Of a stretch of 64,000 nt of DNA, positions 1 to 64,000 are shown in pieces. Numbering within the stretch: the first letter of the stretch is position 1; the number at the start of each line of letters is the position of its first letter. The DNA is taken from positions 18,835 to 82,834 of the IMG/VR virus record IMGVR_UViG_3300037087_000046; one strand, 5' to 3'. The translations under genes were made by a program, and so were the position numbers. Below the pieces are notes generated by a model that had not been told where the DNA came from, searched no databases, and saw only the letters and a program-made list of their open reading frames with translations. This DNA comes from a virus.

Positions 1-670
1 TAATGTTATCTTCCCCGAAGTTATTAGCAAGGTCAGTAACGCTATTACAGACACAGTGGCTCAGAGCCTCACCAGCCACAAGAACAACGTCGGCCTTTTT
101 CAAGGTATCAATCAGTTCGGTGTTAAGTTGAGTGTTGCAATCTTTTGGGTCAGGTACGTCAGCCAGAAGAAGTGAGTAGTGTTCCGTGAATGGGTTAGAC
201 CCTTTCGTGATGTAATTGACCCACGCAGTCTCTTTTTCTTCCCAACGAAGGAGAGACTCATACAACTCTGCATACACCTTGTGCCCGGTGCTACCAATCA
301 AACAATGCGGGGGCCAGATACAAAGAACATAGCGGCTGTTCTGTTCCAACGTTTTAACGTAATCAAGGAAACGATTGCGGAGTTGGGGAAGGGTAGGATT
401 CCACACGCCGTTCTTCACATCCGTAACGGAAATAACCGTAAACGGGTTAGGGTGTTTACCATTTGCATCCACCCACATGTTGGGGTGTGCAATGTGGTTA
501 AACGAGTGGGAATCCAACGACACACGGATGTCATTCAATTTGTCCCCATACTTATCAACCATCTTAACAAGCCGACTCATATCTGAGTCAGCACCTTGCA
601 CAAACAATGCTCCTGTGGGGTCACAAAAGTCATGCTGTGGGTCTACTACAAACAAGTCAATTTTTTTCAT
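1..670 (-). CDS. Nicotinamidase/isochorismatase-like cysteine hydrolase, partial
   Basis: The reading frame runs off the left edge, so only about 223 N-terminal residues are seen. The start is ATG at 670, preceded by AAGGAG. Visible motifs fit the PncA/isochorismatase fold: a DPQHDF-like stretch near residue 10 (general-base Asp), WPPHC with GSTG near residues 120-130 (metal and active-site region), and VAGEALSHCV near residue 205 carrying the expected nucleophile Cys. The family hydrolyses nicotinamide to nicotinate in NAD salvage. It is the most promoter-distal gene of the leftward block and has its own promoter at 708-736. The substrate is inferred; other isochorismatase-fold amidases share these motifs. 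Confidence 0.85.
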   Translation of the reverse strand, partial: MKKIDLFVVDPQHDFCDPTGALFVQGADSDMSRLVKMVDKYGDKLNDIRVSLDSHSFNHIAHPNMWVDANGKHPNPFTVISVTDVKNGVWNPTLPQLRNRFLDYVKTLEQNSRYVLCIWPPHCLIGSTGHKVYAELYESLLRWEEKETAWVNYITKGSNPFTEHYSLLLADVPDPKDCNTQLNTELIDTLKKADVVLVAGEALSHCVCNSVTDLANNFGEDNI

Positions 671-707
671 CTTTCTTTTCTCCTTGGTTTATTTAACTAC
701 AAGAAAC

Positions 708-736
708 ACTCTACACCTCTACTCCTGACGTGTCAA
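708..736 (-). promoter_or_regulatory. Leftward sigma70-like promoter for the nicotinamidase-like gene
   Basis: Read on the minus strand there is TTGACA at 736-731, a 17-bp spacer and TAGAGT at 713-708. It overlaps the 3' end of the primase-helicase gene and lies about 40 bases upstream of the start at 670. Confidence 0.5.
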
Positions 737-3403
737 CATTTTCCCCTTGAGTATCCAAGGTTGCTCTCCTTCCGGGTGTGGTGAATCTTTCCAAACTAAG
801 TTTGCCATATAGCGTTGTCCATTATCTTTTGGGTAACGCCCACTAATGATGTTGTATAGTGGGAACTCTTTTGACAACCTGTTCTTTGTCCATGTCTCTG
901 CATCTTCTGACAAGTCATTGAACTTTCGGTAGAACTCAGAGAACTTAATAACACCACCATCTACAAAATCGCAGAAGTCCTCAAGGAATCTTGACAGCGA
1001 TGTTTCATTGGTATTCTGCAAATTACTCTTCTCCATTGATTCAATCACAGGCACCTTCAGGCGGTCATTAGATTCAGGGATTTCCAGATTCAATACTGCT
1101 GCCAGAAAGTCAGGTGCTTCTTTTTCAAGCAAGTTACTGAATATGTGTTCTGGTACTCTGTTCTCCTCTGGAATGTCTGGAACATGAAATACGGTTATGC
1201 GAGTATCACCGGGGAACGTGGGGCAGTAAGATGCAAAGTTTGCACATTGAATCCAGTGCGTTGTATTGTCTGAGTGGTAAGGTGTATCTCCTTTCCGGTG
1301 AATCAACAGATCAGGGCTTGTTACCCAATCCTTGATACGGTGCAACGCTTCAGGTTCTTTAGACAAATCAATCTCTTCCACAACACAAAGAACCTTACCT
1401 TCAATTTCATAGTTGAAGGCATCCTTACTCTTCAGGGCTTGTTTGGCAAACATGTATCCTTCAGTGAAAAGTTTTTTAAGTGCCACATGAAACGAAGATT
1501 TACCTGTGTTCTCATTCCCATAAAAGAACAGGTAGGGAAGATGCTCATAAGGATTTTGGAACAGAGACGCAATCCAAATTTTAAGATAATCCGCCCCGGT
1601 ACAAACACCGTTCTCTCTTGCCCAATCATTATCAGAAAGACAACTATCTAAACTACTGCCACAATGGTTTAACATTTGTGTCCATGTGGGGTAAGACAGA
1701 TTATCCTTATCTTCGCTTGGGGTATATTTGAACTTAGCCCCAAACCTATTCCATACACGGTCGCCTGGATATTCCACATCGAACGGACGATTGATAATCT
1801 TCCAGGGGTTTAGGATACATCCTCCAGTGTACTGAGTTGCTTCTTTGCTGGTATATCCAAGAGACTGAAGGGCTGCCCGAACATTTGCAACAGGCTCCTC
1901 ACCCCAAGCACCACCACGAAGAAGAACCCAATCTGCATCATTTCCTTTAGAGTCAACCAAGTGACGAACCTTCTCATCATCTGTGCTTACCTCTGACTCA
2001 CGAACGGTCTCGGTAGTGGTATTAAACATCTTGACCCATTTCCCCTTCTTACCTAACCATCCGGGCATGGAGTCACCTTCTTCTTGTTTGATGGAAACAA
2101 TAAGACGACCATCCTTGTGTTCTTTCAAGGTTGTCCCACGGTACTCCATCTCTTTAGGAACGTCGATAGCCGCACCGAGGATAGATGCCGCTGTAACCGC
2201 TGCTGAAGACGTTTTAAAGACAATCTCCCCCGTTGTGTCCTCTAAGCCACCTTCGGCTCTGGAAGCCGTCAGAAGGTCTGGAACAGCGTTATAGAAGCAC
2301 TTTGTCCAGCCACTGTTATCCTGTGTCCAAGTAGTATCTTCTTGACACCCATTTCCGAACCTACGAACCACCCATGCCCCCTTTGGAAGCGGGAAGCAGA
2401 AACAATTCTGGGAGGTTAAGTCTGAACCAGTTGAGTTGGTTTTAAAGACACCTTTAAAGCCCAAGTCCTTGTGTGCCTTTTGAAGCATATAAGTGTGGGC
2501 GACAAGAGCATAATGGTCTTGGTCCCACCACCATGCACTATTACTGTCCTCAAGATAAGTTAGTAACTGACGATGTTCATCCGTTAAGGAAACACGAGGG
2601 TACTGTCCACTGAGTTGTTCTAAAAAGTCGGCATCTTTTGCTTCTTGCCTACGATTAGAAACACGAATAACCTTTACGTGGTCTCTCCAGTTAGGAGGGG
2701 GTTCATCAAGAGGGATACCTTGCTTGATAAGGCTTAGCCCATCCGTACCCTCCATCTTACGCCCCCACACCCACATGTTACCACCACAGGTATCTACCTT
2801 GGACTCAAGGACAATACCGGACAAGGCAGAAATCTGACCAAGGATGCTGCGTGCGAGTGCGGCATGTTCTGTGTGGTTAGCGGTAGGTACATTTAGAAAC
2901 ACATAAATGTGAAACCCTGACCCAGAGGTAGACTTACGGAGAGTTACCCAAGGTATATCGGTTACTGCATGAATGATTCCGTCCAACTCATCTTGAGTCA
3001 GACCGACAGCATGATTCATAACTGAGTCAAAATCGAACGCAACCCAACGGGACACAAGGTTCTTCCAATCCCATCCGGTCATACCAATTGCATCAACGTG
3101 CTTAGCCAAATTCCATGTGAGTGGTTTATCTTCGTACTCTGGCTTTGTGTCTGCATGATAGGGAATACGGAATACCTTCCAAGTCTCATCACCATCTGTA
3201 TAAGCCTTGTAGTTGTTTCCCTTATACTCCCCAATAACAAGTTCTCCATCGTCCTGCGCTACATTTACTTGGCATTCCATATCAGCACTGTAAAGTTCAG
3301 ATAAGTCTTGGTGTGTAGCATTAGTTAAAAAATTCTTGATAGCCTCAGTTTTTAGCAAATCGTATACTTCCTTCCTTAGCGGTCCCCCACATGCCCGAAC
3401 CAT
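719..3403 (-). CDS. Phage primase-helicase (archaeo-eukaryotic-type primase plus SF3/D5-like helicase)
   Basis: The product is about 894 residues. The N-terminal third has a FDFDSV acidic pair near residue 123 and an STSGSGFHIYVFL segment near 155, as in the small-primase (AEP) domains of phage and plasmid primases. The C-terminal part has a Walker A, GNENTGKSS, near residue 625, a Walker B-like VVEEID about 40 residues later, and later SF3-type motifs. The family primes and unwinds DNA at the phage fork. The start is uncertain: ATG at 3403 lacks a well-spaced ribosome site, whereas TTG at 3358 follows AAGGAAGG and overlaps the preceding stop only slightly. A truncated relative of its helicase part lies at 31171. 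Confidence 0.9.
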   Translation of the reverse strand: MVRACGGPLRKEVYDLLKTEAIKNFLTNATHQDLSELYSADMECQVNVAQDDGELVIGEYKGNNYKAYTDGDETWKVFRIPYHADTKPEYEDKPLTWNLAKHVDAIGMTGWDWKNLVSRWVAFDFDSVMNHAVGLTQDELDGIIHAVTDIPWVTLRKSTSGSGFHIYVFLNVPTANHTEHAALARSILGQISALSGIVLESKVDTCGGNMWVWGRKMEGTDGLSLIKQGIPLDEPPPNWRDHVKVIRVSNRRQEAKDADFLEQLSGQYPRVSLTDEHRQLLTYLEDSNSAWWWDQDHYALVAHTYMLQKAHKDLGFKGVFKTNSTGSDLTSQNCFCFPLPKGAWVVRRFGNGCQEDTTWTQDNSGWTKCFYNAVPDLLTASRAEGGLEDTTGEIVFKTSSAAVTAASILGAAIDVPKEMEYRGTTLKEHKDGRLIVSIKQEEGDSMPGWLGKKGKWVKMFNTTTETVRESEVSTDDEKVRHLVDSKGNDADWVLLRGGAWGEEPVANVRAALQSLGYTSKEATQYTGGCILNPWKIINRPFDVEYPGDRVWNRFGAKFKYTPSEDKDNLSYPTWTQMLNHCGSSLDSCLSDNDWARENGVCTGADYLKIWIASLFQNPYEHLPYLFFYGNENTGKSSFHVALKKLFTEGYMFAKQALKSKDAFNYEIEGKVLCVVEEIDLSKEPEALHRIKDWVTSPDLLIHRKGDTPYHSDNTTHWIQCANFASYCPTFPGDTRITVFHVPDIPEENRVPEHIFSNLLEKEAPDFLAAVLNLEIPESNDRLKVPVIESMEKSNLQNTNETSLSRFLEDFCDFVDGGVIKFSEFYRKFNDLSEDAETWTKNRLSKEFPLYNIISGRYPKDNGQRYMANLVWKDSPHPEGEQPWILKGKMLTRQE

Positions 3404-3752
3404 CCTTAGTCTTAATCCAAATCGAATAATGGGTTATGAAGAAGTTATCCACAATATCACCTACTACCAAATCGTTGTGTCTTACTTGTGCCCATCCTGA
3501 AATCTTTACATCGGGGTAATTCACAAGTGAAAGGGACAGAACACCGCCAGAATATGTAATACCACAAATTTCTTGGTGGATTATGTTAGGTGACTCTGGG
3601 TCTATAAGGAATTTTCTGATAGGGACACCATAATGCTTCCCGATTTTCTTTGTACCGACTATTTTATAGTTATAGCCAGTAACAGGGCAGAATCCCTTAT
3701 AGCAATTACCATTGTGTGGTTTATTAAGCCAATAATTATCAGTCTCTATCAT
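3345..3752 (-). CDS. Hypothetical protein
   Basis: About 135 residues and not recognised. The N-terminus has NCYKGFCPVTGYNYKIVG with two cysteines, which resembles the Cys-containing segments of its upstream neighbour. ATG at 3752 overlaps the upstream stop in an ATGA junction; a longer start at 3776 is open but overlaps more. Confidence 0.6.
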   Translation of the reverse strand: MIETDNYWLNKPHNGNCYKGFCPVTGYNYKIVGTKKIGKHYGVPIRKFLIDPESPNIIHQEICGITYSGGVLSLSLVNYPDVKISGWAQVRHNDLVVGDIVDNFFITHYSIWIKTKDGSGMWGTAKEGSIRFAKN

Positions 3753-4195
3753 TTGGGTGGAAGATACTCCCAGCATACACCATCTTTAGGGTATGAGCAG
3801 GTGGCATATCTTCTGCAACTAACCGGACAGACATTGGAATATTTATCAATGTTTGTAAGTCTCACAAACTGATTAAAAGTCAAATCATAATGGGTCTTAT
3901 GATACTCATACCGAGAGGCTTCACACTGTTCCCATTTAGCAAAGGGGTATCCAAGTATTTTATCCTTTTCACACGAATGCTTTACTTCCACACCGAATTT
4001 CTTTTCCAATATGTGTCCGGTGGATAATTTCCACCTACCAGCCCTTTCATACTGGGTTTCTTCACGCTTGGTAAGAACATCCCCATTCCTAAACCCTGTT
4101 ACTTCATACTCTAACCCATTTACAACACATGGGTTACAACTACACTCATTTGACGGGTAAACTTTATTACCCTTCTCATCCACTAAGTAGACCAT
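3749..4195 (-). CDS. Hypothetical cysteine-rich protein
   Basis: 148 residues with ten cysteines, several in close pairs (CSCNPC near residue 20; CPVSC and CSYPKDGVC near the C-terminus). This could bind metal or form disulfides. No family recognised. The start overlaps the upstream stop by one base, so it is probably translationally coupled. Confidence 0.65.
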   Translation of the reverse strand: MVYLVDEKGNKVYPSNECSCNPCVVNGLEYEVTGFRNGDVLTKREETQYERAGRWKLSTGHILEKKFGVEVKHSCEKDKILGYPFAKWEQCEASRYEYHKTHYDLTFNQFVRLTNIDKYSNVCPVSCRRYATCSYPKDGVCWEYLPPK

Positions 4196-4413
4196 TATTC
4201 CATCTCCTTCAGAGTATTAAGCAAGTGTGACATACACTCATCAAAGGTATCAAATTCATGTACATTTATAACTCTATGACCATCGGGGAACCTATATTCC
4301 CATGTATAGGGGTCACAGTGACATGCCCAATAGGCGACGATACTACCATCTTCCCGTGTTGAATAGAATGTACATATATCGCCTTCTACATCATGTTTAT
4401 GGTTGGTTATCAT
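4195..4413 (-). CDS. Small hypothetical protein
   Basis: 72 residues. The ATG at 4413 is chosen over an in-frame ATG at 4428 because AGGAGG lies just upstream of 4413 and would sit inside the longer version. It contains DGSIVAYWACHCD and an acidic C-terminus. Not recognised. Confidence 0.65.
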   Translation of the reverse strand: MITNHKHDVEGDICTFYSTREDGSIVAYWACHCDPYTWEYRFPDGHRVINVHEFDTFDECMSHLLNTLKEME

Positions 4414-4564
4414 TAGTAACCTCCTCAATAGCCTTCATGCAATCTTCAAGCGTGGTATAGTCTTGGCAATTCCTGATAATCTGCCCAGTTTCAAGGGTTA
4501 TCTTAAACCCAAACATCATGTCTACTGTGCCGATAGGTTTACCTTCTTTGTCAATTAGTTGCAT
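4397..4564 (-). CDS. Small hypothetical protein
   Basis: 55 residues, beginning MQLIDKEGKPIGTVDMMFGF. GGGAG is correctly spaced before the ATG. The start lies inside the end of the upstream gene (10-base overlap) and its end overlaps the next start. Its length, tight junctions and ribosome site support a real gene. Function unknown. Confidence 0.6.
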   Translation of the reverse strand: MQLIDKEGKPIGTVDMMFGFKITLETGQIIRNCQDYTTLEDCMKAIEEVTNDNQP

Positions 4565-4929
4565 AGGTTCTCCCAAATAGTACGACGCAGTTTATCAATA
4601 AGATAGTCTGGGTTAGTGGTATATTGTATAAAGTCTCCCATACGCAATGAGTTACCAGCATAGGTTCCTTTTATATCAACCCGCAATAGACCGTCCTTTA
4701 TTGACACTGGTTTGATGGTTATAGTCCATGTTGCATCAGTAATGCAGTCTTCTTTTAAGTCATGCACCGTGGTATGGTTTTTAAACCATCTCCATTTATC
4801 ATAATCACTGCCTGTAATCCTTGCTCGTATGTACTTCTCAACTACCTCATTCTTGAATGCTATTAAACAGTTCCATAGAATGTTGTCATCACCAACTGTG
4901 TCAAACACCTTTTCATAATGCGTTTTCAT
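4555..4929 (-). CDS. Hypothetical protein, first gene of the leftward block
   Basis: 124 residues beginning MKTHYEKVFDTVGDD. ATG at 4929 follows AAAGGAGG, so it is preferred over the longer open frame from 5025, which would run through the promoter. Not recognised. It is the first gene after the leftward promoter at 4956-4985. Confidence 0.7.
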   Translation of the reverse strand: MKTHYEKVFDTVGDDNILWNCLIAFKNEVVEKYIRARITGSDYDKWRWFKNHTTVHDLKEDCITDATWTITIKPVSIKDGLLRVDIKGTYAGNSLRMGDFIQYTTNPDYLIDKLRRTIWENLCN

Positions 4930-4955
4930 GGTTGACCTCCTTTCAAACCAGAAAT

Positions 4956-4985
4956 AGTCTACCACGTCGGAACGCCATAAGTCAA
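4956..4985 (-). promoter_or_regulatory. Leftward promoter for the primase-helicase block
   Basis: On the minus strand: TTGACT (4985-4980), an 18-bp spacer, TAGACT (4961-4956). The geometry is identical to the other early promoters in this window, although the spacer palindrome is poor here. The first gene starts 27 bases downstream. Confidence 0.65.
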
Positions 4986-5000
4986 GAAAAATCGTAAACT

Positions 5001-5257
5001 GACGCAATTCACTGATTTTGCCCAAAAATCCCTACTCTACATTTTCATATATATAACACATATTTTTCTAGTGGAGTAGAATAGGTAAAAATGATCTTAA
5101 ATCAGTAATTTGATCAGGAATGGACTTTTTCTTAGCAAATTTACTGATCGTTTTACTGATCTTTTTGCTTTTTGGACTGACTCTCCCAAAAAACGATCAG
5201 GAATTGGGTTACTTTTCAGGTAAAATCCTGTTACCCAAAATCAGTGAGAAATTAGGG
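5001..5257. repeat. Long inverted repeat, copy A (partner at 43383-43640)
   Basis: About 257 bp that reappears in reverse complement at 43383-43640 with well over 90% identity by eye. It is AT-rich and contains at least five GATCA/TGATC-type motifs (for example near 5112, 5147, 5158 and 5196) and an AT-rich run, CATATATATAACACATAT. It fills the divergent intergenic region between blocks 1 and 2. An 83-residue open frame (5120-5371) crosses it but is broken in copy B. A role as operator, centromere-like site or origin is inferred. Confidence 0.9.
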
Positions 5258-5258
5258 G

Positions 5259-5288
5259 TTGACAGCAAACAGTCTAACGTGTTAGACT
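5259..5288 (+). promoter_or_regulatory. Rightward promoter with palindromic operator (block 2)
   Basis: TTGACA at 5259-5264, 18-bp spacer, TAGACT at 5283-5288. The last 18 bases, AGTCTAACGTGTTAGACT, form a perfect palindrome (8-base arms around GT) covering half the spacer and the whole -10, the expected place for a repressor operator. The same palindrome recurs at 16188, 19648 (one mismatch) and 30378. Confidence 0.8.
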
Positions 5289-5299
5289 ATTTCTGCCTA

Positions 5300-5371
5300 A
5301 TGCTTCTTATGATGGGAGCAATAAAGGTTCTTGACCACATCAATGGTGAAGATTCTGGTGGAATGATGTAA
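5300..5371 (+). CDS. Possible short leader peptide
   Basis: A 23-residue open frame rich in methionine and leucine, starting about 12 bases after the -10 box, so it would be nearly leaderless. It is the in-frame tail of the longer open frame that crosses repeat A. Only its position supports translation. Confidence 0.25.
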   Translation: MLLMMGAIKVLDHINGEDSGGMM

Positions 5372-5379
5372 AATAATCC

Positions 5380-5409
5380 TTGACAACAGGGAAGATTTTG
5401 TGGTAGACT
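5380..5409 (+). promoter_or_regulatory. Second rightward promoter of block 2
   Basis: TTGACA at 5380-5385, 18-bp spacer, TAGACT at 5404-5409. It has the spacing of the other early promoters but no palindrome. It is followed by the structured leader at 5412-5482. Confidence 0.65.
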
Positions 5410-5411
5410 TT

Positions 5412-5482
5412 ATATCTAATGCCGGGACAGTGTCGCCTGGTGACCCCTGTGGGTCGCTCCCGCAGTAGTTTCTTTTAAAGGA
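5412..5482 (+). ncRNA. Structured 5' leader
   Basis: The leader can fold into a nested hairpin: GTGACCC pairs with GGGTCGC around CTGT, and outer GCGGGAG-type pairing is possible with CCGGGAC. It ends just before AAAGGA and the start at 5490. No known riboswitch class is recognised. Confidence 0.35.
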
Positions 5483-5489
5483 TACTAAC

Positions 5490-5629
5490 ATGGAAATCGA
5501 ATACTTTTACCAACCTACACCCATTACGACACTGAAGGCATAAAGAATTATGCCCGTGAAATTTTTGGTAAGATTTTGGTTATTGATGGTAAAACAAACA
5601 TCGATGTACCAACCCTGAAAGGATACTAA
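5490..5629 (+). pseudogene. Small gene with an apparent frameshift
   Basis: ATG at 5490 follows AAAGGA, but the frame stops after 17 residues. From about base 5515 a second frame reads cleanly to TAA at 5627-5629, ending EIFGKILVIDGKT-like then VPTLKGY. Joining the two gives a normal-looking protein of about 46 residues. No canonical slippery heptamer was seen, so an indel (real or a sequence error) is more likely than programmed frameshifting. The same AAAGGATACTAAC precedes this ATG and the next gene. Confidence 0.45.
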
Positions 5630-5630
5630 C

Positions 5631-5972
5631 ATGATTGAAGCAGAATGGGTAACAACAGCAGGGTTACATGCCGCAGTATTGTTTGTCCATGACTCACACC
5701 GTTGTGGGTATGTGGAAGTGCCCCCCACAAGCCAATGGTATGGAGTAAATTATAATTGCGTGGATGTGGAAGTGCATGGTGGGTTGACTTATTCTGAGAT
5801 GAGTGAGGGGACATACCCTACCAACAACCCCTGGAAATGGTGGTGGTTTGGATTTGACTGTGCCCATTTGGGGGATGCAACTAAATACAATAATGAACCC
5901 TGGGACATTATGCGTTCTTTGGAATATGTAAAACAAGAATGTGAATACTTGGCGAGGCAACTAATTGCTTAA
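5631..5972 (+). CDS. Conserved phage hypothetical protein
   Basis: 113 residues with HRCGYVEVP near 23, DVEVHGGLTYSE near 46 and WWWFGFDCAHLGD near 70, then a charged C-terminal helix. This combination (CGYV, HGGLT, GFDCAH) is familiar from a widespread phage protein of unknown function. AAAGGA precedes the ATG. Confidence 0.75.
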   Translation: MIEAEWVTTAGLHAAVLFVHDSHRCGYVEVPPTSQWYGVNYNCVDVEVHGGLTYSEMSEGTYPTNNPWKWWWFGFDCAHLGDATKYNNEPWDIMRSLEYVKQECEYLARQLIA

Positions 5973-6816
5973 AGAAATCCCCATCCAAGATATTGTCCCC
6001 ACGAAGCATCTTCTACGCCCCGTCAATAAAAAAAGCAAAGACTACATAGGAATTTTAGAGGCCATCCGAACCTCTGGATTTATGGGGGCAATTGATGTAC
6101 GCCCAAATAAAACTAAATTCGAGGTGGTGGATGGTATGCACCGTTTTGAAGCAGCCAAGCAACTACGGTTATCCTCTATACCCTGTAACATTTCTGAGCG
6201 TAGTGATGAAGATGTTATGCGATTGCAGATTGTCAAGAATCTGCATAAAGTAGAAACAACCCCCATGCAGTATGCTAAACGGCTGTTGCAAATAAGTGAA
6301 AATAAACACTTGACAAACGCGCAACTTGGTGATATGATATGTAAGGACAAATCGTGGGTATCATATACCCTTCAACTTGCCCGTAACATCACTGACCCAG
6401 CACTGATTAAAATGATTGATTCCGGGCAGATTGAAGTTAATACGGCATGGATACTGGCACGAATTAACCCGGTTACGCAAGAGTGGATTGACTATGCGCT
6501 TACGTTACCCAGGCATGAGTTCCTTGTGCGGTATAAGTCTTATCTTCGTAATGAAAGGGGGAAATTTGGCGCAAAAGAAAAAAAGGTATTTGAACCTGTA
6601 GCAACAATGCGTTGGATGAAGGACATCCTTAAAGAGATTAAGGAGCCGGATGAGATACTATCGTACAGTATGTACGATAGTATGACACCGTTAGACGCAG
6701 CAGTAATGGCTCTAAAGTGGGTAGTCCACTTAGACCCTAAAAACCTAATAGAGCAAGAAAACAAATTCCTTGCAAGAAAGACAGCAAATGACAAACGAAG
6801 TAGTCAATTACAATGA
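5965..6816 (+). CDS. ParB-like DNA-binding protein, copy 1
   Basis: 283 residues from TTG at 5965, which overlaps the upstream stop. The N-terminal ParB/Srx-like domain includes GFMGAIDVRP and VVDGMHRFEAAKQL (the GxHR-type box) near residues 35-65. A helix-turn-helix region follows (LTNAQLGDMICKDKSWVSYTL near 115-135). Such proteins bind DNA sites and some act as CTP-dependent clamps or nucleases; here the role could be segregation, transcription control or replication. A second relative lies at 11935. A 12-bp perfect hairpin lies inside the gene at 6655-6683. Confidence 0.85.
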   Translation: MLKEIPIQDIVPTKHLLRPVNKKSKDYIGILEAIRTSGFMGAIDVRPNKTKFEVVDGMHRFEAAKQLRLSSIPCNISERSDEDVMRLQIVKNLHKVETTPMQYAKRLLQISENKHLTNAQLGDMICKDKSWVSYTLQLARNITDPALIKMIDSGQIEVNTAWILARINPVTQEWIDYALTLPRHEFLVRYKSYLRNERGKFGAKEKKVFEPVATMRWMKDILKEIKEPDEILSYSMYDSMTPLDAAVMALKWVVHLDPKNLIEQENKFLARKTANDKRSSQLQ

Positions 6817-7483
6817 TTTGGGAGTAACAAGCAGTTTCAGTGCAAACGATTTTTCAGCAGTTCCCACCAACAGTTTCACCCCCCGTATTCAACTCAAAAC
6901 AGCGGCATCCAATGAAGTGAAAAAGAAGGAGTTTCCGGCTGACAACTATGCGCTGATTTATTCCAATCAGCCGCTTATTGACCTTGGGGAACGAGTTGAT
7001 GTGCTGGTTCTTGCAAAGCGTCCAGTGGCTATGGATATGACAGACAAGACCCACCCCATCTTTGTTCATTACCCCAGGTGTGATGCAGAGGGGCAACCTA
7101 CTGGTGAGTTTAAACGAATCATGGACAAGTCTGTTATGGAGATGACCATGAAGGCTGCAAACAAAACCTGTTCGTTTGGCAATGAGTTCCTTCTTTACAT
7201 CCCTGTGAAGAAAGTGTTTGCTACACTTGCTTGTACAAGTGTTTCCGCAAAGTGGGTTGCACCGTTTATTGAATCAAACATCCACAAGCCTGTTACGTTG
7301 TCCAGCGTGTTCCATGACAAGGGTGCAAATCCCTTCCAGAAGATGCACGTTACGGAATGCTCCACCCCGTTTGATGCACCGGATATGGGTTCTGCAAAGA
7401 TTGAATTGCAAAAGTTCCTTAACCCGGTTGATGGCGTTGCTGAAGAAAAAGTTGAGGACGACGGTAATACACGCGAGCGTTAA
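6788..7483 (+). CDS. Hypothetical protein, possible replication accessory
   Basis: 231 residues from ATG at 6788 (a TTG 18 bases upstream is less likely). It has no transmembrane or metal motif and a strongly acidic C-terminus (EEKVEDDGNTRER), like many phage single-strand-binding or recombination accessory proteins, but no family can be named. It overlaps the end of the ParB-like gene and is followed by the non-coding region at 7484. Confidence 0.65.
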   Translation: MTNEVVNYNDLGVTSSFSANDFSAVPTNSFTPRIQLKTAASNEVKKKEFPADNYALIYSNQPLIDLGERVDVLVLAKRPVAMDMTDKTHPIFVHYPRCDAEGQPTGEFKRIMDKSVMEMTMKAANKTCSFGNEFLLYIPVKKVFATLACTSVSAKWVAPFIESNIHKPVTLSSVFHDKGANPFQKMHVTECSTPFDAPDMGSAKIELQKFLNPVDGVAEEKVEDDGNTRER

Positions 7484-7749
7484 TCTTGCATAGGTTGGCC
7501 CCTATGTATCAAGGCGGGTTTGACTATAGAGTGGATACCACTCGCTCCGGCTTATGTGCAACAAGGAATCAGAGAGCCTACTGCTTAGCCACCAGAGGGC
7601 GTTTTTCCGGGCATGTAGCATACTTGGAAAGCAACCCGAACACCACTGTAAAAGTGGTCTTGTAGTGCCCTGTAGTCGGGGTAACGGAGGCGGACTACTG
7701 CCGCCAGCAAAGCCACCCACCGGAATATCCGGTGGGTGGTATATTTTAA
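7484..7749 (+). ncRNA. Candidate structured non-coding RNA with its own terminator
   Basis: A 278-base interval without a convincing gene. It is rich in self-pairing: CATAGG with CCTATG (7491-7506), ACCACT with AGTGGT (7641-7656), GTAGTC with GACTAC (7671-7698), possible GGGCATGTAG with GTAGTGCCC, then a 12-bp terminator stem. Open frames across it on both strands have unnatural composition. It does not match tmRNA, 6S, RNase P or group I intron cores known to me. A separate promoter is possible near TTTGACT (7519) but is not convincing. Confidence 0.55.
7713..7748 (+). terminator. Rho-independent terminator
   Basis: A perfect 12-bp stem (CCACCCACCGGA, loop ATA, its complement) followed by TATATTTT. 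It ends the non-coding region or the upstream operon. Confidence 0.85.
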
Positions 7750-7761
7750 GGCGAAAACATA

Positions 7762-7908
7762 ATGGGTGAAGAAATGATTACTATTAACAAAGAGACTTAT
7801 GACCAGTTAGTAGAGGACTCTAACATACTTAAGTGTTTGAGGGCATGTGGAGTAGATGATTGGGATGGATGGGATGACGCAATCGATATGTCAGGGGTGA
7901 ATGACTAA
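7762..7908 (+). CDS. Small paralogous protein 1
   Basis: 48 residues. The core, ITINKETYDQL followed by SNILKCLRACGVDDWDGW, matches the next gene residue by residue. The pattern KExYxxL ... LxxxGVDxWxGW is known from small phage proteins of unknown function. It overlaps the next ATG by one base. Confidence 0.65.
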   Translation: MGEEMITINKETYDQLVEDSNILKCLRACGVDDWDGWDDAIDMSGVND

Positions 7909-8057
7909 TGCAAGATAAAGTAACCACCGATGTTGTAGCAATTAGTAAAGAAGAATATGAAGCACTGAAGGAACGCAGTAAATTCCTCACGACTCTTGAA
8001 AAGTTGGGTGTTGATAGTTGGGTAGGATATTCTGTGGCGTGTGAGGTAAAAAAGTAA
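7908..8057 (+). CDS. Small paralogous protein 2
   Basis: 49 residues with VAISKEEYEALKERS and LEKLGVDSWVGY, a clear tandem duplicate of the preceding gene. It is joined to both neighbours by TAATG overlaps. Confidence 0.65.
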   Translation: MQDKVTTDVVAISKEEYEALKERSKFLTTLEKLGVDSWVGYSVACEVKK

Positions 8058-8245
8058 TGCGTCTCATCAAGATTAAGAATACCCATAAGAAGACAGTGTT
8101 GATTGTTGATGCTGATTCTATTATGGCAGTGGAAGAACGTGATGGGTTTGAAGACAGCCCTCCTGGTGTGGATATTATGATGCGGGATGGGACATTGTTT
8201 CCCCTGGAATATGTTACCTTTAAGAGTGTAGCACGATGCTTGTAA
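8057..8245 (+). CDS. Small hypothetical protein
   Basis: 62 residues, predicted beta-rich (KKTVLIVDADSIMAVEE, GVDIMMRDGTLFP). Overlaps the preceding stop by one base and the next start by ten. Function unknown. Confidence 0.6.
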   Translation: MRLIKIKNTHKKTVLIVDADSIMAVEERDGFEDSPPGVDIMMRDGTLFPLEYVTFKSVARCL

Positions 8246-8694
8246 ACATTCTTACTGGCCCCGTGGTGAATTGGACAATGTTTGTTACGGAGTGCCAACG
8301 GGTATTGGGGCACAGTCCAACGCGTATCTTGGATTGCCTTGGTATCAAAACTGAAAGCCCGTTGGCACTGTTACTTACCATCCCGGTAAGTAACAAAGAA
8401 CAGAAGGCTTCCCTTAGTATCCTAAAAGAATCTAAACTTGACCACTACTACCTAACTATGTTGATGACTTGTGAGAAGCATGAGTATCCTGCAAACTTAG
8501 CCGAGGTGACTCAGCTAAGAGTACACCATGTTGAAGGTGATGATGAATGTGTGGCATTCATTACAGGGTCGATGAAGGATTGGATAGAGACTATTATCAT
8601 CATGGAACGTGATGATAAACAGGTAAAGAATTTTAAAACTCTGGCTCTACAACAACTAAAGATGCTTGATTACTACGAGGTTCTCAATGGCTGA
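8236..8694 (+). CDS. Hypothetical protein
   Basis: 152 residues, not recognised. The C-terminal half looks helical. It directly precedes the helicase with an 8-base overlap, so it is probably co-translated. It contains a 9-bp perfect hairpin near 8377. Confidence 0.6.
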   Translation: MLVNILTGPVVNWTMFVTECQRVLGHSPTRILDCLGIKTESPLALLLTIPVSNKEQKASLSILKESKLDHYYLTMLMTCEKHEYPANLAEVTQLRVHHVEGDDECVAFITGSMKDWIETIIIMERDDKQVKNFKTLALQQLKMLDYYEVLNG

Positions 8695-10534
8695 AATAAA
8701 AGTTCGAGTAGGTAATAGCCGTATTCCAATTCAAGTAGAAGAACGTGGCTCTCGCCTATTCCTTCATTTTGGGTACAACCCACAACTTATTAAGGAAGTA
8801 AAAGGACTTGCTGGGGCAAAATGGCACCCGGAAGAAAAAGAGTGGTCAATCACTAAAAACCAGCGGAATGATTTTCAACTACGATGGATGCAGTGGGCAG
8901 CATTGGATGCTTCCAATAGGGAACCTATTGGAAATCCCTTCCATCGTTATGACGAGGATGTTACTGGGTCATGGGAAACAACCCGGTCTTTGTATCAGCA
9001 TCAAAAGGATGCTGCCCTACACGTAGCACAGCGTAAGTATGGTATTCTGGCATCTGAGATGGGTTGTGGGAAGTCCTTGGTAGCGATTGACGTTGCGGAG
9101 AAGGTTAAACCAGCCAACGCGTGGTACGTAGGCCCACGGGCAGGCGTAAAGGCTTTCTCAAGAGAGTTGGTGAAGTGGGGCTGCACCGTACAGTTCAAGA
9201 TGATGACTTACGAGGGTCTAATCAAGGTTCTTAAAGATTGGGATGGTACCAATGTTCCTCAGTATGTTGTGTTTGATGAGAGCAGCCGAATTAAAATTGC
9301 CTCAGCACAGCGTAGTCAAGCAGCAAAGTATTTGGCAGATGCAGTCCGTGAGGCATGGGGTGATGAAGGTTATATTGTCCTTATGTCCGGTACACCTGCA
9401 CCTAAATCACCTGACGATTGGTGGCACCAATGTGAGGTTGCTTGTCCTGGGTTTATTAAGGAAAAGAACTCCAATGACCTTAGGGCACGCCTTAGTCTGA
9501 CGGAAGAACGAACAAGTATTTCTGGACAAACCTACAGGCACCTGATTACATGGCTGGATGATGAGACTAAGTGCGCCCTATGTGGGGCACACAAGGATGT
9601 ACATCCAGACGACCACCCGTTCAAACCATCCGTTAATGAGGTTAGTAAGTTGTATCGACGGTTGAATGGATTGGTGCTGGTACAGTTCAAGAGAGATTGT
9701 CTTGACCTTCCTGAGAAGACTTACGAGATTGTCCGTCTAACCCCTACACCAGAAATACTTCGTGCTGCAAAATTGGTTGAAGCAAAAGCCACAAGAGCAA
9801 TAGAGGCACTTACATGCCTTCGTGAATTGTCAGACGGATTTCAATATGCGTTTGAAGAAGTAGGAAACGAGCCGTGCCCAAGTTGTAAGGGAGAGGGTTC
9901 AAAACTATCTGAGTGTCCAGGGGAAGGAGTTATTACTTGTGATTATTGTTCAGGGGAAGGCACCGTGCCAAGATACACCCGCATCGTTGAAGAATTGGAG
10001 ACTCCGAAAGATCAAATCTTCCTTGACGAGTTGGACGCGCACCTTGATGGTGGCCGTCTGGTTGTATGGGGAGGATTTACTGGGACGCTTGACCGATTGG
10101 TTAAGATGGCTCACCAAAACGGATGGGCGACCCTCCGGGTGGATGGTAGAGGTTACGCGGGTGAATCTGAAAAAGGTGAAGTAATTGACTCAGATGTGTT
10201 GCTTGATGCAATGGATTTAAGCAACCCTAAGTATCAAGAACTTCTTGACATTTATCCCAGAGTATGTTTTATTGGTAATCCTCAAGCGGGTGGTATGGCT
10301 CTCACGCTAACCGCATCTCCTACCGCGTTGTTCTACTCAAACTCTTTCTCAGGAGAAGCACGTATCCAGGCTGAAGATCGTATCCACCGTGTTGGGATGG
10401 ATAAGAACCGAGGTTGTATTATCAAAGACATTGTTATGCTTCCAACTGACCAATTAGTGTTGGATAACCTGCTTAAAAAGAAGCGACTTCAGTCGCTTAC
10501 ACTGGGGAAGATTTTTAATGGAAACAGAGAATAA
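8687..10534 (+). CDS. SNF2/DEAD-type helicase with a DnaJ-like zinc cluster
   Basis: 615 residues from ATG at 8687, preceded by GAGG. Superfamily 2 motifs: Walker A ASEMGCGKS near 122, motif II VFDES near 193, motif III LMSGTPAPKS near 227, motif VI AEDRIHRVGM near 565. An N-terminal region with AKWHPEEKEW resembles the HARP-like domains of SNF2 annealing helicases. Between the two RecA lobes is CPSCKGEG ... CDYCSGEG (about 396-425), a DnaJ-type double CxxCxGxG site, preceded by CALCGAH. Likely a DNA-dependent ATPase acting in phage replication or recombination. Confidence 0.9.
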   Translation: MAEIKVRVGNSRIPIQVEERGSRLFLHFGYNPQLIKEVKGLAGAKWHPEEKEWSITKNQRNDFQLRWMQWAALDASNREPIGNPFHRYDEDVTGSWETTRSLYQHQKDAALHVAQRKYGILASEMGCGKSLVAIDVAEKVKPANAWYVGPRAGVKAFSRELVKWGCTVQFKMMTYEGLIKVLKDWDGTNVPQYVVFDESSRIKIASAQRSQAAKYLADAVREAWGDEGYIVLMSGTPAPKSPDDWWHQCEVACPGFIKEKNSNDLRARLSLTEERTSISGQTYRHLITWLDDETKCALCGAHKDVHPDDHPFKPSVNEVSKLYRRLNGLVLVQFKRDCLDLPEKTYEIVRLTPTPEILRAAKLVEAKATRAIEALTCLRELSDGFQYAFEEVGNEPCPSCKGEGSKLSECPGEGVITCDYCSGEGTVPRYTRIVEELETPKDQIFLDELDAHLDGGRLVVWGGFTGTLDRLVKMAHQNGWATLRVDGRGYAGESEKGEVIDSDVLLDAMDLSNPKYQELLDIYPRVCFIGNPQAGGMALTLTASPTALFYSNSFSGEARIQAEDRIHRVGMDKNRGCIIKDIVMLPTDQLVLDNLLKKKRLQSLTLGKIFNGNRE

Positions 10535-10661
10535 ATGCGGAGCATTTATGTGTCCCGTAGTGCAGACTGAAATAGCGCGTTCAGTTGGTAAGATTATTGA
10601 CGAAGAGATTATTAAGAAACTCATTGAACTACTGGGGAATGCAAATGCCAACAGAGAGTGA
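10518..10661 (+). CDS. Small hypothetical protein
   Basis: 47 residues, METENKCGAFMC then a helical C-terminus (VGKIIDEEIIKKLIELL). It overlaps the helicase end by 17 bases. First of a chain of very small overlapping genes up to 11270. Unknown. Confidence 0.5.
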   Translation: METENKCGAFMCPVVQTEIARSVGKIIDEEIIKKLIELLGNANANRE

Positions 10662-10782
10662 AATAATAGAATATGCCACTATCCACAATCAAGTTGAATT
10701 GGCTGAAGAAGTGTTTTCTCTAAAAGCAGAAAACAAGGAACTCCGTGAAGAACTTGAGAAGTATGAGGGGGACAACAAATGA
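10645..10782 (+). CDS. Small coiled-coil protein
   Basis: 45 residues; the second half (SLKAENKELREELEKYE) is a clear coiled coil with heptad leucines. Start at 10645 rather than an upstream TTG, because GGGG lies just before it. Unknown. Confidence 0.55.
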   Translation: MPTESEIIEYATIHNQVELAEEVFSLKAENKELREELEKYEGDNK

Positions 10783-10907
10783 TTTATCTGATTATGGCAT
10801 TTGTTATTTGTTATGAGTGGTGGGTAATTTTGAAATACCAGACGGAAGCAACCCACTACAAAACACTGTATAACCAAGCAAGATTGGCACGGTACAAGAA
10901 TGAATGA
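10779..10907 (+). CDS. Small membrane protein
   Basis: 42 residues beginning with a hydrophobic segment (MIYLIMAFVICYEWWVIL) and a basic tail. It has an ATGA overlap with the upstream gene. Unknown. Confidence 0.5.
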   Translation: MIYLIMAFVICYEWWVILKYQTEATHYKTLYNQARLARYKNE

Positions 10908-11004
10908 ACCAATTTATCACAATGCAGATGGGGATGTAATATCTGAACAGGATGACGAAGATATTGCTACCCAAAGGGAACTTCTGGGGGTGAAAGATGT
11001 TTGA
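10900..11004 (+). CDS. Small acidic hypothetical protein
   Basis: 34 residues with a cluster of acidic residues (SEQDDEDIATQREL). Overlaps both neighbours by 8 bases. Support is the coupled layout only. Confidence 0.4.
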   Translation: MNEPIYHNADGDVISEQDDEDIATQRELLGVKDV

Positions 11005-11182
11005 CCACTTAGTTAGACAGCCTGAAGTTGGGGGGTATTCGAGTGCTGATGGGAATGTATACAAGACCAATATATTTGACTACCCCAGAACAAGTGATGA
11101 AGCAAACCAAGTATCCCTACAGAATATCATTGACCGATTGGAACGGTTGGAACGAACATTGTTTGGGAGACAACATGACTGA
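10997..11182 (+). CDS. Small hypothetical protein with C-terminal coiled coil
   Basis: 61 residues. GGGGGTGAAAG precedes the ATG. The C-terminus (NIIDRLERLERTLFG) is a short coiled coil. Unknown. Confidence 0.6.
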   Translation: MFDHLVRQPEVGGYSSADGNVYKTNIFDYPRTSDEANQVSLQNIIDRLERLERTLFGRQHD

Positions 11183-11270
11183 CGAAAAAGTAGAAATATT
11201 AGCCAAAATGGTGGTGTTATGTTGTCTGTTTATATGTTTTACATATTGCGCCACACACGGAGGTCATTAG
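11175..11270 (+). CDS. Small membrane protein
   Basis: 31 residues with one hydrophobic stretch (MVVLCCLFICFTYCA). It overlaps the upstream stop and abuts the lipoprotein gene. Unknown. Confidence 0.45.
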   Translation: MTDEKVEILAKMVVLCCLFICFTYCATHGGH

Positions 11271-11567
11271 ATGAAGTTTTTCATTGGAGTATGTATCCTA
11301 TTCGCGTTGCTCATAGGATGCACAGCCACACGGCAGATGACACTTTCCACACCTGATGGTGTCTCTGCAACTATGGTAGAAACAGCATCACTACCAATTA
11401 TTTACCCAGATGCTACCTTGTCCTGCACAGACGTTAAGTATGCAGACGGCACAACAAGTAGAACCATCACAGTTAAAACAAGCACTGAGTCCACTACGGC
11501 GCGTTGGTCTGCTACAACTGCAATCGCTATTGGGTTGGCTACAGTTCTTGTGGGTACAGGTCTATGA
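11271..11567 (+). CDS. Putative lipoprotein
   Basis: 98 residues. MKFFIGVCILFALLIGC is a signal sequence ending in a lipobox (LLIGC, Cys 17). The middle is polar and Ser/Thr-rich, and the C-terminus (AIAIGLATVLVGTGL) is a second hydrophobic segment. It may act at the envelope, for example in lysis or exclusion; this is inferred from topology only. Confidence 0.65.
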   Translation: MKFFIGVCILFALLIGCTATRQMTLSTPDGVSATMVETASLPIIYPDATLSCTDVKYADGTTSRTITVKTSTESTTARWSATTAIAIGLATVLVGTGL

Positions 11568-11995
11568 AATTTTGCAAGGCGGGCGTATTATTTTACCCGG
11601 ACTTGAAGGAAATTAGTCCGGGATGGTGGGAGTTACAGAAGGATTATACATTAGTGGTTGGTAAGGACCAAATAGATGTTCCAAAGGGATTCCAGTGTGA
11701 TTTAGCAAGCGTACCAAGCGGCCTTCAGTTCTGGTATGGAACACCAGGGTCTACACAGAATGCAGCAGCAGGTCTTTGCCATGATAAGTTGTATACTAAC
11801 CACATGTGTGTGGATATACCCATCACCCGAAAAGAAGCAGATGATATTTTGTACAACATCCTCGTCATGTTTGGGCATAGCCGATACACTGCCCTTAAAA
11901 TGTGGTTGGGTGTACGAATGTTTGGAGGAAGCCATTGGAAATCCCTATCTGCGAAATATACCGCCCGGATGAAATCAATGGGAGAGACCCAATAA
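11564..11995 (+). CDS. DUF1353-like protein
   Basis: 143 residues from ATG at 11564 (ATGA overlap with the lipoprotein gene). IDVPKGFQCDLASVPSGLQFW followed by AAAGLCHDKLYT and a later YNILVMFGHS segment match the DUF1353 family common in phages. Function unknown. Confidence 0.75.
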   Translation: MKFCKAGVLFYPDLKEISPGWWELQKDYTLVVGKDQIDVPKGFQCDLASVPSGLQFWYGTPGSTQNAAAGLCHDKLYTNHMCVDIPITRKEADDILYNILVMFGHSRYTALKMWLGVRMFGGSHWKSLSAKYTARMKSMGETQ

Positions 11996-12678
11996 CTCGT
12001 TTTGATGTTCAAGACATCATGGAGTCGATTGAACAGAATGGTGTTATTGAACCTGTAGTAGTCATGCCTATAACACCCGAATTTCGGGCGTTAAACGACA
12101 TAGCCGCCACCTACAAGTGGCGGCTTGTCTGTGGCTTCCGTAGAACCTTTGCATGTAACTTGTTTCACACAACTGTCAACGCGGTAATAAGCGAAACAGT
12201 TACAGATGAGACAGCGCGCGTTTTCAATGTAGTTGAAAATATTGAACGTAAGAATCTGAACATCCGGGAAGAATCAAAAGCAGTACAAACGCTCTTAGAC
12301 AATGGCTTCACCAAGGAAGAAATTGCTAAGAAGTTGACCCGCCATACATCATGGGTGGAATCCCGAAGTAGATTCACTGAGTTACCTGAAGAAGTCCAGG
12401 ACGATATACTCATTGGGATTATACCTCTTAATAGGATAGTTTCCCTTGCCAACACATATCAGAACAAGGGTGAAAAAGAACTACTGGCTAAGATTGAAAA
12501 GGTGATTGAAGCCCAGAACGCAAGGGAACAATGCACTCGCACTAAAAAAGAGATGTCGGACATGATGCTCAAGTTGCATTGTAAGTTTGGCCCGTCTATA
12601 ACGGATAAGGTTCTCAGTTGGGCGATGGGTGATTTGGGCACCGAGGCATTCAATATGTGGCTCAAGGAGCAGCAGTGA
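11935..12678 (+). CDS. ParB-like DNA-binding protein, copy 2
   Basis: 247 residues from TTG at 11935, chosen because GGAGG is seven bases upstream. MEIPICEIYRP, then IEQNGVIEPVVVMP and WRLVCGFRRTFACNLF form the ParB N-terminal domain; NIERKNLNIREESKAVQTLL and TKEEIAKKLTRHTSWVESR form the central helix-turn-helix. It overlaps the polymerase start. Probably recruits a partner to specific DNA sites, possibly those in the inverted repeats. Confidence 0.85.
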   Translation: MEIPICEIYRPDEINGRDPITRFDVQDIMESIEQNGVIEPVVVMPITPEFRALNDIAATYKWRLVCGFRRTFACNLFHTTVNAVISETVTDETARVFNVVENIERKNLNIREESKAVQTLLDNGFTKEEIAKKLTRHTSWVESRSRFTELPEEVQDDILIGIIPLNRIVSLANTYQNKGEKELLAKIEKVIEAQNAREQCTRTKKEMSDMMLKLHCKFGPSITDKVLSWAMGDLGTEAFNMWLKEQQ

Positions 12679-15032
12679 AAACTTATTTTCTCGACACAGA
12701 AACAGTTGGTCTAACAGGCCCGGCAATCCTCATTCAGTATGCCATTGATGATGGCCCGATTACCCTTCACGAAGTCTGGAAAGAACCAATCGGTAAGACT
12801 CTTGACCTGATTGAAGATGTGGCTAATAATGCCATTATTGGGTTTAATCTTTCATTTGACTGGTTTCAACTATATAAGTTGTATACCATGTTTTCGGATG
12901 AACCAAGAGATAATCCTCCTACGGAGGATTATTCCTATTGGGCAAAAAAAGAGATGGCTGGTAGAGACCATCCTAATTGCCTGAAACCTGCACATGTACT
13001 TGACCTTCTTCTACATGCCCGTAAAGGCCCGTATCAGTCCACAATGGATAGGTCTGACATCCGTATCAAGAAAGTACCGAAGGCTCTTGCTCAGTCCCTC
13101 TGTGATGAACTGTCAGAACGTATCCCCTTGAAGGATGTGTACTTTGCCCGTCGTAAAGACAAAACTGTTCGTTGGCAAGTATTTGAAACAAAAGAGATTG
13201 ACCCGGTTTCTGGTAAAGAAAAAGTTTGTGAAGATTTCCGGGACATCGTTCTGAAGTTCTCTCCTTCCAGCGCATTGAAGGCTCTTGCCGTAGATGCTCT
13301 TGGTCTGGACGTTACCAAGTTTGATGATATTAGCATCGGGCATCCTCTTGAACGCGGCTATGCCCCTTATGCGTTAGCGCCGTTTATTGCCAGTAAGAAA
13401 GAAGGTACTGTTGCGCCAATTGAGGAAGATTTAGATTGTATAGTATCGTCCGTGGACGATACTATCTCTTTGGATGACAATGACCCTAACGAGTCATTGA
13501 TTCCCGGTACAACCTATTACCCCTCACCAACTAACTGGTACGGCAAATGGCCCGAAGTAATCTCTAAGCACATTGAACATTGGGGCACACACAAGGAGGC
13601 AAGAGAGTATGCGGAGAATGACGTTGTATACACTCGTGGACTGTACCATTTTTTTAACAATCCTGTTCTTGATGACATTGATAGTGTTCTTGCTTGTATG
13701 GTGGCAACCGTCCGCTGGCGTGGTTTTAAAGTAAATATTGAAGCACTGAAGAAACTGAAAGAGTCCGCACAAGAACGTATCAGTGGGAAGTCTTTTAACT
13801 TTCAAGCAGCGGCTGAGGTTCGCAAGTATCTGCATGAAGTAATGTCCCCTATGGAACAAAAAATTATTGGGGGCAGCACTAAGTCAGAGGTACTTGAATC
13901 CATTGTGAAGTGGGGTGATACTGAAGCCTCTAAACGTGCTGCTGAAGTATTGGATGCCCGACATGCCAAAAAGGAAATTGAGATTTATGACAAACTTCTT
14001 CTTAGTGATAGGTTTCACGCTTCTCTCAATGTTATTGGGACACTTAGTGGGCGTATGTCTGGATCAGATGGACTCAACCCCCAAGGAATAAATCATGGTA
14101 AACACGTCAGAAGTTGTTTCCCATTAGCATGGGATGGTTTCCAATTGATTGGAGGGGACTTTGCATCCTTCGAGGTCTGTATCGCGGATGCTGTTTATAA
14201 TGACCCTGTTTTGCATGATGAGTTGCTTGCTGGTGGTAGCGTACATGCCCACTTTGGAACGTACATGTTTGATAAGTCCTATGAGGAGGTCTGTGCTACC
14301 AAATCGCTTCCGGGGGAACAGAATCTTTACTCCCGTGCTAAACAAGGAATCTTTGCCCTTCTGTATGGAGGAGAAGCCTTCACTATTTCCAAGAGATTAG
14401 GCGTTTCAGAGGCTAAAGCGGAAGACGGCTTCCAACAGTTCATTAAGAAGTACAAAGTCCTTGGAAACGCCCGTAAGGGCTATGCTGACCTGTTCTGTTC
14501 CATGAAGCAAACCGGGGAGATTGGTTCCCCCATCACTTGGGCTGAACCCGCTGATTATGTTGAGAGTAAGTTGGGACACAAACGATACTTCACACTGGAA
14601 AACAGCATCTGTAAGGTACTCTACAAACTGGCAGAGAAACCTCCTGCCGAATGGCTCAAGATGAAGATGAAGGTTACACGCCGCGATAGAGTACAAACAA
14701 CCAGTGGTGCAGCGCGTAGTGCTTTATTCGCTGCCGCGTTTGCTGTTCAAGCTTCTAACATGCGTGCTGGGGGCAACCACGTTATTCAGTCTACTGGTGC
14801 AGGGCTTACCAAACTCCTTCAGGGTAAAATCTGGGAGTTGCAACCAAGTGGTGCAGCACCCTGGGTCGTACAACCTCTTCAGATTCACGACGAAATCCTT
14901 TGCCCCACTTTACCTGAACGAGTTGAAGAAGCCAACAAAATCGTAGCAGACTTTATCCAAGAGTACCGGGCTATTGTGCCGCTTCTTGAAATCGAATGGA
15001 AGGACGACCTAAAGACATGGGCAGACAAATAG
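12675..15032 (+). CDS. Family A (Pol I-like) DNA polymerase with 3'-5' exonuclease
   Basis: 785 residues from GTG at 12675 (AAGGAG seven bases upstream). Exonuclease motif I is FLDTET at residues 5-10 and motif II is GFNLSFDW near 56. Polymerase motif A is GGDFASFEV near 494, motif B is RAKQGIFALLYGG near 555, and motif C is IHDEIL near 738. No 5'-3' exonuclease domain is present, as expected for phage replicases. It works with the primase-helicase on the opposite arm. Two perfect hairpins (12910, 10 bp; 13440, 12 bp) lie inside the gene. Confidence 0.95.
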   Translation: MKTYFLDTETVGLTGPAILIQYAIDDGPITLHEVWKEPIGKTLDLIEDVANNAIIGFNLSFDWFQLYKLYTMFSDEPRDNPPTEDYSYWAKKEMAGRDHPNCLKPAHVLDLLLHARKGPYQSTMDRSDIRIKKVPKALAQSLCDELSERIPLKDVYFARRKDKTVRWQVFETKEIDPVSGKEKVCEDFRDIVLKFSPSSALKALAVDALGLDVTKFDDISIGHPLERGYAPYALAPFIASKKEGTVAPIEEDLDCIVSSVDDTISLDDNDPNESLIPGTTYYPSPTNWYGKWPEVISKHIEHWGTHKEAREYAENDVVYTRGLYHFFNNPVLDDIDSVLACMVATVRWRGFKVNIEALKKLKESAQERISGKSFNFQAAAEVRKYLHEVMSPMEQKIIGGSTKSEVLESIVKWGDTEASKRAAEVLDARHAKKEIEIYDKLLLSDRFHASLNVIGTLSGRMSGSDGLNPQGINHGKHVRSCFPLAWDGFQLIGGDFASFEVCIADAVYNDPVLHDELLAGGSVHAHFGTYMFDKSYEEVCATKSLPGEQNLYSRAKQGIFALLYGGEAFTISKRLGVSEAKAEDGFQQFIKKYKVLGNARKGYADLFCSMKQTGEIGSPITWAEPADYVESKLGHKRYFTLENSICKVLYKLAEKPPAEWLKMKMKVTRRDRVQTTSGAARSALFAAAFAVQASNMRAGGNHVIQSTGAGLTKLLQGKIWELQPSGAAPWVVQPLQIHDEILCPTLPERVEEANKIVADFIQEYRAIVPLLEIEWKDDLKTWADK

Positions 15033-15367
15033 GTAAAGTGTGTTTAGGGTACACATACTACGTGGTTAAGGTGGAATCTACGGGGCAGGGTGGGGAATCC
15101 TACATGGGTGTAAATCCAACCATTTTAGTCAGATTAGAGGATGACTGGAATGGGGTAGTTTCTACCTGTTGGCATGAGATGATTGAACAACTATTTGTAC
15201 AGTATCATGTGCGATACCAAAAAATAGATGAGACCATTTCGTCCCCTTGTCAAGTTATGTTCCAATTTGACCATAACGTATTCACATCAATAGTGGATGA
15301 GGCGGCACGCGCCTTCAATGATATTGAGACACCACTTAGGAAGGCTTGGCAGAATGCTAAAAAATAG
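15017..15367 (+). CDS. Hypothetical protein
   Basis: 116 residues from ATG at 15017; an ATG at 14996 is also open. A CWHEMIEQLF segment has an HExxE pattern that could suggest a metal site, but no second ligand region is clear. Overlaps the polymerase end. Unknown. Confidence 0.55.
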   Translation: MGRQIGKVCLGYTYYVVKVESTGQGGESYMGVNPTILVRLEDDWNGVVSTCWHEMIEQLFVQYHVRYQKIDETISSPCQVMFQFDHNVFTSIVDEAARAFNDIETPLRKAWQNAKK

Positions 15368-15379
15368 AGAGGCGAATCA

Positions 15380-15646
15380 ATGGACTTAGTGAAAACTCTA
15401 AACGCGCAGATTAAAGAGTATCGGCGCATTCTTTATCGTATTGAACATGGTAAACCTTTAAGTGAAGAACAGCAAAACCAACTATATGGTTATCTACACC
15501 GACACGCTTACCGTTGGGTTGACCAACTGCTTGATGAAGTGAATAAAGTACAGCCTGACGAGATGTCGCTCAGCGCATTACGCTTAGCAAACAAACATCG
15601 CCCAGGCTACTCTACCATGACGCGGAAGGAATTACTGAATGCTTAA
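15380..15646 (+). CDS. Hypothetical protein
   Basis: 88 residues, mainly charged helices (LNAQIKEYRRILYRIEHG, YLHRHAYRWVDQLLDEV). GAGGCG precedes the ATG. Unknown. Confidence 0.65.
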   Translation: MDLVKTLNAQIKEYRRILYRIEHGKPLSEEQQNQLYGYLHRHAYRWVDQLLDEVNKVQPDEMSLSALRLANKHRPGYSTMTRKELLNA

Positions 15647-15857
15647 GGTGATGTACACTTATTTTTTGAGGGCAGGAATCAATATTAAGATTCCCAAATC
15701 ATTGACAAATGAGGAACAACAATGGGTAATGGGTATTTATAATGGTGCATATAAACAATACCACTTCATGTGGAACATGTTACCAGATAAACGTAAACGA
15801 GCCAGCGCGTTGTTCCGTGAAGTTGTTCTCAAGACGCTGCCGGAGTGTTTCAAGTGA
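15639..15857 (+). CDS. Hypothetical protein
   Basis: 72 residues, basic and helical (QWVMGIYNGAYKQYHFMW, DKRKRASALFREV). Overlaps both neighbours by a few bases. Unknown. Confidence 0.6.
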   Translation: MLKVMYTYFLRAGINIKIPKSLTNEEQQWVMGIYNGAYKQYHFMWNMLPDKRKRASALFREVVLKTLPECFK

Positions 15858-16210
15858 AGCCTTTCAAACCAAGAACGAACCCGGAGGCTAAAATCCTTCA
15901 AGAAATAACAAAACGGTTAGTGCTTGAGGGATGGCTCGTGATGAGGACTAATGGGAACCAGTTCCAGCGGGGGTTTCCTGATCTATACGCCAGTCATAAA
16001 CGATATGGTCCGCGCTGGATCGAGGTTAAATTGCCAGGGATGATCGGGTCGAAGTTCACGCCAGCACAATTAGAATTTTTTCCAAAGATGCTGGAGAACG
16101 GAACGGATGTATGGATACTCACATCACCCGACGATTATAAATTATTGTTTCAGCCCCAAAACATGTCGTTTTATCTTGACAAGAAGCATTCTAACGTGTT
16201 AGACTATTAG
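15854..16210 (+). CDS. VRR-NUC domain nuclease
   Basis: 118 residues from GTG at 15854, which follows GGAG and overlaps the upstream stop. GNQFQRGFPDLYAS and RWIEVKLPG give the PD-ExK catalytic pattern (D in FPD, E and K in EVK), followed by FTPAQLEFF, typical of VRR-NUC nucleases that cut flapped or branched DNA. It sits beside the polymerase, consistent with processing of replication intermediates. Its last codons contain the next promoter. Confidence 0.88.
   Translation: MKPFKPRTNPEAKILQEITKRLVLEGWLVMRTNGNQFQRGFPDLYASHKRYGPRWIEVKLPGMIGSKFTPAQLEFFPKMLENGTDVWILTSPDDYKLLFQPQNMSFYLDKKHSNVLDY
16176..16205 (+). promoter_or_regulatory. Promoter with palindromic operator
   Basis: TTGACA at 16176-16181, 18-bp spacer, TAGACT at 16200-16205, lying within the last codons of the VRR-NUC gene. 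TCTAACGTGTTAGA (16190-16203) is a perfect palindrome and matches the operator cores at 5271 and 30378. Confidence 0.75.
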
Positions 16211-16222
16211 CAGCAGTTTAAT

Positions 16223-16291
16223 ATGAACGGGGAACAATCAGAACTTATTTGTTTAGAGGGGGTTGTGCGTGAGTATTTCCAGCAGGTGTAA
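16223..16291 (+). CDS. Possible very small protein
   Basis: A 22-residue open frame (MNGEQSELICLEGVVREYF) just after the promoter, overlapping the start of the HNH endonuclease gene. It has no clear ribosome site. It could be the stub of a gene interrupted by the endonuclease. Confidence 0.2.
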   Translation: MNGEQSELICLEGVVREYFQQV

Positions 16292-16846
16292 GCGGGGTAA
16301 TATTTCGGAGAGGGACAAATGGGGAAGATGCCAGTGTGAAGAGTGTAAGGAAGTTAGGGCTACCAAAAGTTTAAATTGGTACTATAAGAATAGAGAGAAA
16401 TATAGAGAGAAATCTATAGAGAGGGTACGGAAGTGGCAAAAGGAACATCCCGATAAAGTGATAGAATACAGTAGAAAACGGTATATTGAAAATCATGAGG
16501 TAATTAACGAATATACAAAAAATGGAACAAGGAACATCCTGATAGAGTAAAAGAAATTAGGATGAAACATAGAAAGAATAACCCCGGAGCCTCCAATGCA
16601 ATTACTGCTAAAAGACGGGCTACCCAATTACAACAAACACCCAAGTGGGCCGACTTGAGAAAAATAGAACAGTTTTATATTGAAGCAGCAAGATTAACAA
16701 AAGAAACAGGAATTCAACATCATGTAGACCACATAATGCCCCTACGCGGTAAATTTGTAAGCGGTTTACACGTTCACCAAAATCTACAAATTCTAACAGC
16801 ATCCGAAAATTGTTCAAAATCTAACCGAGTGGAGGGTTTAGGATGA
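16263..16846 (+). pseudogene. HNH homing endonuclease, frameshifted
   Basis: Two adjacent frames make one recognisable protein: 16263-16550 (TTG start; Cys-rich N-terminus then arginine/lysine helices) and the rest to 16846 with WADLRKIEQFYIEAARL and HHVDHIMPLRGKFVSG ... ENCSKSNR, the HNH core. They are separated by a one-base loss in the run of six A at about 16516; adding one A restores a continuous protein of about 193 residues. It may be inactive, rescued by slippage on the A run, or a sequencing error. Confidence 0.8.
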
Positions 16847-17175
16847 TACGCTTAATCTTGTTTGATGTGGACTGGTTATATCACAGTAGTGGGAAGTTTG
16901 ACTACACTAAGGTTGACTACAAAGATAGCGTCCCTATTGCCATCCTAACGCATCGTAACCCGGATTTTGAACGGTATTTAAGCAAACTGGGTATTGCGGT
17001 GTCCGTGTGCGAGAGGAATGAAATACCCTTCCACCTCCCCGCCACATTGTTTTATTATCTTGGCGTTGATTCCACCATAGACAGTGTTACCGTTTATTCT
17101 GGTGCAGAGTATGTCAAGCCACTTCTAACCGAGGTGAGAAAGTTCGTAGGAGTTGCCGATGCCAGAAAAAAATAG
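16843..17175 (+). CDS. Hypothetical protein
   Basis: 110 residues, MIRLILFDVDWLYHSS with hydrophobic strands; the opening LILFDVD resembles a HAD-type start, but later HAD motifs are not seen. Overlaps both neighbours. Unknown. Confidence 0.55.
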   Translation: MIRLILFDVDWLYHSSGKFDYTKVDYKDSVPIAILTHRNPDFERYLSKLGIAVSVCERNEIPFHLPATLFYYLGVDSTIDSVTVYSGAEYVKPLLTEVRKFVGVADARKK

Positions 17176-17608
17176 TACAGCAGAATCAGTATTTGCAAAA
17201 TACGAAGGACTGGTGTATGCGCAGAAATTGGCTCGGCGGAGCGAAGACCTCCGAAGTGAAGCAACTCTTGCCCTTTGGTTAGCAGCGTTAAATATTGCCA
17301 AGGGCAATATTTCCAAAGAGCACGAACTGCCATACATATTGTCGTGTGTCAACAAGGGGATGTTGAAATACGCTATAGCGAACTCCTCCCTACGGCTTGA
17401 GAGGGAAGGCAGGGATGAACGAACATCATTGTCCGTGTATACGGACAATCAGTTTGTTAATGAAACCTTTGACAATTATCGCCATAGGGAAGTGGCACAC
17501 TTGCTTCTGGATGGGTATTCAACAACCCAAATAAGTAAAATATTGCATATCTCACCACAAGCAACTCGCTTGCGTATCCGTGGAATAAAGGAGGTGCTCC
17601 GTGGATGA
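17159..17608 (+). CDS. Sigma-factor-like protein
   Basis: 149 residues from ATG at 17159 (AGGAG seven bases before). FAKYEGLVYAQKLA then EDLRSEATLALWLAALNI and ELPYILSCVNKGMLKYAI resemble sigma70 region 2 (the DLxQEGxxxLxxA and YxxxxIR stretches). The C-terminus, VAHLLLDGYSTTQISKILHI then ATRLRIRGIKEVL, is a region-4/LuxR-like helix-turn-helix. Length and two-part layout fit a small ECF-type sigma. It could direct transcription from the non-standard late elements at 43799 and 48292; that link is inference. Confidence 0.65.
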   Translation: MPEKNSTAESVFAKYEGLVYAQKLARRSEDLRSEATLALWLAALNIAKGNISKEHELPYILSCVNKGMLKYAIANSSLRLEREGRDERTSLSVYTDNQFVNETFDNYRHREVAHLLLDGYSTTQISKILHISPQATRLRIRGIKEVLRG

Positions 17609-17837
17609 CTTCTTTACCCCGGAACTTGTTAATTATTTACTCTCTATCAAGGCGTTAAATAGCATACTTCTCAGTGACGACATCTGCTTCTGTAATGACA
17701 AACAGTGCCCAAAGCATGAGACATGCCGTAGGTGGATTGGTAACTACAAGGGAACTAATCAGTATCTGTCTATGACTGAGACTCTAAGAGAGGGAACCAC
17801 ATGCGATGCTTGGTTGGCTGTGAATTTTCAGGAGTAG
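17601..17837 (+). CDS. Hypothetical cysteine-containing phage protein
   Basis: 78 residues from GTG at 17601 (GGAGG six bases before). CFCNDKQCPKHETCRRW resembles a small Cys-rich box seen in many phage proteins of unknown role. Overlaps the sigma-like gene by 8 bases. Confidence 0.65.
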   Translation: MDDFFTPELVNYLLSIKALNSILLSDDICFCNDKQCPKHETCRRWIGNYKGTNQYLSMTETLREGTTCDAWLAVNFQE

Positions 17838-18101
17838 TGCGAGATGCGTTTGCAGCAAAAGGATGGGATGCCTGGTCTTGTGATTTACTTCCTTCTGATA
17901 GACCGGGTAATCATTTTGAAAAGATTGCCTTAGAGAACCCCGTAGGTATCCTAAGCAGTATCATTCGCAAGCCTGACCAGGTTATCCAGCCGTGGTAGAG
18001 AAGAGCGTATACATAAACTACCACCCAGTGCAGACAGATGGAAACTACGTAGCATAACTTACCACGGAATCGCAGAAGGGATGGCTGAACAATGGACATA
18101 A
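17801..18101 (+). pseudogene. Remnant of a phage methyltransferase-like gene with two internal deletions
   Basis: The start MRCLVGCEFSGVVRDAF, then DAWSCDLLPSDRP, matches the N-terminus of a common phage protein related to DNA methyltransferases. The sequence then jumps to ALENPVGILSSIIRKPDQVI (normally 80 or more residues later) and, after a stop and frame change near 17997, to RIHKLPPSADRWKLRS ... GMAEQWT, the usual C-terminus. The catalytic HPPC-type segment is missing, so the product should be inactive. Confidence 0.75.
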
Positions 18102-18403
18102 AAGACTGGCTACAGAGTGATGATGTAGAATATAAGGGCATGAGAAAACTTAAGTCAAAGCATATTATTTTATTTCCGTATTTAGGTGGATTGGACTTGC
18201 TGCGTGAGTTGAAACGGCATGTATATCCTGATTGGAGTATAATCCGCTGTTATGACACAACCCCAAATCACACCAAGAACCTAATTGAATACAGAGATCG
18301 TATTTTCTCCTTGAACGCTCGAAAAGATTTGGTAAAGTTGCTTGGGGTGTGCCGCGAGATGGTATCTTACAGTAAGGTTTTCGCCTTGGGGTGGGATAGA
18401 TAA
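18092..18403 (+). CDS. Hypothetical protein
   Basis: 103 residues with HIILFPYLGGLDLLRELKRH. The ATG overlaps the end of the methyltransferase remnant. Unknown. Confidence 0.5.
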   Translation: MDIKDWLQSDDVEYKGMRKLKSKHIILFPYLGGLDLLRELKRHVYPDWSIIRCYDTTPNHTKNLIEYRDRIFSLNARKDLVKLLGVCREMVSYSKVFALGWDR

Positions 18404-18404
18404 A

Positions 18405-18677
18405 TTGCGATATGAAGCCAACAAAATATATGATAGTATGGGGAATGTGTTTGACTCAAATATGTATCAACAGGCACGGGAGTATTTTAATAGCGTGCTA
18501 TTAAAAGAGCACTGTGAGGAACTTGGTGTAGACCCTGAAGAACTTTTGTTGGAATACCGAGAAGCCGTAGCGGCACGTAAGGAACCAGGAGCCAAACGTA
18601 GAGCATTAGCGTCGGCATTGCTATTGAAGATTGCTCGCAAACGAGAGCACCTCGTGCGTTACGAAAGGGCTGACTAA
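18405..18677 (+). CDS. Hypothetical helical protein
   Basis: 90 residues if it starts at TTG 18405 (GGGGTGGGA upstream); ATG at 18435 is an alternative. The rest is charged helices (YQQAREYFNSVLLKEHCEEL, YREAVAARKEPGAKRRALA). A 10-bp perfect hairpin lies at 18485-18506. Unknown. Confidence 0.5.
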   Translation: MRYEANKIYDSMGNVFDSNMYQQAREYFNSVLLKEHCEELGVDPEELLLEYREAVAARKEPGAKRRALASALLLKIARKREHLVRYERAD

Positions 18678-18760
18678 TGCTGACTATTAAAATCAGGACT
18701 GACTCAGATGGTAAATGAATGCCGGGGACACTTGTTGTTATTATAGAGAAAGAGGAAATA

Positions 18761-19639
18761 GTGCGCATACCCAAACAGTTGAGTCCAACCAGTATTAGCC
18801 TTTTCTACGAAGATAGGCGTAGGTTCTATTTAAAATACTTGGCCGATTCGCGTTGCCCGCGCGACCCGCAGACCCCGCCGATGGCCTTGGGCAGCAGCTT
18901 CGATGCCCATGTCAAAAGTTTTTTGGCTGGATATGACCTAGAAACCATTTTCAAACAGCAAGTTGACGAACCTATGCGCGAGTGGGCGTGGACGAACGGT
19001 GCCCGTGCGTTCAGGCTATACCAAGATTCAGGTGCCCTTGAAGCATTGGAGAAGGAAATGGATCAATTTTCAATTGCTCCAAGGTTTGAATTTGATGTGG
19101 TAGGGCATGTTAATGGTGTTCCTCTTGGCGGCAAGCCCGATTTATGGTATGGCCACCGGGGTGGAGCACATGTGCTACTTGATTGGAAATGTAACGGTTA
19201 TTGCTCCTCTCGCCCCATGTCCCCCAAGAAGGGTTATATCCATCGGTTCGACACTAAAATGGCACATAAAAATTGTATACCTGTTGAATACAAAGGGTAC
19301 TTAATAAATTCCGCCGCACCTATGAACACCGTTGACACGTCGTGGGCGAACCAGTTGTCGATTTATGCCTGGCTACTGGGGGAATCTATCGGGTCAAACT
19401 TTGTCGTAGGAATAGAGCAACTCTGTGGGCCAGACTGTCTGTGTGTTAGCCATCGTAGTCTGATTGAACCTGAATATCAGGAGGCGTTGGTACGTAAGAT
19501 GACTTATATGTGGCACCTGATACAACAAGGGCCACGGCACATCTTTGATACCGTGTCAGAAGAGGAATCAGAGGAAGAGTGTGCAGTGCTGGATAAATAT
19601 TATTTGTCCTTTCAAGGTGAGTATGCTTTTTTGTCTTGA
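18761..19639 (+). CDS. PD-(D/E)XK exonuclease (RecB/Cas4-like)
   Basis: 292 residues from GTG at 18761, which follows AGAGGAA. LSPTSISLFYEDRRRFYLKYL near residue 10 is the family's entry helix; GGKPDLWY with VLLDWKCNG (about 130-150) supplies the catalytic D and DxK residues; SWANQLSIYAWLL follows as the usual Q-Y helix. Cys near 236-242 could support an iron-sulfur cluster but the four-Cys set is not clear. Likely a recombination or end-processing nuclease. The next promoter overlaps its end. Confidence 0.8.
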   Translation: MRIPKQLSPTSISLFYEDRRRFYLKYLADSRCPRDPQTPPMALGSSFDAHVKSFLAGYDLETIFKQQVDEPMREWAWTNGARAFRLYQDSGALEALEKEMDQFSIAPRFEFDVVGHVNGVPLGGKPDLWYGHRGGAHVLLDWKCNGYCSSRPMSPKKGYIHRFDTKMAHKNCIPVEYKGYLINSAAPMNTVDTSWANQLSIYAWLLGESIGSNFVVGIEQLCGPDCLCVSHRSLIEPEYQEALVRKMTYMWHLIQQGPRHIFDTVSEEESEEECAVLDKYYLSFQGEYAFLS

Positions 19640-19665
19640 CAGTTAAGAGCCTAACGTGTTAGACT
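19636..19665 (+). promoter_or_regulatory. Promoter with palindromic operator
   Basis: TTGACA at 19636-19641, 18-bp spacer, TAGACT at 19660-19665; operator AGCCTAACGTGTTAGACT, one mismatch from a perfect palindrome. It is followed by TCTCGTAG, which also follows the -10 at 31718 and at the leftward 43342 promoter. Confidence 0.78.
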
Positions 19666-19671
19666 CTTTCT

Positions 19672-19805
19672 CGTAGTCAGTAAGTGCAAGGCAAACGCGG
19701 GGTCGGGTTGAGGATTAACTTCAGACGTTTTTAAACGGATTGGCGATGCCACTATAACAAATAGCCGCCGACGAACCCCTACTGACTACTATTTAAAGGA
19801 GAAAT
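19672..19805 (+). ncRNA. Long structured 5' leader
   Basis: A 140-base untranslated leader closed by a perfect 10-bp stem: GTAGTCAGTA (19674) with TACTGACTAC (about 19780). Inside, GGGGTCGG can pair with CCGAC and ACCCC, and CGTTT with AAACG. The closing stem ends just before AAAGGAG, so folding could control translation of the zinc-ribbon protein. No known riboswitch class is recognised. Confidence 0.55.
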
Positions 19806-19810
19806 AGAAC

Positions 19811-20350
19811 ATGACTTGTGACATCTGTGGGAAACAAAAAGAAGTATACAAAGTGGCAGGAGTGATTATTCCAGGAGTTAGGTATGTCTGCATGGAATGT
19901 GCTGTTAAACAGGGGTGGACTAATAGAGAGATGTGGGGGCGTAAACTTACCTGTACCCACTGTGGGGTGGAAGAAATTATTATCACAACTCTTCTACAAA
20001 CATCATTTGAATGTGATAAATGTAAAGATGTTGAGGTGGTATGTCCTCATTGCCAAAAACATCTAAAGACAGTGAAAAAAGTAAATTACAAATCCATGTA
20101 TGACTATATCTGTGATGAGTGCCAAGCAGGATTTGACAAACGTGAGTCCGAAGAGGAAGCATATAAGAAGGAACGCGAAGAAGAATATGGTGGTCTTATT
20201 GGAACTTACATGGTAACTATTTGTGAAAGGTGTGGTAAAGAAACAGATTGCCTTTTTGAAGCAGACCCCTTTAATGAAGATGTGAACGAAGATGATACCC
20301 CTGTTTGGGAATGTGACGATTGCAGGGAAGCCAGCGCGTTGGAGATATAA
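19811..20350 (+). CDS. Multi-zinc-ribbon protein
   Basis: 179 residues with about eight CxxC pairs: CDICGK, CMEC, CTHCG, CDKC, CPHC, CDEC, CERCG and CDDC. This gives up to four zinc ribbons separated by short charged linkers, with an acidic KREREEEYGG-like region. Such proteins often bind nucleic acid or polymerase, but no family is recognised. It is expressed from its own regulated promoter and long leader. Confidence 0.75.
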   Translation: MTCDICGKQKEVYKVAGVIIPGVRYVCMECAVKQGWTNREMWGRKLTCTHCGVEEIIITTLLQTSFECDKCKDVEVVCPHCQKHLKTVKKVNYKSMYDYICDECQAGFDKRESEEEAYKKEREEEYGGLIGTYMVTICERCGKETDCLFEADPFNEDVNEDDTPVWECDDCREASALEI

Positions 20351-20351
20351 A

Positions 20352-20522
20352 ATGATTAACCTAACCACAGTAGAAGAAATTACATTCTGGATTAACCCCA
20401 AGCATATTGTTGCCTTCGAGAGACAGGATGACTGGACAGTAATTTCCATGACAAACGGGCAGTCGTTCCGGGTTAAAGAAACACCAATGGATATAATTTG
20501 TAAACTGGGGGAGGACAACTAA
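20352..20522 (+). CDS. FlbD-like small protein
   Basis: 56 residues. FWINPKHIVAFER then TVISMTNGQSFRVKETP follows the pattern of FlbD-type small beta proteins (NPDxIxxIE ... TNGxxxxVxE). Its role in phages is unknown. It is coupled to the next gene by TAATG. Confidence 0.55.
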   Translation: MINLTTVEEITFWINPKHIVAFERQDDWTVISMTNGQSFRVKETPMDIICKLGEDN

Positions 20523-20782
20523 TGAAACTCATTGCATTTGTTAATGGTATGCAACTTAACGGGGAGTTTGACTCCTTCAAAGAAATATCTGATAAGTTGC
20601 TGGATGATTTTAGGGGTACTCTCGTAGTACGACCTGCTGAAACCCCTTCCACAAAATACCACGCCATCCTTCCAGGAGGAATCACAACTCCACACTTCTC
20701 CAGCCAGACTGGAGCAATCAACTGTGCTCTTGCCGAGATTAACGCCTACCCCGCAAAGTATATCGAGGTAAAAGCATGCTGA
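20522..20782 (+). CDS. Hypothetical protein
   Basis: 86 residues beginning MKLIAFVNGMQLNGEF; GGGGGAGG precedes the ATG. Unknown. Confidence 0.6.
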   Translation: MKLIAFVNGMQLNGEFDSFKEISDKLLDDFRGTLVVRPAETPSTKYHAILPGGITTPHFSSQTGAINCALAEINAYPAKYIEVKAC

Positions 20783-21039
20783 TTTCAATTTGGGAAGGGG
20801 ACGAACTCACCATCATGGAACATGAAAGTCTCACCAACGACGAAATTATCTTCCTTGAGACTGTGGATGAGGTAGGTGTTCCCCTACCAAAAGCCCATGT
20901 ATATGATGACCTATTTGAAGCAGCCAACTTCCTATATTATGAAAAAATCCCACATGTAACAGACAAACGCGGACTTGCTGAAGGGCTGATGGATTTGTTT
21001 GGTAAAACCAAATACAAGGTGGTGTTGTTTTATGATTAA
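20776..21039 (+). CDS. Hypothetical protein
   Basis: 87 residues, acidic (EHESLTNDEIIFLETVDE). Overlaps both neighbours by 7-8 bases. Unknown. Confidence 0.6.
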   Translation: MLISIWEGDELTIMEHESLTNDEIIFLETVDEVGVPLPKAHVYDDLFEAANFLYYEKIPHVTDKRGLAEGLMDLFGKTKYKVVLFYD

Positions 21040-21268
21040 GGGGTGGTTTGCTAAGGATCAAAATGGTAGGATACAGATATTTGGTCATGAACCTTATCTT
21101 GAAGCAGGGACGTGGATAAAGAAAGAGGGTGGAACACCCGAAATCAATACTTTTATTTCTATTGCAGAAGATGATAGTTTGGGCATACTGGAAAAACGTG
21201 AAGTCACCCTTAAGAAGTCTGAATTGCGTAGAATATGCCAAATTACCTATAACGAGGAGTTACTATGA
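21032..21268 (+). CDS. Hypothetical protein
   Basis: 78 residues from ATG at 21032 (MIKGWFAKDQNGRIQIF). A longer upstream frame is less likely. Contains GHEPYLEAGTWIKKEGG. Unknown. Confidence 0.6.
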   Translation: MIKGWFAKDQNGRIQIFGHEPYLEAGTWIKKEGGTPEINTFISIAEDDSLGILEKREVTLKKSELRRICQITYNEELL

Positions 21269-21462
21269 GTAAAATTAAACTGAAGACAGACCCCGGTTTC
21301 AAGTGTGCTTGTTCCTGTGATTTACATGACGGGCTTTATTGTAAAGTGGGTTGGGCTAAAAAGTACAGCCGTGATGTACCGTGGCTGCTACACCCAACAA
21401 AAAAATGCCCCTTGCACAAGACGGTAGGTACATTTGTCATTGATATTGAGAAACTGAAATAG
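21265..21462 (+). CDS. Small cysteine-rich protein, family member 1
   Basis: 65 residues. GFKCACSCDLHDGLYCKVGW then WLLHPTKKCP shares an order of Cys, YC-x-x-G and a late P-x-x-x-CP with the products at 21899, 23499 and 23686. Five to six cysteines in 40 residues suggest disulfides or metal binding. Function unknown. Confidence 0.65.
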   Translation: MSKIKLKTDPGFKCACSCDLHDGLYCKVGWAKKYSRDVPWLLHPTKKCPLHKTVGTFVIDIEKLK

Positions 21463-21488
21463 TCGTCCTGCTTGCAATACTCCTACTG

Positions 21489-21995
21489 ATGCACCATGAG
21501 GATAATTTTGCTACCGCAAAATTATGTAGTGCCGGGGTATTGACGATTGGGTATGGGCACACAACTACTTTCGGATTCCCGAAAGTAGTTCCTGGCATGA
21601 AAATTTCCCAGCCAGAAGCCATTATTCTTCTTTACAAGGATACCAAGAAGGTGTATGATGGTATATATCCAACGGTGAAACAGTTGGATATACTTCAACA
21701 AGCAGCATTAGTATCCTTTGCATACAACATTGGGATTGAGGCATTCGACAAGTCCGCTGTAGCAATTAGGCTACGCGATTGGAAAGACCCACCTGATAAC
21801 CTGTGGCAATATGAGTGTTTGGAAATGCACCTGTTGAGGTGGGATAAAATCGGCAAGACGGTTGCACCTGGGTTGGCCCACCGGAGAGAGAGCGAAGCGT
21901 GGATATTACTGTGGCAACAACATCTGATGGAAAGTGTAGTATACAGTGTTCCTTATATTGCAAAACTGGGTATTATAAAGATTATTGCCAATTAA
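21489..21995 (+). CDS. GH24-type phage lysozyme (endolysin), start uncertain
   Basis: From ATG 21489, Glu 4, Cys 13 and Thr 19 fit the E-8-(D/C)-5-T catalytic spacing of T4/P22-type lysozymes, followed by IGYGHT. AALVSFAYNIGIEAF and the late HRRESEAWIL are further family blocks. The ATG lacks a ribosome site and leaves only three residues before the catalytic Glu. In frame upstream, IVVLLAILLLM would supply the usual helix, but no ATG, GTG or TTG follows the stop at 21450. Initiation may be non-standard. It would hydrolyse peptidoglycan at lysis. Confidence 0.85.
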   Translation: MHHEDNFATAKLCSAGVLTIGYGHTTTFGFPKVVPGMKISQPEAIILLYKDTKKVYDGIYPTVKQLDILQQAALVSFAYNIGIEAFDKSAVAIRLRDWKDPPDNLWQYECLEMHLLRWDKIGKTVAPGLAHRRESEAWILLWQQHLMESVVYSVPYIAKLGIIKIIAN

Positions 21996-22105
21996 ATAAA
22001 CACTACTATGGTGGCCAGTGGGTAATGAAACCTAAACCAACATGCCCGGCTATTACGGAGCCTGAGACAATCCGATTTGTTGCACGAATGGACTTGCCAT
22101 GCTGA
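21899..22105 (+). CDS. Small cysteine-rich protein, family member 2
   Basis: 68 residues from GTG at 21899, nested in the lysozyme gene for 97 bases. GKCSIQCSLYCKTGYYKDYC then WVMKPKPTCP aligns with member 1. Unknown. Confidence 0.6.
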   Translation: MDITVATTSDGKCSIQCSLYCKTGYYKDYCQLNKHYYGGQWVMKPKPTCPAITEPETIRFVARMDLPC

Positions 22106-22296
22106 ACTCCGAACGGTGGATGAAGATTGCACAGAATGCTGAGATACAGTGGGGTAATCGAGAAGAAGAGTTGGATGAAGAGGGTATCTTTAATTACTGG
22201 GAAGATGATTTGTATAGAGCATATCAAAAAGAAGCAGATGCTGCGAACTCATTAGCCATACAATGGAAAGGAATTGAAAATGCTAATCAAGGCTAA
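22099..22296 (+). CDS. Small acidic helical protein
   Basis: 65 residues, acidic helices (WGNREEELDEEG, YRAYQKEADAANSL). Overlaps both neighbours. Unknown. Confidence 0.6.
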   Translation: MLNSERWMKIAQNAEIQWGNREEELDEEGIFNYWEDDLYRAYQKEADAANSLAIQWKGIENANQG

Positions 22297-22546
22297 AGAC
22301 TTACAAGTTGGAGATGTTATTGCTGGGCACGAGGTTTATAGTGTACAGTCGGCAATACTTTTTACCCTTGTCTGCATGGAAAAAGAAGGTAAACATTATG
22401 CACCGGAGTTTCTCAACGAAATGGAAATCAACGTTGAACGACCTGAGTATGTTAAGGTGAATAAAGAGTTGGTAAGACGTGCCATTGATTGTCTTGGTGG
22501 GTCAAGGTGTTCTAGTGACGCAGAGGAACTGGAGAAACTCCTTTGA
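22280..22546 (+). CDS. KAKDLxVGD-type protein, copy 1
   Basis: 88 residues from ATG at 22280 (AAGGA upstream). MLIKAKDLQVGDVIAGHEV matches the N-terminus of the product at 23129, showing internal duplication on either side of thyX. The KxxDLxVGD start is common in phage proteins of unknown function. Confidence 0.6.
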   Translation: MLIKAKDLQVGDVIAGHEVYSVQSAILFTLVCMEKEGKHYAPEFLNEMEINVERPEYVKVNKELVRRAIDCLGGSRCSSDAEELEKLL

Positions 22547-23145
22547 AAATAGTCCCACAAAGTATTGAGTTAATTGACATCACACCAAATGCAGTACAGA
22601 AGATTGCCAAGATTGCAAGAGTGTGTTATCAAAGTATGGGCAATGAGGAAGAGAATATTAACTTACTCCGTAAGTTAATTGCTCGTGGTCATCTATCCCT
22701 CTTGGAACACGCCTCAGCAACATTCCGTATTATCACTGACCGGGCAATCGCAAATGAATTAACCCGCCATCGTCATGCCTCGTTTGCCCAGGAGAGCACA
22801 CGGTTCTGTTCGTATGATGAATTGACAGTTATTCGGACACCAGAAGAATTACGTATTGTAGATGGTAGATATCCTGCTCCTGAATGGGTAGTTTCTATGC
22901 AGTCATGTATGAAAAGTTATAGAGACCTTCTTGCTAAGAAGGTCTCACCCCAGATAGCCCGTAGTGTACTTCCTTTGTGTCTTAAAACAGAATTGGTTAT
23001 GACTGCCAACTTCCGGGAATGGAAGTATATTTTAGACTTACGCAGTAAGTCTAATTGCCATCCTCAGATGGTTGAACTTATGAAGATGATAGGTGAGGCA
23101 CTCACCTATCAAGTACCGGAGGTATTCAATGATAGTCAAGGCTAA
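22543..23145 (+). CDS. thyX: Flavin-dependent thymidylate synthase
   Basis: 200 residues from TTG at 22543 (GGAG upstream). RHRHASFAQESTR at residues 75-87 is the ThyX signature (RHRxxSxxxxSxR), which binds FAD and dUMP; HLSLLEHAS near 50-58 and RELLPL-like SVLPLCLKTELVMTANFREW are further family blocks. ThyX makes dTMP from dUMP with methylene-tetrahydrofolate and NADPH. It belongs to the dNTP-supply cluster with NrdD/NrdG. Two 11-bp perfect hairpins lie inside (22922, 23087). Confidence 0.95.
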   Translation: MKIVPQSIELIDITPNAVQKIAKIARVCYQSMGNEEENINLLRKLIARGHLSLLEHASATFRIITDRAIANELTRHRHASFAQESTRFCSYDELTVIRTPEELRIVDGRYPAPEWVVSMQSCMKSYRDLLAKKVSPQIARSVLPLCLKTELVMTANFREWKYILDLRSKSNCHPQMVELMKMIGEALTYQVPEVFNDSQG

Positions 23146-23518
23146 AGACTTAAAGGTAGGAGATAGGATTGGATCACAAACTATTTTCCGTACTGACAGA
23201 TTTTCTAATGATGGGTGCGTGTATGTCATATTTGAGGGTCATCAAAGAGCCACACACCATAAAGACACAGAGATAGCAATCCACCGTGAACCAATGATTA
23301 AGAAACGTGATGGGCCGTTTGAACCCTTCTCAAAAGAGAAGTTGAAACGTTCCATCTACAAGGCTGTTCTTGACCTACCGGAAGAAGAGTGGGATTTCAG
23401 TGGTGTGCAGAGTATTGTAGATGATGTCTGTGAATTATGCCCGAAAACAACCACGAGTCTTCGGCTACATGTAAATGACAGGCTGCTGAGGGAGCACTAT
23501 GAGAGTTATAACAAATAA
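23129..23518 (+). CDS. KAKDLxVGD-type protein with an ATP-cone-like domain
   Basis: 129 residues from ATG at 23129 (GGAGG upstream). The first 50 residues match the copy at 22280. From residue 57, IKKRDGPFEPFSKEKLKRSIYKA has the hallmark of an ATP-cone (KRDGxxxPFxxxKLxxSI), the allosteric nucleotide sensor of ribonucleotide reductases and NrdR. A free-standing ATP-cone next to thyX and near nrdD could sense dATP/ATP; this is inferred. Confidence 0.7.
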   Translation: MIVKAKDLKVGDRIGSQTIFRTDRFSNDGCVYVIFEGHQRATHHKDTEIAIHREPMIKKRDGPFEPFSKEKLKRSIYKAVLDLPEEEWDFSGVQSIVDDVCELCPKTTTSLRLHVNDRLLREHYESYNK

Positions 23519-23717
23519 AGACGGGACGTGCAGCCCCCAGTGTGTTAAGAACTGCCCAAACACAGTTAAGGGAAAGCCAAATAAAAAATGTTTGGCGTAT
23601 GGCACACATGGTGCCAACCTGCTGATTGTGAAAAATTTGAAAGACTTCAAGGACATGACTCTTGAAGAGAAAATGGAGAGAAACGGTGCAACTAAAAACA
23701 AAAAACGGGAAATGTGA
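23499..23717 (+). CDS. Small cysteine-rich protein, family member 3
   Basis: 72 residues, MRVITNKDGTCSPQCVKNCP then KCLAYGTHGANLL. Shares the DGxC-x2-xC opening with members 1, 2 and 4. GAGGGAG precedes the ATG. Unknown. Confidence 0.55.
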   Translation: MRVITNKDGTCSPQCVKNCPNTVKGKPNKKCLAYGTHGANLLIVKNLKDFKDMTLEEKMERNGATKNKKREM

Positions 23718-24039
23718 TGTAAATTGTGGTTACTTAAGTGCCCAAACTGGTTGTTATGCTGGATGGGAAGTAGGGAAAGACTGCCCTGGTGATATGACGG
23801 TTAATGACCCAACTGAACAAGTACCTGTTATTCTGACAGATGATGGGCCGATTATTTTTGAGGATAAAAACTCCGACTCAAATGAGATGAACCACCAAGA
23901 AATACCTAAAGATATAGAATCTTCTAATCCCGAACCATTTAGGTTGGTTACCCCCTATTCTGTCGGGCAATATACCGCTTTTGTCGGGCAATATACCGAG
24001 CCACCTAAAAAACGTGGTCGTAAACCAAATAAGAATTGA
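23686..24039 (+). CDS. Cysteine-rich protein, family member 4
   Basis: 117 residues from GTG at 23686 (GGAGAG upstream). NGKCDVNCGYLSAQTGCYAGW and KDCPGDM form the Cys-rich part; a long acidic/proline tail follows with a duplicated VGQYT segment (encoded by a 16-base direct repeat) and a basic end (KKRGRKPNKN) that could touch nucleic acid. Unknown. Confidence 0.6.
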   Translation: MQLKTKNGKCDVNCGYLSAQTGCYAGWEVGKDCPGDMTVNDPTEQVPVILTDDGPIIFEDKNSDSNEMNHQEIPKDIESSNPEPFRLVTPYSVGQYTAFVGQYTEPPKKRGRKPNKN

Positions 24040-24110
24040 CAAACCAACTTATAGTTTGGTCGACGTTAGTAGGTATCAAGCCCTGCCCGACCAACAATTT
24101 TGAAAGGACA
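24036..24110 (+). promoter_or_regulatory. Possible promoter/operator and structured leader before RNA ligase
   Basis: TTGACA at about 24037, with ACCAACTTATAGTTTGGT partly palindromic behind it as at the other regulated promoters, but no good -10 box 17-18 bases away. TTGGTCG then pairs with CGACCAA about 25 bases later, a 7-bp stem ahead of GAAAGGA and the ATG at 24117. Confidence 0.4.
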
Positions 24111-24116
24111 CACTAA

Positions 24117-24953
24117 ATGGGTTATATGCACATCAACAATTTGTACAAGGACCAAACAATCCTCCTGTTCCGTGAGTGCTACGCAATGGAGAAGGTTCAT
24201 GGTACGTCGGCACATATTTACTACCATGATCGTAAAGTAACCTTCTTCTCCGGGGGTGCACCCCACCCGGAATTTATGGCACTGTTCAACATCAATCAGT
24301 TAGAACAAGATATGTTTCTACGCTTCGGGGATATGACAGTTACCATCTATGGAGAAGCCTATGGTGGTAAGATGCAAAGTATGAAAGAGACATACGGAGA
24401 CAAACTCAAGTTTGTTGCCTTTGAGGTGGAAATCAATGATAAGTTTGTTCATGTTCCTGTAGCAGAACAAATCTGTATCGGACTTGGCTTGGACTTTGTT
24501 GACTACGCCAGAGTAGGAACAACCCTGGATGAACTGGATGCAGAACGCGATAAGCCCTCCACCATTGCCCTGAGGTTGGGACTGGGTGAGAAGCAACGTG
24601 AAGGTGTTGTTCTTCGCCCACTGGAAGAAATGACGCTGAACAATGGTGCGCGAGTTATCTGTAAACACAAGCGACCTGACTTCTGTGAAACAAGAACTCA
24701 ACGAGAAGTGCGCGTTGAGGACATGGAAGTCCTTCGTGAAGCAACCGCTATCGCTGAGGAATGGGTAACAGCGAATCGTCTTGACCATGTTCTTGATAAA
24801 CTGGGAGTATGCACTATTGAGCAAACTGGTACAGTTATCAAGGCAATGCTGGAAGATGTCATTCGTGAAGGCGCGGGTGAAATAGTTATGAGTAAGGAAG
24901 CATCAACGGCAATCAGTCATAAGACAAAACAACTTTTTCATGGGAGATTGTAA
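24117..24953 (+). CDS. RNA ligase, Rnl2-like
   Basis: 278 residues. The nucleotid(yl)transferase motifs are clear: motif I YAMEKVHGTSAHI with the AMP-accepting Lys near residue 25, motif III/IIIa IYGEAYGG near 80 with FVAFEVEI, motif IV EGVVLRP near 165 and motif V ICKHKRP near 183. The C-terminal third is helical. Such enzymes reseal nicked RNA, classically tRNA cut by host defences. No complete tRNA gene is seen here, so the substrate is open. Confidence 0.88.
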   Translation: MGYMHINNLYKDQTILLFRECYAMEKVHGTSAHIYYHDRKVTFFSGGAPHPEFMALFNINQLEQDMFLRFGDMTVTIYGEAYGGKMQSMKETYGDKLKFVAFEVEINDKFVHVPVAEQICIGLGLDFVDYARVGTTLDELDAERDKPSTIALRLGLGEKQREGVVLRPLEEMTLNNGARVICKHKRPDFCETRTQREVRVEDMEVLREATAIAEEWVTANRLDHVLDKLGVCTIEQTGTVIKAMLEDVIREGAGEIVMSKEASTAISHKTKQLFHGRL

Positions 24954-25138
24954 TGGAACAAACGTCTGGGGGTATTGGGTTGTTGGGTATGGTGTTTATC
25001 GTGTTTTTGGTACTGAAACTTTGCAACGTCATTACATGGTCATGGTGGTGGGTATGTTTGCCACTGTATGGCCCCTTGGCAATTACAATACCTATTCTGT
25101 TATTGATTGCTTTAGTGATGGTTTTTGCAAAAAAGTAG
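24953..25138 (+). CDS. Small membrane protein
   Basis: 61 residues with two hydrophobic segments (GLLGMVFIVFLVLKL and PLAITIPILLLIALVMV) around ITWSWWWVCLPLYG, a motif seen in many small phage membrane proteins. GGGAG precedes the start, which overlaps the ligase stop by one base. Unknown. Confidence 0.7.
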   Translation: MEQTSGGIGLLGMVFIVFLVLKLCNVITWSWWWVCLPLYGPLAITIPILLLIALVMVFAKK

Positions 25139-25168
25139 TTGACAAATTAGACTATAGTATGCTATTAG
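25139..25168 (+). promoter_or_regulatory. Promoter with imperfect operator
   Basis: TTGACA at 25139-25144, 18-bp spacer, TATTAG at 25163-25168. The -35 and first spacer bases (TTGACAAATTAGA) equal those of the leftward promoter at 43371. The CTATAG ... CTATTAG arms are imperfect. Confidence 0.6.
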
Positions 25169-25174
25169 CCAACC

Positions 25175-25400
25175 AGAAGGGCTGCGAATATACTCTAACT
25201 GGTTTTAACCAACGGACAGTTAGGCACCCCCTTAATGAGGTCAGCCGATAAGTAATGGATAGAATAGACTTGGGTACGGAACCTATCCATACGGGAGATG
25301 CCCCTACCAGCGGACTGTAAATCCGCCGACGAAAAACTGGAAGGAAGTTGTCAGGTGGTGCGTTACCACTGTTCAATTCACATAAGGGTTACTACGAAAG
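25175..25400 (+). ncRNA. Structured leader or small RNA with a tRNA-Tyr-like anticodon arm
   Basis: About 230 bases without a gene. Pairings seen: CTAACTG with CAGTTAG (about 25194-25224), an 8-bp ATGGATAG with CTATCCAT (25256-25292), GCGGA-CTGTAAA-TCCGC (25311-25327), which is exactly a tRNA-Tyr anticodon stem-loop, and GTGGT with ACCAC (25356-25370). No matching acceptor or T-arm could be built, so it is not called a tRNA. Confidence 0.45.
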
Positions 25401-25409
25401 TGAGAAAGT

Positions 25410-25751
25410 ATGTCAACATTTATGGTTTATATCTGGACACGTTTGGACTACCTACAGTGGGCATCCATTACGGTGGCTACTTTATGGGGTATTGCTGCCT
25501 TATTCATCATAATGAATTGGGGATTGGGTGATATTGATGAGGACGTTATAAAAACTTTCTATCGTAAGAACAAAAAGAAAGTTATAGGGACGTTAGTTGT
25601 ACCCCTCTTTATCATATTTCTTGTCCCTGATAAAACAGATTTTGCAACCATTTATGTTGTCCCTAAAATTACCAGCCAAGAGTTTGTAACTAAAACCCTT
25701 CCTGAAATGTATGAGGTAATCAAAAAAGAAATTAAAGAGTTACAAAAATAG
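25410..25751 (+). CDS. Membrane protein
   Basis: 113 residues with two transmembrane segments (ASITVATLWGIAALFIIMNW and IGTLVVPLFIIFLV) separated by a basic loop (FYRKNKKK) and a charged C-terminal tail. GAGAAAG precedes the ATG. Unknown. Confidence 0.65.
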   Translation: MSTFMVYIWTRLDYLQWASITVATLWGIAALFIIMNWGLGDIDEDVIKTFYRKNKKKVIGTLVVPLFIIFLVPDKTDFATIYVVPKITSQEFVTKTLPEMYEVIKKEIKELQK

Positions 25752-25783
25752 GGGACGGGCAACATCGGTGGGCATTTTTAATA

Positions 25784-25816
25784 ATCCGGTCAGCGTTATG
25801 CTGACCGGATATTTGT
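25784..25816 (+). terminator. Rho-independent terminator
   Basis: Perfect 11-bp stem ATCCGGTCAGC, loop GTTAT, complement, followed by ATTTGTGTCTT. The weak T-run suggests moderate strength. Confidence 0.7.
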
Positions 25817-25832
25817 GTCTTAGGAGGTTGGC

Positions 25833-26150
25833 ATGTTTCTAAAAGTATGGTGGACTTTGTTTAAACTTGAGTATTGCAACAATGTAGATTTTGAACTTGA
25901 TGGAGTCGTTTATAAGGGTAATGAAATTTCTTATAAAGACTTCACGGTTAGACATATCTGGAATGACACTATTCTGACCTACAAGGGGGTACAAATCAGA
26001 AGCCCCTACAAGATTACTGGCTGGGTGCCTTTGGCAGAACACATGCTTAAAACAATTAAGAAGAATGGGCGGCTGCGTAAAGCAGCGTTGATTGATAAAC
26101 TGAAACAAGATGAGAAATTCTTGAAGGAGACACAATGGATAGACCAATAG
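25833..26150 (+). CDS. Hypothetical protein
   Basis: 105 residues; AGGAGG precedes the ATG. Basic C-terminal half (KTIKKNGRLRKAALIDKLK). Unknown. Confidence 0.6.
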   Translation: MFLKVWWTLFKLEYCNNVDFELDGVVYKGNEISYKDFTVRHIWNDTILTYKGVQIRSPYKITGWVPLAEHMLKTIKKNGRLRKAALIDKLKQDEKFLKETQWIDQ

Positions 26151-26473
26151 TTTATATTGCAGGGCCTTATAGAGGTGATATAGCAGGTAACATTGCACGG
26201 GCACGTAATGCTGCCTTTATTTTGGCGGGGCATAACATCTGGTTTCATTGCCCCCATTCCCATACGGCCTTGATGGACGGCGCAGCACCCGATGAATTCT
26301 TTTTGGAACTGGATAAGCACTACTTAAAAATATGTTCCTGCATCTACCTGCTTGAGGGGTGGGGGAAATCTACTGGCACATTATCTGAGATTGCTTTAGC
26401 AAAACAAATGGGTCTACCAATATTTGAATCTATTGAGGAGGTTATAAAGTATGGAACAAGGGACAAAGTTTGA
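26135..26473 (+). CDS. DUF4406-like / nucleoside deoxyribosyltransferase-fold protein
   Basis: 112 residues. IVYIAGPYRGD at the N-terminus, FHCPHSHTALMDG in the middle and LLEGWGKSTGTLSEIALAKQ near the end match the Rossmann-like deoxyribosyltransferase fold (AGPxxG, GWxxSxGxxxE). Family members act on deoxynucleosides or nucleotides. It sits in the dNTP cluster, which supports a nucleotide role. The exact reaction is not known. Confidence 0.75.
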   Translation: MDRPIVYIAGPYRGDIAGNIARARNAAFILAGHNIWFHCPHSHTALMDGAAPDEFFLELDKHYLKICSCIYLLEGWGKSTGTLSEIALAKQMGLPIFESIEEVIKYGTRDKV

Positions 26474-26741
26474 TGTTGGAAAGCCACAGTGGAATCTTCT
26501 ACCGTGGAATGCAGTAAAAGAAGTTGTTGAGGTACTTACGCTGGGGGCGACTAAATATGCTCCCAATAATTGGCAACATGTCAGACCCATTTCCCGATAT
26601 AAGGATGCTGCGTTCAGACATTTTACCTCCTATTGTATGGGAGAGAAACTTGATAACGAAACAGGTAAATCCCACGTAGCCCACGCTATTGCATGTCTAC
26701 TGTTTTTACTGTGGTTTGAATTGGGGGAAATAAATGATTAA
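26451..26741 (+). CDS. dATP/dGTP diphosphohydrolase-like protein
   Basis: 96 residues. KFDVGKPQWNLLPW, VLTLGATKYAPNNW, FRHFTSYCMGEKLDNETG and SHVAHAIACLLFLLW form the full pattern of a phage family annotated as dATP/dGTP diphosphohydrolase. It would alter the purine dNTP pool. Overlaps both neighbours. Confidence 0.8.
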   Translation: MEQGTKFDVGKPQWNLLPWNAVKEVVEVLTLGATKYAPNNWQHVRPISRYKDAAFRHFTSYCMGEKLDNETGKSHVAHAIACLLFLLWFELGEIND

Positions 26742-27282
26742 GATTGGGTTTGTAGGCGGACCAAGTGCTGGGAAGACGTCCTTGAGTAGGTTATTGTCTA
26801 CACAATTCATTGGGAAATATAAAACCGAACTGGTGTCGGAGTATGCGCGTGAATGGATAAACCTACACGGACAAACAACCAAAATGGAACACCAGTTACA
26901 TTTTTTCAACCAGCAATGTCTGCGGGAGAAGTCCCTAATTACTGATAAAGTACAATACCTTATCACCGACTCCCCCGTTCATTTGGGAATTGTATATGCC
27001 ATGTTGTATAATGACAACCCCACTTTGTTAGATGGGCTACTGCAACAGGGATTTGATTATACCTATGATTATATCTTTCATTTGCCACCAAATAAGACAC
27101 CAGAGAATGATGGTACACGCCAAAATTTACAACTCACCAAAACATGGCAGGAAGAGTTTGATACCTTGGTTAGCACAGTTTTCAGTTATTTGTATAAACC
27201 AACGAAGTATGTTAAAATTACCGCTGTTGACAAAACTACACAATTGACAGAGGTTCTAAGGGAGATCGGTTTTGGAAATTAA
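26734..27282 (+). CDS. P-loop kinase/ATPase, NadR-like (AAA_28)
   Basis: 182 residues. Walker A GFVGGPSAGKTSL at 5-17, then SEYAREW near 47 and LITDSPVHLGIVYA (Walker B-like) near 75, as in the NadR nicotinamide riboside kinase-like AAA_28 group. Phage members are usually called ATPase or nucleotide kinase. With the nicotinamidase-like gene at the left edge it could support NAD metabolism; dNMP kinase activity is an alternative given its neighbours. Confidence 0.7.
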   Translation: MIKIGFVGGPSAGKTSLSRLLSTQFIGKYKTELVSEYAREWINLHGQTTKMEHQLHFFNQQCLREKSLITDKVQYLITDSPVHLGIVYAMLYNDNPTLLDGLLQQGFDYTYDYIFHLPPNKTPENDGTRQNLQLTKTWQEEFDTLVSTVFSYLYKPTKYVKITAVDKTTQLTEVLREIGFGN

Positions 27283-30200
27283 GAAACGAGATGGGTCAGT
27301 AGTTCCGTTTAAGCAAGAGAAAATTACGTTGGCTATTTTTAAGGCAGCACAAGCATGTGGGGGGAATGACTTCAAACGCGCAGAGGAACTCTGTGCGGAG
27401 GTTGTTAAGAGAATCAACAACTACGTTGTTGAGGACGTTCAGAACCTAATTGAGAAAGTCCTGATGGAGCGGGGGCACACTCAGACCGCACGCGCCTTTA
27501 TTTTGTATCGTGAGAAACATAAACAAGCCCGTGAGAAGAATGCCCTGATTGGGGCTACCATCGGGATGTTTAATGACTATTTGGATGACCAGGATTGGCG
27601 CATTCAGGAGAATGCTAATAGCCAAAAAAGTGTGAATGGGTTAAACAACTACGTAAGGGAAGCGTTTACTAAGAATTACTGGCTTCACGAAATCTACCCA
27701 AATGAAATTCGACAAGCGCATGAGCAAGGGGACTTCCATATCCATGACTTGGGGTTACTGGCTGGGTATTGTAGTGGGTGGGACCTACAACAATTACTTC
27801 GGGATGGATTTGGAGTAGAGGGTAAAGAACGAAGCAACCCGGCAAAGCACCTACGGTCATTCCTTGGGCAGATTCTTAACTCAACCCTAATTACTCAGGG
27901 AGAATGTTCAGGGGCACAGGCATGGACATCCTTTGATACCTTCTGCGCCCCGTTCATTCGCTATGATAACCTAACTTACAAGCAAGTAAAGCAGTCATTG
28001 CAGGAGTTTGTTTTCAGCCTCAACCTACCCTCACGAGTTGGTTTTCAGGCAGCCTTTAGTAATGTAACGGTTGATATTACTTGCCCAAAAAGTTTGTGTA
28101 ATACAGCAGTTATCATAGGTGGGGAAATGCAGCAAGAAACTTATGGAATGTTCCAAGAAGAAATGGATATATTCAATAAGGCTTTCTGTGAGGTTATGCT
28201 GGAGGGAGATGCAAAGGGGGCTGCCCATTCCTATCCAATCCCTACATTGAACATTACTAAGACGTTCCCGTGGGAGTCAGAGGCAGTTGAAGCCTACATG
28301 AAACTTGCGTGTAAGTATGGATCGCCATACCTATCCAATTATATAAACTCTGATAATGACCCTGACGACGCTGTGAGTATGTGTCCGCTTGCACCTAATA
28401 CTAAGGTGTTAATAAAAAATTCAAAAGATAAAATTACATCTATTGAGATAGAAAGGGCCTATAACAGAATAGGTAAGTTATATAAAACATTCCATAAGGG
28501 GGGTTGGTATGATACCTCCTTTGTAAGAGTCCCAATATCTGAGTATGTAAGAATAACCCTGATAAATGGGCAAATAATTGAAATGGATGTGAACCATTTA
28601 CAACCATCATGGAATGGGAACCCAGACTTTATTACAAATACCGTTAAAGCAGAGGAATTAAAAGAGGGGATGTGGTTACCGTTTAATGTCGATAAAATGG
28701 GAGACGAGAAAGATTCCGATTATTTGGCGGGATACGCGGTTGGGTGTTACATGGGAGATGGGTTTATTACAAATGGGGGTGTTGTATATTGTTTATCATA
28801 CACTGACAAAAAAATAAAAGCACACGATTTGTTAAAAAAGTTTTGGGAGCAATTAGGATGTACATGTTATTATCATAAAAATGGGGATAATGCTAGAAAC
28901 TTGTGCATTGAAATCTGTAACCAAGCCCCAAAACAATTTATAGAGAATTTTGTTGGTGGTAGCACTTCATTAACAAAGTATCTAAAAAATACTGTTTGGA
29001 GTAAATCAAATACTTTCCATAGTGGCATTTTAGACGGGTGGTTTGCTACCGATGGTGGCTCAAAAAATAGGTTGGAAACCTCTTCTAAATTAGCAACTGA
29101 GAGTTTTAGCACACTTTGCACTCTACTGGGGAGTACCCATAGTATTAGTGAGGGGGCTATTCCTAAGAATTATGGTTCTGTCAATAAATGTTATACATGC
29201 CGTAAAACAGACAAAGAAAAATATCCGGGGTTATACCACAAGTGGGGGGACTATAAATGGATACCAATCAAATCAATTGACTTAAAAAGGGGGAATAGAA
29301 ACTTCTACTGTGCCGTGGTTGATAGTCCCGACCATTTATTCACACTATCCAGTGGACTTATCACACATAACTGTAGGTTGAGACTTTCAACCAAGGAACT
29401 AAAAAAGCGTGGCGGTGGGCTGTTTGGTAGTAACCCCTTGACTGGAAGTATTGGGGTAGTAACCTTGAATCTACCACGGGCAGCAAAGGGAAGAACTCCA
29501 GATGAGTTCCTTGAACAACTAAAGAAACTAAGTAATCTTGCAAAGGACTCTTTGGAAATTAAGCGTAAGATTATTGAAGAACAATCACGTAACGGGCTGT
29601 ACCCCTACTCTGCAAAATATCTGAAGGGTGTATTTGATCGCACAGGGGAGTATTGGTCTAACCACTTCAATACCATTGGGTTAGTAGGGATGAATGAAGC
29701 GTGCATTCATTTGTTTGGGGATGGTATTGCGCACCACAAGGAGTTTGCAGAGCAAACCCTTGAATATCTACGAGACTTGCTCCTTCAGTACCAAGAGGAA
29801 ACCGGGCACCAATACAACCTGGAAGCAACACCCGCTGAAGGAACTTGCTACTCACTGGCAAAGAAAGATGGTGGACAATTTGTTTACTACACAAATTCCA
29901 CCAACCTGCCTGTGGATTATACAGATAACATCTTCACTGCCCTTGACCACCAAGATAAGTTGCAATCCCTTTATACTGGAGGAACTGTACAGCACCTCTA
30001 TCTTGGGGAACGTATAGAAGACCCAAAGGCTTGCGCTGAATTGATTAAGGTGATTTTTACTAAATACAAATTACCCTACATCTCCATCACGCCAACCTTT
30101 AGCGTTTGTGAGGAGCATGGCTACTTAGTAGGTAACGTGGAACAATGCCCTAAGTGTGGTGCTGAAACAGAAGTCTGGTCAAGAGTTACAGGCTATCTAC

Positions 30201-30289
30201 GGCCAGTGAAAAACTATAACACCGGAAAGAAACAAGAGTTTAAAGAAAGGTTGACTTATAATGTGAAAGGAGGTGATACCAATGGCTAA
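27272..30289 (+). CDS. nrdD: Anaerobic ribonucleoside-triphosphate reductase, interrupted by an intein
   Basis: 1005 residues from TTG at 27272; 676 after removal of a 329-residue intein. The N-terminal ATP-cone (EIKKRDGSVVPFKQEKI) is followed by the catalytic barrel (FHIHDLG, GECSGAQAW). The split active-site motif SMC/CRLRL surrounds the intein. The C-terminus has the zinc site CEEHG ... CPKCG and RVTGYL with the expected glycyl-radical Gly. It reduces NTPs to dNTPs without oxygen and needs NrdG (34282). Confidence 0.96.
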   Translation: MEIKKRDGSVVPFKQEKITLAIFKAAQACGGNDFKRAEELCAEVVKRINNYVVEDVQNLIEKVLMERGHTQTARAFILYREKHKQAREKNALIGATIGMFNDYLDDQDWRIQENANSQKSVNGLNNYVREAFTKNYWLHEIYPNEIRQAHEQGDFHIHDLGLLAGYCSGWDLQQLLRDGFGVEGKERSNPAKHLRSFLGQILNSTLITQGECSGAQAWTSFDTFCAPFIRYDNLTYKQVKQSLQEFVFSLNLPSRVGFQAAFSNVTVDITCPKSLCNTAVIIGGEMQQETYGMFQEEMDIFNKAFCEVMLEGDAKGAAHSYPIPTLNITKTFPWESEAVEAYMKLACKYGSPYLSNYINSDNDPDDAVSMCPLAPNTKVLIKNSKDKITSIEIERAYNRIGKLYKTFHKGGWYDTSFVRVPISEYVRITLINGQIIEMDVNHLQPSWNGNPDFITNTVKAEELKEGMWLPFNVDKMGDEKDSDYLAGYAVGCYMGDGFITNGGVVYCLSYTDKKIKAHDLLKKFWEQLGCTCYYHKNGDNARNLCIEICNQAPKQFIENFVGGSTSLTKYLKNTVWSKSNTFHSGILDGWFATDGGSKNRLETSSKLATESFSTLCTLLGSTHSISEGAIPKNYGSVNKCYTCRKTDKEKYPGLYHKWGDYKWIPIKSIDLKRGNRNFYCAVVDSPDHLFTLSSGLITHNCRLRLSTKELKKRGGGLFGSNPLTGSIGVVTLNLPRAAKGRTPDEFLEQLKKLSNLAKDSLEIKRKIIEEQSRNGLYPYSAKYLKGVFDRTGEYWSNHFNTIGLVGMNEACIHLFGDGIAHHKEFAEQTLEYLRDLLLQYQEETGHQYNLEATPAEGTCYSLAKKDGGQFVYYTNSTNLPVDYTDNIFTALDHQDKLQSLYTGGTVQHLYLGERIEDPKACAELIKVIFTKYKLPYISITPTFSVCEEHGYLVGNVEQCPKCGAETEVWSRVTGYLRPVKNYNTGKKQEFKERLTYNVKGGDTNG
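28385..29371 (+). mobile_element. Intein with LAGLIDADG endonuclease inside NrdD
   Basis: 329 residues between MC and CRLRL. It opens PLAPNTKVLI and ends LITHN before Cys+1. Removing it rebuilds MCCRL, the NrdD active-site motif, so residue 1 appears to be Pro, not Cys or Ser. Near the end, FYCAVVDSPDHLF has Cys at the block F position 4 and Thr precedes the terminal His-Asn, as in class 3 inteins; the expected block B Trp is not in place (nearest is five residues after NHL). Two LAGLIDADG-type motifs, YLAGYAVGCYMGDG and GILDGWFATDG, mark the homing endonuclease. An alternative Cys1-Pro2 junction would delete one active-site Cys. Confidence 0.9.
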
Positions 30290-30326
30290 GAAGAAGACTA
30301 AGGGCACTGGCGGAGGTTGTAAGTAA
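30282..30326 (+). CDS. 14-residue basic peptide with a strong ribosome site
   Basis: MAKKKTKGTGGGCK. AAAGGAGGTGA, a near-complete anti-16S match, lies at ideal distance. It overlaps the nrdD stop and ends just before a strong terminator. Lysine/glycine-rich with one Cys. Function unknown. Confidence 0.5.
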   Translation: MAKKKTKGTGGGCK

Positions 30327-30328
30327 AG

Positions 30329-30365
30329 AAAAGCGCATAGGACACATGTCCTATGCGCTTTTTTA
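30329..30365 (+). terminator. Strong rho-independent terminator
   Basis: AAAAGCGCATAGGAC, loop ACAT, perfect complement, then TTTTTT. Ends the nrdD transcript immediately upstream of the next promoter. Confidence 0.92.
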
Positions 30366-30395
30366 TTGACAGTAAAGAGTCTAACGTGTTAGACT
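30366..30395 (+). promoter_or_regulatory. Promoter with the longest palindromic operator
   Basis: TTGACA at 30366-30371, 18-bp spacer, TAGACT at 30390-30395. The operator is a perfect palindrome of 28 bp (30373-30400, 13-base arms around GT), with the core AGTCTAACGTGTTAGACT. Confidence 0.85.
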
Positions 30396-30421
30396 CTTTA
30401 TGTCTGAAAGGAGACACACAT

Positions 30422-31174
30422 ATGATTGGTTATAAGGCATTCAACAAAGATTTGACTTGTAGAGGCTTTCAGTTTTATATTGATGGGCGTTGGCATAAAT
30501 TGGAAAATGACAACCCACTTGTATTGTGTGAGAATGGGTTCCACTTTTGCGAACAGCCCTCTGGAGTTTGGGCGTATTACAGTGAATCTGACACTCGTGT
30601 TTTTAAGGTGGATACAGACATTGTGTTGGAAATGCCAAGTGAAGCGGGGGCAGATTTTAAACGTGTGTGTCGTAAAATAAAATTGCTTGAGGAACTAACT
30701 CCAGGTGGCAACTGTAACACGGGCGACCGAAACACGGGCGACCAAAACACGGGCGACCAAAACACGGGCGACCAAAACACGGGCGACCAAAACACTGGCG
30801 ACCGAAACACGGGAAACTCTAACACGGGAAACTATAACACGGGAAACTATAACACGGGCCACGGAAACACTGGCGACCAAAACACTGGCCACCGAAACAC
30901 TGGCGACCAAAACACGGGACACGGAAACACTGGATACGGAAATGCAACTGACAAACACACTGGTAATTTCTGTGTAAAGCCCCCCAAGCCCATTTGGTTT
31001 GATAGGGTATTCTTTGGGGAGGAACCCCCAGCATACAAATACACTGAATTACTTAGTCTTCTGGGTCAAAATACCCCGTTTGATTATGCCGAATGGGCTT
31101 GGCTACCTAATGCCACAACAAAAAAAGTAAAGGCACTGCATGAAGCACATATCGCACGGAGGGGTGCTAAATGA
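30422..31174 (+). CDS. Protein with NTGDQ-type pentapeptide repeats
   Basis: 250 residues from ATG at 30422 (AAAGGAGA upstream). The N-terminal domain (MIGYKAFNKDLTCRGFQF ... ENGFHFC) is typical of phage proteins that carry such repeats. Residues about 98-178 are some 16 copies of N-T-G-x-x, likely a right-handed beta solenoid. The C-terminus (FGEEPPAYKYTELL) is unrelated. Pentapeptide proteins can mimic DNA, but there is no direct evidence for that here. Confidence 0.75.
   Translation: MIGYKAFNKDLTCRGFQFYIDGRWHKLENDNPLVLCENGFHFCEQPSGVWAYYSESDTRVFKVDTDIVLEMPSEAGADFKRVCRKIKLLEELTPGGNCNTGDRNTGDQNTGDQNTGDQNTGDQNTGDRNTGNSNTGNYNTGNYNTGHGNTGDQNTGHRNTGDQNTGHGNTGYGNATDKHTGNFCVKPPKPIWFDRVFFGEEPPAYKYTELLSLLGQNTPFDYAEWAWLPNATTKKVKALHEAHIARRGAK
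30715..30952 (+). repeat. 15-bp minisatellite coding pentapeptides
   Basis: About 16 in-frame copies of AACACGGGCGACCAA-like units within the preceding gene. Variation is mainly at the last two codons of each unit. Confidence 0.9.
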
Positions 31175-31692
31175 ACACTTGGCTAAAAGTAATTAGACAC
31201 TGTTGTGGAGATGAAACAGAATTTATGGTGGACTGGATTAGGGGGCTAATCCTTAACCCGGAAGAAAATCGTCCCTACCTGTATTTCTGGGGGCCTGAAG
31301 AATGTGGTAAGTCTACTATCCACTATGCAATTGGATTATTGCTGGGTATAGGACAGTATAGGAGTGTAAGTAGTATGCTAAAGAGTCCTCACCAGATAAA
31401 CACATTTAGGTATTTGTTCAATACAACACTGTGTGTCGTGGAAGAGGGACATGGTGATATTGCACAACTTACTCATTATGTCCAAGACAGCCACATCAGG
31501 CTGCACTTGGCGGGTTCAAAACCAATCAACGTGCTAAACCGCACAAACTGGATTGAGTGTAGTGAGATTCATAACCCCCCACCGTTTGCAAAAGTGTTTA
31601 CGGTAGAACCACTGGTTGAAATTATCCCACATAAAGAAATGATGCAGATGTTGGAAGAAGAGAAAGATGCTTTTCTGGAATTTATTATTTGA
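31171..31692 (+). CDS. Small SF3-like ATPase, paralogue of the primase-helicase C-terminus
   Basis: 173 residues. WIRGLILNPEENRPYLYFWG then PEECGKSTIHYAI aligns with WIASLFQNPYEHLPYLFFYG and NENTGKSSFHVAL of the primase-helicase. LCVVEEGHGDI gives Walker B. It ends at about the middle of the helicase core, with no primase part. It could be a regulator, a hetero-oligomer subunit or a decaying duplicate. Confidence 0.7.
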   Translation: MNTWLKVIRHCCGDETEFMVDWIRGLILNPEENRPYLYFWGPEECGKSTIHYAIGLLLGIGQYRSVSSMLKSPHQINTFRYLFNTTLCVVEEGHGDIAQLTHYVQDSHIRLHLAGSKPINVLNRTNWIECSEIHNPPPFAKVFTVEPLVEIIPHKEMMQMLEEEKDAFLEFII

Positions 31693-31718
31693 CAGTAGTC
31701 AGTGTAGCATGCTACACT
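31689..31718 (+). promoter_or_regulatory. Promoter with a variant palindromic operator
   Basis: TTGACA at 31689-31694, 18-bp spacer, TACACT at 31713-31718. CAGTGTAGCATGCTACACTG (31700-31719) is a perfect 20-bp palindrome of the same layout as the AGTCTAAC type but with different arms. TTTCTCGTAG follows. Confidence 0.8.
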
Positions 31719-31752
31719 GTTTCTCGTAGGTCAACTCAAAGGAGACAAAACA

Positions 31753-32046
31753 ATGTACACAGTATACGTAAACGGAGTTGAAGTTGGCAAAGTAGAAAAT
31801 ATCAATATCGAAGGGGACATTGTTATTGCGGGTAATTACATGCAGTATCATTTCGCAGGAGACCCTAAATGGTATGGCAGCCTTGAAGAAGCCTGCCAAC
31901 ACCCTGTAGTTGGCTCAGTATTGGAATCCCGCGATATGTCAGACTATTGTGAATGCTGCCATGAGGTTACTGATTGGGTATGGTGTAAAGGTCCAAAAGG
32001 AATGCAGCGCATGTGTGACTCTTGTAGGTCTGATTGGGATGATTAG
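31753..32046 (+). CDS. Zinc-ribbon hypothetical protein
   Basis: 97 residues: beta-rich N-terminus (MYTVYVNGVEVGKVEN) and a C-terminal CECC ... CDSC pair that could bind zinc. AAAGGAGA precedes the ATG. Unknown. Confidence 0.65.
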   Translation: MYTVYVNGVEVGKVENINIEGDIVIAGNYMQYHFAGDPKWYGSLEEACQHPVVGSVLESRDMSDYCECCHEVTDWVWCKGPKGMQRMCDSCRSDWDD

Positions 32047-32143
32047 ACCAACCAACATGCGCTACTCAGTGTTAGCCATGTTGGCTCTGCCACCAATACT
32101 CATAGATTCCTACGTCATGGTGGTAGCCTTCATGCAGAAATGA
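32039..32143 (+). CDS. Small membrane protein
   Basis: 34 residues with a hydrophobic core (YSVLAMLALPPILIDSYVMVV). It overlaps both neighbours by a few bases. Support is layout only. Confidence 0.4.
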   Translation: MIRPTNMRYSVLAMLALPPILIDSYVMVVAFMQK

Positions 32144-32226
32144 ACCTACTTCGTAAGTATAAGTGCATTCGTCGTGTGGAGGTGTACAGGGTTAAGAAGG
32201 ATGGTACTTTGGTTCCCATGCTGTAG
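32140..32226 (+). CDS. Small basic protein
   Basis: 28 residues, MNLLRKYKCIRRVEVYRVKK, with an ATGA overlap upstream. Unknown. Confidence 0.4.
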   Translation: MNLLRKYKCIRRVEVYRVKKDGTLVPML

Positions 32227-32257
32227 GAAAGTGTTTGACAAGAAAGGAATACGAGCC

Positions 32258-32641
32258 GTGCTAACAATCTATTTTTGTGGACAAAATGTAAAGGTTCCAC
32301 GCGAGTTTGATTATCCTATCCCATGTGCCCACCCGAAAGACCAAGTGGCTTTTGCCCGTTCTATTGCTAAACGGGTTAATGCAGGTGAAGACATCCACCT
32401 TGCTACCAATAGCGACCATATGGTAAAGGAGTTCAATATCCTTATTGGTCTATGGGGAAAACCAGAATTAGCAGATGAATGGGGTTATAGCCCTGATGAA
32501 GTATTACACCACTCTGATGTAATATGCTATGATGGGGAACCCTGTGATATTAACCAGCCGGAAGGTATTGAACTTAAAAGCGTTGATGAGGTTATTGATA
32601 GACAAAACAATATCTGTGATGCAATTTTCTGGAGAGACTAA
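32258..32641 (+). CDS. Hypothetical protein with an ABC-ATPase-like tail motif
   Basis: 127 residues from GTG at 32258. VAFARSIAKRVNAGEDIHLATNSDHMVKE resembles the stretch before and including the H-loop of SMC/ABC-type ATPases (xTHSxH), but no Walker A or B is present, so it is not a complete ATPase. Similar short phage proteins exist without known function. Confidence 0.5.
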   Translation: MLTIYFCGQNVKVPREFDYPIPCAHPKDQVAFARSIAKRVNAGEDIHLATNSDHMVKEFNILIGLWGKPELADEWGYSPDEVLHHSDVICYDGEPCDINQPEGIELKSVDEVIDRQNNICDAIFWRD

Positions 32642-32703
32642 AGAAGCATTGCAGTATTATTTGCAAGCCAAAACTAACATACGGATGGGAACTGAATGAA
32701 ACT

Positions 32704-33486
32704 ATGAAATTTAATTACTTAAAACTTGATGGGAAGATTTATTTTAAGCCAGAGGGGCAGTATTCTGAAGTACCCTCATTCCTGTTGTTTGATGGGGTAG
32801 TACCGGGAAACACATACTTGTCTTATTGGAAAGTGGTGAATGCTATCCCCCAGCGCGTATGTAAGAAACCCTACACCAAAAGCAAATATATGCTTAAAGA
32901 AGGTATGCCCGAAGGTATGGATAAGGAATTGCGTGGTCTGCCAGATGATTCCCTACAACCTTGTTATGATAAGGTGTCATGGGAAGTACCTGAAGAAGAT
33001 ATTGAGGTTGAATGGGTTTGCCTGGGTGAATACAATCTCACGCCCTGTCAGCCCTTAAAGAACTTGCAAACGCCCACCCCCGTTAAACTTACCGTTCCAG
33101 AAATTGCCCACCAAGCATTCCCCTGTAGTCTGGACAGTCAGGATAGTTTCAACGTCATCCGTGAATATGTCAAACAGAACATTGACCTTAAATGGGCTTC
33201 AATCACCTCAGACTATGATTTCTGCCTGACAGTGAAAAAAGTTATACCCTATTATGAGCCTACCAAGAAACTGGTTAATAACCGTGCCACTACCATTTTT
33301 GAGTGTGCTCCCAAAACACATAAGGGGGTACATGAGGGTTATACCCAGTGCCCATCATTTAGTGGAAATACCCACCAAGAGTTGCTGGATAACATTGATA
33401 ACTACCTACAAGGGTTAATCAAAATAATTAACGAGCCACTGGTTGATTGCCCACACTGCAAAGGAACTGGCGTATGCAACGTATAA
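32704..33486 (+). CDS. Hypothetical protein with C-terminal zinc knuckle
   Basis: 260 residues. A long region without recognised motifs ends in a segment of the form CPHCKGTGVC, half of a DnaJ-type zinc site. It overlaps the radical SAM gene. Unknown. Confidence 0.6.
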   Translation: MKFNYLKLDGKIYFKPEGQYSEVPSFLLFDGVVPGNTYLSYWKVVNAIPQRVCKKPYTKSKYMLKEGMPEGMDKELRGLPDDSLQPCYDKVSWEVPEEDIEVEWVCLGEYNLTPCQPLKNLQTPTPVKLTVPEIAHQAFPCSLDSQDSFNVIREYVKQNIDLKWASITSDYDFCLTVKKVIPYYEPTKKLVNNRATTIFECAPKTHKGVHEGYTQCPSFSGNTHQELLDNIDNYLQGLIKIINEPLVDCPHCKGTGVCNV

Positions 33487-34268
33487 CTGTCCCTACGGGG
33501 GACATTTTAATCAAAGATGGTATGGAATTTTTATCGTTGGGTGACTATGGGGCAGTTCTGCATGGGGACTTACTCCCACTTGAAACTAAGTGGGTTATTA
33601 CAATATCAACACAATATGGCTGCTCCATGATGTGTAAATTTTGTGATGTCCCCAAGGTAGGTCCAGGAAAAAATATACCCATTCAACACCTTATGGAACA
33701 GGTTATTATTGCAAGGAGCCTCCACCCTGAAGTAACATCCTGTGACAGATTAAATGTCCATTTTGCCCGTATGGGTGAACCCAGTTGGAACCCAGATGTA
33801 ATTAAATGTGCCAAGACATTGAAGTTTTTATACCCCGGTTTTATCGTACACCCTGTGGTAAGCACCATGCTCCCTAAAGACAATAAGAACCTTCATGGGT
33901 TCTTATCTGATTGGATACACATTAAAAACGATGTCTATGATGGTAATGCCGGACTCCAATTCTCTATCAATTCCACAGATGAAGTAGAGCGTGCAGAAAT
34001 GTTTAGTGGGAACTGTATGTCATTGGAACAAATTAGTTGTATGATGGATACCCTCCCCCACCCAAAGGGTAGGAAAATTACACTGAACTTTGCCTTGGCA
34101 AACTATACAATTGACCCCATAACTCTGCTTAATTTCTTTGACCCGGATGACTATATAATTAAGTTGACACCCATGCATGGGTTGGAAACACCACAGGGGT
34201 ATGAGAAAATTGCAGATGATTGTAGGAATGCCGGGTATGATGTCGAGGACTTAGGTAGGATTACTTGA
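33474..34268 (+). CDS. Radical SAM protein, RlmN/Cfr-like
   Basis: 264 residues from ATG at 33474 (AAGGA upstream). GCSMMCKFCD near residue 45 is the CxxxCxxC iron-sulfur site, and ARMGEPSWNPDV near 100 equals the GMGEPxxN motif of the rRNA/tRNA adenine methyltransferases RlmN and Cfr. It is shorter than those (about 370), lacks their N-terminal domain and stops before the second catalytic Cys, so the reaction is unclear. It is next to NrdG. Confidence 0.7.
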   Translation: MQRITVPTGDILIKDGMEFLSLGDYGAVLHGDLLPLETKWVITISTQYGCSMMCKFCDVPKVGPGKNIPIQHLMEQVIIARSLHPEVTSCDRLNVHFARMGEPSWNPDVIKCAKTLKFLYPGFIVHPVVSTMLPKDNKNLHGFLSDWIHIKNDVYDGNAGLQFSINSTDEVERAEMFSGNCMSLEQISCMMDTLPHPKGRKITLNFALANYTIDPITLLNFFDPDDYIIKLTPMHGLETPQGYEKIADDCRNAGYDVEDLGRIT

Positions 34269-34281
34269 CGGAGTATACTGT

Positions 34282-34803
34282 ATGCAATTCATAGGAATAC
34301 AACCATGCTCCCTTGTTGATTGGCCTGGGCACCCTTGTGTAACCGTTTTTACACAAGGGTGTAACATGCGCTGCTACTATTGTCATAACAATTTTGGCAA
34401 CAGTGGTACACTGTTGGACTACATGCAAGATATTATTTCTTCTCCATTGCACTATGTAATTATTTCTGGTGGAGAACCTACCATACATAATGACTTGCCC
34501 GAATTGGTACATGATTTACGGTACTACCGTAAGAAGGTAGGTGTACACACCAATGGAACAAATTTACAGTCCTTAAAGGACTGTCAGTTTGACTATATCG
34601 CTATGGATATTAAGGCACCGTTGGACAAGTACGAACTGGTTACCAGTTCGTTATTTGCCCCCTCGTCAAAGGTAATCAAATATGTTCGGGAGCATCCCGA
34701 ACATACCTTCCGCTGCACCCTAAATAAACACTTGACAAAGGACGATGAACAACGTATCATTGATCTTGTTGGTGAGGATGTTAAATTCCAAAAGGAGAAT
34801 TGA
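34282..34803 (+). CDS. nrdG: Anaerobic ribonucleotide reductase activating enzyme (radical SAM)
   Basis: 173 residues. FTQGCNMRCYYCHN near 28-41 is the CxxxCxxC cluster site; IISGGEPTI near 63 and VGVHTNGTN near 90 bind SAM. It generates the glycyl radical on NrdD. Several perfect hairpins lie inside (13 bp at 34330, shorter ones at 34632 and 34685). Confidence 0.88.
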   Translation: MQFIGIQPCSLVDWPGHPCVTVFTQGCNMRCYYCHNNFGNSGTLLDYMQDIISSPLHYVIISGGEPTIHNDLPELVHDLRYYRKKVGVHTNGTNLQSLKDCQFDYIAMDIKAPLDKYELVTSSLFAPSSKVIKYVREHPEHTFRCTLNKHLTKDDEQRIIDLVGEDVKFQKEN

Positions 34804-34804
34804 G

Positions 34805-35047
34805 ATGGGGGCAATTAAATTTGGCTGCGTGTCCAGTGAGACACATTTAGGTGGTAGTTGGTGTTCCGATAAATGTGATTTATATAATGATATTTGGGGT
34901 GTGTGTACTGAAGATTGGGACTTACAACGTGGATATAATTGCCCTATTTTTGGGTACCCAGCAGGGGTGTATACGTTTGATTTAGCCATTAAACGATGTT
35001 GCGTGTGTGGATTTATCGAATGCAGCGCCGAGGAAGCCCTGAAATGA
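34805..35047 (+). CDS. Cysteine-rich hypothetical protein
   Basis: 80 residues, eight Cys including CVCGFIEC at the C-terminus. AAAAGGAG precedes the ATG. Unknown. Confidence 0.6.
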   Translation: MGAIKFGCVSSETHLGGSWCSDKCDLYNDIWGVCTEDWDLQRGYNCPIFGYPAGVYTFDLAIKRCCVCGFIECSAEEALK

Positions 35048-35343
35048 AACCTTGCCCATTTTGTAGTGGAGAAGGACATATTTGGCGGGACGCTTTTATT
35101 GTCTGTTATGATTGTGGTGCTCTCACTAAGAGGGGGCATTCCTCCCTAAAATCCGCCGTTAATGGTTGGGATAGTGGTAGGGTGATGCACATCCAGGATG
35201 CCCTACTGCCCAAGTATACCAAATGGGGTGAAGAAAAGCGTCCCAGGGGCTGGGAGATGATTGAAAATCTCAAGAAAAGAATTGTTGGTGGGGCTAATTT
35301 GTCCCCTTATGAGTCACTTGTTAAGTGGTTAGTTTATGTATGA
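35044..35343 (+). CDS. Lar-like zinc-ribbon protein
   Basis: 99 residues from ATG at 35044 (ATGA overlap). MKPCPFCSGEGHIWRD and VCYDCGALTKRG followed by AVNGWDSG are the Lar-family layout (CPFCGG ... CxxCGA ... WN). Lar proteins were first linked to relief of type I restriction, but most phage members are untested. Confidence 0.7.
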   Translation: MKPCPFCSGEGHIWRDAFIVCYDCGALTKRGHSSLKSAVNGWDSGRVMHIQDALLPKYTKWGEEKRPRGWEMIENLKKRIVGGANLSPYESLVKWLVYV

Positions 35344-35995
35344 GCAATCTGGAATGAATTTTTGGGTAGCAACAAAGTTAGTTAGGGTGGGATAGTGAAC
35401 CTTTATGACTTTCTCAAAAAACGGCGTCAGGATTTTGATCAGTTTTAGTAGGTGAGTCAGTGATTCCACCAAAAGTAAAAAAGAATTTAACCAAATAAGT
35501 GGGCTTGTTAGTATTACTTACCCAAATGGTTTTGTCTTGTTACCGGAAAACTAACAACCTACCCGTTAAAATAACTTGCATTTTGGTCCCCAGAACGTAT
35601 CCTTATATATGGGCACAAAAATACCCTAATTTTGGTCAAAATGAGGGTATGCCAAAATAAAGCCTCTCAGGAGGCTTTTTATGTCTTGTCCGCCCAACCG
35701 GAGGGATGCCCCTCCTAAAGTGCCACCACGGGGCTGGAATAGGGCTTCCTGCCCTATTAGAATTGTTTAGTCTGTCTGTAGAATGACACTTGCCCAAAAT
35801 AGGGCAAAAATGCCCTTCCTGACTCGTTTCTGATTTTTTCACTGAATTACCCCGAAAATCCATTCATACAAACACGTTTACCAACATTAAATTTATCCAT
35901 TGCGAATTTTCAAAAAAACGTTCTTAAAGTCCTTTTCACACATTTTTCACTCTTTAATGTTTTATTTTATCAGTAACCTTTAGGTAAGATTTAAC
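35344..35995. other. Convergent intergenic region
   Basis: About 650 bases between blocks 2 and 3 with no convincing gene. It holds a bidirectional hairpin (TACCCT ... AGGGTA with ATTTTG/CAAAAT inside, 35622-35649), a terminator, further small hairpins (ATAGGGC/GCCCTAT near 35737), and at about 35415-35490 a decayed relative of the inverted repeat (ATTTTGATCAG, GTGAGTCAGTGATT, CCAAAAGTAAAA). Confidence 0.7.
35657..35680 (+). terminator. Rho-independent terminator of block 2
   Basis: AAAGCCTC, loop TCAG, GAGGCTTTTT. The A-run before the stem also lets it act on transcripts arriving from block 3. Confidence 0.85.
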
Positions 35996-36043
35996 TTAAC
36001 TGGTTACCCACTTCTTGTACATACGGTGTGCCTCCTCTTTCAT
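35996..36043 (-). CDS. Very small possible protein
   Basis: 15 residues, MKEEAHRMYKKWVTS, with GGGGAG before the ATG and tight coupling to the upstream stop. Low support. Confidence 0.3.
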   Translation of the reverse strand: MKEEAHRMYKKWVTS

Positions 36044-36044
36044 G

Positions 36045-36305
36045 TTACTCTCCCCAAATGCGTTGGCATAGGTATCTGGCACGTTGTACAGCAATGTGCT
36101 GGTTGTAAGCATCTCCCAGTTCGACACAGGTAGAAATTAGCCAACCTGCATAATATTCCCTGGTTACAGCCATAGATACTGTAGGAGGATAAAAACAAAA
36201 CCCTAATCTATTAAGGGTATGAATACAATCTTCAATTTCTGAGTAACGCACCTCTCTCATTGGGAGTTTATCCGGGCGTGATACCTTTTGGCTGTATAGA
36301 TTCAT
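36045..36305 (-). CDS. Hypothetical protein
   Basis: 86 residues ending block 3. Contains IEDCIHTLNRLGFCFYPP and a helical tail. ATGA overlap with the upstream gene. Unknown. Confidence 0.6.
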   Translation of the reverse strand: MNLYSQKVSRPDKLPMREVRYSEIEDCIHTLNRLGFCFYPPTVSMAVTREYYAGWLISTCVELGDAYNQHIAVQRARYLCQRIWGE

Positions 36306-36556
36306 CTCACCACCTCTTTCTGATATTGTTTGACAAGTTCCTCAAGCATCTTGATTGCAATGACTAACTCATCTGGGCAGGTTTCCACTTGCGCCATATC
36401 CCATTTACCATTACGGCGATTGTATTGCACATCATCCTGGCTCAGGTAGATGCACCAGTCAGGTGTTTCAAGGATAAAGATGTTTCCGCCTTTGGTTAGG
36501 GATAAACCTTCCCAGTGGCCTTGCTCAAGCAGTTCAGCGATTCGGCGTAGTATCAT
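36302..36556 (-). CDS. Hypothetical protein
   Basis: 84 residues, NIFILETPDWCIYLSQDD then a coiled C-terminus. Coupled to both neighbours. Unknown. Confidence 0.6.
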   Translation of the reverse strand: MILRRIAELLEQGHWEGLSLTKGGNIFILETPDWCIYLSQDDVQYNRRNGKWDMAQVETCPDELVIAIKMLEELVKQYQKEVVR

Positions 36557-36756
36557 TTGATTGTATTCCCCCAGTCATCTTCTGTCCGATTTCCATTATA
36601 TGCTTCTACCCGTATCTCTCTGATGGGGATTACTCTAACGCATTTGCCACAACAAGGTACAGTTGTTAGCTTCCTATTACCGTAGGCTTCCACGTTATAC
36701 ACTACGTTGTCAGGTAGTTCAACTTCTTTCCCACAATGGGGGCATGTGATAATCAT
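36553..36756 (-). CDS. Zinc-ribbon hypothetical protein
   Basis: 67 residues from ATG at 36756 (GGAG upstream), MIITCPHCGKEVELP then CCGKC, giving a probable four-Cys zinc site. Unknown. Confidence 0.65.
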   Translation of the reverse strand: MIITCPHCGKEVELPDNVVYNVEAYGNRKLTTVPCCGKCVRVIPIREIRVEAYNGNRTEDDWGNTIK

Positions 36757-36851
36757 CGTCTCTTGTCTCCGATACAAAGGGCTGGGATTATGAGGCAAAG
36801 GGCAAAAACAGTTTGCCAGATAAAACACGATACATTAGTGGTTGCTAACAT
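36753..36851 (-). CDS. Small membrane protein
   Basis: 32 residues with FIWQTVFALCLIIPALC hydrophobic stretch. GGGAGATAATC precedes the ATG, identical to the site inside the next gene. ATGA overlap downstream. Confidence 0.5.
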   Translation of the reverse strand: MLATTNVSCFIWQTVFALCLIIPALCIGDKRR

Positions 36852-37182
36852 GATTATCTCCCTGGCGTTTGTGACGTTTTATACATGCTTCTACATGTAT
36901 CCGTAGGTTTTCTGGGTCGGTGGCGTATGCTTTAGCCGCCTTGCTGCGAAGGCTTCCCCAGATAACTCTTGCCCTAATCATAGGGTGATATATGTGATTG
37001 AACGCAGAATTTCTTACATTAACATTGGGTGTTAGCATGATTATCTCCCTGGGTGATTCAATACCTTGAAAATGCCCTTCGGAGTCAATCTTCCCCTCAG
37101 ACTGGAATTTTCTGAATAGCCTTGCCATTGCAGCGGCATTATCTAACCGCTTGCTCAGGTCTACTTCTTCGGGTGTTAGCAT
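36835..37182 (-). CDS. Hypothetical protein, possibly with an internal start
   Basis: 115 residues beginning MLTPEEVDLSKRLDN. At residue 49 the sequence REIIMLTPNVNV carries a second MLTP encoded behind GGGAGATAATCATG, the same module that starts the downstream small membrane gene. Translation could also start there (37038) and give a 67-residue product. Unknown. Confidence 0.55.
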   Translation of the reverse strand: MLTPEEVDLSKRLDNAAAMARLFRKFQSEGKIDSEGHFQGIESPREIIMLTPNVNVRNSAFNHIYHPMIRARVIWGSLRSKAAKAYATDPENLRIHVEACIKRHKRQGDNHVSNH

Positions 37183-37185
37183 GAT

Positions 37186-37392
37186 TTAGTTCTCCTTTAG
37201 GATTGCCCCCAGATAGTGCATTATAGACCACTGGCGGACGTTGTTAGTTGTATAGATTGCTGATAATTCAAACAAAAGGTTCCCAGCGTCTTCTTTTAGG
37301 GCAAATTCAAGCATTGATTGAACAATAGCGTCTTGCCGGAACGCTTCTGGGAATCTATCATAAAAGCCTTTCCAAAGCAAGGAAAAAAACAT
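37186..37392 (-). CDS. Hypothetical protein
   Basis: 68 helical residues (FRQDAIVQSMLEFALKEDAG). TAATG overlap with the upstream small gene. Unknown. Confidence 0.55.
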   Translation of the reverse strand: MFFSLLWKGFYDRFPEAFRQDAIVQSMLEFALKEDAGNLLFELSAIYTTNNVRQWSIMHYLGAILKEN

Positions 37393-37493
37393 TAGTCAAA
37401 ATCCCCCATTTCTCTGCACAGTGATTCAAACTCCTGTTGCTCGGCCTCATATTCCTGGTCTTCTGTTTCCATTGTGTCAAAGTCTTTGTCCAT
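37392..37493 (-). CDS. Small acidic protein
   Basis: 33 residues, strongly acidic (METEDQEYEAEQQEFES). GAAAGGA precedes the ATG. It could be a charge mimic, but that is speculation. Confidence 0.5.
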   Translation of the reverse strand: MDKDFDTMETEDQEYEAEQQEFESLCREMGDFD

Positions 37494-37602
37494 TTTTTAT
37501 TTCCTTTCGATTTTATTTGTCAGGGGGAGACAAACATTGACTCCCCCTGTTGCCCCACGCCTGAGAACGTGGCGGCAAACTAAAACTTTTGTAACTGTCT
37601 GG

Positions 37603-38316
<714 letters not shown>

Positions 38317-38617
38317 TTCCTACCTCTCTCCCGCTTGTGCGGCCTCCGATGTGGTTCCTCTTGTGGTGTAGGTGTACGTTTTGGTACACTCTATAAAGTG
38401 TGTCATAATGATACACTTTTAATGACGACTTGCTGTGTCGTTATTCCTAAGTCCAGCAAATTCAATTTTTTTAAAGATTCTGTGCATGATCATTCAAAGA
38501 TTGCATTTTGCAAGGTCGTCAAATATTTGACACATGATTAGTCAAAATATTGACACAGATGTTCCAAAACGAACACCGAAAGAACCATAAGACAAGAATC
38601 GTGCCAAGATTATACGG
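38317..38617. other. Intergenic region with repeated GACACA/ACACT motifs
   Basis: About 300 bases upstream of the alanine-rich gene. It holds ACACTCTATAAAGTGT and AAGTGT ... ACACTT inverted pairs (38386-38418) and TTTGACACA and ATTGACACA direct copies (38526, 38549). Similar GTGTCC/GGACACA motifs lie at 41397-41513, so one binding protein may use both. Promoter boxes are not clear. Confidence 0.45.
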
Positions 38618-38755
38618 TTAAAACCATCCTTCCCAGAAGAAGATGCACACCCCGGCGATAAAGAAAAGGAGACCATAGAACAGATAATCAAATCGTTTAA
38701 CGCCATTGATAAGAAAAAGGATAATCGCGATGATAAAAAACGGTGTAGAAATCAT
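38618..38755 (-). CDS. Small membrane protein
   Basis: 45 residues, two hydrophobic helices (PFFIIAIILFLING and FYGLLFFIAGVCIFF) around a basic turn. GGGAGG is ideally placed before the ATG. Unknown. Confidence 0.65.
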   Translation of the reverse strand: MISTPFFIIAIILFLINGVKRFDYLFYGLLFFIAGVCIFFWEGWF

Positions 38756-38756
38756 T

Positions 38757-38849
38757 TTACCACCTCCCAAGGGCAATCATAAATGCCACAAAAACATCAG
38801 GATGAAAAGCAAATTCGGGTCGTTCGAGAAGCAATTGTTCGGGTTTCAT
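38757..38849 (-). CDS. Small hypothetical protein
   Basis: 30 residues, MKPEQLLLERPEFAFHPDVF. ATGA overlap upstream and next to the membrane gene. Unknown. Confidence 0.45.
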   Translation of the reverse strand: MKPEQLLLERPEFAFHPDVFVAFMIALGRW

Positions 38850-39325
38850 AGTAATTCGCTCGCATATCCGTTGAAGTATTCCCCACGAATCACAGAACGC
38901 AGTTCTGAGAAAGAACCAAAATTAAATTCTGACTGGTGTTCCCGGATATACTCAATGCGTTCGGGTGGAGTAAAGCAATCCCTCCAAACATCGTTGGCCG
39001 CTTCACATTCCATCTCGCTGAATTTGTCTGCATCCAGAATTGGATAATCGGAAAGGGACTTTTCGATTTTGCACGCGATAATAAACTCTTCTGTGTCCAG
39101 GCGCACATATATTTCTTCAATCCATCCGCACGCCCAATGATCGTACCGTTCTACCCGGACGTTTTCGGATTCTCCTCCAAGCATTTCGAGTGCAACCTGG
39201 AAGTTGCATTCTTCCCAAATTTCAGAGTCACGGGAGCGTCCGGCAACCCCATACCAGTCTTGGTATTCGCTATCGTCTCCGGCAAAATTTGTGCAACCTG
39301 CCATTTGTTCTTTTCGTGTTTTCAT
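38846..39325 (-). CDS. Hypothetical phage protein
   Basis: 159 residues from ATG at 39325 (AAAGGA upstream). Acidic, with YDHWACGWIEEIYVRLD and later EMECEAANDVWRDCF; this pattern is seen in phage proteins of unknown function. Coupled to neighbours. Confidence 0.65.
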   Translation of the reverse strand: MKTRKEQMAGCTNFAGDDSEYQDWYGVAGRSRDSEIWEECNFQVALEMLGGESENVRVERYDHWACGWIEEIYVRLDTEEFIIACKIEKSLSDYPILDADKFSEMECEAANDVWRDCFTPPERIEYIREHQSEFNFGSFSELRSVIRGEYFNGYASELL

Positions 39326-39699
39326 GGTATCAGTCCTTTTTTCATCCAGAAAGTTTTTCCACAACTTGCACAACAAACTACATCGGAGTCAAGATGTAAT
39401 TCTGCCCCACACTCGCCTCTTGCTTCCGCCTCCTTGCGGATTTCATCGAGTATGATTCTACAAAGTGAATCTCTTTTTTTATCATTCAAACCGGACAATT
39501 TATGTCCTTTGCTCTTGATAAGTTTGTCACGCTCTTCGGTTGAGTAAGAGGGAACAAATTCCGGCTTTTCATTTCCCATATAGCGATAATGACCAAGTCC
39601 ACCAAGGGCGTGATATTTTTCGTTCCATAGAAAACAGAGAACTCTGTTAGTTGTATCACCTGAATCTTCGCGCTTCCGCCTCTTCAATGGGATAATCAT
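39322..39699 (-). CDS. Hypothetical zinc-binding protein
   Basis: 125 residues. C-terminal CGAELHLDSDVVCCASCGKTF suggests a zinc ribbon. The start is uncertain because no good ribosome site precedes 39699 and the upstream gene overlaps by 44 bases. Confidence 0.55.
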   Translation of the reverse strand: MIIPLKRRKREDSGDTTNRVLCFLWNEKYHALGGLGHYRYMGNEKPEFVPSYSTEERDKLIKSKGHKLSGLNDKKRDSLCRIILDEIRKEAEARGECGAELHLDSDVVCCASCGKTFWMKKGLIP

Positions 39700-39811
39700 A
39701 ATCCGGCTTGCGGATAGGCGGTTTTCGGTAGGGTTTAGAAAGTTTCTTTAGCAGTGCTTCAGAAGGCACGCCAAAGACTTTATAAACCCCGTTAGGGGTT
39801 GTGATATTCAT
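39656..39811 (-). CDS. Small hypothetical protein
   Basis: 51 residues, VYKVFGVPSEALLKKLSKPY then a proline/arginine tail. ATGA overlap with the upstream gene. Unknown. Confidence 0.5.
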   Translation of the reverse strand: MNITTPNGVYKVFGVPSEALLKKLSKPYRKPPIRKPDYDYPIEEAEARRFR

Positions 39812-40068
39812 TTCACAACCTCCAAGTCAGTATAGCCAATTTTTACAAGTTCATCCAGCAGGTCCTGATACTCCGGGGGTGTAGCGCGTCTAAGCCGAAG
39901 ATTTTTTGAGCATGCGCCATGCTGAACGTCGCCCTCTGGAAATTTGCGGAATTTAACACGCTGCAATCGTTTCCAGTTATCCATCCAATTAGGTGGATTG
40001 ATATGTTTTTCGATTCGTCGATACATGCGGAGTGCCTCTTTAAGCGGAGATTGCCCATTGAATATCAA
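39808..40068 (-). CDS. Hypothetical basic protein
   Basis: 86 residues from TTG at 40068, rich in Arg/Lys (MYRRIEKHINPPNW, KRLQRVKFRKFP). The start is weakly supported. Unknown. Confidence 0.5.
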   Translation of the reverse strand: MIFNGQSPLKEALRMYRRIEKHINPPNWMDNWKRLQRVKFRKFPEGDVQHGACSKNLRLRRATPPEYQDLLDELVKIGYTDLEVVK

Positions 40069-40100
40069 GAGGGCTGATTGTGGTTTTCCAAGTTCCGTAT

Positions 40101-40154
40101 TTAAAACTCCTGTATGATGATTCCGCGTTCGTCGGTTGTGAATGTTACTTTCAT
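40101..40154 (-). CDS. Very small possible protein
   Basis: 17 residues, MKVTFTTDERGIIIQEF, with an ATGA overlap upstream. Low support. Confidence 0.3.
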   Translation of the reverse strand: MKVTFTTDERGIIIQEF

Positions 40155-40684
40155 ACCATCTTCCCCTCTAGGGTAAATTCATACCCATTCGCTTCGATTG
40201 TTTCAATGATACATTCCCGGCTTGTCAGATATTCATATTCCCGGCGCAAGATTGAAAGATACTGTTTCCCAAGATCATGGATAAGCCCATAGTTAAGGTC
40301 TTCGATTTTCTCTTCGATTTCCTCTTGACAAACTCTTAAACATTTCCGATAACCGCGATGATAATCAATATTTTCAACCCGCGCCAGTTTATCAAGATGG
40401 GGTTGTATTTTGTCAAGAAATACTTTGGCCAGTTTGTAGGTATCACACTCCATTCCATGTTCTTCAAGTATTTTTTTAGCCGTTCCGTAGGGATAATCAC
40501 AATTCAGACTAATGGTTCCACGAAATGTGTTAAACTCCGTGATTTTAACGCCGACACGTTCCGCGTCCTCGTAAACGTATTGCCACCAGTCATAATCGGC
40601 GTTATCCCATTTTTCAATGATTTTATCCTGAACTTTTTCCGATAATTCGTTGAACTGGTAAACCCTCGTTGTTATTTCTCTCAT
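40151..40684 (-). CDS. Hypothetical helical protein
   Basis: 177 residues from ATG at 40684 (GAGG upstream). The N-terminus VYQFNELSEKVQDKIIEKW is a recurrent phage and plasmid motif (FxELxExxxxxAxxxW). The rest is helical and acidic. Function unknown. Confidence 0.65.
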   Translation of the reverse strand: MREITTRVYQFNELSEKVQDKIIEKWDNADYDWWQYVYEDAERVGVKITEFNTFRGTISLNCDYPYGTAKKILEEHGMECDTYKLAKVFLDKIQPHLDKLARVENIDYHRGYRKCLRVCQEEIEEKIEDLNYGLIHDLGKQYLSILRREYEYLTSRECIIETIEANGYEFTLEGKMV

Positions 40685-40685
40685 G

Positions 40686-40907
40686 TTAGAGTACCTCATC
40701 AAAAAACGATTGTGGTTTTGTGCCGCATTCCCGCCCATCAAGCCACTTGTTAATATGGCGGGTGGTTGTTACGCTCCATTTGTGTTCCGTGCGGTAGCAA
40801 GTGTCATCATTCATACAGATTGCAACAGGTGTTTGATAAGATACGAACACGGTCCCAAGTTTTGTAACAACTTCTGTTTGATTTGCTGCAAGTAGTTTAA
40901 TTTTCAT
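40686..40907 (-). CDS. Hypothetical protein
   Basis: 73 residues; SYQTPVAICMNDDTCYRTEHKWSV followed by TRHINKWL is a pattern of small phage proteins expressed in host-takeover clusters. Unknown. Confidence 0.6.
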   Translation of the reverse strand: MKIKLLAANQTEVVTKLGTVFVSYQTPVAICMNDDTCYRTEHKWSVTTTRHINKWLDGRECGTKPQSFFDEVL

Positions 40908-40910
40908 GGT

Positions 40911-40979
40911 TTAAAACCCTTTCATAAGTTTTTGTGCATCCAAGATGTTTTGCCTCATACCATAAAACCTTTGTTTCAT
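40911..40979 (-). CDS. Very small protein
   Basis: 22 residues, MKQRFYGMRQNILDAQKLM, with a strong AAAGGAG. Ends just before the next start. Unknown. Confidence 0.45.
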   Translation of the reverse strand: MKQRFYGMRQNILDAQKLMKGF

Positions 40980-40990
40980 AATGTTCTCCT

Positions 40991-41092
40991 TTATACTATT
41001 CGGTATTGTCCAGCATCATTCATTTCTGCGATGCCATAATGCACCATGCGCAATACATTGTCAAGCATTATTTTATCAAATGTTATCCACAT
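40991..41092 (-). CDS. Small hypothetical protein
   Basis: 33 residues, MWITFDKIMLDNVLRMVHYG; GGGAG precedes the ATG. A TTGACA-17-CATTAT promoter-like sequence lies inside it, reading leftward. Unknown. Confidence 0.5.
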   Translation of the reverse strand: MWITFDKIMLDNVLRMVHYGIAEMNDAGQYRIV

Positions 41093-41093
41093 A

Positions 41094-41270
41094 TTAGTTA
41101 CTCCCTAAGAGTTTTACCGCTATCCTCATGGCGCGGTTTTCATACGCCTTAATATCCGCTATACGCCGTATTGCTAATGGCATCTCTGCCATTGCTTCAG
41201 GCATGCCTTGGAGCATGCGCAACACCATACATCTGTTCTTAATATCATGCGCAATTTTGAGTCTGGACAT
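41094..41270 (-). CDS. Hypothetical helical protein
   Basis: 58 residues from ATG at 41270 (AAAGGAAC upstream). Helical, methionine-rich (CMVLRMLQGMPEAMAEM). Unknown. Confidence 0.55.
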   Translation of the reverse strand: MSRLKIAHDIKNRCMVLRMLQGMPEAMAEMPLAIRRIADIKAYENRAMRIAVKLLGSN

Positions 41271-41796
41271 TTTGTGGGTTCCTTTCGTGTCCTTCCCCCG
41301 CACCCCGCACCCACTACTAAGCAAGTGGCGTGCCAAGTTCTAAACAAAGTTAAGTGCAACAAAATCAATGCTTTACGTAAAATAGAAAAACCGCATTGTG
41401 TCCAAAGAAAAAGACACTGTGCGGCAAGGAAAACGTAGAACGTTGAAGTTGTTGTACTTAGGTGTGTCTAAAAATAAAGACACAAAATGCGTTATTCCAA
41501 AAGTTTGGACACATTACAGGGCTTGCGCTACAATGGCACGCTGGCACGCTGGCACGCTGGCACGCTGGCACGCTGGCACGCTGGCACGCTGGCACGCTGG
41601 CACGCTGGCACGCTGGCGCAATAAAACATTCATTGTTAGCATACTAATACGTCTTTTGTCATTATACTTACTGTTTTTGTTTTCACAAGGGGGTGGGAGG
41701 GTTATTTTTGCTTACCAATTGGGTTTTGGCACGGGAAATGCTCCTACACCCTATTTGCGGATAGCCGGAATTTTTTAAATGGCAATAACTAAATGG
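41271..41796. other. Intergenic region with tandem repeat
   Basis: About 525 bases with no convincing gene. It contains several GTGTC/GACAC motifs (41397-41513) and the 8-bp tandem repeat. A plus-strand open frame (41398-41778) runs through the repeat and is probably not a gene. Confidence 0.5.
41534..41613. repeat. 8-bp tandem repeat
   Basis: Ten perfect consecutive TGGCACGC units, followed by a degenerate one. GC-rich compared with its surroundings; the unit itself contains no full palindrome. Confidence 0.97.
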
Positions 41797-41979
41797 TTAG
41801 CGTGGAATCTCCATCCAGTGTGTTACACCTTTAATCACTAAGGACTCTTCAAAGTCGGGGTGGATTAAATAAAAATAGTCCTCTTCTGAATATGCCCCAA
41901 CATAATACCATGCCCCACACTTCAGTAGGACATCATCCCCTATGAAGGGTAAAACATCATTTACGCTAATCCAGTTCAT
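41797..41979 (-). CDS. DUF551-like small protein, copy 1
   Basis: 60 residues. MNWISVNDVLPFIGDDVLL ... VTHWMEIP follows the DUF551 pattern (WIsxxdxLPxxgxxVL ... ThWmplP). A diverged relative is at 42071. Function unknown. Confidence 0.7.
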   Translation of the reverse strand: MNWISVNDVLPFIGDDVLLKCGAWYYVGAYSEEDYFYLIHPDFEESLVIKGVTHWMEIPR

Positions 41980-42074
41980 AGTTTTTCTTTCAGTGTCTTG
42001 TTAATGGCACAGAGTGTATTATTTATTAGCCAAAGGGAAACAACAATACAGCATAGTTGGAACTCAATCATCAT
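41976..42074 (-). CDS. Small membrane protein
   Basis: 32 residues, one hydrophobic helix (FQLCCIVVSLWLINNTL). AAGGAG precedes the ATG. It sits between the two DUF551-like genes with overlaps at both ends. Confidence 0.5.
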   Translation of the reverse strand: MMIEFQLCCIVVSLWLINNTLCAINKTLKEKL

Positions 42075-42250
42075 TTAGGCTCCTTCGGCATGGGAAACCA
42101 GTATTCTACTTCAACGTCTGAACCATATTCAGTTTCTTCCCAGTATTCACCATTCCATTTACCATAACACGCTTCCCCTGATTCAGTACTGATGATAACC
42201 TGTTTACCAATAGCGGGTTGTTTTTCTTGTGCATCAATCCAAGTGTTCAT
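42071..42250 (-). CDS. DUF551-like small protein, copy 2
   Basis: 59 residues. MNTWIDAQEKQPAIGKQVII ... YWFPMPKEP matches DUF551 and resembles the copy at 41797. Unknown. Confidence 0.65.
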   Translation of the reverse strand: MNTWIDAQEKQPAIGKQVIISTESGEACYGKWNGEYWEETEYGSDVEVEYWFPMPKEPK

Positions 42251-42552
42251 CTCGAATAACTAACCCAACAAACACACAGGTTTTCAGTTTTATACCAAGG
42301 CAGGTCAACGTTATTATTTTTGCACCATTCTCTCATCCCCCCGTTCTGCCAATCCAGTTCTTCATCAAACCAAGAGCACTCAAGAAACCACGGGCGACGA
42401 ACCCTGAGCCATTCTTTCACATCCCGTATTGTACCCTTAAAAGATTCCCCGATGTATGATTTTTGAAGCACGGGGTAGTCAACGTCACTTATTTGTACAC
42501 AAACCACGGTACATTCACCATTACTATTGCCCCAAAACAGCATTCTGTTCAT
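42247..42552 (-). CDS. Hypothetical protein
   Basis: 101 residues from ATG at 42552 (AAAGG upstream). Tryptophan-rich (WLRVRRPWFLECSWFDEELDW). Unknown. Confidence 0.6.
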   Translation of the reverse strand: MNRMLFWGNSNGECTVVCVQISDVDYPVLQKSYIGESFKGTIRDVKEWLRVRRPWFLECSWFDEELDWQNGGMREWCKNNNVDLPWYKTENLCVCWVSYSR

Positions 42553-42757
42553 CTCGAAGCCTTTCATATTCCTGTCCAAGTGGGGTCAGAACTTTACGTG
42601 GTGTAGCCTTACCATAATCATAAATCAGAACGTGGTCATCACAATCATGTACGGCCTTGTAATATGTTACGTTATGCTTATAAGGTGTACAACCAAAATA
42701 GAATAGAAAAAGTATGCATGTAAAATAACTAATAACAACAAAAACCTTAAATATCAA
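42524..42757 (-). CDS. Putative membrane-anchored protein or lipoprotein
   Basis: 77 residues from TTG at 42757 (GGAG upstream). The start MIFKVFVVISYFTCILFLFYFGC is hydrophobic and ends in a Cys that could be lipidated. A charged tail follows. Unknown. Confidence 0.55.
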   Translation of the reverse strand: MIFKVFVVISYFTCILFLFYFGCTPYKHNVTYYKAVHDCDDHVLIYDYGKATPRKVLTPLGQEYERLRDEQNAVLGQ

Positions 42758-42907
42758 GCGGTGTAATCTCCATCCAGTTGTTTTAGTACCGATTCATGTT
42801 TCTATGACTAAATGTCCAAGTTGTTCCCTCTGTAACAACAATCTGTCGGATTGCCCCACATATACCCGGCTTTTTCATAATACACTGTCGGGAACGCGTC
42901 TCGGTGT

Positions 42908-43312
42908 TTACAGGTCATTTAAAGCTTCTTTCTTATTAGTCCCCTGCACAGTGCCAAGAACCAACTCAATAGCAATTTTCTCTGCTACAATGGTGATGCA
43001 CCGTTCAATTATATCAGACATAATTTTACCTGACATGTGCAGACCCACCAAATCATGGTCAGTGATTTCAACCACATGGTCTTTCCCATTGAAAGTAAAC
43101 TTATACACCAAAGACATGTAAAAATCTTTATGGTATTCATAAAGATTACCCAAAATCAGGTCTGGAGTATAAGCAGTCAACACAAGATTCCGCATTATTT
43201 TGTCTTTTAGGGAATCTAACTCATTCAAACTGGACGAAGTGTTAGGGGTATGGATGTCTACCTTTTGTGGATAATTTGGTGCAGTGTGTACGTTATAGAA
43301 GTTATTAAACAT
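42908..43312 (-). CDS. Hypothetical protein, first gene of block 3
   Basis: 134 residues; AAAGGA precedes the ATG. Contains GKDHVVEITDHDLVGLHMSG. It is nearest the leftward promoter at 43342-43371. Unknown. Confidence 0.65.
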   Translation of the reverse strand: MFNNFYNVHTAPNYPQKVDIHTPNTSSSLNELDSLKDKIMRNLVLTAYTPDLILGNLYEYHKDFYMSLVYKFTFNGKDHVVEITDHDLVGLHMSGKIMSDIIERCITIVAEKIAIELVLGTVQGTNKKEALNDL

Positions 43313-43341
43313 GTCTTGTCCTTTCGCAAACTACGAGATAG

Positions 43342-43371
43342 ACTATAGCACGCTACAATCTAATTTGTCAA
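43342..43371 (-). promoter_or_regulatory. Leftward promoter of block 3
   Basis: On the minus strand: TTGACA (43371-43366), 18-bp spacer, TATAGT (43347-43342). The spacer and -10 hold an imperfect palindrome, GATTGTAGC-GT-GCTATAGTC. TCTCGTAG follows, as at 19665 and 31718. Confidence 0.75.
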
Positions 43372-43382
43372 GTCCAATTTTG

Positions 43383-43640
43383 CCCTAATTTCTCACTGAT
43401 TTTGGGTAACAGGATTTTACCTGAAAAGTAACCCAAATCCTGATCGTTTTTTGGATGAGTCAGTGCCAAAAAGTAAAACGATCAGTAAAACGATCAGTGA
43501 TTTTGCTAAGAAAAAGTCCATTCCTGATCAAATTACTGATTTAAGATCATTTTTAGCATTCTAGCCCACTAGAAAAATATGTGTTATATATATGAAAATG
43601 TAGAGTAGGGATTTTTGGGCAAAATCAGTGAATTGCGTCT
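43383..43640. repeat. Long inverted repeat, copy B (partner at 5001-5257)
   Basis: Reverse complement of copy A with a few substitutions and small indels. Its promoter-proximal end faces block 3, as copy A's faces block 2, and its AT-rich end faces the late genes, as copy A's faces block 1. The regulatory module is thus the same at both divergent junctions. Confidence 0.9.
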
Positions 43641-43647
43641 TAAATTT

Positions 43648-43679
43648 TATAGTCTATCCAACGAGTTGGATAGACTATA
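43648..43679 (+). promoter_or_regulatory. Perfect palindromic operator facing the late block
   Basis: A 14-base arm (TATAGTCTATCCAA), CGAG, and its exact complement. A TAGACT box lies in the right arm, but the -35 at the 18-bp position (TTATAG) is poor. It could be an operator of a weak or activated rightward promoter. Confidence 0.6.
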
Positions 43680-43761
43680 TCCTTATGCCATCAGCAATGC
43701 CCTTTCCAGACGTTTGTAGCCACTTTAAGTCAATATGCGTGTGTATGGGCGTACAGAGCCA

Positions 43762-43798
43762 ATAAGACCCTGAAAAGGGTCTTATCACAACCTTTTAC
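43762..43798 (+). terminator. Probable terminator between operator and late element
   Basis: ATAAGACCCT, GAAA tetraloop, AGGGTCTTAT, then CACAACCTTTTACTTTTT. The stem is perfect; the T-run is displaced, so termination may be partial. Confidence 0.5.
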
Positions 43799-43866
43799 TT
43801 TTTCGTCGAAAAATATAAATTCATGCCTACTTTCGTTTTAGCGTGTTTTTTGTATTACTATATATG
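43799..43866 (+). promoter_or_regulatory. Candidate late promoter element, copy 1
   Basis: 68 bp shared with 48292-48359. Conserved blocks are TTTTTCGWCGAAAAA (near-palindrome), ATATAAAT, ACTTTCGTTTTAG and TTTTTGTATTACTATATATG. It lacks a TTGACA box, so it would need a different sigma or an activator. Confidence 0.65.
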
Positions 43867-43920
43867 AAACTCTTCAACCAGAAGAGTTGCCCCAGAGGGG
43901 GACTACGCCGGATGGCATAT
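43867..43920 (+). ncRNA. Structured leader ahead of the late terminator
   Basis: AACTCTT/AAGAGTT hairpin (about 43867-43888), then CCCC-AGA-GGGG, directly before the strong terminator. The layout resembles RNA-based antitermination or attenuation leaders; no known element is matched. Confidence 0.4.
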
Positions 43921-43957
43921 GGCACACCCGCCTATTAATAGGCGGGTGTGCCTTTTT
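43921..43957 (+). terminator. Very strong terminator before the late operon
   Basis: GGCACACCCGCCTATT and its exact complement (16 bp), then TTTTT. It lies downstream of the late element and only 14 bases before the first late gene. Confidence 0.9.
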
Positions 43958-43970
43958 ATGAAAGACACCC

Positions 43971-44534
43971 ATGAAACGGATTTTCAACCCCAAGACAAAC
44001 CAATATGAGTGGGTTCAGGACACTGAACTAAGGCGGGTAACAGACCCTGAAGACCCTCGGCGCTGTCAAGGCTCTTTCAAGAATGGGCAGTGCCCTCATG
44101 TGGCAGTAGAGGGTAGCAAGTATTGTCGGATGCACGGCGGGTGGCGAGCAGCGGTTGCCAAGGAGAAGTCGGATATGGCGGAATACCTGAAGGGCAGATG
44201 GGCGGAAGAAATAAAAACGCTATCAGAGAATGATGGTGTATACAGTTTAAAGCAGAACATTGGGGTATTGACCCTATTGATTGAGAAGATTATGGGGGAT
44301 TGCAATAGCAATGCGGACTTGATTGCTCGCAATGCCTCTATCAGCGATTTGGTTGTGAAGTGTGACAAATTGGTAACGAGTTGTAGTAAATTGCAGAAGG
44401 ACTTGGGAGAGCATCTTGACCGTGGCACAGTTATGAGAATGGCTGATGCTTGTATTGCGGTTATTGGGAAGTACATTACAGACCCTGAAGAAATTGAATC
44501 TGCATCCAATGAGATTTTGGAGTCAATAAAATAA
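43971..44534 (+). CDS. Zinc-binding terminase-proximal protein, possible small subunit
   Basis: 187 residues. RCQGSFKNGQC ... GSKYCRMHGGWRAA near 30-60 is a CxC/CxxH zinc box seen in phage proteins encoded near terminases. The rest is helical. It may be the DNA-recognition (small) terminase subunit, but the large subunit is 5.7 kb away. Confidence 0.55.
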   Translation: MKRIFNPKTNQYEWVQDTELRRVTDPEDPRRCQGSFKNGQCPHVAVEGSKYCRMHGGWRAAVAKEKSDMAEYLKGRWAEEIKTLSENDGVYSLKQNIGVLTLLIEKIMGDCNSNADLIARNASISDLVVKCDKLVTSCSKLQKDLGEHLDRGTVMRMADACIAVIGKYITDPEEIESASNEILESIK

Positions 44535-44896
44535 TGACAGCAGCCGCATGGGAATTGGTTATAGAGCAGGGGGTAACTTTTACAGACACCCTTACATTTT
44601 GGCAGGACGAAGCCCATACAGTCCCATTTGACATATCAGACTATGATTTTACTGGTTCGGCTCGTTCTGCCGCAACTGCTTATGAGAAATGGGTAGACTT
44701 TGACTATACAAAGACAAATTCAAACACACTTGTAATGTCAGTCATTATCCCGTTTGATGCAGAATATGTAACTGGTAAACGGTTTGACACCTATACGGTA
44801 GGTGTTTGGGACACTATTATGTCCAAATCCGGTGAAATAGTACGAGTTTTTAATGGGACATTGAAGATTAGTCCGGGAGTAACCCGCAGTGTTTAA
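44534..44896 (+). CDS. Hypothetical virion-associated protein
   Basis: 120 residues. IEQGVTFTDTLTFWQDEAHT then DYDFTGSARSA is a pattern of phage structural proteins (GxTFxxxxxW ... DLTGxxxxxxIR). It is coupled to the fibre gene and may be its base domain. Function inferred. Confidence 0.55.
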   Translation: MTAAAWELVIEQGVTFTDTLTFWQDEAHTVPFDISDYDFTGSARSAATAYEKWVDFDYTKTNSNTLVMSVIIPFDAEYVTGKRFDTYTVGVWDTIMSKSGEIVRVFNGTLKISPGVTRSV

Positions 44897-47351
44897 TATT
44901 ACTGAAACTCCTGGTACAACCATTTATGTAAACAGTGACTCCGCTGGAGACCTTAAACTTGTTCAGGTAGCCTTGGGAAGTTCTGGTACGGATTTGCCCT
45001 CTCAATCTGGTAACAGTGGTAAGGTGCTTGGGACGGATGGTGCAGACCTTTCTTGGGTAGACCCAAGTGGACTACCGGAACAATCTGGTAATGCTGGTAA
45101 GGTACTTGGAACGGATGGGTCAGATTTATCATGGGTAGCCCAAACGGGGGGTGGTAGCAGTTTACCATCTACAAGTGGTCATAGCAATGAGATTTTGTCT
45201 AATGACGGGGCTGATTTAGATTGGCGCGGAATAGATAGTTTTCTTCCAGACCAGAGTGGACACAGTAATGAGGTATTGATTACTGTTGGTGGTGTATTGT
45301 CATGGGTGCCTATTGATGCACTTCCTGAGCAGAGTGGTAAGAATGGTTATTATCTGACCACGGATGGAGCAGACCCCTATTGGGCACCAATAGATACTTT
45401 ACCGAGTCAATCCGGGAATAGTGGTAAGGTTCTATCTACTAATGGTAGCACTCCTTCTTGGATAGCATCACCAACCATTGATTCGTTACTACCCGCACAA
45501 TCCGCCAAAAGTGGCGAATTCCTTACCACAAACGGGGTTAATTCGTCATGGGCGGCGATTCCAACGGAGTTACCTGCACAGTCTGGTAACAGCGGGAAGA
45601 AACTTACAACTAACGGTAGCACCCCTTCTTGGGCTACTGATAACCTTGATAGTCTCTCAGATGTTAATATAACTACCCCTGCTTCTACCCAAATACTTTC
45701 CTATAATGGTAGTGCGTGGGTAAATTCAGCAGCACCAAGTAGTTTGCCTACACAATCTGGAAACAGCGGGAAGTTACTTTCTACTAATGGGGCTACCCCT
45801 TCGTGGGTGGCTGCACCAACAGAGTTGCCCACACAATCCGGGAACAGTGGTAAGATTCTTACAACTAATGGTTCTACGCCTGCTTGGGAAGTAGTTCCTA
45901 CTGAACTCCCAGCCCAATCTGGTAATAGTGGAAAGAAACTCACTACTAATGGTAGTAGCCCCTCTTGGGCTACGGACAATCTTGATAGCTTGTCTGATGT
46001 AACGATTACAACTCCCAGTAGCACACAAGTTTTGACTTATAATGGGAGTGCGTGGGTGAATGGTAGTAATCTTCCTGCACAATCAGGTAATAGCGGAAAA
46101 ACATTAACGACTAATGGTAGCAGTGCTTCGTGGATACAATTTCCCACCGAGTTACCAAGCCAATCAGGAAACAGTGGGAAGAAACTAACTACTAATGGAA
46201 GTACACCCTCATGGGTTACTGATAACCTCGATAGTTTATCAGATGTTACTATCACTACCCCTGCTTCCACCCAGATACTCTCTTACAACGGAAGTGCTTG
46301 GGTAAATAGTGCAGCACCAATTGAACTACCAGCGCAATCAGGGAACAGTGGTAAAGCGTTAACCACTAATGGGAGTGCTGCTTCTTGGACTACATTCCCA
46401 ATTGAACTACCATCTCAATCAGGTAAGGCGAATAATTTCCTAACTACCAATGGGTCTTCCCCTTCATGGGCAATGCCATCTGGATGGACAGCCTATACAG
46501 CAACAAATGCTGCATTACCTGTTGGTGGGACTTTAACAGTAACACACCCCGCAGATTCCACATTAAAAAGGGTTGTACAGGGTATGGTGATGTCTATTGC
46601 TTCTACTCCTACTAACTGGTGGAGACTTGAGGAAGCCAGTGGGACAATAGCATATCCATCGGCAGGTGCATTAAATATGGCAGCACCAGCCAGTATGACC
46701 AAGGGGTCTACAGGGCAGTTTGGTTATGCGATGACTATCAATAATGGGGCAGGTGCTAACTTAAGTGCAGTTAAATCATATGCCTCATTGACAGCCTTTA
46801 CCATTGATTTTTGGTTAAAATCCCCTGCATCTTTTTCAGATGTTCGCCCTATTTTTTCTGTAGCAGCAACTACCTCTTCAACAACCCCATTTGTAGCAAT
46901 GCGCACTGACGGAACGGGTGGCAATACAAAAATGTATTTTGGTGGGGGCTGGAATGTGGCAGGCCCAGTGTTGGTTGCTTCAACATTGCAACACATTACT
47001 GTCACTTGGGATGGTGCAACTCTTAAAACTTATCTTGGTGGAGTAATAGCAACTACCTATGCTTCGGGGGGTTCTAACCAATCTACCGGAACTAACTTGT
47101 TTTTTGGATATAGCATAAACCAAGCCACATTAGCGTGGGTGTTTGACAATATCATGTTGTTTGACGATGTTGCTTTACCAGTAGAGGCAATCAGTTCAAC
47201 GGAAACCTATTCCTACGGGGGTTCTTGGCAACCAATCCAGTTAGGAACAGCGTCAGGGCAGATTACAGTATCTTACGCGAGTGATACGACCACTGTCTTC
47301 ACCAGTAACTTAGTGACAACCCAAAATGTAAACGTGGAGGTTTTGCTATGA
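44889..47351 (+). CDS. Tail fibre or spike-like protein with LPxQSGNSGK repeats and a LamG-like end
   Basis: 820 residues from GTG at 44889. About 17 copies of a roughly 20-residue repeat (LPAQSGNSGKxLTTNGSxPSW) fill residues 30-530, with LDSLSDVxITTPASTQILSY inserts as in many phage fibres. From about 580, FTIDFWLKSP, HITVTWDG and FDNIMLFDDVAL form a concanavalin/LamG-like fold that may bind host sugars. It is unusual in preceding the terminase. Confidence 0.8.
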   Translation: MFNITETPGTTIYVNSDSAGDLKLVQVALGSSGTDLPSQSGNSGKVLGTDGADLSWVDPSGLPEQSGNAGKVLGTDGSDLSWVAQTGGGSSLPSTSGHSNEILSNDGADLDWRGIDSFLPDQSGHSNEVLITVGGVLSWVPIDALPEQSGKNGYYLTTDGADPYWAPIDTLPSQSGNSGKVLSTNGSTPSWIASPTIDSLLPAQSAKSGEFLTTNGVNSSWAAIPTELPAQSGNSGKKLTTNGSTPSWATDNLDSLSDVNITTPASTQILSYNGSAWVNSAAPSSLPTQSGNSGKLLSTNGATPSWVAAPTELPTQSGNSGKILTTNGSTPAWEVVPTELPAQSGNSGKKLTTNGSSPSWATDNLDSLSDVTITTPSSTQVLTYNGSAWVNGSNLPAQSGNSGKTLTTNGSSASWIQFPTELPSQSGNSGKKLTTNGSTPSWVTDNLDSLSDVTITTPASTQILSYNGSAWVNSAAPIELPAQSGNSGKALTTNGSAASWTTFPIELPSQSGKANNFLTTNGSSPSWAMPSGWTAYTATNAALPVGGTLTVTHPADSTLKRVVQGMVMSIASTPTNWWRLEEASGTIAYPSAGALNMAAPASMTKGSTGQFGYAMTINNGAGANLSAVKSYASLTAFTIDFWLKSPASFSDVRPIFSVAATTSSTTPFVAMRTDGTGGNTKMYFGGGWNVAGPVLVASTLQHITVTWDGATLKTYLGGVIATTYASGGSNQSTGTNLFFGYSINQATLAWVFDNIMLFDDVALPVEAISSTETYSYGGSWQPIQLGTASGQITVSYASDTTTVFTSNLVTTQNVNVEVLL

Positions 47352-47800
47352 CCTTTATAGATAATCTCCACGAAGTGGGCACGGTCAGATACCTCGGGGA
47401 GTTGGGGAATATTGAGCCACTTACCCCCACTCTATTATACAACGGGAAAAAGTATGGTTATCCACCCGGACTAACAATAGAGAACATGGTGCGTCGTTTG
47501 TGTAATGAATGTACGTTGGATTTTGAAGCAGTTACTAATCCACACGCCTATATGGACAACGAGCAGATAGTTGCTTACGAGGTAATGAAGAGAGTGGGCT
47601 TTAGTTTACCAGAAACTCTTGGTGCTACCATAAGTTCTCTTGAGGCAAATTTAAAGTGGTTGAAGATAATTATAGATGCAAACCCCTCCTTAGTTATCCC
47701 GGAAATAGTAGACCAAACTATTCAGGATAGAATTAAAGAAGGTAACCAACTGAGCCAGTATAGAAATGCTATAATTAAGCAGGTAAGGAGCGAACTATGA
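47348..47800 (+). CDS. Hypothetical protein, paralogue of the next gene
   Basis: 150 residues. LHEVGTVRYLGELGNIEPLTP ... LTIENMVRRLCNECTLDFEA aligns with the next product but lacks its signal peptide. Unknown. Confidence 0.65.
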   Translation: MTFIDNLHEVGTVRYLGELGNIEPLTPTLLYNGKKYGYPPGLTIENMVRRLCNECTLDFEAVTNPHAYMDNEQIVAYEVMKRVGFSLPETLGATISSLEANLKWLKIIIDANPSLVIPEIVDQTIQDRIKEGNQLSQYRNAIIKQVRSEL

Positions 47801-48288
47801 AGTATCTAATCATGTTTATGTTTCTATGTAGTACGTGTTTTGCCCAAGATTTGACATCCGCAACGTTGAATGATGTGGCTGCACATGGTGGACCTATTAG
47901 GTGCTTGGGGCTTGTTGGCCCTGCCCCATTGTCATGGAATTTTATGGTAGGGGACTCTGTTAAGGTAGGGTTTGCCCAGGGTCGTACCATGCAGAATATG
48001 GTTCAGACCATGTGTAACACTTACAACATCCCTTATGAACGTGCCACCAGCCGCTATTACGGGCTTACCACGGCACAGAAGCGCACAAAATACGTATTTA
48101 TACAGTTTGAGAAGAATCAGGGAATGACTGAGCAGCAATGCTTCAAGGTTCATGCTGATTATACTGAGGCAGTGACGACAAACACTCTTACGTCCGTGAC
48201 TTTGCAAGCACAGATTGATACTGGCAATGCTGCTAATGCACTTCGCAAACAGTATGAGGCTGAGGCTTTGACCCTGTTTCCAGACTGA
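47797..48288 (+). CDS. Secreted hypothetical protein
   Basis: 163 residues. MKYLIMFMFLCSTCFAQD is a signal peptide with a likely cut after FA. The mature part (LNDVAAHGGPIRCLGLVG ... QGRTMQNMVQTMCNTY) is related to the previous gene. A periplasmic role late in infection is inferred. Confidence 0.65.
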   Translation: MKYLIMFMFLCSTCFAQDLTSATLNDVAAHGGPIRCLGLVGPAPLSWNFMVGDSVKVGFAQGRTMQNMVQTMCNTYNIPYERATSRYYGLTTAQKRTKYVFIQFEKNQGMTEQQCFKVHADYTEAVTTNTLTSVTLQAQIDTGNAANALRKQYEAEALTLFPD

Positions 48289-48291
48289 GGA

Positions 48292-48359
48292 TTTTTCGAC
48301 GAAAAATATAAATCCACAGGCACTTTCGTTTTAGGGCATTTTTTGTATTACTATATATG
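48292..48359 (+). promoter_or_regulatory. Candidate late promoter element, copy 2
   Basis: Second copy of the 68-bp element at 43799. It ends 16 bases before the ATG at 48375 and has no terminator behind it. Confidence 0.65.
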
Positions 48360-48374
48360 TAAGGAGCATGAACA

Positions 48375-48644
48375 ATGATTAGCAAAACTATTACTCTCAG
48401 CACTTCAGCAAAATCTTTATCGACCCTATTGGGTCAAGCAGAGAGCATTCATTGCACTCTCGTCATACTTCAGGCACCTTCCGGGAATTCTGGCGTGTCA
48501 TATTACGGCGACCTCAGTGAGCAACCCATGACGTTAGCGGCTGGGAGCAGTGCCCAAGTACCTTTGTCGAACACTTCAGATTTGTGGCTGAAGGGAACTG
48601 CTTCGGATTTGGTAAACGTTTTCGTGGCTACCGGGGAGATTTAA
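48375..48644 (+). CDS. Hypothetical late protein
   Basis: 89 residues, Ser/Thr-rich beta protein (LSTSAKSLSTLLGQAES, LAAGSSAQVPLSNTSDLWLKG), similar in style to small virion decoration or neck proteins. AAGGAGC precedes the ATG. Function unknown. Confidence 0.6.
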   Translation: MISKTITLSTSAKSLSTLLGQAESIHCTLVILQAPSGNSGVSYYGDLSEQPMTLAAGSSAQVPLSNTSDLWLKGTASDLVNVFVATGEI

Positions 48645-48646
48645 GA

Positions 48647-48940
48647 ATGTCCGTCCCCTGCACACAAGAAAAAAAAATAGACGCGATATATACCGCTATT
48701 GTAGGAGACCTTACAACCCCCGGCATCCGCACAATGCTAGCAGAAATGACAGAGACCGTATCCAAATTGGAACACGTAGTCTGGGGTAATGGGAAACCAG
48801 GGTTGGTTGAAACCGTCACCAGTTTGGTGGAAGACCGCCGTCGTAAAAAAGATAGTAAGGGCGAGTGGGTAATTATTGTTTCGTTACTAATCACAAACGC
48901 CGTAGCCTTACTCGTACCATTTTTGGGGAAACATCCATAG
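48647..48940 (+). CDS. Holin-like protein
   Basis: 97 residues from ATG at 48647 (GGGGAG upstream). Short amphipathic/coiled N-terminal region (MTETVSKLEHVVWGN), basic stretch (EDRRRKKDSKGEW) and a single C-terminal membrane helix (VIIVSLLITNAVALLVPFL). This resembles XhlA/holin-type proteins. The lysozyme lies far away at 21.5 kb, so the role is inferred. Confidence 0.5.
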   Translation: MSVPCTQEKKIDAIYTAIVGDLTTPGIRTMLAEMTETVSKLEHVVWGNGKPGLVETVTSLVEDRRRKKDSKGEWVIIVSLLITNAVALLVPFLGKHP

Positions 48941-48956
48941 AAAGAAGGGAAAAATT

Positions 48957-49673
48957 TTGGCTTACGGCTACATGGTGTACTTGACGCTTCCAGAAATTTC
49001 AACGGTATATTTTGGAATCACAACCCAACCTATTAGTCATAGATGGTGCAAACACCGTTCTGACGCACTATCTGCTACCCCAAAGTGTGTCTATCTACAT
49101 AGGTCAATGAAAAAACATGGGGTTGAAAATTTTCAAATTCAACAAATGTTTGAGAGTGAATCCTTGGATGAGTGTAAAAAGTGGGAAGTATTGACAATTA
49201 AATCAGCCCGTCAAATTGGACTGAAACTTTGGAACTTATCTGATGGGGGTGAAGGAGCAAGCGGCATAAAGCGGTCAGAAGAAACTAAAAAGAAAATGTC
49301 GGATGCCCTACGAGGTAAGCCAAAATCAGAAGCACATAAGAGAAACCTATCTATTGCCCGGTTAGGAATATCACCCTCCAATAAGGGTGTTCCCATGTCC
49401 GAGGAACAGAAACGGAAGGTTTCGGCTGCTCGTAAAGGAATACCAGCCCATAACAAGGGTGTGCCCATGTCTGAGGAACAAAAGCAGAAACTCAGGATAA
49501 TAAATCTTGGTAGAAAACAAAGTGAAGAAACTATACAGAAGAGACAGGGGCGTCCGGCAAAGAACAAAGGTATGAAACGTAGGACTGAGTATATACAAAA
49601 ACTCATAGACGGGGTGTTGGTAGATTGTGTAAAACACTCATATTATAGACCCGTTGTAGAACAAACCTTGTAG
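48957..49673 (+). CDS. GIY-YIG homing endonuclease with NUMOD3 repeats
   Basis: 238 residues from TTG at 48957. The catalytic domain starts YMVYLTLPE ... VYFGITTQPISHRW (GIY-YIG in the form VYL/YFG, with Arg). Then DGGEGASGIKRSEETKKKM and three MSEEQKRKVSAARKG-like NUMOD3 modules bind DNA. A selfish gene inserted just upstream of terL. Confidence 0.88.
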   Translation: MAYGYMVYLTLPEISTVYFGITTQPISHRWCKHRSDALSATPKCVYLHRSMKKHGVENFQIQQMFESESLDECKKWEVLTIKSARQIGLKLWNLSDGGEGASGIKRSEETKKKMSDALRGKPKSEAHKRNLSIARLGISPSNKGVPMSEEQKRKVSAARKGIPAHNKGVPMSEEQKQKLRIINLGRKQSEETIQKRQGRPAKNKGMKRRTEYIQKLIDGVLVDCVKHSYYRPVVEQTL

Positions 49674-49693
49674 TTAATTGGAAAGACAATAAG

Positions 49694-51409
49694 ATGCACC
49701 CAGAGTTTATTCATCCTCTAAAGTCCCTTTTTGCAGAAAAAATTTCAGAAGGCTTGACACGCGCAGGAGTAAAAACGTGCTCAAAATGGGCGACTGCTTA
49801 TCGCGTTATGGACAACGGGCCGTGGGTAGAGGGTGCATTCCCGTGGACACTTAAAGAACATAAGCAGATTGCTAATTGGAGTTTTGAATTATTTCCTTGG
49901 CTAAAGGAGATGCACGATTGTAAAGCAGAGATAATGTGCTCGCAAAAGTGCGCTCAAATGGGCATGACGGAAGCAGCTTTAAACAAAACTTTTAAAGCAA
50001 TAGATATTGACCGAAAGAGTGTGCTTTATTTGCTCCCCACATCTGGGTCGGCACACAAATTTTCTGCCTCTCGTTTTGACCCGTGTCTTTCTTTGAGTCC
50101 GCATCTAAAAAACTTATTTTCGGATGTTAAGAATAAAGCGCATAAACAGGCTGGTAATGCTGCAATTTTTTTTCGCGGGACGCAGACCAGGGACGGGCTA
50201 AAATCTGATCCGGTTGATTTAATTATATTCGATGAGTTGGACGAAATGCCTGCAGATATGATTTCTCTCGCATTCGCTCGCACCTTGGGAAAGGCAGCAG
50301 GAACATACCAAAACTTTCTGTTGTCAACACCCAGTATTTCTGGAAAGGGTATAAACAAGTATTTTTCAGAAAGTGACCAGCGACACTTTATGTTTAAGTG
50401 TCCCCACTGTGGTAAAATGACAGAACTTGTTTACCCAGAATGCCTTGTGGTAACTGCGGAAGATTTTACTGATCCTTTGATTAAGAACTCCCATCTAATA
50501 TGTAAGGAATGCAAAAAAAAGTTAGGGCACCTTGATAAGAGGAACTTTCTGCGGGATGCAATTTGGGTTCCAACAGTTCCTGGAAGACTTTCAGCGGGAT
50601 ACGCGATAAACCAACTTTACTCTTGTCGGTCACACCCTTCCCGTATAGCCGAGCAAGTGTTAAAGGCAAGATATTCACAATCTGATGAGCAAGAGTTCTA
50701 CAATTCATATTTAGGGCTTCCGCGTGAGGTAGAAGGTGCTCGCTTAACTAATGCTCAGATTGATGCTTGTGTGAGAAATTACAAACAGGTGCAGGCTTCT
50801 AAACCGGGTTCTTTTGTAACGATGGGAGTTGATGTAGGAAATATCCTACATTACGTTGTTTTGGAATGGGCGTTCAATGGGAATGTTACCACAAAAGATA
50901 TAAATATGATGTCATCCGCCACATTACTAAAGGAAGGAAAGACAAGAAACTTTGAAGACCTTTCAGAATTGATGCACCGTTATCAAGTTCGTTTCTGTGT
51001 AATTGACAGCCAACCTGAGGTCAGAAAGGCAACGGAGTTTGCTAAATCTTTCCCCGGGAGAGTAAAAACCTGTACATACGCAAGTGGCTCAACTGGTACG
51101 GAAATAAAAGTAGGTAAGACAGACCCTTGGCGTGTAAACGTGGATAGAACTTCATTCATAGATATGATGTATGGGCGTTTTAGGACTGACCGTATAATTC
51201 TTCCACAAGACCTATCCCAAGAATACAGACAACACCTAACATCGCTTGTCCGCGTTTATAAAACGGATTCCAGTGGAAATGCGGTGGGACGCTATGAAAA
51301 GCCAGATAATGGTCAAGACCATTTTTGTCATAGCCAGACATACGCAGAGATAGCACTTTCTTTAGGAATCAGTCTCGCGCGATCCGCCCCACTTGAAGGA
51401 GTATTTTAA
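49694..51409 (+). CDS. terL: Terminase large subunit, GpA-like
   Basis: 571 residues. Deviant Walker A CSQKCAQMGMTEAA near 76, as in lambda GpA-type enzymes; Walker B DLIIFDELDEM near 179; a zinc site CPHCGK ... CKECKKK (about 235-275); nuclease Asp in GVDVGN near 378 and DNGQDHFCHSQTY near 545. It packages DNA through the portal. Overlaps the portal start. Confidence 0.93.
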   Translation: MHPEFIHPLKSLFAEKISEGLTRAGVKTCSKWATAYRVMDNGPWVEGAFPWTLKEHKQIANWSFELFPWLKEMHDCKAEIMCSQKCAQMGMTEAALNKTFKAIDIDRKSVLYLLPTSGSAHKFSASRFDPCLSLSPHLKNLFSDVKNKAHKQAGNAAIFFRGTQTRDGLKSDPVDLIIFDELDEMPADMISLAFARTLGKAAGTYQNFLLSTPSISGKGINKYFSESDQRHFMFKCPHCGKMTELVYPECLVVTAEDFTDPLIKNSHLICKECKKKLGHLDKRNFLRDAIWVPTVPGRLSAGYAINQLYSCRSHPSRIAEQVLKARYSQSDEQEFYNSYLGLPREVEGARLTNAQIDACVRNYKQVQASKPGSFVTMGVDVGNILHYVVLEWAFNGNVTTKDINMMSSATLLKEGKTRNFEDLSELMHRYQVRFCVIDSQPEVRKATEFAKSFPGRVKTCTYASGSTGTEIKVGKTDPWRVNVDRTSFIDMMYGRFRTDRIILPQDLSQEYRQHLTSLVRVYKTDSSGNAVGRYEKPDNGQDHFCHSQTYAEIALSLGISLARSAPLEGVF

Positions 51410-53121
51410 TGGATTTTATAAAGCACCCAGACGCATACAATCAAACCCTTGAGTGGGAGAAATGGCGGTACACTGCTGAGAGTGGGCAGGATTTTATAAA
51501 TCGCTATCTAAAGCAATTCTCTGCACGAGAAGAGGCTTTGAGTTTCCTACGACGCAAGGACATGACGTATTGTCCGGCGTATGCGAAGGGAGCGTTAAAC
51601 GATGTGAAGAATGCCATTTACCAGCGCATGGCAGACATTATCCGTGAAGGTGGCCCAGAGTCTTACATGACGGCGGTTCGTCGTAATGTGACTCGTAAAG
51701 GCCAGGATATGAACTCCTTCATAGGTTATAGCGTCTTGCCGGAGTTGTTGGTAATGGGCCGCGTAGGGATTTTCGTAGATAGGGAACCCCTACCGAGTTT
51801 TGCAACGAAGAAGGACGCTGCTGCGAATCCCCCTTATCTCTACATCTACCCAGTGGAAAAGATTCTAAACTGGGCGTATGAAAAAGATGAATTGGTTAGT
51901 GTTATGTTGGAAGACACTGTTCCTATTTACGATGAGGACACGTTGCTTCCTGTAGGGGAAAAAACATCTCAACGTCTTTTAAATAAGACGGAAAACGGTG
52001 TAAGGGTCCGTATTTTCAGCGGGGGCAAAGAAGCAGAACAGGATTACATGTTGGACATTGATAAAGTCCCATTTGTAATTTTTGATATTAAGCAATCCCT
52101 ACTTACGGATATTGCGAACTATCAAATTGCACTGATGAACTTGGCAAGTTCCGACCTTAATTACTGCTTCGTTGCCAACTTCCCTTTCTTGACGGTAAAT
52201 ACAAACCCGATTGAAGATTACGGAATGGGTCAGGCTAATGTATCTTCTGTTAGTTATGAGAATGGTTTGACTGAGGGGCCTGATGGGGCGGTAAATATAA
52301 CTCCTGTTTCAACTACCATTCAGAACATGGATGACGTTAAGACAAAAGTCAGTCCAAGTATGGGGATGAAGTACGGTATAGGTCTTGAGAGACCGGGGTT
52401 TATTTCACCACCTACTGACCCATTAGTCGCGAGCATGAAGAAACAAGCAGAGATGAAGGATGAGATTAAGCAGTTGCTTAATCTGTCTCTCTCTTCTATG
52501 GGCGATTCCAAAAGTAAGGAAGAGGGGTTGTCCTTCATCGGCCAAGAGTTGGAACGTGGGGAGCGTGAGATTGCAGCAGTTTGGGGACAGTATGAAAAGT
52601 CCAATCTTCAAGCAGTCATCAAGTACCCCAATAACTACTCACTTAGAACGGACGGTGAGCGTTTTGTTGAAGCAGAGATGTTATCCGCCATTGCACCCAG
52701 TCTTCCCTCTCGAACAGCAAAGCGGGAACTTACTAAGTCAATCACTCGTTTGTTACTTGAGAACAAAGTATCTCCTGAGACGATGCGAACTATTCTCGTA
52801 GAGATTGATAAGGTAGAGAACGTGGTTACTGACCCGAACGTGTTGGCGATGGACTATAGCAACGGGGTGGTAAGTGAGGAACTCTACAGCAAGTTGCGTG
52901 GTTATCCTGAAGGTGAAGTAGCCAAGGCTCGTATAGACCATGCAGAAAGAGCAGCACGCATTGTGTTGGCTCAGACAAGCGCTTCTATGCAGAATCCAGC
53001 GGCTCGTGGTGTACCGGATGTATCAGTAGATTCCAGTGAACCCACAACGGAGAAAACACTCTCTCAGGATGCAGCAATGTCAAGAACGGCAGAACGAATG
53101 GTACGAGGAGAAGGAAAATGA
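51409..53121 (+). CDS. Portal protein, DUF4055-like
   Basis: 570 residues. LLVMGRVGIFVDREPLP near 105, YPVEKILNWAY near 150, FVIFDIKQSLL near 223 and DLNYCFVANFPFLTVN near 245 fit the DUF4055 portal-like family; position after terL agrees. Forms the dodecameric DNA channel. Confidence 0.88.
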   Translation: MDFIKHPDAYNQTLEWEKWRYTAESGQDFINRYLKQFSAREEALSFLRRKDMTYCPAYAKGALNDVKNAIYQRMADIIREGGPESYMTAVRRNVTRKGQDMNSFIGYSVLPELLVMGRVGIFVDREPLPSFATKKDAAANPPYLYIYPVEKILNWAYEKDELVSVMLEDTVPIYDEDTLLPVGEKTSQRLLNKTENGVRVRIFSGGKEAEQDYMLDIDKVPFVIFDIKQSLLTDIANYQIALMNLASSDLNYCFVANFPFLTVNTNPIEDYGMGQANVSSVSYENGLTEGPDGAVNITPVSTTIQNMDDVKTKVSPSMGMKYGIGLERPGFISPPTDPLVASMKKQAEMKDEIKQLLNLSLSSMGDSKSKEEGLSFIGQELERGEREIAAVWGQYEKSNLQAVIKYPNNYSLRTDGERFVEAEMLSAIAPSLPSRTAKRELTKSITRLLLENKVSPETMRTILVEIDKVENVVTDPNVLAMDYSNGVVSEELYSKLRGYPEGEVAKARIDHAERAARIVLAQTSASMQNPAARGVPDVSVDSSEPTTEKTLSQDAAMSRTAERMVRGEGK

Positions 53122-53561
53122 CAATATATGCGAGTGTGCATGAGGGGGATAATTTCTTTGAAGAGGAATTGGGCGGGGAAGCGTGGTCCTCCGCAACTAA
53201 ATCACAACAGCAGAAAGCACTCAACAAGTCCGCACGGCTGATTAACAGATTGAGGTATTCAGGTTATAAGACATCTGGTACACAGGATGAAGAGTTTCCC
53301 AGAAATGGGGAGACCGACGTACCGGATGATATTATGATAGCAGTAATTTTAGTAGCCGACCGTCTTTTGGACGGGATTGACACTGAGACAGAGTTTGAGA
53401 ATTTACAACTCACCAGTGCCACATTTTCACAAATATCATCTACCTACAATCGGAAAACGATTGCCCCTCACGTAGCGGCAGGAATCCCCAGTAGCGACGC
53501 ATGGAGATTACTGCTGCCTTACTTGAAGGTCAGTACGACTATTCCGTTGTGTAGGGTCTAA
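53118..53561 (+). CDS. Head-tail connector or head completion protein
   Basis: 147 residues, YASVHEGDNFFEEELGGEAW ... LINRLRYSGYKT ... AVILVADRLLDGID: the helical layout of small adaptor proteins (DnaT-like/gp6-like) with DNFxxxxxxxxxW near the N-terminus. Position between portal and scaffold is typical. Confidence 0.7.
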   Translation: MTIYASVHEGDNFFEEELGGEAWSSATKSQQQKALNKSARLINRLRYSGYKTSGTQDEEFPRNGETDVPDDIMIAVILVADRLLDGIDTETEFENLQLTSATFSQISSTYNRKTIAPHVAAGIPSSDAWRLLLPYLKVSTTIPLCRV

Positions 53562-53574
53562 GAAAGGTAACACT

Positions 53575-54315
53575 ATGTCTGATGAAACAACCCCGGCAGC
53601 AGATGAACCAGTAGTCCCGCAGGAACCCCCTAAGAACGAGGAAAAACTCGTTCCTCAGACCAAGGTAAATTCTCTTGTAGCGGCTGAAAAACGTAAATAT
53701 GAAGAGACCGCTAAAAAGGCACTTGCCGAACTTGAGCAAATCAAGCAAACGGCTAACATGACGGCGCAAGAGAAGCAATCTTTGGAAGAGCGGATGGAAT
53801 CTCTTCGGAATGAATTTCTTACTAAAGAGGAACTTGCTAAGAAGGAAAAAGCAACTCTTGAAAAGAAATATCAAACTGATTTGGAGGGTGAGAAGTCAGC
53901 AAGTCAAGCATGGCGTGAGCGGTATACCGCAGCAACTATTGAACGTTCCATTGCAGATGCTGCCAATCAACACAATGCATTTTCCACCTTGCAGATTGAG
54001 GCGATTCTAAAGCCTCTGACTAAGTTGGAAGAGATTCTGGATGATAATGGGAAGTCTACTGGGTCGTTTAAACCCGTGGTGGCTTTTAACGATGTAACGG
54101 ACAAAGGGGAGCCTATTCTGTATAAACTCTCTCCTTCGGAAGCAGTGAAGAAAATGTCTGAGAAGGATGAGTTTTTCAATTTGTTTAAGAGTGAGGCAAC
54201 TGGTGGCGTTGGCGGTTATAACGTCTCAAGTGTGCGTCCTACGGATATGCGAGCAATCGCTTCCAACCCTGAAAAGTATCGCGAAATGCGTGCTAAAGGG
54301 CAACTTCCTAAGTAG
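53575..54315 (+). CDS. Capsid scaffolding protein
   Basis: 246 residues. Acidic Pro-rich start, long coiled coil (residues 35-110, KKALAELEQIKQTAN ... KKEKATLEKKYQ) and a basic C-terminal tail (EKYREMRAKGQLPK) for coat binding. Located right before the coat gene. Confidence 0.82.
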   Translation: MSDETTPAADEPVVPQEPPKNEEKLVPQTKVNSLVAAEKRKYEETAKKALAELEQIKQTANMTAQEKQSLEERMESLRNEFLTKEELAKKEKATLEKKYQTDLEGEKSASQAWRERYTAATIERSIADAANQHNAFSTLQIEAILKPLTKLEEILDDNGKSTGSFKPVVAFNDVTDKGEPILYKLSPSEAVKKMSEKDEFFNLFKSEATGGVGGYNVSSVRPTDMRAIASNPEKYREMRAKGQLPK

Positions 54316-54332
54316 TATAAGGTATTAAAATA

Positions 54333-55664
54333 ATGGCTAATGATATTAGTGCGTTTATCCCAGAAGTCTGGGCGCAAGAATCTCTTGCAATCCTTGAAGA
54401 AAACACTGTCGCTGCCAACCTGGTCAACCGTGATTTTGAAGACCGAGTTGCTAATTTTGGAGATGTTGTAAATACCCGTAGTATCACCAAGGTCGAGGCT
54501 GACCGTTGGCAATCGGGCGATATTTCGCTGAGTGATATTACTTCTACCAATGTGGCAGTACCGCTTGACCAGTTGGGTGTCAAAGCATTCATTATCAATG
54601 ATAAAGACATGTCTATGTCTATGTCCGATCTGTTTGCAACCTATCTGAAGCCGCATGTTCAGGCCATTGCCCGCCAGATTGATGAGACTCTCATCAACCA
54701 AAAGTATCAGTTCCTTACCAACTGCGTAGGTAAAATTGGTACGGCGTTGACTAAGGACTCCGCAGTCGCGGTTGATAAGTTCTTCACTGACAAAAACGCT
54801 AATGGCTCCCGGTATGCGCTGTTGTCTGCTGCCCAGAAAGCAGACCTGCTGGGTGAAACCCAATTCACTGATGCTTATCGTCTTGGTGATGGCGGTTCGG
54901 CTCTTCGTGCGGGTTCTCTGGGTGAATTGTATGGTACTAACTGGCTGGTGGCACAGAACAACAAAACGGTGGCTTCCGGTAATACCACTATTACTGCTGC
55001 TGTGAATCATGTTGGTGGCTATGCGGCTGGTACTACGGCGATTGTTATTGATAGCACGTCTACTGCTGGTACTGCTGGTGGTTGGTGTACTATCGCTGGC
55101 GATATGACCCCGCAGCGTATTACGTCTTGTACCACGACTGCATTGGTTATCAGCCCCGGCCTTCGTAATGCAGTTGCGAATGATGCGGTTGTTACCTTCT
55201 ACACCCCCGGCACTGTCAATCTGTCCGCTGGTTATGCTGCTGGGTTTATTGACCCGATTGTTACGGGGACGTTCTCGGTGGCTCCTCAGAAGGGACAACT
55301 GGTGTCCTTCGGTACGGGTACTTCGGTGTATGGTGCGATTGGTACTCCTACCACGACCTCTCTGAAGGTTGACCGTCCTTTGGCGGTTGCCCTGACAAAC
55401 AGTGAAATCGTTGGTGTCGGCCCGGCTGGTAACTATGGGTTCGCCTTCACGAAGGACGCGCTTGCCCTTGTTTCTCGTCCGCTTGCCCTGTCTCCGGCTG
55501 GTGCTGGTGCTACCAGTTATGTTGCCAGTTACAATGGTCTCTCCGTTCGTGTGTCCTTTCAGCAGGACTTGCTCAAGAGCGGCGGTGGCATGATTGTTAA
55601 GGTTGACACGCTGTATGGTGTGAAGGCGCTTAACACCGACGCTGGCTGCGTCATCCTCTCCTAA
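54333..55664 (+). CDS. Major capsid protein, P22 coat-like
   Basis: 443 residues. FIPEVWAQESLAILEENTVAANLVNRDFED at the N-terminus, then VNTRSITKVEAD and QIDETLINQKYQF, match the P22 gp5-like coat family. Codon use is distinctly GC-richer than in neighbours, as expected for the most expressed gene. The 360-codon open frame on the opposite strand is an effect of this bias. Confidence 0.9.
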   Translation: MANDISAFIPEVWAQESLAILEENTVAANLVNRDFEDRVANFGDVVNTRSITKVEADRWQSGDISLSDITSTNVAVPLDQLGVKAFIINDKDMSMSMSDLFATYLKPHVQAIARQIDETLINQKYQFLTNCVGKIGTALTKDSAVAVDKFFTDKNANGSRYALLSAAQKADLLGETQFTDAYRLGDGGSALRAGSLGELYGTNWLVAQNNKTVASGNTTITAAVNHVGGYAAGTTAIVIDSTSTAGTAGGWCTIAGDMTPQRITSCTTTALVISPGLRNAVANDAVVTFYTPGTVNLSAGYAAGFIDPIVTGTFSVAPQKGQLVSFGTGTSVYGAIGTPTTTSLKVDRPLAVALTNSEIVGVGPAGNYGFAFTKDALALVSRPLALSPAGAGATSYVASYNGLSVRVSFQQDLLKSGGGMIVKVDTLYGVKALNTDAGCVILS

Positions 55665-56026
55665 TGCGTTGGGTCGATGGGGTAATCTACAGTTTGGAGA
55701 AATACCATCCGACTGAGATAACTTGGAAACAAGTCTCAGGGACTACCCCCGACCTGACCACGGGGGAAGTAACTGAGTCCAGTATCTCGATAGTGTTCCG
55801 TAAAGCGGTAGTGTTGCCCCAAGATGTGCTTGTCGCCATCTTGGGGCAAAACGATACAGATATTGACAGCCAAATATTTCTGGTGAGAGAGAAGTCTTTT
55901 AAGGGGTACATGCCCCATACCAGAGATATTATCACAATAAGTGAAGTAGAACTTATTGTGAGTAAGGTTCATAAATATCTGGATTGTTATGTGTTGATAG
56001 CCAAGGGGGTAAATGCTAATGACTGA
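55664..56026 (+). CDS. Hypothetical head-tail region protein
   Basis: 120 residues, ATG overlapping the coat stop. Position suggests a connector or stopper. Two long perfect hairpins (55814, 13 bp; 55932, 11 bp) are inside. Not recognised. Confidence 0.6.
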   Translation: MRWVDGVIYSLEKYHPTEITWKQVSGTTPDLTTGEVTESSISIVFRKAVVLPQDVLVAILGQNDTDIDSQIFLVREKSFKGYMPHTRDIITISEVELIVSKVHKYLDCYVLIAKGVNAND

Positions 56027-56459
56027 CAGTAGACTACCCCGTTGGCTCAGACAATCTGTGTATTATCACTTCAATGACTTGAAGGAAGGTACATGGACGC
56101 TACGCTACGAGGATGATTTGGGCACATCAACTACCCCATCACAAGTGTGTGAGGTAAGGATAGATGGCCCACGGTTACATAATACTGGAACCACCATTTG
56201 TACATTCGATATTACATGTGTCCTTAGCACTATACAGGGCACCAATATGTATACTCATAGCACAATGGTAGGTGAAGTCTTGGCAAGTTTCACTGACAGT
56301 ATAATCATCCGAAAAATGGGAACTGATGCAGATGAAGGAACTTCGGTAGTGTTGGGATGCTCCTCCATGCGTGGGGACATTCAAGTGAGAAATTATGACA
56401 GAGATGCGTTGAAGTTACAGCAATCAACAATTTCTGCGTCGTATCGGCTGGAGATATAA
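56019..56459 (+). CDS. Hypothetical tail-region protein
   Basis: 146 residues from ATG at 56019. Beta-rich (WTLRYEDDLGTSTT, TICTFDITCVLSTIQG). Position suggests tail terminator or completion. Not recognised. Confidence 0.55.
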   Translation: MTDSRLPRWLRQSVYYHFNDLKEGTWTLRYEDDLGTSTTPSQVCEVRIDGPRLHNTGTTICTFDITCVLSTIQGTNMYTHSTMVGEVLASFTDSIIIRKMGTDADEGTSVVLGCSSMRGDIQVRNYDRDALKLQQSTISASYRLEI

Positions 56460-56460
56460 A

Positions 56461-56964
56461 ATGGCCATAGTAGAACTAAAATATGCAACTATTCTGCTTG
56501 TTGATGGGGACACCCCTGTTAATACGCTGAGTCTTAAAATTGGAGATGGTAATCTTACCTACTCTGAAACACGCGCTGTAGAGTACATGAAAGATAAGGG
56601 TAAACTTGACCAGGTTCGTTTGGGGGATGAAGCCCCCGTGGATGTATCGTTGGACTGTCAACTTGAGAAATGGATTTCATCCAGTGGGGAACTTATTACC
56701 CCCCGTGAAGCCCTTACTAATACTGGCCGTGCTGCGGATTGGGTTACGTCCAGTTCGGATGTTTGTGAACCGTATGCGGTTGATTTGGTAGTTAATTATC
56801 AACCTCCGTGTGCTACGTCTGGGGCATCTCAGTTGATTACTCTGACTGACTTCCGTTATGAGAAACTAGACTTTGATCTGAAGGCTGGGACACTGAAAGT
56901 TACTGGTAAGTGTAACTGTACTTCTGCAACCTATGCCGCTGATGTTAGCGACGGCGCAGTTTAA
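56461..56964 (+). CDS. Probable major tail tube protein
   Basis: 167 residues, beta-rich (TLSLKIGDGNLTYSET, DVSLDCQLEKW, LDFDLKAGTLKVTGKCN), as in tail tube proteins. It is followed by a strong hairpin and the putative tail assembly chaperone, the normal gene order. No family name can be given with certainty. Confidence 0.65.
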   Translation: MAIVELKYATILLVDGDTPVNTLSLKIGDGNLTYSETRAVEYMKDKGKLDQVRLGDEAPVDVSLDCQLEKWISSSGELITPREALTNTGRAADWVTSSSDVCEPYAVDLVVNYQPPCATSGASQLITLTDFRYEKLDFDLKAGTLKVTGKCNCTSATYAADVSDGAV

Positions 56965-56976
56965 CCGAAAGGAATA

Positions 56977-57022
56977 TTTACATACTACTGCCCGAAGTAC
57001 AGGGCAGTAGTATGTAAAACAT
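56977..57022 (+). terminator. Hairpin after the tail tube gene
   Basis: A perfect 17-bp stem (TTTACATACTACTGCCC and complement) with an 8-base loop, followed by ACATTTT. Probably reduces transcription beyond the abundant tail tube gene or protects its mRNA end. Confidence 0.75.
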
Positions 57023-57025
57023 TTT

Positions 57026-57523
57026 ATGAAACTCTTTGGACAAACTTTTGAGAAGCCCCATTTTGATGCAGTCCCTATCATCCGGGGTGAAGATGTAATG
57101 TATATCATCTGTGAATCAGTTGCAAACATGGATGATTTTGATGTGAAGTGCCCCGAACCTAAACCACCTATGGCAATGGTTCCGGGTGGTGAAGCATCCC
57201 CCGATTATACAGATAAAGAGTTCAAGAAGAAGATGGACGCACGCGGTCTTCAGAAGATTCATTATCTTATTATCAAGTCTCTTGCTCGTGTTGAGAAGTT
57301 GGTAGATGGACAGACTGTTTCTGAAGAACTTGGTTGGGAATTGGTAGATAAGGACGACCCTACTACGTGGTCTATGTGGATTGAGGACATTAAGGCAGCA
57401 GGTTTAACCGACTTTGAAATTAGTAAAATTCAATCTACCGTGTTTGAGGTGAATAGCCTTAATAACGAAAAGGTTGAGGCAGCCCGTAAGAGTTTTTTAG
57501 TTACCAAAGCGGCAGTAAAATAA
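57026..57523 (+). CDS. Putative tail assembly chaperone
   Basis: 165 residues, acidic helical protein located between the tail tube and tape measure. No slippery site linking it to the next frame was seen. Function by position only. Confidence 0.6.
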   Translation: MKLFGQTFEKPHFDAVPIIRGEDVMYIICESVANMDDFDVKCPEPKPPMAMVPGGEASPDYTDKEFKKKMDARGLQKIHYLIIKSLARVEKLVDGQTVSEELGWELVDKDDPTTWSMWIEDIKAAGLTDFEISKIQSTVFEVNSLNNEKVEAARKSFLVTKAAVK

Positions 57524-57525
57524 TA

Positions 57526-57708
57526 ATGCCGCAAGGTCGTACTTTTAAATACTCGGTTTGGAGGGCTTGTGAAAGAATGGGTTTGAAGCCACCCGGTATA
57601 ACAGTTAAAAACTGGGAAGACCTTGATGTGGTAAGCCAGTCCAATCTTTTAGCCTATGACCAGGTAAGAGGGTACGAAGATGTTGAAATGCAGGTATCCC
57701 GTTTTTGA
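57526..57708 (+). CDS. Small tail-region protein
   Basis: 60 residues (YSVWRACERMGLKPPG ... WEDLDVVSQSNLLAY). It occupies the place of the second tail chaperone frame (gpT/gp-GT type) but has its own ATG. Function by position. Confidence 0.6.
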   Translation: MPQGRTFKYSVWRACERMGLKPPGITVKNWEDLDVVSQSNLLAYDQVRGYEDVEMQVSRF

Positions 57709-58189
57709 GGTGGATACAGTTTACTTTCAGGCAGCGGTACACGAATTGCTCTCTTCTATTTTGAAGAGAGCAATTCGTGCTTGGTATAAGGAAGTATGGG
57801 GGGATATACCTGTATGGTCGGGAATGGCACAGGCAGAATTTATTCCATTAGGAGCAACCATTGGGGATGTTCCTACCGCCCAAACTGAAATAGTTTTTGA
57901 TACAGAAGGTGTTAGGCCTTCAATGGGTAGGTCAATAGGCCAAGACTCATTCAAGATAGAAACGGGGAATGGGGTATATCACTTTAATTTTACAGTAGGT
58001 GTACCTCACACAAATATAAATAGTGGAGATGGTGCCAAGCAGATGAATCTTAAAAGACCTGTCCCTTGGCAAACTTTTGTTAAGGCAGCGGCAGCACTTA
58101 AAAATGAGATTGAGATGGTGATGCTTGAGACAAAACTTTCACGGTTATTGTCAGAATCTATCCATGTAACATATAGGGAAACACGATAA
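57680..58189 (+). CDS. Hypothetical tail protein
   Basis: 169 residues from ATG 57680. Contains LLSSILKRAIRAWYKEVWGD, encoded partly by a 17-bp perfect inverted repeat (57740-57779), and GNGVYHFNFTVGVPH. Coupled to the tape measure gene. Unknown. Confidence 0.6.
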   Translation: MLKCRYPVFEVDTVYFQAAVHELLSSILKRAIRAWYKEVWGDIPVWSGMAQAEFIPLGATIGDVPTAQTEIVFDTEGVRPSMGRSIGQDSFKIETGNGVYHFNFTVGVPHTNINSGDGAKQMNLKRPVPWQTFVKAAAALKNEIEMVMLETKLSRLLSESIHVTYRETR

Positions 58190-61100
58190 TGGCTGATGGT
58201 ATTGGAACAAGTATTGATGTAAAATTAGATGCCACTGGCATTATTACGGGTATTAAGGATGCAGAAAAATACCTAAAAATGTTCCCCGGTATGGTGGAAG
58301 CATCTATATCAGGTGTAGCAAGAAACTGGGATAAATCTGGCAAAGAAATACTTACAATTCAGAGCAAGAATGCTGCTGAAGGTCTTAAAATTACAGAGAA
58401 GTATGTTAGGGATGTAAATGGCGCATATCAAAACATTGGTAAAAATGTCAAGTTAGATACTGGGTTGCTTGACAAGGTAAATCAGCAAATTCGATTGGCT
58501 GAAGAGGCTACCAAGAAGGTAGGTGAAATAACCCAGTCTAAGCAATTCGGTGGTGGTGCTATTCCGAGTAATGCACAGCCGGGTCAAATTGCATCTTTTG
58601 AAAATGCTAAAAACACTCTTGCTAATTTTGCAAAGTCTTCCCAAGAGCATGGTGCAGCCCTTAATAAAGTATTTGCAGATATGGCAGCAGGTCAGCAGAA
58701 GGCTTATGGTGCAGGGACATTAGAGTCTCAGGCATCTGCAAAACTACAGAGTATGACTCGTGCCTACCAAGACATGGGTAAGGCTGCTTGGGGTGCATAC
58801 TCCCCGATTGAACTCATAAAGCACGTTATTATTTTCGGTTACGCCTATCAACTTTGGTACGGGTTTATTGCCAGTATCAAACAGGGTGCTACCGACGCAC
58901 AAGAACTTGCCCAGCGTATTGCAGAAATTCGTACCATTTCTCAGGGTTCCCAACTTACTCCGGGCGCATGGGGTGCTGGACTTACAAACATATCTAACCA
59001 ATTTGGTATGGATGTAATTGATGTTGCTAAGGCAGCATATGAAACTCTGTCTAACCAAGTAGCAAAGGGTGCTGAAGCATTTGATTTTGTAGGGAAGTCG
59101 GCACTATTTGCTAAGACTACTGTAGCAACTAACGCTGAGGCAGTTGACCTTCTTACGGGAGCAATCAATGCCTATGGAATGAAGTCGTCTGATACAACTA
59201 GAATCAGTGCAGAGTTATTCAAGACGATTGACTTGGGGCGTGTACGTGCCTCGGACATGGCAAATAGTTTTGGGCAAGTTGCTATTCAGGCGGAACAACT
59301 TGGTGTGTCTTTTGAGGACATGCTGGGTGTTATTTCGTCTGGTACCCGCAAGGGCATTAAGTATGACGAATTAGCCACACAGTTGCGTGGGGTTATGACA
59401 GCCCTTATCAAGCCCTCCGAAGCAATGAAAACTGCTTTGCGCGAGATGGGTGCGGATAGTGCTCAAGCGGCAGTGCAGATGTTTGGCTTACCCGGAGTGG
59501 TAGATCGTCTTGCTAAGTCTACGGGTGGTGCCTCTGAAGAGATGGCTCGTCTGTTTCCCAATGTTCGTGGACTCCGTTTGTTCATGGGTCTTGCTGGAGA
59601 TGGTGCAACACAACTTGCAGACGACATTAAGAAAATAAAGTATGACTCCTTAACCGAGTATGGTAAGGCTGCTACTGACATGATGGGCAGTCAAGCAGTT
59701 AAAGTAGCACAACTAAACACAGAGTTTAAGAACTACTTTATTGCAATGGGTGACACCCTTAATGCTGTTAAGGCCAGCACATTTGATGTTTTTGGTAATG
59801 GTACAAATGCAATTACTTCTATGGCGCACTCCGTCAGGGACTTAGTTATTGCTTATGGAACCATGAAAACCATAAGCTCCCTTGGGGGATTAAGTGGCAT
59901 TAAGACTTCTTTAGCAGCCCCCTTTATTGCTGAGCGTGAGGCTATAGCAGCCACTAATTTAGCCCTCAACAAATATGACTGGGAAATGGCTGGTGTATCA
60001 GTACAGACATCAACTCTTAGCAGAGCAGTAAAGACTTCTTCTGCTGGGTTTAATGCGCTTGCCACTTCAATAGGTAATACGCAGTTAGCAGCACAGGCAT
60101 TAAGTGCAATAAAAATGGCTGGGTGGATGATTGCCATAGAAGAAGGAATGCACTTAGTCAGTGAGGCAGTTAGAGAAACTACTGATGCTCAGGTTGCATT
60201 TTCTAACACAAAGGGATTTGATACAAGACTTCTTACTCAGAACATAGAGACACAGTATGGTAAGATAATTGATGGAATTGATAAAGAAAACCAGAAGGTA
60301 AATGCTAAATATGGGGAGATGAAGGGGGCTGGACAAAGGGGGCTTGAGGAGGCAGTAACTGAACTCACTAAAAAAGAAGATGTTATTAAACGTCTTACAG
60401 GTGGGGAATTAACTGGTGGTCTTTTACAGAAGACAGTTTCCCCCGCCGACTTTACAAAAATTACAAGCCTGTTTGAACACCTGAACACTGAGGCTGAAAA
60501 ATCAAAGGGGCACCTTGCCTCATTAAAGGAAACTCTGGCGGGTATATTTGAATCAGTTAATATCCCACAAGGAGTTCCATTACCCCTAAGCAACACCTAC
60601 AATATCAATCAGGCTAAGATAAAGGAAACCCAGAACCAGTTAAACGGGATGATGGGTAGGGGCTTAAACGAACCGAGCCAAGAAGTTGCTTCCAAACAGT
60701 TTGATATAACCAAGTCTAATTTTGATAAACTAATCAACCTGTACAAGACGGGGCTATCCAGTACAAGTGAAGTAATTGCAAATGCTGGTAAGGGGGGAGT
60801 AGACTCTGGACAATTTCAAGTAGCCATTGAGCAACAGAAGGCATATAAAGAGGGACTTAAAAATACTCTCCAAGCATTAAACGAATATAATGGGGCAGTG
60901 CAGAAACGGCAAAATTCCTACAAAGAGGAAATAGGTTTTACAGCAACTCAAGCAAAAAAGGTTAGACAATATGAAGATGAACGAAAATCAATAAATGAGA
61001 ATAGAGATGCTTATAAAAAAGCAGCCCAAGAGTATGAAGAGAATGAGAAGTTAAAGATAGAGGCAGCATCAAAGGCTATGCACGCTGCTAACTCTGCTGC

Positions 61101-62859
61101 GGAAGTTGCTAAGAGTAGTCAGTTTCAAATATTCCCAGACACAGTTGAAAAATTTTCTGGTACAAAAACCGCCACTGGTATTGCTTTATTTAATCCTGTT
61201 GTTGCAATGTTAAAGGCGGGTAAGGATGTTGAGGGGGAAATTAACAGGTTCAACTCAGGTGAACTATTCTCAAATAAAAATACCACCGCAGTAGAGGACT
61301 TTACAAATAAAGTACAGGGGCTTGGGAAATATATCGGGGCAATGCCGGAAAAACTACCACCTGACCTTATGAGTAAATTAGTCGGGTTGGCTCCCGCTGC
61401 TAAGGCAGTAGGAGATGCTTTTGATGGGACAGGCGATAAAGCCATTAAGTTTAATATGGCAGTAAGTTCAAGCCCAGATTCCCTAAATAAGTCCATAGCA
61501 TCATTGGTGGAGTTAAATAAGAAATCTCAAACTCTGGGGGTTACTTTAGCAGAAGCAAAGAAAAAGGTATCAGCAGATATTGTTGATGAGAAAATCAGAA
61601 ACATATTTGACCCGTGGAAGGGTATGGCTGAAGCCGCAGCCCCCAAAGTATTACTACCGTTTGCAGTTGAGGCGAAGAAGGCTTTCCAAGAAATACCTGC
61701 CCCAACTATTGACACAAAAACAACCAATCAGGATGCTTTAAAGGCTGCTACAGACGCTTACAGGGCCGAAGAAGAACGTAAACAAGCCTTTGCACGCCAG
61801 CAAGAACAATTGCAGTACAGAGACCAAGTACAAAGTATAAATGCTCGTGCTGCTGCATTACAAGAGACCATCAAGCATGAGAGCACCTTGCTTGGTATAA
61901 CAAAAGAACAAACTCGGTTGATGGAGACACAGAACAGGTTATCTAAGGAGCAGTCTGCAAATAGTGATAAGATTGCACTGCTTCAGTTACAGTCTAAATT
62001 GTATGGGACTGATAATACAAAGGAGATTGAGAATCTACAGTACAAATCTGATAAAGCACAAGAAGAAGCGTTAAAGAATAAAATTGACTCACAAGGTACA
62101 TCAGATGAATTAGCCCGTAAACAGGCGGCAGAGGAACTACGGGTATCCGAGGTGGCAAAACGCAATCAGGCTCGTCAGCAACAACAAGAAGCAGCCAATA
62201 TACAGAATGACAAAGTCCGTTTAAATGAGGAACAAAGAAACAAACAATCCCAATATGCAGGGCAAGCAGCAGCACAAAATATGCCACAGGATGAAACATT
62301 CAAAAACACAATAGCAAGTTTTGGTGTGTTGGACACTGCAATAATTACCACGGCAAACTACCTGAATCAGATGAGTGGTCAGCCTCAAGTACAACAGGCA
62401 CCGTTACAGCAGGCAGCACAACAGCAGCAACAGGCAGCACAAGCCCTTGGTGAAGCGGCACAACAGCAAGAACAGGCAGCAAACAGTTTCAATGCTTATC
62501 AGAAGGGGCAGGTATCTATCACTGGTGGGTATCAATACGGTGGGATGGTTAAATACTTTGCAAATGGTGGTCCATCTGGTACAGACACAATACCTGCTTA
62601 TCTGACCCCGGGTGAGTATGTAGTCAATGCACGAGCAGCGGCACAGAATCGGGCAATGCTTGACCACATTAACTTCGGGATACGCCCCATGACGAATAGT
62701 AGCAACTCCAGTAGCAAAACCCAGTATTTCAACACGGGTGGGGTGGCAGTAAACATTAGCAACAATGGCTCTAATGGGGTTTCCCGTTCTCAAGCCTTGA
62801 ATATAGGTAACACAATCGCCGGAGAACTTAAACGCGGCACACTAAAATTCGCGAGGTAA
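58189..62859 (+). CDS. Tail tape measure protein
   Basis: 1556 residues. The TP901-type core (about 230-470) is clear: AEIRTISQGSQ, ANSFGQVAIQAEQLGVSFEDM, ALREMGADSAQAAVQMFGLPG and FPNVRGLRLFMGL. Hydrophobic segments follow, then coiled coils and Gln-rich stretches (1380-1430). The end (YGGMVKYFANGGPSGTDTIP ... GEYVVNARAA) is typical. It sets tail length and may help DNA cross the membrane. Confidence 0.93.
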   Translation: MADGIGTSIDVKLDATGIITGIKDAEKYLKMFPGMVEASISGVARNWDKSGKEILTIQSKNAAEGLKITEKYVRDVNGAYQNIGKNVKLDTGLLDKVNQQIRLAEEATKKVGEITQSKQFGGGAIPSNAQPGQIASFENAKNTLANFAKSSQEHGAALNKVFADMAAGQQKAYGAGTLESQASAKLQSMTRAYQDMGKAAWGAYSPIELIKHVIIFGYAYQLWYGFIASIKQGATDAQELAQRIAEIRTISQGSQLTPGAWGAGLTNISNQFGMDVIDVAKAAYETLSNQVAKGAEAFDFVGKSALFAKTTVATNAEAVDLLTGAINAYGMKSSDTTRISAELFKTIDLGRVRASDMANSFGQVAIQAEQLGVSFEDMLGVISSGTRKGIKYDELATQLRGVMTALIKPSEAMKTALREMGADSAQAAVQMFGLPGVVDRLAKSTGGASEEMARLFPNVRGLRLFMGLAGDGATQLADDIKKIKYDSLTEYGKAATDMMGSQAVKVAQLNTEFKNYFIAMGDTLNAVKASTFDVFGNGTNAITSMAHSVRDLVIAYGTMKTISSLGGLSGIKTSLAAPFIAEREAIAATNLALNKYDWEMAGVSVQTSTLSRAVKTSSAGFNALATSIGNTQLAAQALSAIKMAGWMIAIEEGMHLVSEAVRETTDAQVAFSNTKGFDTRLLTQNIETQYGKIIDGIDKENQKVNAKYGEMKGAGQRGLEEAVTELTKKEDVIKRLTGGELTGGLLQKTVSPADFTKITSLFEHLNTEAEKSKGHLASLKETLAGIFESVNIPQGVPLPLSNTYNINQAKIKETQNQLNGMMGRGLNEPSQEVASKQFDITKSNFDKLINLYKTGLSSTSEVIANAGKGGVDSGQFQVAIEQQKAYKEGLKNTLQALNEYNGAVQKRQNSYKEEIGFTATQAKKVRQYEDERKSINENRDAYKKAAQEYEENEKLKIEAASKAMHAANSAAEVAKSSQFQIFPDTVEKFSGTKTATGIALFNPVVAMLKAGKDVEGEINRFNSGELFSNKNTTAVEDFTNKVQGLGKYIGAMPEKLPPDLMSKLVGLAPAAKAVGDAFDGTGDKAIKFNMAVSSSPDSLNKSIASLVELNKKSQTLGVTLAEAKKKVSADIVDEKIRNIFDPWKGMAEAAAPKVLLPFAVEAKKAFQEIPAPTIDTKTTNQDALKAATDAYRAEEERKQAFARQQEQLQYRDQVQSINARAAALQETIKHESTLLGITKEQTRLMETQNRLSKEQSANSDKIALLQLQSKLYGTDNTKEIENLQYKSDKAQEEALKNKIDSQGTSDELARKQAAEELRVSEVAKRNQARQQQQEAANIQNDKVRLNEEQRNKQSQYAGQAAAQNMPQDETFKNTIASFGVLDTAIITTANYLNQMSGQPQVQQAPLQQAAQQQQQAAQALGEAAQQQEQAANSFNAYQKGQVSITGGYQYGGMVKYFANGGPSGTDTIPAYLTPGEYVVNARAAAQNRAMLDHINFGIRPMTNSSNSSSKTQYFNTGGVAVNISNNGSNGVSRSQALNIGNTIAGELKRGTLKFAR

Positions 62860-62860
62860 A

Positions 62861-63487
62861 ATGATGGAAATTAGAGACAAGGATGGGAATCTTATTAGTG
62901 GGAATACCAAGAGTCTCTTACAGAGACTCTTGGGAATTGACGTAAAGGGCTACTCTGATAACTCATTGGCTGGTAGATTCATTGTTGAGCATAGGGACAA
63001 GAGTGGAACACTCTTGTCAACTATTTCCAACCACAATGACATCACCAATGAAGGGCTTGAGTATCTGTTGAATCTGATGTTTTTTGATGATTCAGCATTC
63101 CGCCAGATTACAAACTGGTACATAGGTTTGATTAACAACTCTGGTTATACTGGTGTGGCTAATACAGACACCTTGGCAAGCCATACTGGTTGGACTGCAT
63201 TTAGCACATGGGATGAATCTGCTAAGCCTGAATGGGCACCTGAAGCGTCCTATCAGATTACTGAGGGTGGCTTGGTTAAGTACAACATCACCAACTTGAC
63301 TGCTAAGACCTTCACAATGGGCGGTGCAGCCGTTCTGAAGGGTATTTACATCAGCAGCAATTCAGCCAAGACAAGTGATACAACCGGGGTGCTTTGGTCT
63401 ACGGGTCTTTTTGATTCAACCATTGCATTGAATGAGAATGACACACTTTCCATCTACTACGCAGTAGTGGCAGGACGCGATGCCTAA
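62861..63487 (+). CDS. Hypothetical tail protein
   Basis: 208 residues. NHNDITNEGLEYLLNLMFF, NWYIGLINNSGYTGVA and YQITEGGLVKYNIT resemble a widespread phage structural family with a WYxGLI motif. Two long hairpins (62907, 62996) lie near its start. Exact role unknown. Confidence 0.65.
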   Translation: MMEIRDKDGNLISGNTKSLLQRLLGIDVKGYSDNSLAGRFIVEHRDKSGTLLSTISNHNDITNEGLEYLLNLMFFDDSAFRQITNWYIGLINNSGYTGVANTDTLASHTGWTAFSTWDESAKPEWAPEASYQITEGGLVKYNITNLTAKTFTMGGAAVLKGIYISSNSAKTSDTTGVLWSTGLFDSTIALNENDTLSIYYAVVAGRDA

Positions 63488-64000
63488 TTATGATGCCAAC
63501 GTTCGTACGAACGTTGGAATTAAAACTACCCATAACACCACTAAATGGTGTACCCATACTAACGTTAGGAATAACGTTAGTATGGGTGATGGTGTTAATA
63601 CCCTTCTGTGGTGCAACAGAACCACTGTAAAGAACCATTTCTCACTCCTATCCAGTTTTACCCATAGACGACCTCAGAAGGGTGGAACCGGATTAGGGCA
63701 AAGAATTTCCTATAAGATAGCGGGTAATAGCATACTAAATTCCCAAAGCCCTTTGGGACATAGAGGAATGGCTATCACACGTTATTCCCCTACGCATCAT
63801 ACCCGACAAGAGTTAGGAAGATTTGACACAATTACGCAGTCTTATGTACCACGAGGTGGGGACACTTATTATATTGAGTCAGAATCTTCCTCAACTGTAC
63901 CAGATACCTGTTCTCCCGTACTGAATGGTATGTATTTGATTGTGTCCTTGTTGCCAGATGATTTACCTGCTGGACTAACGTGGGATAGACCCACAGTATT
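63480..64000 (+). CDS. Hypothetical tail protein, partial
   Basis: 173 residues seen; open at the right edge. The ATG overlaps the upstream stop by 8 bases. The first third is Asn/Thr-rich (NTTKWCTHTNVRNN) and is encoded by several perfect palindromes. Not recognised. Confidence 0.6.
   Translation, partial: MPNYDANVRTNVGIKTTHNTTKWCTHTNVRNNVSMGDGVNTLLWCNRTTVKNHFSLLSSFTHRRPQKGGTGLGQRISYKIAGNSILNSQSPLGHRGMAITRYSPTHHTRQELGRFDTITQSYVPRGGDTYYIESESSSTVPDTCSPVLNGMYLIVSLLPDDLPAGLTWDRPTV

What the first reader, a model, noticed from the sequence alone, without database searches (positions are those of the whole stretch)
63480..63760. Gene start built from consecutive palindromes
Within 100 bases lie a 22-bp palindrome (63496-63517), ACACCA/TGGTGT (about 63527), a 16-bp-arm hairpin (63552-63587) and later TCCCAAAG/CTTTGGGA. 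The encoded protein is Asn/Thr-rich and unlike its neighbours. The DNA structure, not the protein, may be selected.
Basis: seen in the sequence. Interest (0 to 1): 0.5.

Follow-up and report, generated by a model that had tools for sequence, protein, structure and literature searches.

The report
Phage genes packed with perfect palindromes
The palindromes at this gene start are real, and they are one instance of a genome-wide oddity: this phage carries about thirty times more perfect DNA hairpins inside its protein-coding genes than its codons predict, most likely left and kept perfect by a copying error in which the polymerase switches templates.

Summary
A perfect 22-bp palindrome (63496-63517) and a 16-bp-arm hairpin (63552-63587) lie in an ORF starting at 63480, which continues across the end of an 82.8-kb, effectively circular phage record (344 aa). 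Of 3,000 synonymous shuffles of this gene, none gave a 16-bp arm or two arms of at least 11 bp.

The larger finding is genome-wide. Forty perfect hairpins (arm at least 10 bp, loop up to 10 nt) occur where about 1 is expected. Thirty lie in 18 called genes, against 0.9 after synonymous shuffling; ThyX has 4. In 72 control viral loci (609 kb coding) I count 11, with 9.7 expected. Arms of 5-8 bp are near chance; the excess starts abruptly at 10 bp. Loops are short, hairpins cluster, sequences are unrelated. Imperfect stems show no G-U bias. In the one close relative all 5 alignable hairpins persist; an intergenic one has mirrored arm changes and an inverted loop.

Best explanation: template switching makes and keeps the arms complementary, as proposed for Nematomorpha mitochondria. 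Selection on DNA or RNA structure is not excluded.

The parts
63480..64000 (+). target ORF, 344 aa in all; runs off the window end and continues across the record's junction to L005:624; lies just downstream of the tape measure and one more tail-region gene
   Evidence: coding signal weak at 63540-63800
63496..63517 (.). perfect 22-bp palindrome CCAACGTTCGTACGAACGTTGG (encodes ANVRTNVG)
63535..63551 (+). short stem ACACCA/TGGTGT (6 bp), alternative partner at 63590-63595; stems of this size are near background
63552..63587 (.). perfect hairpin, 16-bp arms, loop GGAA (encodes THTNVRNNVSMG)
63600..63683 (+). long-range imperfect stem, arms 63600-63612 / 63671-63683 (12 of 13 pairs)
63741..63758 (.). 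8-bp stem TCCCAAAG/CTTTGGGA
63495..63557 (+). 21-codon repeat unit 1 (ANVRTNVGIKTTHNTTKWCTH)
63558..63620 (+). 21-codon repeat unit 2 (TNVRNNVSMGDGVNTLLWCNR); a weak third unit (4 of 21 residues shared with unit 2) follows at 63621-63683
62907..62933 (.). perfect hairpin, 12-bp arms, in the gene 62861-63487
62996..63018 (.). perfect hairpin, 10-bp arms, in the gene 62861-63487
57740..57779 (.). perfect hairpin, 17-bp arms, in gene 57680-58189; same stem in relative L028
56977..57018 (.). perfect intergenic hairpin, 17-bp arms, between an AAAGGA motif and the ATG at 57026; in L028 four pairs differ on both sides, one pair is added and the 8-nt loop is inverted
55814..55849 (.). perfect hairpin, 13-bp arms, in gene 55664-56026; in L028 too
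55932..55961 (.). perfect hairpin, 11-bp arms, in gene 55664-56026; in L028 too
52463..52484 (.). perfect hairpin, 10-bp arms, in gene 51409-53121; in L028 too
43921..43952 (.). perfect palindrome outside called genes, 16-bp arms, followed by TTTTT (terminator-like)
43762..43785 (.). perfect hairpin outside called genes, 10-bp arms
43648..43679 (.). perfect hairpin outside called genes, 15-bp arms
43123..43147 (.). perfect hairpin, 10-bp arms, in the minus-strand gene 42908-43312
34681..34705 (.). perfect hairpin, 11-bp arms, in radical-SAM gene 34282-34803
34631..34651 (.). perfect hairpin, 10-bp arms, in radical-SAM gene 34282-34803
34330..34361 (.). perfect hairpin, 13-bp arms, in radical-SAM gene 34282-34803
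31700..31719 (.). perfect palindrome, 10-bp arms, between genes
30373..30400 (.). perfect hairpin, 13-bp arms, at the start of ORF 30353-31174 (start codon uncertain)
30329..30362 (.). perfect hairpin, 16-bp arms, across the start of ORF 30353-31174
25784..25810 (.). perfect intergenic hairpin, 11-bp arms
23087..23111 (.). perfect hairpin, 11-bp arms, in thyX (22543-23145)
23032..23054 (.). perfect hairpin, 10-bp arms, in thyX
22922..22946 (.). perfect hairpin, 11-bp arms, in thyX
22657..22679 (.). perfect hairpin, 10-bp arms, in thyX
21664..21692 (.). perfect hairpin, 10-bp arms, in the lysozyme gene 21489-21995
21563..21590 (.). perfect hairpin, 12-bp arms, in the lysozyme gene
21502..21525 (.). 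perfect hairpin, 10-bp arms, in the lysozyme gene
18485..18506 (.). perfect hairpin, 10-bp arms, in ORF 18342-18677
17290..17312 (.). perfect hairpin, 10-bp arms, in gene 17153-17608
13440..13465 (.). perfect hairpin, 12-bp arms, in DNA polymerase A gene
12910..12932 (.). perfect hairpin, 10-bp arms, in DNA polymerase A gene
8911..8933 (.). perfect hairpin, 10-bp arms, in SNF2-type helicase gene
8369..8395 (.). perfect hairpin, 11-bp arms, in gene 8236-8694
7713..7739 (.). perfect hairpin outside called genes, 12-bp arms
6655..6683 (.). perfect hairpin, 13-bp arms, in ParB-like gene 5965-6816

Best explanation
The palindromes at 63496-63587 belong to a genome-wide population of perfect, short-loop inverted repeats embedded in translated genes ('coding palindromes'). 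SHOWN: the excess, its independence of codon choice, its onset at 10-bp arms, its clustering, its absence from the control viral loci, and its presence in one independently assembled relative. INFERRED: most arise when DNA polymerase, copying a chance quasi-palindrome in single-stranded template (here perhaps seeded by the repeated self-complementary Asn-Val codons AACGTT of a tandemly duplicated 21-codon unit), switches to the other arm or to the sister strand and writes one arm as the exact complement of the other; once arms reach about one helical turn they keep being re-matched by further switches and so survive. Proteins accept them where codon degeneracy and tolerant residues allow. They would therefore be by-products of replication rather than regulatory elements, though individual ones (for example the one between an AAAGGA motif and the ATG at 57026) may have acquired a role.
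For: 40 perfect hairpins (arm >=10, loop <=10) against 0-3 in 10 Markov shuffles; 30 in called genes against mean 0.9, maximum 4, in 50 synonymous shuffles; 17 against 0.45 in 15 genes with independent support. 72 control viral loci: 11 against 9.7. Arm-length spectrum near chance up to 8 bp, then 14 against 1.0 at 10 bp. Loops short: 21 of 30 have 2-4 nt. Among strong stems 16 of 19 perfect. Imperfect stems >=12: G-U 4 and A-C 4, no sense-strand preference. Intergenic hairpin 56977-57018: four pairs differ from L028 on both sides, one pair is added, and the loop is the exact reverse complement, the arm-homogenisation and spacer-inversion signature described in PMC8604942 and PMC8794818 (passages). 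[quoted passage not shown]
Against: No ancestor/descendant pair shows a coding hairpin being born; all 4 coding hairpins shared with L028 have identical stems there, in DNA too similar to be decisive (0 of 102 stem bases against 40 of 1600 flanking bases, two of the flanks overlapping). The mirrored changes at 56977-57018 are many for the local divergence, so replacement by recombination is possible. Perfection is not absolute: imperfect stems >=12 are also in excess (G-U + A-C + other 27 against about 11). Hairpins favour the first 200 nt of genes (17 against 9.3, P 0.003; 10 in the last 200) and plus-strand genes (29 to 1), which a neutral process need not do. Codon scores do not show which arm was overwritten. 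One control, PMBT3, also has 4 coding hairpins against 0.5, so milder excesses exist elsewhere.
Confidence: 0.5

Rival explanations
1. RNA-level selection: hairpins in mRNAs regulate translation start, polarity, RNase processing or mRNA lifetime, and codon choice was tuned to make them.
For: Bias to gene starts (17 of 30 within 200 nt against 9.3; P 0.003) and to plus-strand genes (29:1); sense RNA of 63440-63800 folds at z -7.4; the 56977-57018 hairpin sits between an AAAGGA motif and an ATG and keeps pairing in L028.
Against: No excess of G-U over A-C in imperfect stems; antisense also folds at z -5.7; little excess of 6-9-bp stems compared with the jump at 10 bp, and no significant excess of short stems near the hairpins; unrelated sequences; no Rfam match at the target.
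Confidence: 0.25
2. DNA-level function: perfect >=10-bp hairpins are structure-recognised sites (single-strand replication starts, cruciform or resolvase sites, packaging or recombination sites).
For: Sharp threshold at 10 bp and mostly perfect arms, strand symmetry of mismatches, clustering (10 gaps <=120 nt against 2.25).
Against: No phage system with dozens of unrelated palindromes inside genes came up in the six literature searches; distant relatives with similar gene order are near expectation; no perfect hairpin in some long stretches of the same genome, e.g. about 13 kb ending at window 6654.
Confidence: 0.15
3. A local regulatory element specific to this gene start, or a structured non-coding RNA with the true start downstream, e.g. 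ATG 63769.
For: Weak coding score at 63540-63800; strong local folding.
Against: Frame open throughout with an overlapping start; 21-codon repeat with synonymous differences; same class of hairpin in 17 other called genes; no Rfam hit.
Confidence: 0.07
4. Chance or assembly artefact.
For: Metagenome record; its first 11 bases look like a fold-back artefact.
Against: Shuffles and 72 control loci from the same collection; five hairpins recur in an independent contig, one with changed arms; reading frames of conserved enzymes are intact.
Confidence: 0.03

Closest known systems
Coding palindromes of Nematomorpha mitochondrial genes (PMC6649704; abstract, discussion and passages read)
   Same: Many perfect inverted repeats inside conserved coding sequence, proteins apparently intact, near-binary perfection; template switching proposed there as one possible mechanism.
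   Different: There 110 repeats of at least 15 bp, arms averaging 43 bp (up to 142) and spacers 37 bp; here arms 10-17 bp and loops mostly 2-4 nt, in a tailed-phage genome; some imperfect excess here.
Quasipalindrome / template-switch mutations (yeast genes PMC8604942 and RNA hairpins PMC8794818, passages; E. coli PMC7202029, search listing only)
   Same: Arm homogenisation, short spacers, loop inversion.
   Different: In yeast 39 genes over a whole lineage; here 30 coding hairpins in one 83-kb genome, and no birth event observed.
Rickettsia palindromic elements (seen only as described in passages of PMC6649704)
   Same: Palindromes tolerated inside ORFs.
   Different: Those are a transposable family; here no hairpin sequence recurs.
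[quoted passage not shown] passages of PMC4060949 seen)
   Same: Over-represented close inverted repeats; some bacterial genera strongly over-represent them in protein-coding sequence.
   Different: PMC4060949 finds coding sequence generally normal; here 33-fold above the synonymous null with an onset at 10 bp.

Membership tests
Coding palindromes (Nematomorpha type) | Perfect inverted repeats inside conserved, translated reading frames | tested here: met
   17 in 15 genes with independent support against 0.45; Pfam hits for ThyX, lysozyme, radical SAM, Pol A, GT2. Translation itself not tested.
Coding palindromes (Nematomorpha type) | Long arms (>=15 bp, mean 43) | tested here: not met
   30 coding arms: 27 of 10-13 bp, 3 of 16-17 bp
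Coding palindromes (Nematomorpha type) | No excess of imperfect repeats | tested here: inconclusive
   16 of 19 strong stems perfect, but imperfect stems >=12 exceed shuffles 27 to about 11
Template-switch products | Arm homogenisation or loop inversion between close relatives | tested here: inconclusive
   Met at one intergenic hairpin (56977-57018); no informative coding case
Template-switch products | Short spacers | tested here: met
   36 of 48 whole-genome inverted repeats with arms >=10 and loop <=80 have loop <=6
Rickettsia-like mobile palindromic element | Copies of one sequence | tested here: not met
   most frequent 6-mer, AACGTT, occurs 4 times in 30 hairpins, all in the target gene
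Intrinsic terminators | Stem followed by T tract at gene ends | tested here: not met
   flanks printed show no long T tract after the coding ones; local scan found only 63758-63741 on the minus strand, at background; some outside genes, e.g. 43921-43952, do fit
Known structured RNA | Rfam covariance-model match at the target | tested here: not met
   (window 61965-64000): best 20 bits against a gathering score of 80

The most novel reading that the evidence does not exclude
A phage lineage carries a standing population of 'parasitic' palindromes inside its genes: perfect hairpins with at least one helical turn of stem, generated and re-perfected by an unusually switch-prone replication system (or an equivalent structure-recognising process), so that one arm of a gene repeatedly dictates the sequence, and sometimes the amino acids, of the other.
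Probability: 0.4. Interest if true: 0.8.

Novelty: new variant of a known kind. Interest (0 to 1): 0.6.

Why it matters
If it holds, it is a compact, potentially culturable system in which protein sequence and nucleic-acid self-complementarity are in open conflict in 18 called genes at once. It would let one measure how template switching shapes coding sequence, a question approached in the papers I saw from rare events in yeast and from hairworm mitochondria. The sharp 10-bp onset is a quantitative prediction about the mechanism.

Tried and rejected
Structured RNA family: none at the target. Homologues of the target protein: none in phages, in IMG/VR peptide-pattern scans or in 13 relative records; a 24-nt stretch of its second hairpin is not in IMG/VR. 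I suspected by eye that the 121-128-aa genes at the same place in relatives (L026, L027) were its homologues; blastp/phmmer and hhalign gave no support, so I dropped it. Hairpins as one mobile family: no shared sequence. Overwritten arm recognisable by codon usage: no difference between arms (P 0.57). Extra short stems around the hairpins: no significant excess. Pairing phase: 6/10/14, about the same proportions as in shuffles. Close relatives of ThyX by peptide pattern: none in IMG/VR. Prophage or host by terminase in bacterial genomes: none. Residue conservation in ThyX, lysozyme and radical-SAM arms against solved structures was looked at by eye and judged too weak to use. An earlier notebook entry counts five paired changes at 56977-57018; recounted from the alignment it is four changed pairs plus one added pair.

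Full report
WHAT WAS CLAIMED AND WHAT IS THERE. The perfect palindrome 63496-63517 and the 16-bp-arm hairpin 63552-63587 are exact. The two smaller stems exist (63535-63551 and 63741-63758), but stems of that size are near chance level in this genome's genes. Shuffling synonymous codons within the gene, protein and codon counts kept, gave an arm of 11 bp or more in 27 of 3000 shuffles, of 16 bp in 0, two arms of 11 in 0. So the structure is not a by-product of the protein sequence, although the repeated Asn-Val codons AAC GTT, self-complementary as written, may have supplied the seeds. AACGTT itself is not enriched in the genome (16 against 25 expected).

CONTEXT. The window is bases 18835-82834 of an 82,834-base virus record and ends at its end; the last 99 bases recur at 12-110, so I treat the record as circular, and the ORF from 63480 continues to L005:624, 344 aa. 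The first 11 bases are the reverse complement of a stretch a little downstream and look like a fold-back artefact. The tape measure (Pfam PhageMin_Tail), a tail-region gene and the target follow one another; in 4 of 13 relative records the middle gene is found, but none has the target protein (several records are fragments that stop short). Profile comparison did not connect it with the 121-128-aa genes found at that place in L026 and L027.

IS THE START TRANSLATED? The frame is open; the start overlaps the upstream stop by 8 nt. The codon score is weak at 63540-63800. Against a non-coding stretch stands a 21-residue tandem repeat: best self-match at offset 21, score 47, reached by 1 of 2000 shuffles of the protein; units 1 and 2 share 9 of 21 residues, with synonymous differences at three of them (CGT/AGG, AAC/AAT, TGT/TGC). 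I take it as coding, with moderate confidence.

THE GENOME-WIDE FINDING. Perfect inverted repeats with arms of 10 bp or more and loops up to 10 nt: 40 in the 82,724 bases, 0-3 in ten Markov shuffles; arms of 12 or more: 17 against 0-1. Inside 117 called ORFs (91% of the sequence): 30, against a mean of 0.9 and a maximum of 4 in 50 synonymous shuffles; they fall in 18 ORFs. The ORF calls are my own simple procedure and miss some genes; restricting to 15 genes supported by Pfam, by tblastn to relatives or by synteny leaves 17 against 0.45. ThyX carries four, the phage lysozyme three, a radical-SAM gene three, DNA polymerase A two, a glycosyltransferase two. Of those 15, seven have none: the tape measure, the terminase, two genes I read by eye as NrdD-like and capsid, a DUF5906 gene, one of two ParB-like genes and a PD-(D/E)XK nuclease.

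CONTROLS. With the same code (observed against synonymous mean): first 50 kb of T4 4 against 1.4, lambda 0 against 0.3, KB12-38 0 against 0.25, PMBT3 4 against 0.5 (a milder excess of its own); six distant relatives, part or whole records, 0, 1, 0, 1, 1, 0 against 0-0.4 each; the close relative G001 4 against 0.17 in 15 kb. Of 80 loci fetched by an arbitrary 14-mer, the 72 of at least 4 kb held 11 coding hairpins in 609 kb against 9.7 expected. The large excess is therefore particular to this lineage as far as sampled. A locus from a 287-kb contig, L035, has 11 such hairpins in 23 kb, only 3 of them coding.

CHARACTER OF THE HAIRPINS. Arm lengths of 5-8 bp are near the synonymous expectation (538/539, 163/140, 49/40, 16/9.5); 9 bp gives 6 against 2.6; from 10 bp the excess is abrupt (14 against 1.0, then 6 against 0.25). 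Loops: 13 of 30 have 3 nt, 21 have 2-4. Sequences are unrelated. The 40 starts show 10 gaps of 120 nt or less against 2.25 expected, a number not reached in 20,000 simulations. 17 of 30 begin within 200 nt of the ORF start against 9.3 (P 0.003), 10 end within the last 200 nt; 29 lie in plus-strand genes and 1 in minus-strand genes, which make up 21% of coding bases. Among strong stems 16 of 19 are perfect; a more permissive count shows some excess of imperfect ones (27 against about 11 at 12 bp), with G-U and A-C equal (4 and 4), so the sense RNA strand is not singled out. Both strands of 63440-63800 fold far better than shuffles (z -7.4 sense, -5.7 antisense).

THE RELATIVE. Contig L028 (another metagenome) aligns with the window over 8.5 kb at 93.6%. 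All five window hairpins of that stretch are there. Four are coding, with identical stems (0 of 102 bases changed; flanks 40 of 1600, two flanks overlapping), which by itself decides nothing. The fifth, intergenic (56977-57018), has four pairs changed on both sides, an added pair, and the 8-nt loop exactly inverted (GAAGTACA to TGTACTTC). Paired change and loop inversion are what template switching leaves (PMC8604942, PMC8794818; passages). The number of changes is high for the locality, so recombinational replacement is an alternative.

INTERPRETATION. The closest description I found in print is that of coding palindromes in Nematomorpha mitochondria (PMC6649704; abstract, discussion and passages), where perfection was taken as a sign of arm conversion and template switching was one proposed route. 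Here arms are shorter and loops tighter, which suits switching within a folded nascent strand. Steps shown: excess, onset at 10 bp, predominance of perfect stems, one loop inversion. Steps inferred: polymerase switching as the cause, re-perfecting as the reason for persistence. Results against: the 5' and strand biases, the lack of an observed coding birth, and the excess of imperfect stems. RNA or DNA function remains possible.

LITERATURE. Six searches of the open-access library returned no report of such an excess in a phage genome; this covers only that library and those terms. PMC4060949 (passages) does report bacterial genera with strongly over-represented inverted repeats in coding sequence.

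CONCLUSION. The local observation is confirmed, its local interpretation only partly; the real object is a phage genome with coding palindromes.

Noticed in passing
L005:1-11 (record start) and window 63902-64000: The record's last 99 bases repeat at its bases 12-110, and its first bases are the reverse complement of a nearby stretch: effectively circular genome with a fold-back end artefact.
   Followed up: yes
56977-57018: A 17-bp-arm hairpin lies between an AAAGGA (Shine-Dalgarno-like) motif and the ATG at 57026, so folding would shorten their distance; pairing kept and loop inverted in L028.
   Followed up: partly
37603-38316 (minus): Ala-rich ORF made of a 9/12-nt array of about 370 bases, with long ORFs open in several frames on both strands.
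   Followed up: no
41534-41617: 8-bp unit TGGCACGC repeated 10.5 times at 100% identity: a period not divisible by three inside a small ORF, a candidate phase-variable array.
   Followed up: no
30353-31174: DUF7666 domain followed by pentapeptide-like Asn-Thr-Gly-Asp-Gln repeats (15-bp unit, 13.5 copies).
   Followed up: no
27272-30289: NrdD-like ribonucleotide reductase (by eye) whose reading frame appears to hold an intein (insertion ending ..ITHN before Cys; by eye).
   Followed up: no
L005:994-1344 and L005:2918-3085: Near-identical C-terminal segment (..LNANVQFTSAGLDDISIGVAPEDYV) present on either side of a 525-aa gene, suggesting cassette exchange.
   Followed up: no
L035 (locus from a 287-kb contig): 11 perfect hairpins of arm >=10 in 23 kb, mostly outside called genes; not examined further.
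   Followed up: no
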